From Hoeflea sp. (GTDB lineage Bacteria; Pseudomonadota; Alphaproteobacteria; Rhizobiales; Rhizobiaceae), in contig NZ_JAUXOD010000119.1 of NCBI RefSeq assembly GCF_030682515.1, positions 1 through 38,205 on the forward strand: 38,205 bases of DNA, read 5' to 3'. Position 1 is the first letter of the stretch; each line of letters begins with the position of its first letter. The notes beneath the pieces were generated by a model, which saw only the letters and a program-made list of their open reading frames with translations, made no database searches and was not told the DNA's origin. Positions 1-38,205 of the stretch are shown here, one piece after another. The translations under genes were made by a program, and so were the position numbers.

Positions 1-6
1 GGTCAC

Positions 7-28
7 GTCCGTCAACGTGGTGTAATTT
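7..28 (+). repeat. IS256 terminal inverted repeat, left
   Basis: This 22-base stretch matches the reverse complement of 1349-1370 at 19 of 22 positions. The 14 innermost bases (ACGTGGTGTAATTT) are identical, and so is the outer GTCCG. Confidence 0.85.
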
Positions 29-50
29 TCCAGATGGCCTGAGGTCATGA

Positions 51-1256
51 TCAGGCGGCTTTCATTGTTATGCTGAGGATCGGATCGACCTCCTCCTTGT
101 CGATTTGGGCGAAGGCTTCGACCATCATGTAGCGGCTCGAAGTCTGCCACTCGTCATTCTGTTCGAACAACACCGCACCTATGAGACGCATGATCGAGGC
201 CTCGTTTGGGAATATCCCGACGACGTCGGCACGGCGTTTCACTTCCTTGTTCAGCCGCTCGATCGGATTGGTGCTGTGAAGCTTGGTCCTGTGCTGGCGA
301 GGGAAGGCCATGTAGGCCAGCACATCGTGCTCGCTGGTATCCATCAGATCGGCGAGCTTGGGCCATCGCTGGCGGAGCTGATCGGCGACCCGTTGCCAAG
401 TCTCACCGGCGTGATTGCGGTCGGGCTGCTCGAAGGCCTGCCGGATGGCGGCCGCGACGACCGTGTGCTGGCCCTTTGAGACATGAGCCAGGGCGTTGCG
501 CATCCAGTGAACGCGGCACCGCTGCCAGGTTGCCTCAAAGACCCTGGAGATTGCACCCTTCAGGCCGCTGTGGGCATCGCTGATCACCAGCTTCACGCCG
601 TCCAGACCGCGGGCCTTCAGCGAGCGCAGGAAGTCCATCCAGAAGGTCTCGGCTTCCGAGGGTCCGATGCCGAGACCGATGATCTCGCGGCGGCCCTCGG
701 TATTGGCGGCGACAGCGATTATGGCGGCCACGCTGACGATCCGCCCGCCCTGGCGCTGCTTGAGGTAGGTGGCATCGAGCCAGACATAGGGCCATTCGCC
801 AGCGAGCGGGCGATTGAGAAATTCGCTGACTCGCTCGTCGATATCCTTGCACAACTTGGACACCGTGCTTTTGGAGATGCCGCTCAGCCCCATGGCCTGC
901 ACCAGTTCATCGACGCGCCTTGTGGAAACGCCGCCAATCCAGGCTTCCTGTATCACGGCCACCAAGGCCTGCTCAGAGGTCTTGCGTGCTTCGAGGAAAC
1001 CGGGGAAGTAGCTCCCCTGCCGTAGCTTCGGCACCTTCAGGTTCAGCGTCCCCAATCGGGTGTCCAGAGAACGGTCACGGTAGCCGTTGCGCCACGTCGT
1101 CCGCTGCTCGGCACGTTCATGGCGTCCCGCGCCGATCAGGCCGTCAACATCGCTCTCCATCATCAGTTGAAGAACGGCCTCGGCAATCGAGCGCAGCAAG
1201 TCGCCCTGATCGTGCTTTTGCAGAAGCTCTGAAAGGTCCATATTGGTCTTGGTCAT
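51..1256 (-). CDS. IS256-family transposase
   Basis: This 401-residue DDE transposase (Mutator-like, Transposase_mut family) cuts and pastes or copies the element. Catalytic acidic residues are visible: Asp161 in VWLDATYLK, Asp227 in LVISDAHSG, and the glutamate in the NPIERLNKEVKRR motif near residues 330-342. The WQRCRVHWMRN segment (about 244-254) is the usual C/H signature between the second Asp and the Glu. I chose the ATG at 1256; the frame stays open for 17 codons upstream, but the extra residues lack homology-like features. The length is normal for the family and there is no frameshift, so the element may still be active. Confidence 0.95.
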   Translation of the reverse strand: MTKTNMDLSELLQKHDQGDLLRSIAEAVLQLMMESDVDGLIGAGRHERAEQRTTWRNGYRDRSLDTRLGTLNLKVPKLRQGSYFPGFLEARKTSEQALVAVIQEAWIGGVSTRRVDELVQAMGLSGISKSTVSKLCKDIDERVSEFLNRPLAGEWPYVWLDATYLKQRQGGRIVSVAAIIAVAANTEGRREIIGLGIGPSEAETFWMDFLRSLKARGLDGVKLVISDAHSGLKGAISRVFEATWQRCRVHWMRNALAHVSKGQHTVVAAAIRQAFEQPDRNHAGETWQRVADQLRQRWPKLADLMDTSEHDVLAYMAFPRQHRTKLHSTNPIERLNKEVKRRADVVGIFPNEASIMRLIGAVLFEQNDEWQTSSRYMMVEAFAQIDKEEVDPILSITMKAA

Positions 1257-1348
1257 CGGGGTCTCCGTGTGGCTCGTGGTTGAAGCTGCTAACTCCACCT
1301 CGACCATACACCTCGATGGCCACCCAGATTACACCGGCAGCGCCGATG

Positions 1349-1370
1349 AAATTACACCACGTGCGCGGAC
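1349..1370 (-). repeat. IS256 terminal inverted repeat, right
   Basis: This is the partner of the repeat at 7-28. An extra copy of the ATTACACC core occurs just inside it at about 1328-1335, so the right end carries two spaced copies of the motif, a common arrangement for transposase binding. Confidence 0.85.
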
Positions 1371-1379
1371 ACGACGAGT

Positions 1380-1464
1380 AGCGGCGCGATCACATGCCAT
1401 TCGAATTCGGTCAGATCGCAACGGCTCTCCAAAACCTCCGGTCCGGAGATTGAATCGCGCCGCT
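1380..1464. repeat. 11-bp perfect inverted repeat bracketing a short non-coding segment
   Basis: AGCGGCGCGAT at 1380-1390 is repeated exactly in inverted orientation at 1454-1464. The 63 bp between contain the smaller palindrome CTCCGGTCCGGAG (about 1436-1448). The pair starts 5 bases outside the IS256 end. It could be a cruciform or transcript-end structure after the operon, or the ends of a small degraded element. No gene was seen in 1376-1524. Confidence 0.6.
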
Positions 1465-1470
1465 GACAGT

Positions 1471-1497
1471 CTGTGAACCACATTTATGAGTTCACAG
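1471..1497. repeat. Hairpin downstream of the RraA-like gene
   Basis: CTGTGAAC (1471-1478) and GTTCACAG (1490-1497) form a perfect 8-bp stem with an 11-base loop, 28 bases beyond the stop codon of the last operon gene. No T-run follows on the minus strand, so it is not a classical intrinsic terminator. It may protect the 3' end of the message or act as a protein-binding palindrome. Confidence 0.5.
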
Positions 1498-1524
1498 CCT
1501 GGCAAGCCCCGACTGATCTTCCCA

Positions 1525-2217
1525 TCAAGTGCGTGCTTTCTCAAAGGCCGCCCAAGCCACTTCGAAGTCCGTGAAATCAAAGCCCGGCGCGCGGGCCGGG
1601 TCGAGGACCAGGCGCTCGGTCTCCTGCAACTTTCGGATGGCGGTTGCGAGGGAACCTCTCACGTCGGGCGGGACGACCACGGCGCCGTGTCTGTCGGCAT
1701 GGACAAGATCGCCCTGGTGAACCTCCAGCCCCATCACACGCACAGGCTGGCCGACGGAGCGGACATGGACGAAGCCATGGCTGGGACCCACGCTGCCAGC
1801 GATCACGGGAAAGCCCTGCGGCAGGTCGCCCAGATCGCGGACGACCCCATTGGTCAGCGCCCCCGACAGGCCAAAGCCCTTGTGGATCGTGGTGTTGACT
1901 TCGCCCCAATAGGCGCCGATGCAGTTGGGATAATCCAGATCCTCGATCACGGCGACACAAGGTCTGGGCGCGTCAAACATCGCCCTGTAGTAAGCCATGC
2001 GGCGGGCCCTGATCACCTCGGGCTGTTCGGTCGGGGGGGCCAGAGCCGCAATCTGGGCGGTGGCGGCATAGCCCACGACCGCAAGTCCCGGCTCGGTGCA
2101 GACCATCGTGCCTCGGGTAAAGCCCTGGAAGCCGCGCTTGCCTTGCACCACCTCGATGGCGTTGCAGACCGTCGGCGTGTCGACACGCGACAGAAGATTG
2201 AACAGGTCGTCGTCCAT
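1525..2217 (-). CDS. RraA-like / HMG-CHA aldolase family protein
   Basis: This 230-residue protein belongs to the RraA fold, which includes 4-hydroxy-4-methyl-2-oxoglutarate/oxaloacetate-type class II aldolases and decarboxylases that use a divalent metal. The family signature is present: Gly105-Glu106, then Arg127-Asp128-x2-Asp131, where the Arg binds the pyruvyl carboxylate and the Asp holds the metal. The C-terminal GDLVHADRHGAVVVP segment is also typical. The start ATG overlaps the stop of the upstream hydrolase (TGATG), so translation is coupled. As the last gene of the 13-gene operon it probably performs the final C-C cleavage or decarboxylation yielding a pyruvate-type product; that role is inferred. 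RraA proteins that only inhibit RNase E are shorter (about 160 residues). Confidence 0.85.
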   Translation of the reverse strand: MDDDLFNLLSRVDTPTVCNAIEVVQGKRGFQGFTRGTMVCTEPGLAVVGYAATAQIAALAPPTEQPEVIRARRMAYYRAMFDAPRPCVAVIEDLDYPNCIGAYWGEVNTTIHKGFGLSGALTNGVVRDLGDLPQGFPVIAGSVGPSHGFVHVRSVGQPVRVMGLEVHQGDLVHADRHGAVVVPPDVRGSLATAIRKLQETERLVLDPARAPGFDFTDFEVAWAAFEKART

Positions 2218-2906
2218 CAGTCCTCCAGCCAGCGGCGCATCGCCGCCGTTGTTTCAATCGGGCGTTCGAGGGTGGGCAGATGGGCTGCGCCCTCAACGAT
2301 CACCAGCCGCGACTGCGGCATCAGTTGGTGCATCAACTCATGCCGGTCGCGCGGGCACAGCCGGTCCTCGGCCCCCATCAGAACCAGCGCCGGCCCCTTG
2401 AAGCGGGCAAGCTCCGCCTGGCGGTCCGCCCGGTCGCGCAGCGCGCGCGACTGGCGGCCAAAAACCTCGGGTCCAAGAGCCAGCGCCATGTCAAGGCACA
2501 GGTCGAGCACATCCTTGTTTTCCAGCCCATGGGCCAGGTAGTTGGGCTTCATCTCATCCCGCATCACCTCAGCAAGGCCGCCATTCAGCGCCCGGTCGAT
2601 CTGGGGGCCGCGCAGGGCCCGAACCTGGGGCAATTCGGCGCGCGGATTGGTGTCGAGAAGAGCCAGTCTTTCCACCCGTTCGGGCGCCTGGGCGAGCACT
2701 TCCATAGCCAGGATGCCGCCCATCGACAGCCCGGCCAAGGCAAAGCTGGGGGGAGCATCGCGCAACACATCGCGCGCGAGGCCGGTCATGGTGTCGTCCC
2801 CGGTGGGCAGCATATGGATGATGGCGCGCGGCTGCAGGGCGGCGGGAATGCCGCCCCACATGCGTGCGTCGCACATCATGCCGGGGATCAGGACCAGCGG
2901 TGTCAT
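2217..2906 (-). CDS. Alpha/beta hydrolase
   Basis: This 229-residue alpha/beta-hydrolase has a full triad: nucleophile Ser61 in GLSMGG, Asp181 in LMGAEDRLCP and His209 in GAAHLP. The N-terminal LVLIPGMMCD supplies the oxyanion-hole strand. It has no signal peptide and is cytoplasmic. The ATG at 2906 overlaps the stop of the MetE-like gene as ATGA. An in-frame extension of 32 residues upstream would lie inside that gene and lacks hydrolase features, so I rejected it. The family hydrolyses esters, lactones or C-C bonds of beta-diketones. In this operon a lactone or ester intermediate is plausible, but the substrate cannot be read from the sequence. Confidence 0.88.
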   Translation of the reverse strand: MTPLVLIPGMMCDARMWGGIPAALQPRAIIHMLPTGDDTMTGLARDVLRDAPPSFALAGLSMGGILAMEVLAQAPERVERLALLDTNPRAELPQVRALRGPQIDRALNGGLAEVMRDEMKPNYLAHGLENKDVLDLCLDMALALGPEVFGRQSRALRDRADRQAELARFKGPALVLMGAEDRLCPRDRHELMHQLMPQSRLVIVEGAAHLPTLERPIETTAAMRRWLED

Positions 2907-4024
2907 GAGACGCGGCGCGCCCCTTCCTTCAGCGTGGCAAGTTTGGCCCAGGCAATCTCGGGATCGACCGCACCAAAACCGGCAAAGGTCCCAAATCCGC
3001 AATCGCTGCCGGCGATCACGCGGTCCCTGCCCACAATCTCGGTGAACCGCTCCAGCCGCTGGGCGACGAGGTCGGGATGTTCGATGAAGTTTGTCGTCGT
3101 GTCCACCGCGCCTGGAACCAGCACCTTGTCGGAGGGAATCTCATCGGCACGGTCGCGGAACACCGTCCATTCATGCCCGTGACGCGGGTTGGCGGTCTCA
3201 AACAGCACATAGCGGGCAGGCACCGCCATCAGCAGCGAAAACACCTCCGCCATGCCTATGTCGCAGCAATGCGGGCCTTCGTAGTTTCCCCAGCAGATAT
3301 GCAGGCGGATGTTGTCACGCGGGAGGCCGTCCAGTGCGCGTTCAAGCGCCTGAACATGGGTCGCCGCCACGCGCAGGAAATCCTGATCGCTGAGATCGGT
3401 GAACAGCATGTGGCGCGACAACGCGAGGTCGGGGCAATCGAGCTGCAGGTCTAGACCTGCCTCCAGAATGGTGCGGTATTCCTCGCGCATCGCATCGGCC
3501 AGCGCATCCAGATAGGCCTGGCGATCGGGGTAATGGGCGTTCTGCAGGAAAAGGCTAATGACACCGGGCGAAGCCGCGTTCATGAAACCGCGCGCGACCC
3601 CATGTGCGGCCATCGCGGATTTCAGATTGGCAATGTCCTTTCTCAACTCGTCCTGTCCCCGGCTTTCCACGGGGCCCGTGCATTGGGGGCGCGCATAGGT
3701 CGGCGTCCCGCCCTGTTTCGCCAGCCGATCCAGAAAGGTCGGGAACATCTTGAGGTCCGCCGGCGCATTGCGCGGGGTGTCGCCGGAAAAGCCGGTATAG
3801 CGGTCCTTGACATAGGTCGCGTAGCTTATCTTGGAACATTCGCCATCGGAGACGATGTCGATGCCCGCCTGCTTCTGGCGGAGGACGTTTTCCGAAACCG
3901 CCGCCGTCATGCACGCATCAAATTCTGCGGGATCAAAGGCCTCTCCACGCTCGCGGGCAAAGAGGAAATCAACCACCGCCTGGCTGCGGGGCAAGGATCC
4001 GACATGGGTGGCAAGCATGCTCAT
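2903..4024 (-). CDS. MetE C-terminal-domain-like zinc methyl/alkyl-transfer protein
   Basis: This 373-residue TIM-barrel protein is related to the C-terminal half of cobalamin-independent methionine synthase and to epoxyalkane:coenzyme M transferase. The zinc ligands are all present: His242 and Cys244 (LHICWGN), Glu276 (LFETANP) and Cys342 (GSDCGFG). The N-terminal THVGSLPRS is the usual opening motif. It is half the length of MetE (about 750) and lacks the N-terminal barrel, so it is unlikely to be a normal methionine synthase. The family activates thiols for alkyl transfer, suggesting demethylation, ether or epoxide chemistry in this operon, which is inference. The start is the ATG at 4024 in TGATG with the cupin stop; an ATG at 4018 is an alternative. 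Confidence 0.85.
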   Translation of the reverse strand: MSMLATHVGSLPRSQAVVDFLFARERGEAFDPAEFDACMTAAVSENVLRQKQAGIDIVSDGECSKISYATYVKDRYTGFSGDTPRNAPADLKMFPTFLDRLAKQGGTPTYARPQCTGPVESRGQDELRKDIANLKSAMAAHGVARGFMNAASPGVISLFLQNAHYPDRQAYLDALADAMREEYRTILEAGLDLQLDCPDLALSRHMLFTDLSDQDFLRVAATHVQALERALDGLPRDNIRLHICWGNYEGPHCCDIGMAEVFSLLMAVPARYVLFETANPRHGHEWTVFRDRADEIPSDKVLVPGAVDTTTNFIEHPDLVAQRLERFTEIVGRDRVIAGSDCGFGTFAGFGAVDPEIAWAKLATLKEGARRVS

Positions 4025-4992
4025 CAAAGAAGCCTCCCCGTTGCACCCGCCGCGTCATCGGTGTTGATGACGCGGTAGAGACTTGCCTCGCCGGTCATTG
4101 CCGGGGCTAGCGCATGTTCCAGCCCCGGCGGGATGGCAGCCGTGTCGCCGGGATTGAGGACCGTCGTGCCGCCGGACCAGGACAGCCGCCAATGGCCACG
4201 CATCGGCATCAGCACCTCGTGACGGTTCAGGCTGTAGGGCGTATCGGGGATTGAAGTGCTCGACAAGAATTCGACCTCGAATCCCGGGCGGTCGCGCAGC
4301 TTGCCATGCGCGCCGATCACCTTCGCGGGCTGGCGGTCGGACAGGGACATCAGATCCCAGTAGCGGGCGACATGGTTCGGGATCACGTCCGCCGTGGTGG
4401 GTTCCGGGAAGGCCTTGAGTTCCTCATCCGTCAGGAGCGGCATCGGCGGCACGTCCGCGGGCAGGCTCTGGCCCTTCTTCGTGTCATAGAGCTTGCCGTT
4501 CTTGCCCAGGATCAGCCCGTAGTCCTTGGCATCGGTGATCACCTGCGGAGCCCAGATCACGCCGCCGCCGGCATCGTCGCCACCGAGGATCGCCATGATC
4601 ATCCCGTAGTCGGTGCCGACATTCTCGAACGCGCGGAAGATGCCGGTGGGGATGTTGAAGATGTCGCCTTCTTCGGCGATGAACTCTCCGGCGGTGCCCC
4701 AGCGGCCCCAGAAGAACCGCCAGCGGCCCTTGAGCACAAAGAACACCTCGGCGGTGCGATGCGAGTGCAGCGAGTTGCGGCAGCCCGGCGGCTGGCCTGC
4801 CGCGCCAATGTTGAAGCCGGGAGTATCCACGATATGGACGTGCTGATCGGGGCTTTCCGACACCCCTCCACCGATGATGGTGAAGTTCTCCTTGCGGTTC
4901 GAGCCCGGGGTATGGGCGTCGATGAAGGCGGTCTTGCAGGGGCGCAATTCGCCATAGCGGACGATGCGGGCTTCCATCTCGGCGGGTGTCAT
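4024..4992 (-). CDS. Bicupin protein
   Basis: This 322-residue protein has two cupin domains. Domain 1 (about residues 60-130) has a metal-type signature, His76, His78 and Glu82 followed by GRWRFFW and GDIFNIPTGIFRAFEN. Domain 2 (about 245-300) has RHEVLMPMRGHWRL and PGDTAAIPPGLEHAL, keeping the second cupin motif but without the HxH pair, so probably only domain 1 binds metal. The layout resembles gentisate/homogentisate-type dioxygenases and bicupin isomerases, but no specific family can be assigned. It is separated from the upstream SnoaL-type gene by 66 bp, the widest gap in the enzyme part of the operon, and is coupled to the MetE-like gene. A dioxygenase or isomerase role is possible. 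Confidence 0.82.
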   Translation of the reverse strand: MTPAEMEARIVRYGELRPCKTAFIDAHTPGSNRKENFTIIGGGVSESPDQHVHIVDTPGFNIGAAGQPPGCRNSLHSHRTAEVFFVLKGRWRFFWGRWGTAGEFIAEEGDIFNIPTGIFRAFENVGTDYGMIMAILGGDDAGGGVIWAPQVITDAKDYGLILGKNGKLYDTKKGQSLPADVPPMPLLTDEELKAFPEPTTADVIPNHVARYWDLMSLSDRQPAKVIGAHGKLRDRPGFEVEFLSSTSIPDTPYSLNRHEVLMPMRGHWRLSWSGGTTVLNPGDTAAIPPGLEHALAPAMTGEASLYRVINTDDAAGATGRLL

Positions 4993-5058
4993 CTGTAGTC
5001 TCCTGGTTTCGCCGGAGCGGGCCGGCGCAAGGTGTCATCGAAGGAATGGTGGCGGTCT

Positions 5059-6033
5059 TTAGACCGCCCCGGTTGCGAGCAGGATTTGTCTCCAGATCGC
5101 AGTTTCGTCGAAAAGCGTATATTCGCGGCGCAAGCCCCAGGGTCCGAATTCGGCATGGGTTATGCCCAGCACATAAAGATCGGCCCCCGTGGGCGCGCCA
5201 AAGCGGCCCCACCCCGCATGCTTGCCATGCAGGCTCCACCGCACGGCCGCGCGTGGCGGCATTGTCGGGTCTTCGCGACCGATGACGTGGTGGATGGCAA
5301 AGGTCGCATCCGGCAGAGCCCCGCGCAGCGGCATCCAGAATCGGTCGGCGTCGCCCGGCCCGTGGCCGGTAACGCCTCCAGGATATTCCAGATGCGCCGC
5401 GCGGTCATAGCTGGCCGGGATGGCGGCCATGTCGGCTCCCATGACGCGGGTCAGGAGCTCGGCCAGCCGCGCGCCCCATTCGTTGTCATTCCCGCGCCCC
5501 TTGTAGGGGCCGGTGATGTCGGTGGCGGGCGACAGCGGCTTGGCGCAACGGTCCGGTCCGCCCTCACGCGCGATCTGGTCGCGGGTGAAGCCCAGCGGGT
5601 CCCAGCCCATCTGACGCACCACCGCGCCTTGGTCGCGCACCAGCCATTCGTCGTCTATCATGTTGGCCTTGGCCGCACAGTCGGCGATGATCCGGTAGAC
5701 GAGCCTTTTCCCCGTCGCCTTGCCATATTGCCCGTCGCCCAAATGCGTCGCGGTAGAAAGGATGCGGTGCGACGACATGAAGCCATCGTCCTCGTTTCCC
5801 GACCAGATCACATCCTCGCCCAACAGCGAGCGGTCTGGAAATTCGGCCAGCGTCGCAATCGTCGCGCCAATCACGCCCTGATTGCCGGTCGATACCCCGG
5901 CAGGCATGCGCACCACGATGTCAGGATGGTAGTAGCGGTGCAGGGTCGCGATGCCCCGATCTTCCCAAATCTCTTTGGTGATCCCGAGGATGTAGTCGGG
6001 GAAATCCCGGAACTTGGGGTCGAAGCCCTTCAC
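5059..6033 (-). CDS. Tandem NTF2/SnoaL-like protein, paralogue A
   Basis: This 324-residue protein consists of two NTF2-like (SnoaL-type polyketide cyclase/hydratase fold) halves. The first half contains IWEDRGIATLHRYYHPDIVVRMP and ends near residue 145; the second starts near 185 (EWGARLAELLTRVMG) and ends in ADLYVLGITHAEFGPWGLRREYTLFDE. It starts at GTG (6033) in a GTGA overlap with the LacI stop, with AAGGA 7 bases upstream. The SnoaL fold covers cyclases, isomerases, hydratases and small-ligand-binding proteins, so the chemistry is not predictable. It is the most divergent of three such proteins in this module, which is itself odd. Confidence 0.8.
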   Translation of the reverse strand: MKGFDPKFRDFPDYILGITKEIWEDRGIATLHRYYHPDIVVRMPAGVSTGNQGVIGATIATLAEFPDRSLLGEDVIWSGNEDDGFMSSHRILSTATHLGDGQYGKATGKRLVYRIIADCAAKANMIDDEWLVRDQGAVVRQMGWDPLGFTRDQIAREGGPDRCAKPLSPATDITGPYKGRGNDNEWGARLAELLTRVMGADMAAIPASYDRAAHLEYPGGVTGHGPGDADRFWMPLRGALPDATFAIHHVIGREDPTMPPRAAVRWSLHGKHAGWGRFGAPTGADLYVLGITHAEFGPWGLRREYTLFDETAIWRQILLATGAV

Positions 6034-7049
6034 GATCTTGTCCTTTCCTTGACCGAGCCGCGCGTGATCAGCGGGCCGTCGATGCGGATGCGGTTCGGGG
6101 CGGTCTCGCCCTCGATCTGGTTCAAGAGGATATCAACCGTCGCCTCGACCATTCGACGGACAGGCTGGCGGATGGTGGTCAGGTTGTAGCTGGGCCAGGC
6201 CGCCATCGGCACGTCGTCATATCCGACAACCGAAACATCATCGGGCACAGCCAAGCCCATTTCAAAGCGCAGCGTATCCATGACCGCAAAGGCCATGTGG
6301 TCGTTGCCCACGAAGATGGCATCGGGCTTGACCTGACCCGCAAACATGGTGCGCACCGCCTGCGAGGCCGCTTGGCGGGAATACATCCCGTCGATCATCG
6401 CATGCGGCTCCAGCCCGGCGTCGCGCAGGGCCTGCCCGAAACCCTCGGCCCGGTCGCGTCCTGTCGAAGACCCCTGCCAACCCATGACATGGGCGATGCG
6501 GCGATGCCCGGTCGCGATCAGGTGCCGAGCCGCACGCCGCCCGCCCGCTATATTGTCCGACGTGACCTCGGACAACCGGTCGTCGTCTTGCCCCCGGTTG
6601 AACATCACCACCGGAATGCCCGCCGAGGCGCAGCGCGTCGTCAGGTCGTTGGTCATGGCGACCGAGGCGGTGATGATGCCGTCCACCTGATAATCCAGAA
6701 GCTCAGCCATCACCTCGGGCACCCGCTCAGTCGAATTCTCCGCCATGAAGATCAGCACGTGATAGCCGCGTGCTTGAAGCGCCTGGCTCAAAAGCTCGAG
6801 GACAACCGGATAGAACTGGTTTTCCAGATAGGCCACGACCAGCCCTATGATCCGCGTCCGCCCCGTGATCATTGCGCGGGCCAGCGGATCAGGGCGGTAA
6901 CCCAGCTGCTCCGCCGCCGCCCGCACCTTTTCGACGGTGGTTTTTGAGGCGGAAGCCCCGGGCGTGAAGACCCGGCTGACGGCGGACTGGCTGACCCCAG
7001 CCAGCCGGGCCACATCCATTGCCGTGATTTTGGTTGGTTGTTCGTTCAT
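6030..7049 (-). CDS. LacI-family transcriptional regulator
   Basis: This 339-residue repressor has the N-terminal LacI helix-turn-helix (residues about 8-30, MDVARLAGVSQSAVSRVF), the hinge YRPDPLARAM and a periplasmic-binding-protein-like effector domain (about 65-335) ending in the usual VVGYDDVPMAAWPSYNLTTIRQP segment. It is embedded in the operon it most likely controls, overlapping both neighbours by 4 bases (ATGA upstream, GTGA downstream), so it would be autoregulated. Two LacI-type palindromes lie in the only large intergenic region of the module (14592-14631). The effector is probably the transported sugar-like compound or an early metabolite. Confidence 0.95.
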   Translation of the reverse strand: MNEQPTKITAMDVARLAGVSQSAVSRVFTPGASASKTTVEKVRAAAEQLGYRPDPLARAMITGRTRIIGLVVAYLENQFYPVVLELLSQALQARGYHVLIFMAENSTERVPEVMAELLDYQVDGIITASVAMTNDLTTRCASAGIPVVMFNRGQDDDRLSEVTSDNIAGGRRAARHLIATGHRRIAHVMGWQGSSTGRDRAEGFGQALRDAGLEPHAMIDGMYSRQAASQAVRTMFAGQVKPDAIFVGNDHMAFAVMDTLRFEMGLAVPDDVSVVGYDDVPMAAWPSYNLTTIRQPVRRMVEATVDILLNQIEGETAPNRIRIDGPLITRGSVKERTRS

Positions 7050-7810
7050 TCGGCGGTCCAGCCCCCGTCGACGATCAGATGCGTGCCCGTCACCATGGCC
7101 GAAGCATCCGAGGCGAGAAAGATCACGGGGCCCATCAGATCCTCGATTTCACCCACACGACCCAGCTTGATCTTGGACAGGATCCAGGCCCGGCGTTCGG
7201 GGATGGCAAGGGTCTGCTCGCCCAGCGGCGTGCGGATGAAGGTAGGGCAGAGCGTGTTGACGCGGATGCCATGCGCCGCCCATTCCAGCGCCATGGCTTT
7301 GGTCATGCCCTCGAGCGCGTGCTTGTTGGCGCAATAGACCGCCCGGTCCGGCCCGCCGACATGGCCCATCTGGCTGGAAACATTAATCAGGCTGCCTGGC
7401 TTGCCTGCGGCTATCAGGCCCCGCGCCACCTCGCGCGTCAGGAAATAGGCGGCGCGCAGGTTCAGGCTCATGGCGGCGTCATAGTCCTCGGGAGTGGTGT
7501 CGAGTGCTGCGGCATGGCGTGCCAGACCGGCCGAGTTCACCAGTAAATCGAAAGGGCCATGTGCGGCCACGGCTGCCGCGGTGGCGGCAAGATCGGTGAT
7601 GTCGAGCGCCAGCGCCTCGGCGCGGGCCCCGGTGGTGCGGACGGCATCCCGCACCGCTTCCAGTTCCGCCAGGCGGCGGGCCACCAATGTAACCTCGGCC
7701 CCAGCCTCGGCCAGCGCCGCAGTCGCACCAAGGCCGATTCCCGAAGAGGCGCCGGTGACAAGCGCGCGTTTGCCATCGAGACGGAAGGAGGGGGTGCGCG
7801 GCAGGGTCAT
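7046..7810 (-). CDS. Short-chain dehydrogenase/reductase
   Basis: This 254-residue classical SDR has the cofactor motif TGASSGIG (19-26), NSAG at 92-95, and catalytic Ser145/Ser146, Tyr159 and Lys163 (YCANK). The ATG at 7810 overlaps the stop of the upstream SnoaL-type gene as ATGA. A longer open frame to about 8284 is only the antisense-like extension into that gene. The enzyme would oxidise or reduce a hydroxyl/keto group with NAD(P). Residues ARRLAEL after strand 2 (VAR) hint at NADP preference, but this is weak. It probably works alongside the HisD-like dehydrogenase on successive alcohols of the imported substrate. Confidence 0.93.
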   Translation of the reverse strand: MTLPRTPSFRLDGKRALVTGASSGIGLGATAALAEAGAEVTLVARRLAELEAVRDAVRTTGARAEALALDITDLAATAAAVAAHGPFDLLVNSAGLARHAAALDTTPEDYDAAMSLNLRAAYFLTREVARGLIAAGKPGSLINVSSQMGHVGGPDRAVYCANKHALEGMTKAMALEWAAHGIRVNTLCPTFIRTPLGEQTLAIPERRAWILSKIKLGRVGEIEDLMGPVIFLASDASAMVTGTHLIVDGGWTAE

Positions 7811-8847
7811 CGGCTCATCCCGTCGGGCACCGCCACGGGGCCGATGTTGCGCGCCTTGTTGAATTCCCGCATCCGCCCCAGCACGTCGACCCCAATCTGC
7901 GCCCACATGTCCAGAAGATCGACGAGAACCCAGTTTTCGCGGATCAACCCGCCTTCCATCCGCCAGAAATCCAGGCTTCGCAAGGTGATGGGCTGGCCGG
8001 CGGGCGCGATGCCCAGCCAGCCATCGCGGGTGATGGTCAGGCGCATGTTGGGCCAGCCGGTTTCGCAGACATATTCCCCTTCGGCAATCCAGTGGCTCAT
8101 CAGCCCCCCGGTATCCAGGCCCCGGTCCGGCATGGCGCCCAGGAAGGGGATCTGGTGCCAGTTCCGGAACCCCGAAATGCCGCGCATCGTGCCGATGCCT
8201 GCAGGCCCGTACCAGTTGAAACGCGGGTGCCAGAAGCGCGGCAAGTCCATCACATTTGGGTCCGGGTCGGCCGGGTGCCGGCACAACTCGGTCAGCATGG
8301 CCAGCACATGCGCCATCGTGGCGCTGCCGTCGCCCGAGGCCACGAGCCCGTCCCCGGTCATCGGCGCAGGGGTGGCGATGAAGGCCCCGAGCTGCGGGCC
8401 CATCGGCCAGACGCCCGCCTGCATCATCAGTTCGGGTATATCCCAGATCGCCTGCATCTCGACGATCCTGCCCCCCTCAAGGCGGAAGTACTCGTGATAC
8501 CGCATGTGGGCCAGATGCCCGGTCGGGCGGATGTCGAGAAAGGGGGCAAGGAAGGTGCCGATATAATTGCCCATGCAACCGACCCAGTCCTGCCCCTCCG
8601 GCGTTGTGCCCGCCAGCACGATCATGTCACGGCGTTCGAGATCGGGCATCGCCGCCAACAAGGGCGAAAGGGCGCGGTCATGGAGCGCGCCGGGACCGGT
8701 CATCTCGCCCAGGGGATGGCAAAGCCGGATCAGCGCGTCCGGCGCAAAAGCTTCGCTCAGCGCAGGTTTCAGATTTTCCTGGCTTGCTGTCTCCAGCGCC
8801 TTGCGAAGCGGCGCGATGGAGGCCTTGAGATGGGATGCAGATGTCAC
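7807..8847 (-). CDS. Tandem NTF2/SnoaL-like protein, paralogue B
   Basis: I chose the GTG at 8847, giving 346 residues, because AAGGA lies 7 bases upstream; the frame is open further up to an ATG at 8877, which would overlap the HisD-like gene. The protein has two NTF2-like halves and is clearly homologous to the divergent protein at 14678-15820. Shared stretches include HP(R/K)xxWYGPxGIGTxRGxxGF and LIRENWVxxDxLxxxxQIGxDxLxRM. The RENW and QAGVWP motifs recur in corresponding places. It overlaps the SDR gene by 4 bases. Its role is unknown; the fold suggests a cyclase, isomerase, dehydratase or hydratase acting on a small polar metabolite. Confidence 0.82.
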   Translation of the reverse strand: MTSASHLKASIAPLRKALETASQENLKPALSEAFAPDALIRLCHPLGEMTGPGALHDRALSPLLAAMPDLERRDMIVLAGTTPEGQDWVGCMGNYIGTFLAPFLDIRPTGHLAHMRYHEYFRLEGGRIVEMQAIWDIPELMMQAGVWPMGPQLGAFIATPAPMTGDGLVASGDGSATMAHVLAMLTELCRHPADPDPNVMDLPRFWHPRFNWYGPAGIGTMRGISGFRNWHQIPFLGAMPDRGLDTGGLMSHWIAEGEYVCETGWPNMRLTITRDGWLGIAPAGQPITLRSLDFWRMEGGLIRENWVLVDLLDMWAQIGVDVLGRMREFNKARNIGPVAVPDGMSR

Positions 8848-8857
8848 GGTGATGTCC

Positions 8858-10168
8858 TTACTCGGCGGCTTCGCCATAGGGAACGTTCCGTCCCCCATAG
8901 CGTCGGACGCGGATGTTGCATTGTTCGGCATGGCCGATGAAGCCTTCCAGCATGCATAGCCGCGAGCCGTATTCGCCGATCAGCGCTGCTGCCGCATCCG
9001 TCGTTACACGCTGATAGGAATGGGTCTTGAGGAACTTGCCGACCCAAAGCCCGCCGGTGTAGCGCCCGGCCTTCTTCGTGGGCAGGGTGTGATTGGTGCC
9101 AATCACCTTGTCGCCATTGGCCACGTTGGTGCGAGGGCCAAGGAACAGCGCGCCGTAGCTGTGCATGTTATGAAGATACCAGTCGTCGCGGTCGGTCATC
9201 ACCTGCACATGCTCATAGGCCATGTCATTGGCAATGGCGAGCATCTCGTCATGCGTGTCGCAGAGGATCACCTCGCCATAGTCGCGCCAGCTGACTGAGG
9301 CCGTGTCGCGGGTGGGCAGGATGGCGAGCAGCCGGTCGATCTCGGCCATCGTGCCCTCGGCCAGCCTGCGGGACTTGGTGATCAGGCAGGCTGGAGAGTT
9401 GTAGCCGTGTTCCGCCTGACCCAGAAGGTCGGTCGCGCAGAGTTCGGCGTCGACGGTGTCGTCGGCGATCACCATGGTTTCCGTCGGGCCGGCGAAAAGG
9501 TCGATGCCGACGCGCCCGTAAAGCTGGCGCTTGGCTTCGGCGACAAAGGCGTTGCCGGGGCCGACCAGCATGTCCACCGGCTTGATCGTCTCGGTCCCGA
9601 GCGCCATGGCGCCGACGGCCTGAATGCCGCCCATGACATAGATCTCATGCGCCCCGCCCAACTGCATGGCGGCGACGATGGCCGGGTGCGGTGCGCCATT
9701 GACCGGGGGGGCCGAGGCGACGATGCGGGGCACGCCCGCGACCTGAGCGGTCAGCACAGACATGTGCGCGCTGGCGACCATGGGGAACTTGCCGCCCGGC
9801 ACGTAGCAGCCGACCGACTGCACGGGGATGTTCCTGTGACCCAGGATTACCCCCGGCACGGTCTCCACCTCGATATCCGTCATGCTCGCCCGCTGCGCCT
9901 CGGCAAAGCGGCGGATCTGGGTCTGGGCGAAACGGATATCCTCCATGTCACGCGCCCCGACCTTCTGCATCGCGGCCTCGATCTCCGACGGCGTCAGCCG
10001 GAACGACGGCGCGGCATAGCCGTCGAACTTTTGCGAAAGATCGCGGACGGCGGCGTCGCCGCGCGTCTCTATATCCGTCAGGATGGCTTCGACGGTCGCG
10101 CGGACCTTCGCGTCATCTTCAGCGCGGGCCTCGGCCGGCTTGCCGGATTTTAGGTGCTGGATGGCCAT
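8858..10168 (-). CDS. Histidinol-dehydrogenase-like alcohol dehydrogenase (HpsN type)
   Basis: This 436-residue zinc- and NAD-dependent enzyme belongs to the HisD superfamily. Zinc ligands correspond to Gln251 and His254 (GQAEHG), Asp353 ([10 protein letters not shown]) and His413, and the catalytic Glu319-His320 pair (YEHVQV) is present. It sits in an ABC-transporter/sugar-type catabolic operon with no other his genes, so histidine biosynthesis is unlikely. The best known relative of this shape is HpsN, sulfopropanediol 3-dehydrogenase, which oxidises a terminal alcohol to the acid in two steps. Whether the substrate here is a sulfonate or another polyol is open, since no sulfonate lyase is present. 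The start ATG has GAGGA 7 bases upstream. Confidence 0.88.
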
Positions 10169-10178
10169 TTCGGTTTCC

Positions 10179-11228
10179 TCAGGTCGTGGTCAGCCGAGCG
10201 CCGGTGGTGGCGTCGAACAGATGGCAGATGCGGGCGGGGACATGGATGGCAATGGGCTGGCCGATCTGGCCGGCATAGTCCTTGGCGGCCTTGACGGCGA
10301 CAAGCGCGCTGCCGGCCTGAACGGTTGCCATGGAGGCGTCGCCCAGAAGTTCCATCGAATAGATCGACGCAGCTATCTCGCCGGTCGCGGCAAGGGCGGC
10401 GTCCTCGGCGCGAAAGCCCAGGGTCAGCGGGCCGTCGGGGCCGGACAGGCCGGGGATGCGAGTGTTCTCGGCCTCGAACACGCCGGCGGTCAGCACGCCC
10501 TGGATCAGGTTCATCGCCGGATTGCCGATAAAGCCGGCGACAAAGATATTGGCCGGGCGGTCATAGATCTCCAGGGGCGTGCCGATCTGCTGCACCTCGC
10601 CCCGGCTCATCACCACCACGCGGTCGGCGAGCGTCATTGCCTCGATTTGGTCATGCGTCACATAGATCGTCGTCGTCTTCAGCTCGTGATGCAGGTTCTT
10701 GATCTGCGCCCGGGTCGAGACGCGCAACTTGGCGTCAAGGTTCGACAGGGGTTCGTCCATCAGGAAGACCTTGGGCTTCCGGACAATCGCCCGGGCTAGT
10801 GCCACCCGCTGGCGCTGGCCGCCCGACAGGGCTGCGGGTTTGCGGTCGAGGAATTCCGTGAGTTCCACTGTCGCCGCCGCACGCATCACCCGGTCGTGGT
10901 GTTCGGCCTCGGGGATGCCGCGCACCTTGAGGGGGAAGCGGATGTTCTCATAGACCGTCATGGTGGGGTATAGACCGTAGGACTGGAACACCATGGCGAT
11001 GTCGCGGTCCTTGGGTTCCAGATCGTTCACGCGCTTTCCGCCGATCAGGATATCGCCTTCGGTTGCGTCCTCCAGACCCGCGATCATCCGCATCGTCGTG
11101 GTCTTGCCGCAGCCCGATGGGCCGAGAAGCACCAGGAACTCGCCATCCCCGATATGCAGATCCATCGGTTTCAGGCCGACGAAGGTGCCCCACCGCTTGG
11201 TCAGGCGTTGCAGCTGGATATCGGACAT
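10179..11228 (-). CDS. ABC transporter ATP-binding protein (MalK/UgpC type)
   Basis: This 349-residue ATPase energises the carbohydrate-type (CUT1) transporter. It has Walker [10 protein letters not shown] (36-44), signature LSGGQ (134-138), Walker B with Asp158-Glu159, and H-loop His192. A C-terminal regulatory OB/TOBE region of about 110 residues follows, as in MalK and UgpC. It starts 3 bases after the stop of the MalG-type permease and is followed after 10 bases by the HisD-like gene, linking import with metabolism in one transcript. It acts at the inner face of the cytoplasmic membrane. Confidence 0.96.
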
Positions 11229-11231
11229 GAT

Positions 11232-12119
11232 CTATCCTTTCACGGCGCCGGCGGTCAGCCCGCTGACGATCTGGCGCTGGAAGAACATCACCAGCACGAA
11301 GAGGGGGGCGGTGGCTGAAACCACGGCCGATACGGCAAACATCACATTGCCCTTGGTCTGCGTGGTGCCAAGGAAGGAGGCGATCTTGGGGATCATCGTC
11401 TGGTTTTCCTGATTGAGCAGCATCGCCGTCACCGCAAAGTCGTTGTAGGCGAGCAGGAAGCTGAACAGCCCGGTGGTGATCACGCCCGGCCACATCACCG
11501 GGATGATGACCAGCCGAAAGGCCTGGAACCGGGAGCAGCCATCGACCATGGCGCTTTCATCGAGATCCTTGGGGATGTTCTGGAAGAACGAGGTCAGCAT
11601 CCACAGCGTGAAGGGCTGGTTGATCGCGACCAGCACGATGATCGCGGTCGGCAGATGGCCCCACAGGTTCCACTGGTAGAACGGCAGGAGGTAGCCCGAC
11701 ACCAGCGTCACATGCGGCATGGCGCGGAACACCAGCGCCACGATCAGGATCCAGAACACATAGCGGTAGCCCGACCGCGCCAGCGCATAGCCGCCCAGCG
11801 TGCCGAAGGTCAGCGAGATGGTGACGACCGAGACGACAACGATCAGCGTGTTCAGCGCCGCGCGCCAGAACTCGTTCAAGACCCAAGCGCCTTCATAGCC
11901 TTGGCCGGTGAAAGACCCACCGGTCTCGACCTGCGTCAAGGGTCCGGTCAGGGCATTGCTCCAGTCGGCCTTGGAAAAGAAGTCCCCTTCGACCTTGAAG
12001 CTGCCCCAAAGCGTCCAGAGGAACGGAAAGGCGGCAATCACGAGCCACAGGATCAGGAGCCCGACCAGCAGGGCCTGCAGCGGAAAGGGGCGGCGGTCGG
12101 CGATCCTGGCAGCCATCAT
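11232..12119 (-). CDS. ABC transporter permease (MalG type)
   Basis: This 295-residue inner-membrane protein has six predicted hydrophobic segments, starting with LLVGLLILWLVIAAFPFLW. It has the cytoplasmic EAA loop DESAMVDGCSRFQAFRLVIIP that docks on the ATPase. An inserted periplasmic loop of about 50 residues after the first membrane segment is longer than in MalG. I chose the ATG at 12119, which forms ATGA with the MalF-type stop; a second ATG follows directly. It forms the translocation pore with the neighbouring permease. Confidence 0.93.
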   Translation of the reverse strand: MMAARIADRRPFPLQALLVGLLILWLVIAAFPFLWTLWGSFKVEGDFFSKADWSNALTGPLTQVETGGSFTGQGYEGAWVLNEFWRAALNTLIVVVSVVTISLTFGTLGGYALARSGYRYVFWILIVALVFRAMPHVTLVSGYLLPFYQWNLWGHLPTAIIVLVAINQPFTLWMLTSFFQNIPKDLDESAMVDGCSRFQAFRLVIIPVMWPGVITTGLFSFLLAYNDFAVTAMLLNQENQTMIPKIASFLGTTQTKGNVMFAVSAVVSATAPLFVLVMFFQRQIVSGLTAGAVKG

Positions 12120-13141
12120 GCCGTCCTTCCAAAGGATTTCCAAGTGCGGATGATCACCGGCGACAACAGGACGACAATGCCCAGGATGGTCAGGACCGAG
12201 GTCGCGGCCGCCGACGATAGAAGCTGGTTCGTCGAACTGAGATCGGAATAGATGAAGTAGCTAAGGCTCTTCGCATGGGCCCCGGCATTGAAGCTGACGA
12301 TCGGCTCGAACACCCGGAAATTGTCCATGATCTTGATCAGCAGCAGGAATGTGGTCAGCGGCAAGAGATGCGGGATGATCACGAAACGCAGCCTTTGCCA
12401 GCGGGTCGCCCCGTCAATCATTGCCGATTCCAGCGTGTCCTGAGGGACTGTCTGCAACCCGGCGTAATAGACCACGAAGGCGAAGGGCGCCGAAGCCCAG
12501 ACGCCATAGACGATCAGCATGATCCACATCAGTGGCGTCGAGGCCTTGATCGACAGGTCCGGGTCGCCCGACATCGACTGGAGCACCGCGCCCAGGATGC
12601 CGCGCGCATCCACCATCCAGAACAGGATTAGCGCACCAACCAGCGGCGTCACGATCATCGGAAGCAGCGAGAAGAAAATCGCCGGCCCGCGCAGCAGCCG
12701 AGGGATAGCATTAACCGACAGCGCGATGGCAAAGCCCAGCAGGATCGACAAGGGCGTGACGAAAGCGGTGTAGGTCAGCGTGAAGGCAAGCGCCCCGTAG
12801 AAGGGTAGGTTCATCACCCGGCTCAGGAACGCCCCTACTCCAGGGGACGCGGACCAGATCTCGGCGATCTCGTCTGTCGCCAGATGGCTGCGGTCGGTGA
12901 AGATGCCCGCCCCGACGAACCGGCCCATGGGGGCTCCCTCGCTGAGTGCCCGGGTCGCCTCGACATCGATGATGGTTGATTTGGTGCAGCCGAAAACGTT
13001 GCAGCTCTCGACCTCGCGGATCACCTGCTCATGCGGCGCATAGACCGACTGGATCAGCACAGACACAATCGGCAGGGCGATGAAGAGCAGCATCGCTGTT
13101 GCCGAAGGCAGGATGAACCACAGGAATGTCTTGTGCTTCAT
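12116..13141 (-). CDS. ABC transporter permease (MalF type)
   Basis: This 341-residue inner-membrane protein starts with the segment FLWFILPSATAMLLFIALPIV. A periplasmic region of about 80 residues follows, with two cysteines (SCNVFGC) that could form a disulfide, then five more membrane segments. The EAA loop is LESAMIDGATRWQRLRFVIIP. The ATG at 13141 has GAGGGG about 6 bases upstream; the open frame extends 17 codons further without support. It is preceded by a 127-bp gap holding a strong hairpin and overlaps the next permease by 4 bases. Confidence 0.93.
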   Translation of the reverse strand: MKHKTFLWFILPSATAMLLFIALPIVSVLIQSVYAPHEQVIREVESCNVFGCTKSTIIDVEATRALSEGAPMGRFVGAGIFTDRSHLATDEIAEIWSASPGVGAFLSRVMNLPFYGALAFTLTYTAFVTPLSILLGFAIALSVNAIPRLLRGPAIFFSLLPMIVTPLVGALILFWMVDARGILGAVLQSMSGDPDLSIKASTPLMWIMLIVYGVWASAPFAFVVYYAGLQTVPQDTLESAMIDGATRWQRLRFVIIPHLLPLTTFLLLIKIMDNFRVFEPIVSFNAGAHAKSLSYFIYSDLSSTNQLLSSAAATSVLTILGIVVLLSPVIIRTWKSFGRTA

Positions 13142-13225
13142 GACGGCCCCTCTCGGACATGGGTTGTTTTTCGCCGCGCGGGGCGCGGGCAAGGCCGGCG
13201 TGACAGAGGGCCAATGGATGCAGGC

Positions 13226-13258
13226 GGGCCGATCGCATGCAAGGCTAGCGATCGGCCC
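13226..13258 (-). promoter_or_regulatory. Stem-loop between binding-protein and permease genes
   Basis: GGGCCGATCGC (13226-13236) and its exact reverse complement (13248-13258) make an 11-bp stem with an 11-base loop, 10 bases after the binding-protein stop. No T-run follows, so it is not a standard terminator. In this position a stable stem is known from other ABC operons to protect the upstream binding-protein message and lower permease expression; that function is inferred here. Confidence 0.8.
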
Positions 13259-13268
13259 AGCCCAGGAT

Positions 13269-14513
13269 TTATTGCAGGAATCCGCTTTCCTTGGCGGCGG
13301 TCACATAGGCGGCCTCGATATCGGCCAGCGCCTGCGCAGCATCTTCCTTGCCGGCCAGGAAATCGGCGATGTTGTCGCCCAGCGCGGTGTGCATGGCCCC
13401 CATGTAGGGCTCCATCGGATAGGGACGCGCACCGCCGGCGATGCTGGCGGAAATCCCCTGCGCTTCGGGCGACGGCGTATAGCCGTCCAGCAGCCAGACC
13501 GCCTGGCCCATGGTGTCTGCGGTCAGGATCGAAGGGGCGGTTCCTGCTTTCATGGCCAGGAATGTCGCCACCGCGTCTTCGTCCGAGATGTTGGTCGCGA
13601 CGGTCCAGCCGTCCCACCAAAGGGTCGTCGCCGGGAAGCTGTTGCCGCCCGCGGACGGCGCCGCGGCCGCGACCGTGTTCTCGGCGACGCCCGGCGCCGA
13701 ATCCTTGCCGTCCATCAACGCGCCTGCGCGCGAACCCCAGAGTGTCATGAGCGCGCAGTTGCCCGCCTCATACTCGGCAGTTGCGATATTGGAGTCGAAG
13801 GTCAGGTAGTCGGGGCTCATGTAGCCCGTCAGCGCCTTCATCAGTTCAAGCGCAGCCACGCCGTTTTCATTGTTGATTGCCGGCTCGGCAGTGCCTGGCT
13901 TGAAGAAGTCGCCGCCTAGGCCGAGATAGGTGTTGACGAACTCCTCGCCCAGGTTCCAGCCGGCCTTGTAGGTCGAGCAGAAGGGTGTCGCCATACCGCC
14001 CGCGCGGATCTTCTCTGCAGCGGCCAGAAGCTCGTCATAGGTTGCAGGTGCGGCAACGCCGGCTGCCTCCAGAAGGTCCTTGCGATAGAACAGATGCTGG
14101 GCATTGGCCATGAAGGCCACCGCCATCACCTTGCCGTCGATCGTGATGAGCTGGCTCTTGGGAATGTCGGCGCCATGGGCCGCGATCAGCTCGTCCAGCG
14201 GACGGATCAGCCCCGCGCTCATCAACGGCACGATCGAGGAGGAGGCTACGACGGCGGAGGTGTATTCGGCCGGATTGGCAGTCATGCCCGGCGCATTCAG
14301 CTTCTGATGGTCGGCGGTCAGATTGGACTTGACCTCGACCGCGCCGGTGGCACAGCCCGCCGCCGCATTGACGACGGTATGGATGGCGGGAAAATCGTTG
14401 CCGATGATCGAAACCTTGCCCGCGGAAATCCCGCAATCGGCATAGGCAGCGCCGGCAAACATGGTGGTGCCCAGAAGGGCGGACAGGGCAAGGCCCCGGA
14501 TAGACTTTGTCAT
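13269..14513 (-). CDS. Extracellular solute-binding protein, sugar type (family 1)
   Basis: This 414-residue periplasmic binding protein captures the substrate for the MalF/MalG-type permeases. Its signal peptide (about residues 1-25, ending AGAAYA) is followed by a mature start near DCGISAGKV. The body shows typical family-1 features: ADHQKLNAPGMTANPAEYTSAV, FYRKDLLEAAGV, and MTLWGSRAG. The ATG at 14513 has GGGAG upstream; 36 codons of open frame before it overlap the promoter and operator region and are not coding. As first gene of the operon it lies directly behind two LacI-type operators. The substrate is probably a polar, sugar-like compound, not identifiable from sequence. Confidence 0.93.
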   Translation of the reverse strand: MTKSIRGLALSALLGTTMFAGAAYADCGISAGKVSIIGNDFPAIHTVVNAAAGCATGAVEVKSNLTADHQKLNAPGMTANPAEYTSAVVASSSIVPLMSAGLIRPLDELIAAHGADIPKSQLITIDGKVMAVAFMANAQHLFYRKDLLEAAGVAAPATYDELLAAAEKIRAGGMATPFCSTYKAGWNLGEEFVNTYLGLGGDFFKPGTAEPAINNENGVAALELMKALTGYMSPDYLTFDSNIATAEYEAGNCALMTLWGSRAGALMDGKDSAPGVAENTVAAAAPSAGGNSFPATTLWWDGWTVATNISDEDAVATFLAMKAGTAPSILTADTMGQAVWLLDGYTPSPEAQGISASIAGGARPYPMEPYMGAMHTALGDNIADFLAGKEDAAQALADIEAAYVTAAKESGFLQ

Positions 14514-14591
14514 TGCGTTCTCCCTGACAAGCCCCGCGAACCTTGCGGGAATAACCGCTGTTGGCGCGGCAAGGATGAAGATAAGCGCAAG

Positions 14592-14607
14592 TTGCAAACG
14601 TATGCAA
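14592..14607. promoter_or_regulatory. LacI-type operator 1
   Basis: TTGCAAACGTATGCAA is a 16-bp near-palindrome (14 of 16 positions symmetric) centred on CG, the classic form of LacI/GalR-family operators. It lies between the divergent binding-protein and SnoaL-type genes, and its centre is 24 bp from operator 2. On the minus strand the half-site TTGCAT could be a -35 element with TATCTT/TTATCT as -10, so binding would block that promoter. Confidence 0.82.
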
Positions 14608-14615
14608 CAGATTTC

Positions 14616-14631
14616 TTGCATACGCTTGCAT
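14616..14631. promoter_or_regulatory. LacI-type operator 2
   Basis: TTGCATACGCTTGCAT is a less perfect palindrome, also centred on CG, sharing the TTGCA(T/A)AC half-site with operator 1. TTGCAT here, with CATAAG at 14639-14644 after 17 bp, is a plausible plus-strand promoter for the divergent SnoaL-type gene, so the site would overlap its -35 region. Confidence 0.75.
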
Positions 14632-14677
14632 TCATGTTCATAAGAGATCTGTCGGAATCAAGGCAAAGGAGATGGCA

Positions 14678-15820
14678 ATGCTGAGTGCAGGCTTCGACAG
14701 CGATCAAAGTCCGGATACGGGGCTGCGCCGGCAGGTGATGCAGCGGCTTTCCCAGCTGGCTGAGGCGGGATCCGATGGCCTGACCCGGGCGCTGGAGGCG
14801 CTTGCCGCGCCGGATTGCCAGTGGCGTGCGGCCCATCCGATGAACGAGATGACGGGAAACGAGGCGGCCGCCGCCCGGATATGGGGGCCGCTTCAGGCAG
14901 CCTTCGCAGATCTGGAACGGCGCGACACCATTGTTGTCGCCGGGCGCTATCAGGGTCGGACCTATGTGGCAGCGATCGGGCATTATTGCGCAACCATGCG
15001 GCATGACTGGCTGGGCATCCCGGCGACCGGCAAGACCATCTATCTGCGTTACGGTGAAGTCTGGCAGCTTGGCGAGAACGGCCGCGCCGTCCAGGCCAAT
15101 CTTTTGTGGGATGTCCTGGATGTCATGCGGCAGGCAGGCGTCTGGCCGCTGGCGCCCTCGCTGGGGGTCGAGGGGATGTGGCCCGGTCCGCTGACCGCCG
15201 ACGGTCTGCGCATGACGCCTTCCGACCCGGTCCAGAGCCGCGCCAGCCTCGAACAGACCTTGCGCATGCACAAATCGCTGGCCGAGTTCGATGACCACGC
15301 CATGCTTTCACGCGAGGCGCTGATCGGCATGCCGCAGCGTGACCACTGGCATCCCAAGATGATGTGGTATGGCCCGTCCGGGATCGGCACCACAAGGGGC
15401 CTTGACGGCTTTGTCGACGGACATCAGTTACCCTTCCGGGTCGCCTTCCATCGCCCGCAAGGAACCTTCGAAGAGGTCACCGCGGAACGCACCCGCCATG
15501 GCGCCGGCCATTATGTCCGCATCGGCGACGGCCCCTATTCGGTGACGGGGGGGTGGCCTTCGGTCTATGCCAGACACAATGGCGGCGGGTTCTGCGGGCT
15601 TCCCGCAAGCGGCAAACCGGTCTTTATGCGGGTGATGGATTTCTACCTGCACCATCAGGGGCTGATCCGTGAAAACTGGGTCCCCATCGACATGCTGCAC
15701 CTTCTGGGCCAGATCGGCATAGATCCCCTTGCCCGACTGCAAGAGGTCCTGCGACGATCAGCCAGGGCTCAGGATCGCGGGATTGTGCAGCACAACTCCG
15801 CCGTCTCGCCGAGCGCCTGA
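14678..15820 (+). CDS. Tandem NTF2/SnoaL-like protein, paralogue C (divergent)
   Basis: This 380-residue protein has two NTF2-like halves, homologous along its length to the product of 7807-8847 (WYGPSGIGTTRG, LIRENWVPIDMLHLLGQIG, DLERRDTIVVAG versus DLERRDMIVLAG). The start is decided by the ribosome site: AAGGAG ends 6 bases before the ATG at 14678, whereas the ATG at 14672 abuts it. It is transcribed away from the ABC operon and shares its operator region, so it is probably co-regulated by the LacI protein. No signal peptide. Function unknown; the conserved pairing of this family with the operon suggests an essential step handled by related enzymes or subunits. Confidence 0.85.
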   Translation: MLSAGFDSDQSPDTGLRRQVMQRLSQLAEAGSDGLTRALEALAAPDCQWRAAHPMNEMTGNEAAAARIWGPLQAAFADLERRDTIVVAGRYQGRTYVAAIGHYCATMRHDWLGIPATGKTIYLRYGEVWQLGENGRAVQANLLWDVLDVMRQAGVWPLAPSLGVEGMWPGPLTADGLRMTPSDPVQSRASLEQTLRMHKSLAEFDDHAMLSREALIGMPQRDHWHPKMMWYGPSGIGTTRGLDGFVDGHQLPFRVAFHRPQGTFEEVTAERTRHGAGHYVRIGDGPYSVTGGWPSVYARHNGGGFCGLPASGKPVFMRVMDFYLHHQGLIRENWVPIDMLHLLGQIGIDPLARLQEVLRRSARAQDRGIVQHNSAVSPSA

Positions 15821-16137
15821 GGCGGACCTCACCGTCATGAGGAAAGCCAGCGGACCGAACAGCCCGCCCGCCCGGGGGATTCAATCAGCCCAACTTGCTT
15901 TCGATACTTAAGAACGGGCCCGGCAAGCTTCCCCTCTATAGGGTTCCTGGTTCCACACTGTCGGCCGGATCATGTGACCGGAACAATCAGCCCGAACAGT
16001 AGCGATAGAAATACACCATGAGAAGCAACAGCTTGTTAGATGACAGGATGCTGGCGCAGATTGGATTAGTGTCGAGGCGCCCCAGCCAGTTTATAACTGT
16101 CTTTTAGAATCAGTTAGATAGAGAATATTAGAAAACG
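15821..16137. other. Intergenic region without recognised gene
   Basis: No supported gene. Base composition drops from the GC-rich coding norm to markedly AT-richer after about 15900. A 9-bp inverted repeat, ATCAGTTAG (16109-16117) and CTAACTGAT (16138-16146) with a 20-base spacer, lies at its right end. No clear T-tract terminator for the upstream SnoaL-type gene was seen. Confidence 0.5.
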
Positions 16138-16491
16138 CTAACTGATATAGTTTGGTGGGTGATACACGTGGGCTTCGTCAGAGAAGACATACGTACTCAA
16201 TGTGATTAGGGAAGACGCATCGAATCTTGCCAAGCATAAAGACCTTGATGGTTTGGTTGCGGGTGATTCCACTTCTGGTTCAGGATTGGTAATGACACCT
16301 GTTTTTCTCCCCTCATCAATCGCGAGAGCGAGGTCGCAGCGACAATCCCAATTGAAGGCTCCCGCGATTGCGTGGGAGCGGTTGAATTTCGTTTCAAGAC
16401 CCTCAATCGTCCAATGTATGGTCCGGCTGATTTTGAACGACTGGGGCCACTGGTGCGACAGCCACTCCACATGAAGTGAGGCAGATCCCAC
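16138..16491 (-). CDS. Hypothetical ORF, atypical composition
   Basis: This frame of 117 codons starts 6 bases after the LysR stop on the same strand and ends inside an inverted repeat. The predicted peptide (with HWTIEGLETKFNRSHAIAGAF and DLALAIDEGRKTGVI) matches no family I recognise. Its AT-richer base composition differs from the neighbours. The opposite strand also has an open frame of 90 codons (16202-16474), so coding is not certain. It may be a remnant of transferred DNA. Confidence 0.25.
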   Translation of the reverse strand: MGSASLHVEWLSHQWPQSFKISRTIHWTIEGLETKFNRSHAIAGAFNWDCRCDLALAIDEGRKTGVITNPEPEVESPATKPSRSLCLARFDASSLITLSTYVFSDEAHVYHPPNYIS

Positions 16492-16497
16492 CTTGGC

Positions 16498-18762
<2,265 letters not shown>

Positions 18763-18833
18763 CGGCCCACCAAACCAAACAGCCAAGCAGTCAGACAGGA
18801 AACGCCCGCGCGCGTTTGCAGAGGACGGATGCC

Positions 18834-19289
18834 ATGACCCTGGGTAGAGATGAGGACAAAATGGCCGGACCGGAGCCGCAGCCCACCCCGAGCATCCGGG
18901 TCCTGGTGGCAAAGCTCGGGCTGGACGGCCATGACCGCGGCGCAAAGGTGGTGGCGCGCATCCTGCGCGATGCCGGGATGGAGGTGATCTATTCGGGCCT
19001 CTACAAGACGCCGGCGCAGGTGGTCGATGCCGCCATCCAGGAAGATGTCGATGTCATCGGCGTGAGCCTGCTCTCCGGTTCGCACGTTCCGCTGTTTGGC
19101 GCCCTCTGCAAATCGTTGCGCGACCAGCAGGCTGACCACGTGCTTGTGGTGGCCGGCGGCGTCATTCCCGAGCATGACTACGATGCCTTGATCGAGAGCG
19201 GGGTCGACGCCATCATTCCCCAGGAAGCGGGCTCCGAACTGATCATCACGGCGATCCGCGACCTGGTCGCTGCGCGCGGGCGGATCTGA
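18834..19289 (+). CDS. hcmB: B12-binding small subunit of acyl-CoA mutase (HcmB-like)
   Basis: This 151-residue cobalamin-binding Rossmann-type domain has the base-off signature D31-G-H33-D-R-G36, Ser78-x-Leu80 and Gly108-Gly109. His33 would coordinate cobalt from below. It stands alone as in 2-hydroxyisobutyryl-CoA and isobutyryl-CoA mutases, rather than being fused to the catalytic domain as in methylmalonyl-CoA mutase. The ATG at 18834 has GAGGA 8 bases upstream; the ATG at 18861 also has an AGGA and would give 142 residues, closer to the known small subunits. It lies 71 bp after dgdA. Confidence 0.88.
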   Translation: MTLGRDEDKMAGPEPQPTPSIRVLVAKLGLDGHDRGAKVVARILRDAGMEVIYSGLYKTPAQVVDAAIQEDVDVIGVSLLSGSHVPLFGALCKSLRDQQADHVLVVAGGVIPEHDYDALIESGVDAIIPQEAGSELIITAIRDLVAARGRI

Positions 19290-19291
19290 CC

Positions 19292-20280
19292 GTGTTCGTC
19301 CGGAAAAAATCAATAAATCCAGCGTCCTACAGGGCCTCGAGCGACCTTGTGCCGCTGGTCCTTGCCGGATCGAGGGCGGCCATCGCCCGGATGATCAGCC
19401 GCGCCGAGGGCGAATATGACGAGGCCGCGGGGGCCCTGGCCCAGCTTTACCGGCACGCCGGCCGCGCCCATGTCGTGGGCATCACCGGTGTGCCGGGCGG
19501 CGGCAAGTCCACCCTGATCTCCGCGCTGATCCGGGCCTGTTCGACCGGCGACAACAAGGTTGCCATCGTGGCGGTGGACCCGAGCAGCCCCTATTCCGGC
19601 GGCGCGATCCTCGGCGACCGCATCCGCATGAGCGACAGCGCCGAGGCGAGCCAGGCTTTCGTGCGCAGCATGGCCACCCGCGGGCACCTGGGCGGGCTCG
19701 CCCGGGCGACGTTCCAGGCCGTCGATATCCTCGATGCCGCGGGCTATTCGCCGATCTTCATCGAAACCGTCGGCGTCGGCCAGGACGAGGTCGAGATCAT
19801 GACTGCGGCGCATACCGTGGTCGTCCTCTCGCCGCCCGGCCTGGGAGACGACATCCAGGCGATCAAGGCGGGCGTTATGGAGATCGCCGATATCCATGCG
19901 GTCTCCAAATCCGACAGGCCGGAAGCGGCGGCGACGGCCACGGCCATCAGGGGCATGCTGGCGCTCGGCTCGGAGACCCAGCGGTCCAGCTGGGCGCCGC
20001 CCGTGCTGACGCTGAGCGCACCCTCAGGCGCCGGCATCGACGCGTTGAAACAGGCCATCGACAGCCACCTTCTCCATCTGATGGAAAGCGGCGAGATGGT
20101 CACGCGCCGGCGGGCGATCGCCCGGACGCGCATCCTTGCCACAATCAACCACCTGATCCGTCGCCGGTTCGACGACGGGGCGGAGACCATGGCCACCCAG
20201 CTTGCCGCCGTGACGGAGCGGACATCCGATCCGTCAACCGCCGCGGAATGGCTGCTGGGGCTGAACAGGGCGGATCTTGC

Positions 20281-20284
<4 letters not shown>
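19292..20284 (+). CDS. meaB: MeaB/ArgK-type GTPase, mutase chaperone
   Basis: This 330-residue P-loop G-protein loads and protects adenosylcobalamin in B12-dependent mutases. Motifs: Walker A GVPGGGKST (66-74), DPSSPYSGGAILGDRIRM (96 on), and ETVGVGQDE (158 on). The base-specificity motif, normally NKxD, reads SKSD (205-208), which is unusual and might weaken guanine selectivity. It starts with GTG two bases after the small-subunit stop and overlaps the large-subunit start as ATGA, so the three proteins are translationally linked, as in known HCM clusters, where the chaperone is called MeaH. Confidence 0.9.
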
Positions 20285-21972
<1,688 letters not shown>

Positions 21973-21982
21973 GGACCCGGTC

Positions 21983-22732
21983 ATGCCGGCCCCAGTGCTT
22001 TCGAGGAACGACGGCGCGGTCTGCTGGATCACGCTCAACCGGCCCGAACGCCTGAACGCCATGAACGGACCCCTGGTCGACGCCCTGATCCACGCGCTCA
22101 ATGCAGCCAATTCCGACCCCGGCATCCGGGTCATCATTCTCCACGGGGAGGGAAGGGCGTTCTGTTCCGGCGACGATCTCAAGGACATCGACAGCCAGAC
22201 CGGGTCCGCGGAAACCGTCCGGCAATGGATCGACAGCATCCAGCAGGTCACCCTGCAGATCATGGAGTCCGACAAGATCGTCATCGCCGCGGTTCATGGC
22301 TGGTGCGTCGGCGGCGCGCTGGAGTGGGCGATCAATTGCGATTTCAGGCTGTTCTCCGACGGCGCGCGCTGGTTTTTCCCCGAGGTCTCCCTGGGGCTTT
22401 TTGTCACCGGCGGCGTCACTGCGCTGCTGACCAAGCAGGTCGGGCCGCAGATCGCCAAGGAGCTGATGATCCTGGGCGAGCGCCAGGACGCGCAGGCGGC
22501 GCTCAAATACGGCATCGCCTGGAAAATCGTGCCGGAATCGGACCTGCTGAGTGCCGCTGAAGAGCTTGGCAGGGCCATTGCCGAAAAGCCCGCGGCCGCG
22601 GTGACCGACATCAAGCGCGCGATCAACGCTGGCTTCCATTCAACGCTTTCTGCGGCGATGGAGATCGAGACCGAGGCCACCGTGCGCGGCTTTCTCACGC
22701 CCGAGGCCCAGGCGCGGGCAAGGGCGTTCTGA
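21983..22732 (+). CDS. Enoyl-CoA hydratase/isomerase family protein
   Basis: This 249-residue crotonase-fold protein keeps both catalytic glutamates of true hydratases: Glu114 (GGALEWAINCD) and Glu134 (FFPEVSLG), plus the oxyanion-hole segment FCSGDDLKDI. It would (de)hydrate 3-hydroxybutyryl-CoA/crotonyl-CoA made by the mutase. I chose the ATG at 21983 because GAGGA lies 7 bases upstream; earlier ATGs at 21950/21953 would overlap the mutase end. It is coupled by TGATG to the ligase gene. Confidence 0.88.
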   Translation: MPAPVLSRNDGAVCWITLNRPERLNAMNGPLVDALIHALNAANSDPGIRVIILHGEGRAFCSGDDLKDIDSQTGSAETVRQWIDSIQQVTLQIMESDKIVIAAVHGWCVGGALEWAINCDFRLFSDGARWFFPEVSLGLFVTGGVTALLTKQVGPQIAKELMILGERQDAQAALKYGIAWKIVPESDLLSAAEELGRAIAEKPAAAVTDIKRAINAGFHSTLSAAMEIETEATVRGFLTPEAQARARAF

Positions 22733-24369
22733 TGGGCCACGCGAACCTGCTCCCCCTCGACCCTTTCACGCGGCTGCCCGGCATGAGCGAGGACCGGATT
22801 GCCGAGCGTGTGCTGCCGACAATCCTTGGCATCCGGGCCCACACCCATGGCGACAAGCCGTTTCTCGACATCTGCGGACAAACCGCCAGCTTCGCGGACA
22901 TGGAGCGCATCTCCAGTCAATTGGCGCAGGGCTTCCGGCAGTTGGGAGTCGGGCGTTCGGACAAGGTGGCCATCCTGCTGCCCAACTGCCTCGAGTTCGT
23001 CACCACCTGGTTTGCCACCGCCAAGCTCGGCGCCATCGAAGTGCCGAGCAATCCGGAGCTGCGCGGCGAACTGCTGACCCACAATCTGCAAAGTTGCGGG
23101 GCCCAAGTGCTGGTCACCGATGGCGCGGCCCTGGCCGAGATCGCCAAGGTCCAGGACAGCCTTCCGCTGATCCGGACGCTGGTCCTGGTCGGCGCCGATC
23201 CGCAATCGGCGCGCGCCGCCGGACTCCGCTTCGACCGGATCGTGACCTACGAGGCGTGCCTGGCGGACGAGACCGATTTCGACCCGGTCGACATTCACTA
23301 CTCGGAGCCGATGGCGATCCTGTTCACCTCCGGCACCACCGGCCCCGCCAAGGGCGTGGTGATGTCGCACCATCATTGCTTCGCCTGGACCGAGGCGATG
23401 GCGCGCAATCTCGGCTACACGGAAGGCGACAGCTACTTCTGCGCCTTGCCGCTGTTTCACACCGATGCGCAGATGTTCGGCGTCTACATGCCGCTGGTGT
23501 TCGGCACCAGGTCGACCATCGTCGAGCGCTTCAGTGCCTCGCGGTTCTGGGACCAGGTGCGGGCGAGTGGCGCGACGGCGACCAACCTGCTGGGGGCCAT
23601 GGCGGTCATCCTGATGCGCGCGCAGGAGGCAGCGGACGACGGGGCCAATCCTATCCGGATCTGCCAGTGCATTCCGATGGTCCCCGACAAGGCGGCGTTC
23701 GAGAGACGGTTCGACATGCGCCTTGTCACCGGCTACGGCCAGACCGAAACCAGCTTCGTCACGCTCGATACGATCGAGATCTCGCGCGAGAACTCCTGCG
23801 GCCGGCCGCATCCCGACTGGGAGGTCTCGGTCGTCGATGAGCATGACCAGCCGGTTCCGCCGGGCACGATCGGTGAAATCGTGTCGCGCCCCAGGAAAAG
23901 CTGGATGATGTTCTCCGGCTATCACGGCTTTGACGCCAGGACCGTCCAGACGCTGCGAAACCTCTGGTACCACTCGGGCGACGCTGGTTACCTCGATCAG
24001 GATGGCTGGCTCTACTTCAAGCATCGCCTGAACGAGGCCATCCGCCGACGCGGCGAGAACGTCTCGGCCTATGAGGTCGAACTGATCGCGGAACAGCATC
24101 CCGCCGTGGCGGAGAGTGCCGCCTTCGGCGTTCCCTCGGAATTCACCGAGGAAGAGATCATGGTCGTCGCCATGCGCAAGCCCGGCTCGTCGCTCGAGGC
24201 GCGGGATCTGCTTGATCATTTCCGCGCCCATGCGCCGCGCCACATGGTCCCCAGATACATCGAGATCACCGACGAACCCCTGCCGCGCACCCCGACCGAG
24301 AAGATTTCGAGGAGCGCGCTGAAACAGAGAGGGACAGGCGAGCGCACGCTCGATGGGGACCCGCGTTGA
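22732..24369 (+). CDS. AMP-forming acyl-CoA synthetase (candidate 2-hydroxyisobutyrate-CoA ligase)
   Basis: This 545-residue adenylate-forming enzyme has the AMP-binding motif LFTSGTTGPAKG (197-208), the GYGQTE motif, the YHSGDAGYLDQDGWLYF hinge region and the C-terminal acyl-activating lysine near RTPTEKISRSAL. It activates a carboxylic acid to its CoA ester with ATP. Overlap with the crotonase gene and proximity to the mutase make a branched hydroxy- or amino-acid the likely substrate, by analogy with the ligase of the A. tertiaricarbonis HCM operon. The exact acid cannot be deduced. Confidence 0.9.
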   Translation: MGHANLLPLDPFTRLPGMSEDRIAERVLPTILGIRAHTHGDKPFLDICGQTASFADMERISSQLAQGFRQLGVGRSDKVAILLPNCLEFVTTWFATAKLGAIEVPSNPELRGELLTHNLQSCGAQVLVTDGAALAEIAKVQDSLPLIRTLVLVGADPQSARAAGLRFDRIVTYEACLADETDFDPVDIHYSEPMAILFTSGTTGPAKGVVMSHHHCFAWTEAMARNLGYTEGDSYFCALPLFHTDAQMFGVYMPLVFGTRSTIVERFSASRFWDQVRASGATATNLLGAMAVILMRAQEAADDGANPIRICQCIPMVPDKAAFERRFDMRLVTGYGQTETSFVTLDTIEISRENSCGRPHPDWEVSVVDEHDQPVPPGTIGEIVSRPRKSWMMFSGYHGFDARTVQTLRNLWYHSGDAGYLDQDGWLYFKHRLNEAIRRRGENVSAYEVELIAEQHPAVAESAAFGVPSEFTEEEIMVVAMRKPGSSLEARDLLDHFRAHAPRHMVPRYIEITDEPLPRTPTEKISRSALKQRGTGERTLDGDPR

Positions 24370-24463
24370 CCGGTCCGGCGCCGGAACGCCCCTTCGTCCG
24401 ATCCGTGCCTTTGGACATGGCTTTCAGGCACCCGGATCGCGCGGGAGGAGATCGGACTTCAAT

Positions 24464-24486
24464 TTCCGGAACGGCACCTTCCGGAA
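24464..24486. repeat. Twin TTCCGGAA palindromes ahead of the binding-protein gene
   Basis: TTCCGGAA occurs at 24464-24471 and 24479-24486, 7 bases apart. Each copy is self-complementary, and together they form a perfect 8-bp stem in RNA. They lie 25 bases before the AGGAGG ribosome site of the next gene, within the 151-bp gap after the ligase. Possible mRNA-processing stem or regulator site. Confidence 0.55.
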
Positions 24487-24520
24487 TGCTCTGGCAGCGG
24501 GTGTCATGCAGGAGGCTCAG

Positions 24521-25639
24521 ATGAGAAAAGGGAAGATCATGAGAAAGACTTTGTTGACCGGGGCCGCAATCGGCCTGGTGATGGCCGGCCCCGCGTGGGC
24601 CGACATCAAGATTGCGACGGCAGGGCCGATGACGGGCCAGTATGCCTCCTTCGGCTCCCAGATGCGGGCGGGTGCCGAAATGGCGGTCGAAGTGATCAAT
24701 GCCGCCGGCGGGGTCAATGGCGAAATGCTGGTTCTGCAGCTGGGCGACGACGCCTGCGACCCGAAGCAGGCCGTGGCGGTGGCCAACCAGTTCGCCGGCG
24801 AGGGCGTGGTCTTCGTGGCCGGGCATTTCTGCTCCGGCTCCTCGATCCCGGCATCGGCGGTCTATGCCGAGGAGGGCATCATCCAGATCTCGCCCGCCTC
24901 GACCAACCCGAAATACACCGACGAACGACCCGGAGCGGGCATTCTGCGTGTTTGCGGGCGTGATGACCAGCAGGGTCTTGTGGCTGGCAATTTCCTGGCC
25001 GAAACCTACCCCGACAAAAAGATCGCCTTCGTCCATGACAAGACCGCCTATGGCAAGGGCCTCGCCGATGCGACGGTCGCGGCCTATGAGGCAGCAGGCG
25101 GCAAGCCGGCGATGTTCGAGGCCTATACGGCGGGCGAAAAGGACTACAGCGCGCTCGTCTCGAAGCTGAAGTCCGAGTCCATCGACGTTCTCTATGTCGG
25201 CGGCTACCACACCGAGGCAGGTCTTCTCGCCCGTCAGATGCGCGAGCAGGGCATGAACACGGTCCTGATGTCGGGCGACGGCCTGACCACGGCCGAATAC
25301 TGGGCGATCACCGGCGAGGCGGGCGAGGGCACGTTGATGACCTTCTCGCCCGACCCGCGCAAGGCAGCCGATGCGGCGGCCGTGGTCGAGCAGTTCCGGG
25401 CCAAGGGCATCGAGCCTGAAGGCTATGTGCTCTACACCTATGCCGCTATCCAGGCCTGGGCCCAGGCAGCCAACACAGCCGCCTCGACCGATTTCGAGCC
25501 GGTTGTGAAGGCGCTGGACGAAGGCACCTTCAACACCGTTCTCGGCACGCTTGAGTTCGATGACAAGGGCGACGTGACCCTGCCGGGCTATGTCGTCTAT
25601 GAATGGAAGGCGGGCGCCTACGACTACCTGCAGAAGTGA
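24521..25639 (+). CDS. Branched-chain amino acid ABC transporter substrate-binding protein (LivK type)
   Basis: This 372-residue periplasmic binding protein has a signal peptide ending GPAWA near residue 27 and a mature start DIKIATAGPMTGQYASFG, the family's opening. Typical features follow: VINAAGGVNGEML, FVAGHFCSGSSIPAS and VHDKTAYGKGLAD. AGGAGG lies 5 bases before the ATG at 24521; the ATG at 24539 is an alternative that gives a more usual signal peptide. No Liv-type permease or ATPase genes are nearby, so it is an orphan that may use a housekeeping HAAT transporter. Given the context it could bind 2-aminoisobutyrate, 2-hydroxyisobutyrate or isovaline. Confidence 0.92.
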   Translation: MRKGKIMRKTLLTGAAIGLVMAGPAWADIKIATAGPMTGQYASFGSQMRAGAEMAVEVINAAGGVNGEMLVLQLGDDACDPKQAVAVANQFAGEGVVFVAGHFCSGSSIPASAVYAEEGIIQISPASTNPKYTDERPGAGILRVCGRDDQQGLVAGNFLAETYPDKKIAFVHDKTAYGKGLADATVAAYEAAGGKPAMFEAYTAGEKDYSALVSKLKSESIDVLYVGGYHTEAGLLARQMREQGMNTVLMSGDGLTTAEYWAITGEAGEGTLMTFSPDPRKAADAAAVVEQFRAKGIEPEGYVLYTYAAIQAWAQAANTAASTDFEPVVKALDEGTFNTVLGTLEFDDKGDVTLPGYVVYEWKAGAYDYLQK

Positions 25640-25732
25640 CGGGCAGGCCCTGGCAGTTGTACTCTCGCAGACTGCGGACATATCGAGGCTGCTCAAGACA
25701 ATCAGCGCCAGGGCCCGTTCCTATCCGATCAT

Positions 25733-26050
25733 CTATCCCAATGATCTCTTTGCGCTGCTCCCAGGAGCAGCGCAAATCGACTTTCGCCGTCCCGTCGGAA
25801 GCTGCTTCGCAGCGTCACCGAACCGACATTCCTGCAGAGCGCAGGCAGCATCCTTGCAACAACTGCGAGAACACGAAACTTCTGGCGGTCGTGCGAAGTC
25901 GGTCGATCCCTGCTTGGACCTGCGATGAAGCCTCCGCCCGCCCCGCCGCCCCCCTTGGACAGGGACCCGGTGATGAACACGCCCCGCCCGGCCGCCAATC
26001 GTGATGCGCCCCGGCGCCTCGCGTTCGATGATCGTGCCCGGGATCGCCAT
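25733..26050 (-). pseudogene. Short coupled reading frame after the M20 gene, possibly degraded
   Basis: An ATG at 26050 forms TGATG with the M20 stop, as if a translated gene followed. The first 22 codons (MAIPGTIIEREAPGRITIGG) look protein-like, then the frame becomes arginine-rich and ends after 105 codons. A neighbouring frame continues with VFITGSLSKGGGGAGGGFIAGP, which looks like a better continuation, suggesting a frameshift. No family recognised. It could also be chance open sequence in the gap between convergent operons. Confidence 0.3.
25749..25776. terminator. Perfect 13-bp hairpin after the mutase operon
   Basis: TTTGCGCTGCTCC (25749-25761) and its exact complement (25764-25776) are separated by only 2 bases, giving a 12-bp stem with a tetraloop. 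It lies 110 bases after the binding-protein stop and between convergent genes. There is no strong T-run on either side beyond the terminal TTT, so function as a bidirectional transcription end is probable but not certain. Confidence 0.6.
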
Positions 26051-27225
26051 CACCGGTTCCTTGGCAGTGCTGTTTCGGCGAGACTGACCCACATGCGCAG
26101 TCCGACCGGAAAAAGTGCGTCGTTGAAGACATAGGCGTCACCGTGCAGTCCCGCGCGCGGCCCGACATCGCCCGCCCCCAGCCACAGATAGGCTCCGTTT
26201 CCCACGGCGTTCAGCAAATAGGAGAAATCCTCGCATCCGAGCGAAGGCGGCTCCTCGGTGAGAACGAGGCCTTCGTCGAGGAAGCTGCGCGCCGCGCGTC
26301 TCGCTGTCTCCGCACCCGTGACCGTGTTGACAACCGCCGGATAGCCCTTGCGATAGTCGAGGTCGAACGCCACTCCGTGCGCCATCGCTATTCCGCCGGC
26401 AATCTGGCGCAGCCTGGCTTCGACATGATCGGACAGGGCTGGATCGAAGAACCGGGCCGTGCCCTGCAGTTCCATTTGGGAAGGGACGATGTTGTTGATC
26501 CGCCCGCCATGCATCTGGGTGAAGGACAGGACGAGGGCAGCCTGAGGATTGATGGTGCGGCTGACGATGCGCTGCGCCGAGCAGATGAACTCGGCGGCCG
26601 CCAGGACCGGATCGTCGCCCAGGTCCGGCATTGCCGCATGGGCGCCCTTGCCCGAGAATGTCAGCGTGAAGTCGTCGACGCCCGCCATGATCGGGCCAGT
26701 CGGAACGATCACCGCGCCCTCCGCCGTGCCCGGCCAGTTGTGCTGGGAAAACGCCATGTCCGCGGGGAACCGCTCGAGAAGGCCGTCGGCGATCATCTTC
26801 CTGCCGCCGCCATGCACCTCCTCCGCGGGCTGGAACACGAAATAGATCGTGCCATCGAAATTGGGCGCCTGGCTCAGCAGCTGCGCCGCGCCCAGCAGCA
26901 TGGCGGTGTGGGCGTCATGCCCGCAGGCATGCATGACCCCCTTTGTTTCCGAGGAATGCTCAAGCCCGCTCGCCTCGTCGACTGGCAGCGCATCCAGTTC
27001 GGCGCGGAACATGATCCTGCCGGTGCCGCTGCCGGCCTTGAGCACGCCGACCACGGCGGTGGCCGAGACGTCGCGATGCACCTCGAGGCCGAATTCCTGC
27101 AGCTTCCCCGCGACGAAATCCGCGGTCTGGAATTCGCTGAAGCCGAGCTCGGGGTGCCTGTGGAGATGGCGCTGCCAACCGATGACCTCCGGCAGGATCG
27201 CGTCGATATGGTCGTTCTTCTGCAT
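26050..27225 (-). CDS. M20-family amidohydrolase (M20D, hippurate hydrolase/aminoacylase type)
   Basis: This 391-residue metal-dependent amidohydrolase cleaves N-acyl or related amide bonds of amino acids. Metal and catalytic residues are visible: Cys101 and His103 (ACGHDAH), Glu135-Glu136 (QPAEE) and His162 (QHNW), with the lid-domain motif FTQMHGGRINNIVP. I chose the ATG at 27225 (MQKNDH) because AAAGG lies 7 bases upstream; ATGs at 27231 and 27240 are less well placed. It follows the AraC gene by 105 bp. In this region it might release an amino acid from a conjugate. Confidence 0.92.
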   Translation of the reverse strand: MQKNDHIDAILPEVIGWQRHLHRHPELGFSEFQTADFVAGKLQEFGLEVHRDVSATAVVGVLKAGSGTGRIMFRAELDALPVDEASGLEHSSETKGVMHACGHDAHTAMLLGAAQLLSQAPNFDGTIYFVFQPAEEVHGGGRKMIADGLLERFPADMAFSQHNWPGTAEGAVIVPTGPIMAGVDDFTLTFSGKGAHAAMPDLGDDPVLAAAEFICSAQRIVSRTINPQAALVLSFTQMHGGRINNIVPSQMELQGTARFFDPALSDHVEARLRQIAGGIAMAHGVAFDLDYRKGYPAVVNTVTGAETARRAARSFLDEGLVLTEEPPSLGCEDFSYLLNAVGNGAYLWLGAGDVGPRAGLHGDAYVFNDALFPVGLRMWVSLAETALPRNR

Positions 27226-27238
27226 TCGCATGCCTTTC

Positions 27239-27262
27239 ATCCGGTTCCAGGGTCGACCGGAT
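27239..27262. promoter_or_regulatory. Inverted repeat before the M20 gene
   Basis: ATCCGGT (27239-27245) and ACCGGAT (27256-27262) are a perfect 7-bp inverted repeat with a 10-base spacer just upstream of the M20 start, between it and the AraC gene. It may be an operator or a short attenuating stem. Confidence 0.45.
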
Positions 27263-27330
27263 CCATGAGGCCGGTCGCGTCCGGGATGAGGATAGCCGGG
27301 GCAGTCGCAGGAATATTGTATGATATTGCG

Positions 27331-28143
27331 CTACGCGATGCGGGTCTGCCGGTACCGGCCCGGGGTAAATCCGAAGGTCTTTGTGAAATGCCGGGCGAAA
27401 TGGCTCTGGTCCGCAAACCCGGCCTCGGACGCCGCAGTGACAAGGGATTCGCCCCGATCGATAAGGGATTTGGCGCGGCGCAGCTTGCATTCCAGATGAA
27501 ATGCATAGGGCGAGATCCCCTTGGCCGCCTTGTAGGAGCGCACCAGATGCCACTTGGTCCAGCCAACCCTTCTGGCAACCTCGTCGAGGTTGATGACATC
27601 GAGCTTTTCTTCGCGAAGCATCTCGTCGATCATGGCGATGCGTTGCGGTTCGCCGCGCGTGAAGGCCTCGGAAGGTGCTGCCTCTCCATGGCGTTCGGCC
27701 AGGCAAAGCATGACCTCGGCCCAGCTCTGCTGCACGACAAGACTGTCTGCGGGCCCCTGCATATCCGCATGAAGCCTCTGGATGCTGGCCGCAAGTCCGG
27801 CGTCGCGGACCACGGACTGCCGGAATCGCAGCGGGGCGCCCGCCCGGCTGAGCCCCTGAAAGTGCTGTTCCTCAGGATAGAACACCCGGTAGGACCACCC
27901 CCGGTCGGTCGCGGCTTCGCCGTCATGGAGGGATTGCGGATTGATCAGAAGGATGTCGCCGGGACCCGCCGTGTGCGTGGCCCCGCGACAGTAGAAGGAT
28001 TCGCTTTCCTGCGTGACGACGCCGATCACATAGCCCGGATGGCTGTGGCGGCGGTACTGGTATTGCCTGAATGACGCCGAAAACATCTCCAGTCCGCCCA
28101 GCCGGGAGTCGCGCCGGAAATCGGAGGATATGATGCCTTCCAT
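27331..28143 (-). CDS. AraC-family transcriptional regulator
   Basis: This 270-residue regulator has an N-terminal cupin-type effector domain (about residues 15-95: YRRHSHPGYVIGVV, AGPGDILLINP) and a C-terminal pair of helix-turn-helix motifs (about 175-265: INLDEVARRVGWTKWHLVRSYKAAKGISPYAFHLECKL split over two helices, then ASEAGFADQSHFARHFTKTFG). It lies just upstream of, and in line with, the M20 gene and probably activates it. The ribosome site is weak. Confidence 0.92.
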   Translation of the reverse strand: MEGIISSDFRRDSRLGGLEMFSASFRQYQYRRHSHPGYVIGVVTQESESFYCRGATHTAGPGDILLINPQSLHDGEAATDRGWSYRVFYPEEQHFQGLSRAGAPLRFRQSVVRDAGLAASIQRLHADMQGPADSLVVQQSWAEVMLCLAERHGEAAPSEAFTRGEPQRIAMIDEMLREEKLDVINLDEVARRVGWTKWHLVRSYKAAKGISPYAFHLECKLRRAKSLIDRGESLVTAASEAGFADQSHFARHFTKTFGFTPGRYRQTRIA

Positions 28144-28572
28144 CGTAATTCAGCCTGCTCCATCCATCGCTCATACCTTATCGTTCTGGTGAGGGTGATG
28201 AAAAGTCACTATGCACCATTGGCTGATCACGGCGCGATGGATGCGCATCGATGGCTCGATCGAAGCCTGCCAAATCAGCCCTTGAAATTGGTCTCATCTC
28301 ATGACCAGCCGTCCCGGTTCGCGAGTGGCGTCCTTCAGGCGCTTGAAGCTGTTGAATGAACACAGGAAAATACGGATGCCAGGGCCGCCTGGATTGCGCA
28401 GGTTGCATTGCCTTGTTTGATTTCGCGGGACAAGTCTGAAAAGCTCCTTCGTCCACTGGCCGGAAAAGTCGCGCGCATGCGCGCCAATCCGGGAGGAGCC
28501 GGAGGTGACGGGCAGGGGAGGGAGCGTTTCCCGATCCCGCCGGTGAAGGCCAACTGCTGGGAGGAGTTTGCG
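28144..28572. other. Divergent AraC / tandem-GntR control region
   Basis: The 429 bp contain no convincing gene; short frames exist on both strands but lack ribosome sites and family features. It holds the TTGGTC-N9-GACCAG repeat (28288-28308), and a perfect GCGCGCATGCGCGC palindrome at 28471-28484. A strong GGAGGAG ribosome site lies at its right end. Confidence 0.6.
28288..28308. promoter_or_regulatory. Putative GntR operator 1 (TTGGTC-N9-GACCAG)
   Basis: TTGGTC (28288-28293) and GACCAG (28303-28308) are separated by exactly 9 bases. The same half-sites and spacing recur at 34880-34900 and, with one change, at 33343-33363. It lies upstream of the tandem-GntR gene and would allow autoregulation. 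Confidence 0.6.
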
Positions 28573-30093
28573 ATGAACGAGATGCTGGACCTGAAACTGG
28601 TGCTTCTGCGCGGCGAAAGCTATGGGCCTATCGAGATGGACGGGCTTGGCCGGTCGAGCCGCCTGCGCATGCAGCTGCAGAAGAAATCCGAGCTGTCCGA
28701 CCGCCTGTCCATCAACATTCTCGGCCTGATCGCCGATGGAAGGCTCGCGCCGGGCGCCCGGATACCGCCGGAGCGCCATATCGCCGAAGCGCTGTCGATC
28801 AGCCGAATCTGCGTGCGCTCGGCCTTCGACCGGCTCAAGGAGAACGGCTACATCGAATCGGTCCAGGGTGCTGGAACCCGCGTGGTCCGCTCGTCGGAGA
28901 AGCTCGATCAGCTCTATGCCGCCCATCTCGAAAACGTCAACGACCTGGGCAATTTCTGCGCCTATCTGGACGAGTTCCTGGCCGAATGCGTCGACCTCTC
29001 GGAGCACTCGCCGGTGACCGCCATCTTCCAGTTGCTGCTCGGCGGGGCGGGCGCGCGGCGCCGCTTCGATCCGGCGATCGAATACCAGGCGCGTCTCGAC
29101 CTGGCGCTGGCGACCGGCAGCCAGACGCTGGAGCTGCTCTTGAGCAAGATGGCGCGCGGCTACCAGTGCTATTACAATTCGATCCCGCGCGTCGACCGGA
29201 TCGCCGACCAGCTCGCGGGCACCGCCGAAGCCCTGATTGCCGCAGCGCGCGCGGGCGACAAGGCGGCGCTGGTGACGGCGCTGCGCGAGCGCAACCGCAT
29301 CATGCGCTCGGCGGTCATCGCCGGCCAGGGCGGTCCGTCCCGGCCGCTGGCCTCCCATGACTTGGTGCTGCGGGAACTCAGCGCCCACCAGCCCGAGAAA
29401 CTCAGCGACATCATTGCCCAGGAAATTGCCGGCATGCTGGCGCGCGCCGACGGCAACACCGAGGACGTGCTTCTGGGCGAGCGCCGCCTGGCCGATGTCT
29501 TCGGCGTGAGCCGGGTCTCGATCCGCCACGCCCTGCAGAAGCTCAAGGGGGACGGTCTTGTCGTCTCGCGCGAGCGCTTCTGGACGCGCGCGACCAAGGG
29601 CGATGAGGACACGGTGGAGGAGGCGCGCGAAAGCGTCGAGGAGAATGTCCGCGAGTTCAAGCTGCTGTGCAATCTGCGCCATTTCCAGGAGGTCTGGGCG
29701 GCGCGCCGCGCGGCCCGCCACGCCACCAAGAAGGACAAGGTCGATCTCAAGCGGATTCTCTCGGAAATGCGACGCCCGATCGAATCGCTCGACCGGTCGA
29801 TCGATCTCGATCTCAATCTCCATCTCACCATCGCCCGCTCGGCGGGCAGCGCCCTGCATTTCTTTGTCAACGAGGTGCTGCGCGGAACGGTGACCAACTA
29901 TTTCGCCTACACGCTCAGGAACCCGGATCTGCGCGGGCCGCGCGATGTGCTGATCGCCCAGCATGAGGCCATCGTCTCGGCCATCGTCGCCGGCGACGAA
30001 GATGCCGCCTGCGACGCCATGGAGCGCCATGTCCGGTTCTTCCAGCACAATTACAATGCCTATGTCATAGGACCGGCTGCCGTCACGGCCTGA
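28573..30093 (+). CDS. Tandem GntR/FadR-type regulator (HTH-FCD-HTH-FCD)
   Basis: This 506-residue protein is a fusion of two GntR-family units, twice the normal length (about 230-250). Unit 1: winged helix about 44-105 (LAPGARIPPERHIAEALSIS), helical FCD-like domain about 125-250. Unit 2: winged helix about 275-340 (LLGERRLADVFGVSRVSIRHAL), FCD domain about 360-490. FCD2 keeps the metal or ligand residues Asp413-x3-His417, His464 and His486; in FCD1 the matching positions are changed (LDLALATGS, QLAGTAEAL, RERNRIM), so only the second half is likely to sense ligand. The ATG at 28573 has GGAGGAG about 8 bases upstream. It probably controls the neighbouring acyl-CoA genes. Confidence 0.9.
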   Translation: MNEMLDLKLVLLRGESYGPIEMDGLGRSSRLRMQLQKKSELSDRLSINILGLIADGRLAPGARIPPERHIAEALSISRICVRSAFDRLKENGYIESVQGAGTRVVRSSEKLDQLYAAHLENVNDLGNFCAYLDEFLAECVDLSEHSPVTAIFQLLLGGAGARRRFDPAIEYQARLDLALATGSQTLELLLSKMARGYQCYYNSIPRVDRIADQLAGTAEALIAAARAGDKAALVTALRERNRIMRSAVIAGQGGPSRPLASHDLVLRELSAHQPEKLSDIIAQEIAGMLARADGNTEDVLLGERRLADVFGVSRVSIRHALQKLKGDGLVVSRERFWTRATKGDEDTVEEARESVEENVREFKLLCNLRHFQEVWAARRAARHATKKDKVDLKRILSEMRRPIESLDRSIDLDLNLHLTIARSAGSALHFFVNEVLRGTVTNYFAYTLRNPDLRGPRDVLIAQHEAIVSAIVAGDEDAACDAMERHVRFFQHNYNAYVIGPAAVTA

Positions 30094-30122
30094 GGCCGGC
30101 GCCGGGTAGCAGGGATGGAACG

Positions 30123-30150
30123 AAAAAACCGGACCCGCGAGGGTCCGGTT
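30123..30150 (-). terminator. Intrinsic terminator of the acyl-CoA operon
   Basis: AACCGGACCC (30127-30136) and GGGTCCGGTT (30141-30150) form a perfect 10-bp stem with a GCGA loop. On the minus strand it is followed by TTTTTT (30128-30123), the classical form. It lies 50 bases past the crotonase stop and also between convergent genes; the plus-strand side lacks a T-run. Confidence 0.9.
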
Positions 30151-30200
30151 CCTGTCTGACGGGGCAGGGGTTGCCGAGGGGCGCGGCCGCCAGCGGGCGG

Positions 30201-31007
30201 TCAGCGCCCGGTGAACACCGGCTTGCGCTTTTCCAGAAACGCCTCGACTGCTTCGCGATGATCCTCGGTGGCATTGGACAGCGCCTCGTAGGCCACGCCC
30301 GGATCCATCACCGCGCCGATGATGCGCCGCAGTTCGAGATTGGCGAGCACCTTGGTCCAGCGGATCGCCTTGGTGGCGCCGCCGGCCAGCCGGTCGGCGA
30401 AGGCGTCGACCCGGGCATCGAGCTCTTCCGGCTCGACGACGTGATTGATCAGGCCCATGCGCTCGGCTTCCACGGCCGGGATCAGGTCGCCGGTCATCAG
30501 ATATTCCTTGGCGCGGGCATAGCCGATCAGCTGCGGCCACAATGCCGGCCCGCCGTCGCCGGCGACAAATCCCACCGACACATGCGGATCGCCGATCTTG
30601 GCCCGGGAGGAGGCGAAGATGACGTCGCAGAGCAGCGCCAGCGTTGCACCGAGCCCGGTGGCGTGGCCGTTGACCTTGGCGATCAGCGGCTTTTCCAGCT
30701 CCAGCATGGAGAACGCGATGCGCTTGGCCTCGCGCGCGGTCTGCTCGAACATCGCCGGCCTCGCAATGGCGTCGCGCATCCAGGGAATGTCGCCGCCTGC
30801 CGAGAAGGCGCGACCGGCGCCGGTCAGGATGATGACGTCGCTGTCGGGGTCGACGGCCACGTCATAGAAGACATGCGCCAGTTCCTCGTGCAGCAGCGCA
30901 TCGGCGGCGTTGAGCGAGTCCGGACGGTTCATGGTGATCGTCAGCTTGCGCCCGTCGCGGGTGATCTTGAGCGTCTCGTAGCGGCTTTCGAGGGGGTAGG
31001 TTTTCAT
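30201..31007 (-). CDS. Crotonase-family protein lacking the usual hydratase glutamates
   Basis: This 268-residue crotonase-fold protein has the oxyanion-hole segment FSAGGDIPWM and GHATGLGATLALLCD. Where hydratases have their two catalytic Glu residues, this protein has Thr122 and His142 (GDPHVSVG). Asp151 in AGDGG is a candidate catalytic residue. It is therefore unlikely to be an ordinary enoyl-CoA hydratase; an isomerase, decarboxylase, hydrolase or ring-cleaving role is possible. It is the last gene before the terminator, 39 bp after the small dehydrogenase subunit. Confidence 0.87.
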   Translation of the reverse strand: MKTYPLESRYETLKITRDGRKLTITMNRPDSLNAADALLHEELAHVFYDVAVDPDSDVIILTGAGRAFSAGGDIPWMRDAIARPAMFEQTAREAKRIAFSMLELEKPLIAKVNGHATGLGATLALLCDVIFASSRAKIGDPHVSVGFVAGDGGPALWPQLIGYARAKEYLMTGDLIPAVEAERMGLINHVVEPEELDARVDAFADRLAGGATKAIRWTKVLANLELRRIIGAVMDPGVAYEALSNATEDHREAVEAFLEKRKPVFTGR

Positions 31008-31046
31008 GGGTCTGGTCTTCCATTGTCAGGGGATAGGGCGCGGCGG

Positions 31047-32117
31047 TCAGCTTGCCGCGCCGGCGATGATGTCGGTCGCGCGACGCGCGCCGCCAAACAG
31101 CGCCGCGTCCGCTTGCAGCCGGCGGTAGATGCGGCCGAGCTTGTAGTCCTCGGTGAGCGCGATGCCGCCCGAGATCTGGATAAGCCGACCCGTCGCGGGG
31201 AGCACGGTGCGGGCAAGGCAGAGCCGGGCGCGGGCCACAGCTCCGGCGTCAAACGGTCCGGGCGTCTCCAGCGCGCCCGCCATTGCCATGTGCAGCGAGC
31301 GGGCTTTTTCTAGTTCGCAATAGACATCGGCAATGATGTGCTCGACCGCCTGGAAGGACGCGAGCGGCTGCTTGAACTGCTGGCGGATCTGGACATAGTC
31401 CACCGTCATCTCGAAGGCCGCCTCGAAGGCGCCGAGCCCTTCGCTCAGAAGACCGCAGATCGCCAGCGCCTCGAGTTCGTCGGCGATCGCGCGGGCGCTC
31501 TCCCCAGACGCAAGCAAGGTGAGCTGGTCCGGCTCAATCCCGCTCATCTCGAACCGCGCCGCGCCGCGCCCGTCCATCAGCCGTCCCGGACGGACGGACA
31601 CTCCGGTTGCGTCGCTTGCGGCGAGATAGAGCCGCGTGGCCTCTCCGGTTCCCGTCGGGATGAGGAGATGCGTGGCCTGGTCGCCGCCGGGAACCAGCTG
31701 CGACCGGCCCTCGATCCGCCCATCTGCAGCCTCCCGGATCCCGGATTCATCCGGCAGGACCAGGGCGAATCGGGCGGTGCCCGCCAGCAGCTCCGGCATA
31801 AGGGCGGCTATCTCGGGCGAATGCTGCGCCAGCCGCGGCGCAATGAGGATATCGGCGGTCACGCTCTGGGGCAGAAGCGCCCGTCCGGCCTCCCGAAGCA
31901 CGAGGCAGCACTGGTCAAGATCGGCGCCGATCCCGCCGCTGTCCTCGCCGAGCGCCATGCCCGGCCAGCCGGCGTCCACATAGGCCTGCCAGGATCCGGC
32001 GTCGGAGGACGACGCGGGCCGCTGTGCCGCTTCCTGCTCCCTGGCGAATTCGCGGGCGCTGTCGCGGAGCAGGGTGTCGGTCTCGATCTGGTCATTGCTG
32101 CGGCGCATGCGCGTCAT
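31047..32117 (-). CDS. Acyl-CoA dehydrogenase, small (PimD-like) subunit
   Basis: This 356-residue acyl-CoA dehydrogenase has the N-terminal helical domain, a beta-domain poorer in FAD-binding motifs and a C-terminal four-helix region (VDYVQIRQQFKQPLASFQAVEH, GGIALTEDYKLGRIYRR). It overlaps the stop of the larger dehydrogenase gene as ATGA, as in heteromeric pairs such as pimeloyl-CoA dehydrogenase and the alpha2beta2 steroid side-chain FadE enzymes, in which the two chains share FAD sites. It probably is not active alone. Confidence 0.88.
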   Translation of the reverse strand: MTRMRRSNDQIETDTLLRDSAREFAREQEAAQRPASSSDAGSWQAYVDAGWPGMALGEDSGGIGADLDQCCLVLREAGRALLPQSVTADILIAPRLAQHSPEIAALMPELLAGTARFALVLPDESGIREAADGRIEGRSQLVPGGDQATHLLIPTGTGEATRLYLAASDATGVSVRPGRLMDGRGAARFEMSGIEPDQLTLLASGESARAIADELEALAICGLLSEGLGAFEAAFEMTVDYVQIRQQFKQPLASFQAVEHIIADVYCELEKARSLHMAMAGALETPGPFDAGAVARARLCLARTVLPATGRLIQISGGIALTEDYKLGRIYRRLQADAALFGGARRATDIIAGAAS

Positions 32118-33280
32118 CCTTTGAAAACGGTCCTGGCGATGATGGTTTTCTGGATCTCGTTGGTGCCGGCATAGATCGTCACCACGCGCCGGAAGAGGTG
32201 CTTCTCGGCCCAGTGCGCTGCGTAGTCGTCATTGTCGTTGGAGAGCGGCAGCCTGGCGGCCACGGCCTCCTCGCCGAGGATCTCCATCGCCAGTTCGCTG
32301 ATCGACTGCTGCAATTCAGAGCCGATGACCTTGAGGATCGAGGCCTTCGCGCCCGGGTCGCGGCCGTCCGCCTCGTCGGCCAGCACCCTGAGCACGGTGA
32401 TCTCGAGCGCCGCCAGCTCGGTCTCGATCATGGCGAAGCGCTCGCGGCAGTCCGCGGGCAGCCTGCCGTCGGGCTGGCGCGCGAAGCTCTTGAGCTTCTC
32501 GAATTCGCGGCGCGACTTGTGCACCTGGGCATTGTTCGTCCGCTCGTTGTTGAGCAGGAACTTGGCATAGGTCCAGCCCTGGTCGACTTCGCCGATCAGC
32601 GCATCCTCACCGAGTTCGACATCGTCGAGAAACACCGAATTGACCGAATGCGCCCCGTCGATGGTGATCACCGGCTGGACCGTCAGCCCTTTGGCGGACA
32701 TCGGGACCACAAACAGCGACAGCCCGGCCTGCGGCTTCACCTCCATGTTGGTGCGCGCGAGCAGGATCATGTGATCGGCGAAATGGCCTTCCGAGGTCCA
32801 GGCCTTCTGGCCGTTGACGATCCATGTGTCGCCGGCCTTCCGGGCCGTGGTCTTGAGGCGCGCCAGATCGGACCCGGCGTCGGGTTCCGAATAGCCCTGG
32901 CACCAGAAGTCTTCGCCCGACAGGATGCCGGGAAGATAGCGCGCCTTCTGCGCCGCGCTGCCGAAACTGTAGAGCGTGGGGCCCACAAGATAGATGCCGA
33001 AGACGCTGATCGGCGGCGCGTCGGCGCGCGCCAGTTCCGATTCGAAGATGAACCGCTGGATCGGCGTCCAGCCCGGCCCGCCGAATTCCTCGGGCCAGTG
33101 ATGCGCCGACCAGCCGCGCGCGTGCAGGATCCTGTTCCATTCCGCCATGATTTCGCGGGTCATGTGCAGGTGCGACCGTGTGTGGACAGCCAGATGCGCC
33201 GGCAGCATCTCCGCGATGGCCGTGCGGACATGATCCCGGAAACGCCGTTCCTCGGCTGTGAAGAATTCATCCATCGGCAT
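32114..33280 (-). CDS. Acyl-CoA dehydrogenase, large (PimC-like) subunit
   Basis: This 388-residue flavoprotein resembles the pimeloyl-CoA dehydrogenase large subunit (HWPEEFGGPGWTP, WCQGYSEPDAGSDL, ITIDGAHSVNSVF, GWTYAKFLLNNERT). FAD-binding motifs are clear. The usual C-terminal base motif YEGT reads IYAGT, so the catalytic base must lie elsewhere, as in other heteromeric dehydrogenases; the Glu in NNERT is a candidate. The ATG at 33280 follows AGGA by a few bases; 31 open codons upstream fall in the operator-bearing gap. The substrate is probably a cyclic, branched or dicarboxylic acyl-CoA. Confidence 0.9.
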   Translation of the reverse strand: MPMDEFFTAEERRFRDHVRTAIAEMLPAHLAVHTRSHLHMTREIMAEWNRILHARGWSAHHWPEEFGGPGWTPIQRFIFESELARADAPPISVFGIYLVGPTLYSFGSAAQKARYLPGILSGEDFWCQGYSEPDAGSDLARLKTTARKAGDTWIVNGQKAWTSEGHFADHMILLARTNMEVKPQAGLSLFVVPMSAKGLTVQPVITIDGAHSVNSVFLDDVELGEDALIGEVDQGWTYAKFLLNNERTNNAQVHKSRREFEKLKSFARQPDGRLPADCRERFAMIETELAALEITVLRVLADEADGRDPGAKASILKVIGSELQQSISELAMEILGEEAVAARLPLSNDNDDYAAHWAEKHLFRRVVTIYAGTNEIQKTIIARTVFKG

Positions 33281-33342
33281 GTCGTCCTGTTTGATCTCGT
33301 GGAGCAATGGACCCAACGGCGCGGGCCGGCACAAGGCGGGCG

Positions 33343-33363
33343 CTGGTGTTCGTCGCGGACCAA
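33343..33363. promoter_or_regulatory. Putative GntR operator 2 (CTGGTG-N9-GACCAA)
   Basis: This 9-base-spaced inverted repeat is one base away from the other two copies. It lies in the 113-bp gap between the thioesterase stop and the large dehydrogenase start, so it could control an internal promoter. It partly overlaps a small stem-loop (CGCGGA/TCCGCG, 33354-33369), which weakens the call. Confidence 0.45.
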
Positions 33364-33393
33364 TCCGCGGCAATCGCCGCGCCGGCGGCTGGA

Positions 33394-33840
33394 TCAGCCG
33401 GATGCCGCGGCCGCCAGGAAGGGCCGCAAGGCCTCATGGTGGGTGGCCGACAGCGGCTTGGCGCTGCGGCTGTGGCCGTCGGCCAGCACCGTGACGGATT
33501 CGGCGGTCGCGGCGATCATCCCGCCGACAATGAGATGCTGGCGCATCGCCATCGAACTTCGTCCGATGCGGGTGATCGCCGTGCCGACACGCGGCGCATC
33601 GAACATCCGCACTTCCTTGCGGAAGTTCATCTCGAGTTTGACCAGGGCAAAGTAGTCGGTAGCTTCCACCAGTGGCCTGAGCTTCTGGCGCAGCAGGATG
33701 TAGCGCCCGTCGTCGAACAAGGCGCAGATGACCGAGTTGGTCACATGGTCGTTCGGATCGAGGTCTGCATGCCGCACCGTCACGTCGTGCCAGAAGGCAT
33801 AGTCCGGGACGGCCGCTGTCTCTGTTGTCGTCTCCGTCAT
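33394..33840 (-). CDS. Acyl-CoA thioesterase, hotdog fold (4HBT/YbgC type)
   Basis: This 148-residue single-hotdog protein starts with the family motif VRHADLDPNDHVTNSVICALFDDGR, in which the Asp and the DHVTN segment match the catalytic DxxxHVNN of YbgC/4-hydroxybenzoyl-CoA thioesterases. It hydrolyses acyl-CoA esters, perhaps to recover CoA from dead-end intermediates. It overlaps the quinone oxidoreductase stop by 4 bases. Confidence 0.88.
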   Translation of the reverse strand: MTETTTETAAVPDYAFWHDVTVRHADLDPNDHVTNSVICALFDDGRYILLRQKLRPLVEATDYFALVKLEMNFRKEVRMFDAPRVGTAITRIGRSSMAMRQHLIVGGMIAATAESVTVLADGHSRSAKPLSATHHEALRPFLAAAASG

Positions 33841-34820
33841 GGCAGGAGAACAATCGCACCGGCCGTGCGGCCGGCTTCAAGCTTTGCATGGGCGGCGGCG
33901 ACATTGGACAGGGCAAAGCGCTCGCCGATCCGCGGCTTCATCGCCCCGGACGTCACCTGCGCGAACATTTCGTCGGCCGCTGTCTGCAGATCGGGACAGG
34001 TTCGCAGATGCGCGAAGACGCCCGGCACGGAAACGGTGAGCGAGCGCTGCGGTCCGAGATCGGCGAGCGCCACCGCGTCGAGCGGCTTGCCGACCTGGCC
34101 CAGATTGATCGCATGGCCGAATGGCTTGAGGCAGTCGAGCGAGCGGGTCAGGATGTCGCCGCCGAGCCCTTCGAACACGGCGTCCACGCCGCTCCCGCCG
34201 GTCATCTCCTTGACCGCTGCGACGAAGTCGCGGTCGTTGTAGAGAATGGTTTCGCCGCAGCCGGCTTCCCGGGCGATGTCGGCTTTCTCGGCGGATCCGA
34301 CGGTGCCGATCACCCGCACGCCGAGGGACGAGGCCCATTGGCTGAGCAGCTGCCCCAGGCCGCCTGCGGCCGAATGGACCAGGATCGTCTGGCCGGCCGA
34401 CAGCGGCCGCACTCGTGTCAGCAGCATGTGCACGGTCATGCCCTTGAGCATGATCGAGGCCGCCTCCTCAAACGAGAGCGTGTCGGGAATGCGCACCAGG
34501 CCTCTCGCCTTCATGATCCGCAGGTCGGCATAGGATCCGACCGGCGGGCCGGCATAGGCCACGCGGTCGCCCGTCTTGAGGGTGTCGACGTCGCTCGCGC
34601 AGGCAACCACTTCGCCGGCCGCTTCCACGCCGATGGCGCCGGGGAGGGACGGAATCGGAAACACGCCCTTGCGGTGATAGACGTCGATGAAATTGACGCC
34701 TGCCGCGTGCTGGCGGAGGAGCACCTCGCCGGGCCCCGGTTCGGCAAGCTCCACCTTGTCGCTCGAGAACATTTCCGGCCCGCCATGGGCATGGATCCGC
34801 ATCTGTCTGGCAATGGTCAT
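33837..34820 (-). CDS. Zinc-independent quinone oxidoreductase (MDR family)
   Basis: This 327-residue medium-chain reductase has the GroES-like N-domain (GVNFIDVYHRKGVFPIPSLPG) and the NADPH Rossmann motif around HSAAGGLGQLLSQWA. No zinc cysteines are present. The family reduces quinones or acts on the double bond of enoyl-CoA or enones. It is the first gene of the minus-strand operon and is divergent from the acyl-CoA ligase, with a GntR-type repeat between them. Confidence 0.93.
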   Translation of the reverse strand: MTIARQMRIHAHGGPEMFSSDKVELAEPGPGEVLLRQHAAGVNFIDVYHRKGVFPIPSLPGAIGVEAAGEVVACASDVDTLKTGDRVAYAGPPVGSYADLRIMKARGLVRIPDTLSFEEAASIMLKGMTVHMLLTRVRPLSAGQTILVHSAAGGLGQLLSQWASSLGVRVIGTVGSAEKADIAREAGCGETILYNDRDFVAAVKEMTGGSGVDAVFEGLGGDILTRSLDCLKPFGHAINLGQVGKPLDAVALADLGPQRSLTVSVPGVFAHLRTCPDLQTAADEMFAQVTSGAMKPRIGERFALSNVAAAHAKLEAGRTAGAIVLLP

Positions 34821-34879
34821 GGTCTGGCTCCTTATGCCCTCCTATCTCGCCGAGCGGACATCGGTGGGCAACCTGACCA

Positions 34880-34900
34880 TTGGTCCGCAGAAGAGACCAA
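34880..34900. promoter_or_regulatory. Putative GntR operator 3 (TTGGTC-N9-GACCAA)
   Basis: A perfect 6-bp inverted repeat with a 9-base spacer in the 161-bp region between the divergent oxidoreductase and ligase genes. It matches the copy at 28288-28308 in 11 of 12 half-site bases. The TGGTC...GACCA half-sites are those of FadR-like GntR proteins, but with a wider spacer. Confidence 0.65.
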
Positions 34901-34981
34901 ATCCCGCCTCCATAGACGCTGAGCGATTTGCCACAGTGGGCCCGGTTCGGCGCTCGGTGCGCCGGCCCTCACGAGGCAATG

Positions 34982-36556
34982 ATGAACAGACCCGACGATA
35001 GACTTGAAATGACCGTGCCGGCGCTCCTTGGGTGGCAGGCGCGGCAGCGGCCGATGTCGATTGCGCTGTCGGCGCGGTCGGCGCGCGGCGACCGGCAACG
35101 CCTGGGTTACGCGCAGCTCGTCAAGCACATGGAGGCCGTGGCCGCGGGGCTTCTCGCGCAGGGCGTCTCGCCCGGCGACCGGATCGCGGTGTTTCTCGAC
35201 AATGACAGCGGGCTCGAGGCGATCCTGACGGCGCTGGCCCAGTTCCGGCTTGGCGGCGTGGTGGCGCCCCTCAACACCCGCTATTCCGATTCCGAACTGT
35301 CGCACGCGCTCGCACTTGTCGATCCGGTGGCGATCGTGGCGCGGGCGGCCGATGCCGCGAGGCTTCGCGGCTTTCACGGCCACGCCCGGATGCTGATCGT
35401 CGACGGCGAGGCGGAAGGCGATGCCAACACAGCTCCGTGGCCGCGCCCCGAGGCGCATCTGGTTTACGACCTGCCGCCCATGCCCACCGATCCCGACACC
35501 CAGGCGTCGCTGCTGTTCACCTCGGGCACGACCGCGCGCGCCAAGGCGGTGATGCACACCCACGGCACCACGGTGGCCTCGGGCGTCTGCACGTCCGAGG
35601 CGATCGGTCTGAGGCCCGGGGATCTCTACCAGGGCGGATGGCCGTTCTTCACCTCGTCGGGACTCAATCTCGGCTGCGCATCCGCCTGGGCCAGCGGCGC
35701 GGGCCTCGTGTTCGAGAACATGCTCGACAATGCCGGGCGTCTCAATCTCGTCGCCAGCGAACAGTCCACCTTCTATCACGGCGTGCCGTCGGTGGTGTAT
35801 TTCATGATCGAGGAGTTTGCGCGCGGCAGCTTCGACGTGTCGTCGCTGCGCCGGATCGGCTATGGCGGCTCGGCCATGCCGCTCGATGTGGTCAGGAAGA
35901 TCGATGCACGCTGGCCCCATGTCGAACAGGTCCAGATCTACGGCATGACCGAAAGCGGGCCGAATGGCACGGTGCTCGAGCCGGCGCGGGCCTTCGACAA
36001 GTTCGGCTCCGTCGGCCGCGCCATGCCGCGCTGCAGGGTCGACATCATCGGCGAGGACGGCGGGTACCTGCCGCAGGGCGAGCGCGGCGAGATCCTGCTG
36101 TCAGGCCCCGCCGTGGCAAAAGGCTACTTCCGCAACCCGGAAGCCACCCAGACCGCCTTTGCCCATGGCGGCATCCGCACCGGTGATGTGGGCTATCTCG
36201 ATGCCGACGGCTACCTGTTCTTCACCGACCGGCTCAAGGACATCATCAACCGCGGCGGCCTGAAGATCGCCTCCATCGCCGTCGAGGAAGTGCTGTACCG
36301 CCATCCGCTGGTGCGGGAAGCTGCCGTCGTCGCCGTGCCGCACACGGCGCTGGGCGAGGATGTCGGCGCCTGCATCGTCCCCGTCGACGGCCACGAGATC
36401 GACCTCGAGGCGCTCAAGGCCCATTGCGCCGAGAGCCTCGCCGACTACGAATGCCCGCGGCACTGGCGGGTGCTTGACGCCCTGCCGAAGAACCCGATGG
36501 GCAAGGTGCTGAAGGCCGAATTGCGCGGGCTCTTCGCGGAGCCCGCCAGGGTGTAA
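34982..36556 (+). CDS. AMP-forming acyl-CoA ligase
   Basis: This 524-residue adenylate-forming ligase has LLFTSGTTARAKAVMHTHG (about 175-195), YGMTESGPNG, the TGDVGYLDADGYLFFTDRLKD hinge (split over two strands) and the C-terminal lysine in KNPMGKVLKAELR. The ATG at 34982 has GAGG 5 bases upstream; the open frame extends 18 codons into the control region. It probably activates the acid that the dehydrogenase pair then oxidises. Confidence 0.92.
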   Translation: MNRPDDRLEMTVPALLGWQARQRPMSIALSARSARGDRQRLGYAQLVKHMEAVAAGLLAQGVSPGDRIAVFLDNDSGLEAILTALAQFRLGGVVAPLNTRYSDSELSHALALVDPVAIVARAADAARLRGFHGHARMLIVDGEAEGDANTAPWPRPEAHLVYDLPPMPTDPDTQASLLFTSGTTARAKAVMHTHGTTVASGVCTSEAIGLRPGDLYQGGWPFFTSSGLNLGCASAWASGAGLVFENMLDNAGRLNLVASEQSTFYHGVPSVVYFMIEEFARGSFDVSSLRRIGYGGSAMPLDVVRKIDARWPHVEQVQIYGMTESGPNGTVLEPARAFDKFGSVGRAMPRCRVDIIGEDGGYLPQGERGEILLSGPAVAKGYFRNPEATQTAFAHGGIRTGDVGYLDADGYLFFTDRLKDIINRGGLKIASIAVEEVLYRHPLVREAAVVAVPHTALGEDVGACIVPVDGHEIDLEALKAHCAESLADYECPRHWRVLDALPKNPMGKVLKAELRGLFAEPARV

Positions 36557-36627
36557 GGCCAGGGTTTGAGGCCAACCTCTGAGCCATGGCGCGGGTCCGG
36601 CCGATGCCGGGTCGGCTGCGTCGCCGT

Positions 36628-36834
36628 TCAGCCTCCGGCCGCCTCCCGCCTGGCAGCGGCGAGGCTCTTGCCGGCCACGGCGAAGTCGCGGGGTGCAAGG
36701 TCGCTCACCATGATCCGCACCTGGTCGGGACGGCAGCCGAGTGTGCGGCACAGCGCGTCGGTGACCTCTGCATACATGGCTTCTTTCTGGCTGTCGGAAA
36801 ATCCTTCGAGCATCTTCATGTCGACGATGGGCAT
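36628..36834 (-). CDS. 4-oxalocrotonate tautomerase family protein
   Basis: This 68-residue protein begins Met-Pro-Ile-Val-Asp, giving the N-terminal catalytic Pro1 after Met removal. GGGAG lies 6 bases upstream of the ATG. Such enzymes are small hexamers that tautomerise 2-hydroxydienoates or act as hydratases or dehalogenases. The second usual residue, an Arg around position 11, is replaced (EGFSDSQKE), so the substrate may differ. It lies 106 bp after the MocR-type gene and is convergent with the ligase. Confidence 0.88.
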   Translation of the reverse strand: MPIVDMKMLEGFSDSQKEAMYAEVTDALCRTLGCRPDQVRIMVSDLAPRDFAVAGKSLAAARREAAGG

Positions 36835-36940
36835 TGTGGTCTCCCGCTGTGAACTGGCCCCTGTATCCGCCACGCCGGAGCTCGCTTCGCAACGCGGGCG
36901 CTGGCCATCCCGCAAGACCATTCGCGGGAGGATAGGCCGG

Positions 36941-38205
36941 TCAGGCCGAGCGGCCGTGCGGGCGGGGCGGATTCTGCAGGATCCGCTCGAGCCGGTCGAG
37001 CGCGGCATCGAGATCCTCGAGCGTCGGCGGCGACCCCAGGACGATGCGGACCGCGTGCGGGATCTGGCGCCGCCCGACAACGAAGCTGTGGGTCGGCGCG
37101 ATCGCAATGCCGTGGGCCGCGGCCGCGTCGACAAAGTCTTCGCTGCGCCACGGATCGGGCAGGCCGAGCCAGATATGCGGGCTGTTGGGCAGGCTGACGG
37201 CGGTGGACAGGGTCGGATAGGCCGACAGCAGCGCCACGCGGGCCTGGGCGTCCTCCTGCTGCCAGGCGACCATCTGGCGGATATGGCCGTCGCGGATCCA
37301 CCTTGCCGCGATCTCCGCCTGCAGCCGCGACGAGGCGCCCGTGGACATGCCTACGCCCGACTGGCTGCGCATGACGCTTTCGGGCGGTGAGACAAGGCAG
37401 CCGACCTTCATGCCCGGACCGGCGATCCGGCCCAAGCTGGTGACGAAGTGAGTCCGGTGCGGCGCGATCGAGAAGATCGGCTGCTCCTCGTCCTGGCGCA
37501 GCGTGCCGTAGATATCGCTCTCGATAATCGGGATGTCGTATTTTTCCGCCACCTCGGCGATCGCCACGCGCCGTTCATAGGGCAGCACGGCGTTGGTCGG
37601 GTTCTGGTTGCGCGGCGTGCAGTAGATGGCCGAGATCCGCCGCCCGCTCCGGCACAGCGCCTCGAGCGCGTCGGGCAGCATGCCCTGGGCGTCCATCTCG
37701 ACGCCGGCCAGCTGCCGGTCGAGGTAGCCGGCGACCGCCTTCATCCGCGGATCGGTGAGCTCTTCCGTGGCGATCGTCTGGCCGGGATGGGTGATCGTCG
37801 ACAGCGCGCACATCGTCGCATGCTGGCCGCCATTGGTGACGATGATGTCCTCTGGTCTTGCGTTGATACCAGATTGGGCCAGCCAGTCCGACAGCGCCGC
37901 GCGGTGCGCATATTCGCCCTGGGTCGGGCAATTCTCAAGCACCAGCCTTGCCGCATCGTCAGAGGCGATCGCGCGCAGTGTCTCGGCCACCAGGCCCGGG
38001 ATATCGGCCACCGGCACACGGTAGGTCTGCATGTCGATGAGCTTTCCGGACGTGACCCCGGATGGCGAAAATTTCGTCTTGATTTCAGCGATATAGGTTC
38101 CGCGCCCGATATGGCTGCGGACAACGCCCATCTGCTCCAGCTCGCTGTAGGCGCGCCCGACCGTGGCAATGGCGTAGCCCAGGGTGTGCGCCAGCTCGCG
38201 TTGCG
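36941..38205 (-). CDS. MocR-type regulator (GntR HTH plus aminotransferase-like domain), 5' end beyond the window
   Basis: The frame runs to the right edge. Its upstream part encodes the end of a GntR winged helix (RELAHTLGYAIATVGRAYSE, then SHIGRGTYI), followed by a class I aminotransferase-like domain. PLP-site motifs are recognisable: NGGQHATM, TPRNQNPTNA and ESDIYG. The lysine that should bind PLP, in the SxxKxxxPGxRxG region, is an arginine here (SLGRIAGPGMKVG; codon CGG). MocR proteins use bound PLP as sensor, so this one may not form the internal aldimine. It may regulate the tautomerase or the next genes outside the window. Confidence 0.9.
   Translation of the reverse strand, partial: QRELAHTLGYAIATVGRAYSELEQMGVVRSHIGRGTYIAEIKTKFSPSGVTSGKLIDMQTYRVPVADIPGLVAETLRAIASDDAARLVLENCPTQGEYAHRAALSDWLAQSGINARPEDIIVTNGGQHATMCALSTITHPGQTIATEELTDPRMKAVAGYLDRQLAGVEMDAQGMLPDALEALCRSGRRISAIYCTPRNQNPTNAVLPYERRVAIAEVAEKYDIPIIESDIYGTLRQDEEQPIFSIAPHRTHFVTSLGRIAGPGMKVGCLVSPPESVMRSQSGVGMSTGASSRLQAEIAARWIRDGHIRQMVAWQQEDAQARVALLSAYPTLSTAVSLPNSPHIWLGLPDPWRSEDFVDAAAAHGIAIAPTHSFVVGRRQIPHAVRIVLGSPPTLEDLDAALDRLERILQNPPRPHGRSA

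Follow-up and report, generated by a model that had tools for sequence, protein, structure and literature searches.

Quercetinase-type dioxygenases bind their metal through three histidines and one glutamate, and 4-carboxy-4-hydroxy-2-oxoadipate (CHA) is the classic substrate of CHA aldolase, an enzyme in which, as in the HMG aldolases, an Arg-Asp pair is presumably catalytic. For the plant cobalamin-independent methionine synthase (MetE), we take Ile-437, Ser-439, and Glu-490 to be the homocysteine-binding residues. 4-Deoxygadusol is a cyclohexenone that carries a 2-methoxy group, a 3-hydroxy group, and, at C5, both a hydroxyl and a CH2OH group. PMC10057719 describes for the mycosporines a cyclohexenone core and a methylation step. 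PMC11131964 assigns His-320 of HpsN, the R-DHPS (sulfopropanediol) 3-dehydrogenase, as the base and Asp-353 as the residue that binds the neighboring hydroxyl, and places Arg-124, Tyr-125, and Ser-126 of RpHpsN near the catalytic center. PMC12478193 mentions core-MetE homologues in cosmopolitan marine bacteria and calls their function in aerobic marine bacteria questionable. Here we analyze a window (the whole 38,205-nucleotide stretch of Hoeflea sp. DNA under study) in which relatives of HpsN, MetE, the CHA aldolases, and the bicupins are encoded together with a sugar-type ABC transporter.

Results

Organization and conservation of the gene cluster

The cluster of 13 import and catabolic genes with overlapping stops and starts described in the original prediction is present on the minus strand at 1525-14513 (Table 1). 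With refined starts, seven overlaps join its genes, two of 1 nt (RraA/abH and MetE/bicupin) and five of 4 nt (abH/MetE, SnoaA/LacI, LacI/SDR, SDR/SnoaB, and permB/permA). Together with the divergent SnoaL gene, the 13 same-strand genes make up a single unit. A Mutator-family transposase gene (51-1307) adjoins the downstream end of the cluster.

Table 1. Genes and candidate regulatory sites of the cluster (window coordinates)
Feature	Position	Strand	Basis or remark
RraA-like (HMG/CHA-type) aldolase, predicted	1525..2217	-	PF03737 E 2.7e-16; residues; alignment to 3noj
alpha/beta-hydrolase (abH), PcaD-like, far below PcaD cut-off	2217..2906	-	start ATG 2906
Core-MetE-like protein (MetE catalytic domain), putative demethylase dependent on homocysteine	2903..4024	-	PF01717
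Bicupin, putative ring-cleaving dioxygenase	4024..4992	-	HxHxxxE residues, AF2 model, fold matches
SnoaL/NTF2-like protein A, two-domain	5059..6033	-	model mean pLDDT 95
LacI-family regulator	6030..7049	-	present in 56/61 loci
SDR, short-chain dehydrogenase; top-scoring models KduD-like but under cut-off	7046..7810	-	start ATG 7810
SnoaL/NTF2-like protein B, two-domain	7807..8877	-	start unsure: 8931 (at most), 8898, 8877 or later
HisD/HpsN-like dehydrogenase with K127-F128-P129	8858..10168	-	PF00815 E 1.1e-133
ABC transporter ATPase, UgpC/MalK type	10179..11228	-	NF008653 445 bits, cut-off 432
ABC permease, GlcU/MalG type	11232..12119	-	start ATG 12119
ABC permease, UgpA type	12116..13141	-	start ATG 13141
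Periplasmic binding protein, SBP_bac_1	13269..14513	-	start ATG 14513
LacI-type operator-like palindrome TTGCAAACGTATGCAA, perfect match to TTGCAWWCGWWTGCAA	14592..14607	.	candidate site
Second operator-like site, 2 mismatches to TTGCAWWCGWWTGCAA	14616..14631	.	candidate site
SnoaL/NTF2-like protein C, two-domain, divergent	14672..15820	+	third double SnoaL of cluster

When the MetE-like protein was used as the query against 61 related genomes, 21 gave some match, eight of them strong (the source genome and seven others at 70-77% identity), and around the strong matches many of the cluster genes recur, though their order and orientation vary. Across 84,980 species genomes, at least 574 relatives of the MetE-like protein were confirmed, although not every one of them represents a proven operon. 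The 80 best loci were taken for locus counts, and 61 of these have at least 9 kb of upstream and at least 2.5 kb of downstream sequence. With the HisD-like protein and permeases counted at ≥45% identity and the other genes at ≥25%, these 61 loci contain SnoaL-A (60), the SDR and the HisD-like dehydrogenase (58 each), the bicupin and another SnoaL protein (57 each), LacI (56), the ABC permeases (54), the hydrolase (51), RraA (44), and the binding protein (33), and 55 of them carry two to four SnoaL copies. At ≥45% identity and ≥50% coverage, every cluster gene except SnoaC is found in between 30 (binding protein) and 80 (MetE) of the best 80 loci, the latter figure being true by construction because the MetE-like protein was the query that defined the loci. 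As a control, 18 ORFs of ≥150 aa were chosen from the window outside the cluster; 17 of them are present in none of the 80 loci, and one, an IS transposase, is present in a single locus, so that the association of the cluster genes is not due to chance. SnoaC is found in one of the 80 loci under the same thresholds and is 66% identical in two genomes of the same genus. The linkage expected of a dedicated import-and-catabolism cluster is thus conserved among relatives. Clustering of the other ORFs in 87 loci brought up no additional recurring enzyme from which the pathway could be named; the ORFs shared by at least five loci, named by eye, are a single-domain SnoaL protein (26 loci), an antisense ORF (17), and one resembling a methyltransferase (9).

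Among 398 sampled genomes of the phylum, 25 (including the source genome) match the MetE-like protein with E ≤ 1e-70; 15 of these (again including the source) are ≥68% identical, and the remainder are more distant relatives. Phylogenetically, the window protein groups with those of Microvirga and Tagaea with starred support, apart from the only other genome of the same genus that was included, and its closest relative among the matches listed, at 90% identity, is in a Rhodobacter MAG. On the basis of this placement and match, the module seems to move between families. Support for the operon clade is 87/93, which is not starred, and the tree does not resolve whether a LigM-linked clade (see below) is its sister.

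A candidate LacI-type operator

The binding-protein gene and the divergent SnoaL gene are separated by a region that contains TTGCAAACGTATGCAA (14592) and a second site (14616). These are the only two matches to TTGCAWWCGWWTGCAA with at most two mismatches in the window, against 0.02 expected, and in the 4.67-Mb draft genome matches with at most one mismatch occur only in this divergent promoter. The best 80 loci contain 33 matches (at most two mismatches) in 24 loci, compared with 1.3 in simple 500-base block shuffles, and a hand count places 27 of the 33 upstream, by no more than 700 bp, of a match to the binding protein, the ATPase, the HisD-like protein, or a SnoaL protein. The remaining 56 of the 80 loci lack such a site, and therefore the exact operator is not universal. 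Four of nine further genomes have exact matches. In three of them the match lies between a divergent ATPase gene and a SnoaL-like gene, and in the fourth (G025) it has a SnoaL-like gene on one side and weak matches to the binding protein and permeases on the other; in locus L110, a site lies approximately 21 bp from an amidohydrolase match. As is characteristic of LacI-controlled catabolic operons, the promoter contains a palindrome with a central CG, and we regard TTGCAWWCGWWTGCAA as a candidate, operator-like LacI site. A sigma-70 promoter scan found two sites against 2.9 expected. The original prediction includes neither the LacI regulator and its candidate operator nor a named substrate. 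The module is a real, conserved catabolic unit that is probably under its own regulation.

Conserved residues and folds of the enzymes

The nearest solved relatives of the HisD-like protein are sulfopropanediol 3-dehydrogenases (E 4e-116), and the catalytic Glu-319 and His-320 and the metal-site Asp-353 and His-360 are conserved in all 69 homologues, as in HpsN. The R-Y-S triplet of HpsN (R-Y-A in 8v35), however, is replaced by K-F-P in this family (69, 68, and 69 of 69), and the operon partners also differ from those of HpsN. The substrate is therefore probably something other than DHPS or histidinol, as judged from these residues, and identity of the gene with HpsN is rejected on the K-F-P motif. 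Another HisD paralogue, 50% identical, is encoded elsewhere in the genome.

All four zinc ligands of core-MetE (His, Cys, Glu, and Cys) are retained in the MetE-like protein, His-243, Cys-245, and Cys-343 in 87 of 87 homologues and Glu-277 in 86, as are Ser-11, Glu-63, and Asp-197 (87/87) and the positions aligned with Ile-437, Ser-439, and Glu-490 of the plant enzyme. Matches to five NCBIfam methionine-synthase models all fall below cut-off, and, unlike cobalamin-independent methionine synthase, which it resembles in its zinc ligands and in the aligned homocysteine-site residues, the protein lacks the N-terminal domain and sits in a catabolic operon. The conserved ligands agree with the thiol-dependent alkyl transfer that had been predicted for this protein, which we infer to be, more narrowly, methyl transfer to homocysteine. 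A related MetE clade (47-51% identical) comprises proteins of Novosphingobium and Sphingobium (L123 and L177) and of five genomes of one family. A LigM-type gene lies nearby in six of the seven distinct loci (L123, L157, L167, L168, L169, and L177, in the last of which it is named from annotation, but not L156; L157 and L166, being one locus, enter the count a single time). MTHFR and/or FolD genes are present in all six LigM-linked loci and LigAB in L123, while six loci with more distant MetE paralogues (L170-L175) have no LigM match. These sphingomonad kin could use methyl-folate from LigM as donor instead of a methyl ether.

The bicupin shares the two-cupin fold and the HxHxxxE motif with the quercetin 2,4-dioxygenase and gentisate/salicylate dioxygenase bicupins, and His-76, His-78, Glu-82, and Arg-120 are invariant in 79 homologues. 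In contrast to those enzymes, Arg-120 takes the place of the last motif histidine in every case, so that the 3-His 1-Glu site is incomplete, although other invariant histidines (51 and 53) might act as metal ligands. The AF2 model has a mean pLDDT of 84 and is poor at residues 21-30 and 43-47; searches with it return the bicupin fold of quercetinases, and the sequence has no PDB match at E 0.01. By VIA-align the nearest structures are quercetin 2,4-dioxygenases, which are not set apart from other bicupins, and Foldseek ranks the Mn protein MncA first. The scores of dioxygenases, decarboxylases, and seed vicilins span about 2 Z units, with vicilins and oxalate decarboxylases close behind quercetinase. 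The model searches thus speak to the fold and do not fix the reaction.

In the RraA-like protein, Arg-127, Asp-128, Gly-105, and Glu-106 are conserved in all 57 homologues, and the sequence can be aligned to CHA aldolase 3noj. It shares the Arg-Asp pair with the HMG/CHA aldolases of the RraA family (LigK and PcmE) but is remote from them, scoring 33 bits against an equivalog cut-off of 304.5. An HpcH/HpaI aldolase occupies the RraA position in five loci (L043, L051, L054, L056, and L057), a different HpcH/HpaI protein follows the hydrolase or MetE gene in L154 and L155, which belong to other lineages, and L050 has RraA together with a farther HpaI-like stretch; neither type is present in 15 of the 61 loci. 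These replacement aldolases match GarL/HpaI models below cut-off. The predicted aldolase role gains from both the conserved pair and these substitutions.

Among the remaining proteins, the hydrolase keeps its nucleophile, Ser-83 of GLSMGG, in 63 of 63 homologues, and the SDR scores best, though under cut-off, with models of KduD and gluconate 5-dehydrogenase. SnoaL-A consists of two fused NTF2-like domains with the NTF2/SnoaL fold, which does not tell the reaction. In L154, L155, and L115, the cluster includes a sodium-solute symporter and TonB receptors, and no match to the ABC permeases of the operon type was found. A fuconolactonase-like amidohydrolase is linked in three loci (L154, L121, and L110), that of L154 matching only the L-fucono-1,5-lactonase model, again below cut-off.

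Discussion

The gene set calls for a substrate that has a primary alcohol beside a hydroxyl, a removable methyl group, a ring open to cleavage by a cupin, and a carbon skeleton from which a 4-hydroxy-2-oxo acid finally results. Such a substrate would be a six-ring natural product that is methylated and bears CH2OH, and most likely a mycosporine or mycosporine-like amino acid (MAA), this core being proposed because 4-deoxygadusol has all four features. Our tentative reading, to which we give somewhat less than an even chance, is that the module directs the LacI-controlled uptake and degradation of mycosporines/MAAs via their 4-deoxygadusol core. The sugar-type ABC transporter would import the substrate, and the SnoaL proteins may, as a guess, act as amine-releasing hydrolases that strip amino-acid substituents at C1/C3. 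The HisD-like enzyme would oxidize the C5 CH2OH group, beside the tertiary hydroxyl, to a carboxylate, and the MetE-like protein would move the O-methyl group onto homocysteine held by zinc, so that methionine and a cyclic reductone (the 2-desmethyl core) are formed. The bicupin would then cleave the enol-one ring with O2 to yield CHA, perhaps after the hydrolase has opened a lactone, and the RraA-like aldolase would split CHA into pyruvate and oxaloacetate. The order of steps is a guess, as are the roles of the SDR, which stands outside this sequence, and of the SnoaL proteins. When the CH2OH group of the core is oxidized to COOH, the methyl group removed, and O2 added, the formula becomes C7H8O8, that of CHA, atom for atom, as a balance of formulae rather than of activity; if C2 is lost as CO, the product balances to citrate. 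The route in its entirety, a horizontally moving module with core-MetE-like demethylation onto homocysteine, bicupin cleavage, and pyruvate plus oxaloacetate (or citrate, if CO is lost) as end products, is a possibility that we advance with only slightly more reserve. It would share the CHA intermediate and aldolase with the lower part of the protocatechuate 4,5-cleavage (lig) pathway, but no LigAB-type dioxygenase is among the operon Pfam matches and the proposed substrate is non-aromatic.

Several observations count against the mycosporine reading, namely the loci that lack an aldolase (15/61) or the operator (56/80), the low RraA score (33 of 304.5 bits), the possible use of LigM-derived methyl-folate by the sphingomonad MetE kin, and, for the bicupin, Arg-120, the fold matches shared with vicilins, oxalate decarboxylases, and MncA, and the poorly modeled stretches. 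Moreover, the SDR and the linked fuconolactonase-like amidohydrolase fit a sugar-oxidation route equally well. The habitats of the carriers are suggestive only.

The main rival, which we consider rather unlikely, is an O-methylated sugar or sugar acid, from which the SDR would form a lactone to be opened by the alpha/beta-hydrolase (or, in some loci, by the amidohydrolase), with SnoaL proteins dehydrating or epimerizing, the HisD-like enzyme oxidizing the primary alcohol, the MetE-like protein demethylating, and RraA or a GarL/HpaI-type aldolase cleaving a 2-keto-3-deoxy acid. The UgpC/MalK-type transporter, the sub-threshold similarity of the SDR to KduD and gluconate 5-dehydrogenase, the fucono-lactonase-like amidohydrolase of L154 with its linked homologues in L121 and L110 (beside an operator site in the latter), and the below-cut-off GarL/HpaI matches of the replacement aldolases all favor this route. 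Nevertheless, no sugar-acid dehydratase family is among the Pfam matches of the set, the bicupin would have no obvious job, and several SnoaL copies are not called for.

Two further alternatives concern the MetE-like protein. A variant of the original prediction has it act like epoxyalkane:coenzyme M transferase (EaCoMT, presumably its kin), adding a thiol to an intermediate or shifting one of its alkyl groups, with no demethylation. This variant draws on the common superfamily and zinc site, yet it is improbable given that the positions aligned with the homocysteine-binding residues of MetE are kept and that, beyond the named set, only small SnoaL, antisense, and methyltransferase-like ORFs are shared by five or more loci. 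It is a little more doubtful still that the protein is a core-MetE methionine synthase, incidental to the operon and serving as a backup under cobalamin limitation. That idea is offered in PMC12478193 for marine core-MetE homologues, which may be the present proteins, but the same paper describes P. inhibens, which has one such homologue, as a methionine auxotroph when mtgCDE is mutated; the gene also stays with the catabolic set, in loci that were themselves drawn with MetE. Finally, an operon for DHPS or another sulfonate with HpsN as its dehydrogenase is very improbable, despite the sulfopropanediol 3-dehydrogenases (E 4e-116) being the best solved relatives, in view of the K-F-P motif, the second HisD paralogue, and the lack of any further recurrent gene family of the size of the DHPS pathway when ORFs were clustered by family rather than name.

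The gene combination, called unfamiliar in the original prediction, has no counterpart in papers retrieved by gene-name searches of open-license PubMed Central. Homarine was rejected as a substrate, no matching gene set appearing in the titles or abstract openings of the homarine papers listed. For bacterial mycosporine breakdown, no paper was identified by title or abstract opening in open-license PubMed Central, where returns were mostly off-topic, so that the absence of a published pathway is weakly tested. A marine Vibrio was reportedly found in the 1990s to convert MAAs to mycosporine-glycine, with no genes being described.

Since the module occurs in many Proteobacteria, including pelagic marine ones, its substrate is probably common in nature. 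If mycosporines are the substrate, the module would fill in a missing part of what becomes of these UV-absorbing algal compounds, a major class, and supply marker genes for it, and might provide a job for the core-MetE homologues of aerobic marine bacteria discussed in PMC12478193. Even with another methylated substrate, a B12-free route from substrate methyl groups to methionine within a catabolic operon would apparently be new.

Genes flanking the operon

The genes at 16498-25639, the LysR regulator and the Peripla_BP_6 binding protein among them, are a module of their own, apart from the import and catabolic operon at 1525-15820. Judged from its sequence, the 561-aa ORF may represent two regulators that have become fused.

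Features of the window outside the operon
Feature	Position	Description
Mutator-family transposase	51-1307	Immediately 3' of the operon end
Separate second module	16498-25639	LysR regulator, class-III aminotransferase, MeaB GTPase, methylmalonyl-CoA-mutase-like protein, AMP-dependent ligase, Peripla_BP_6 binding protein
561-aa ORF	28408-30093	GntR helix-turn-helix matched by two stretches; FCD domain

Related loci in other genomes

Among the loci collected from other genomes with the MetE-like protein of the operon, six (L043, L044, L051, L056, L057 and L119) carry a second paralogue (43-45%) of the HisD-like dehydrogenase, preceded in each case by a predicted LacI-type operator; this paralogue is divergent to the operon's HisD in the first five, and in L119 it is a gene farther off. 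An Amidohydro_2 gene is linked to the module in L121, L110 and L154, being fuconolactonase-like in L154 and adjoining a predicted operator in L110. Paired, adjacent MetE-like matches are present in L171, L173 and L174, with 41-44% identity for one member and 25-27% for the other, and in L158, at 8043-9515, a MetE-like gene (43%) directly follows a putative M81/MlrC-type peptidase ORF, assigned by eye.
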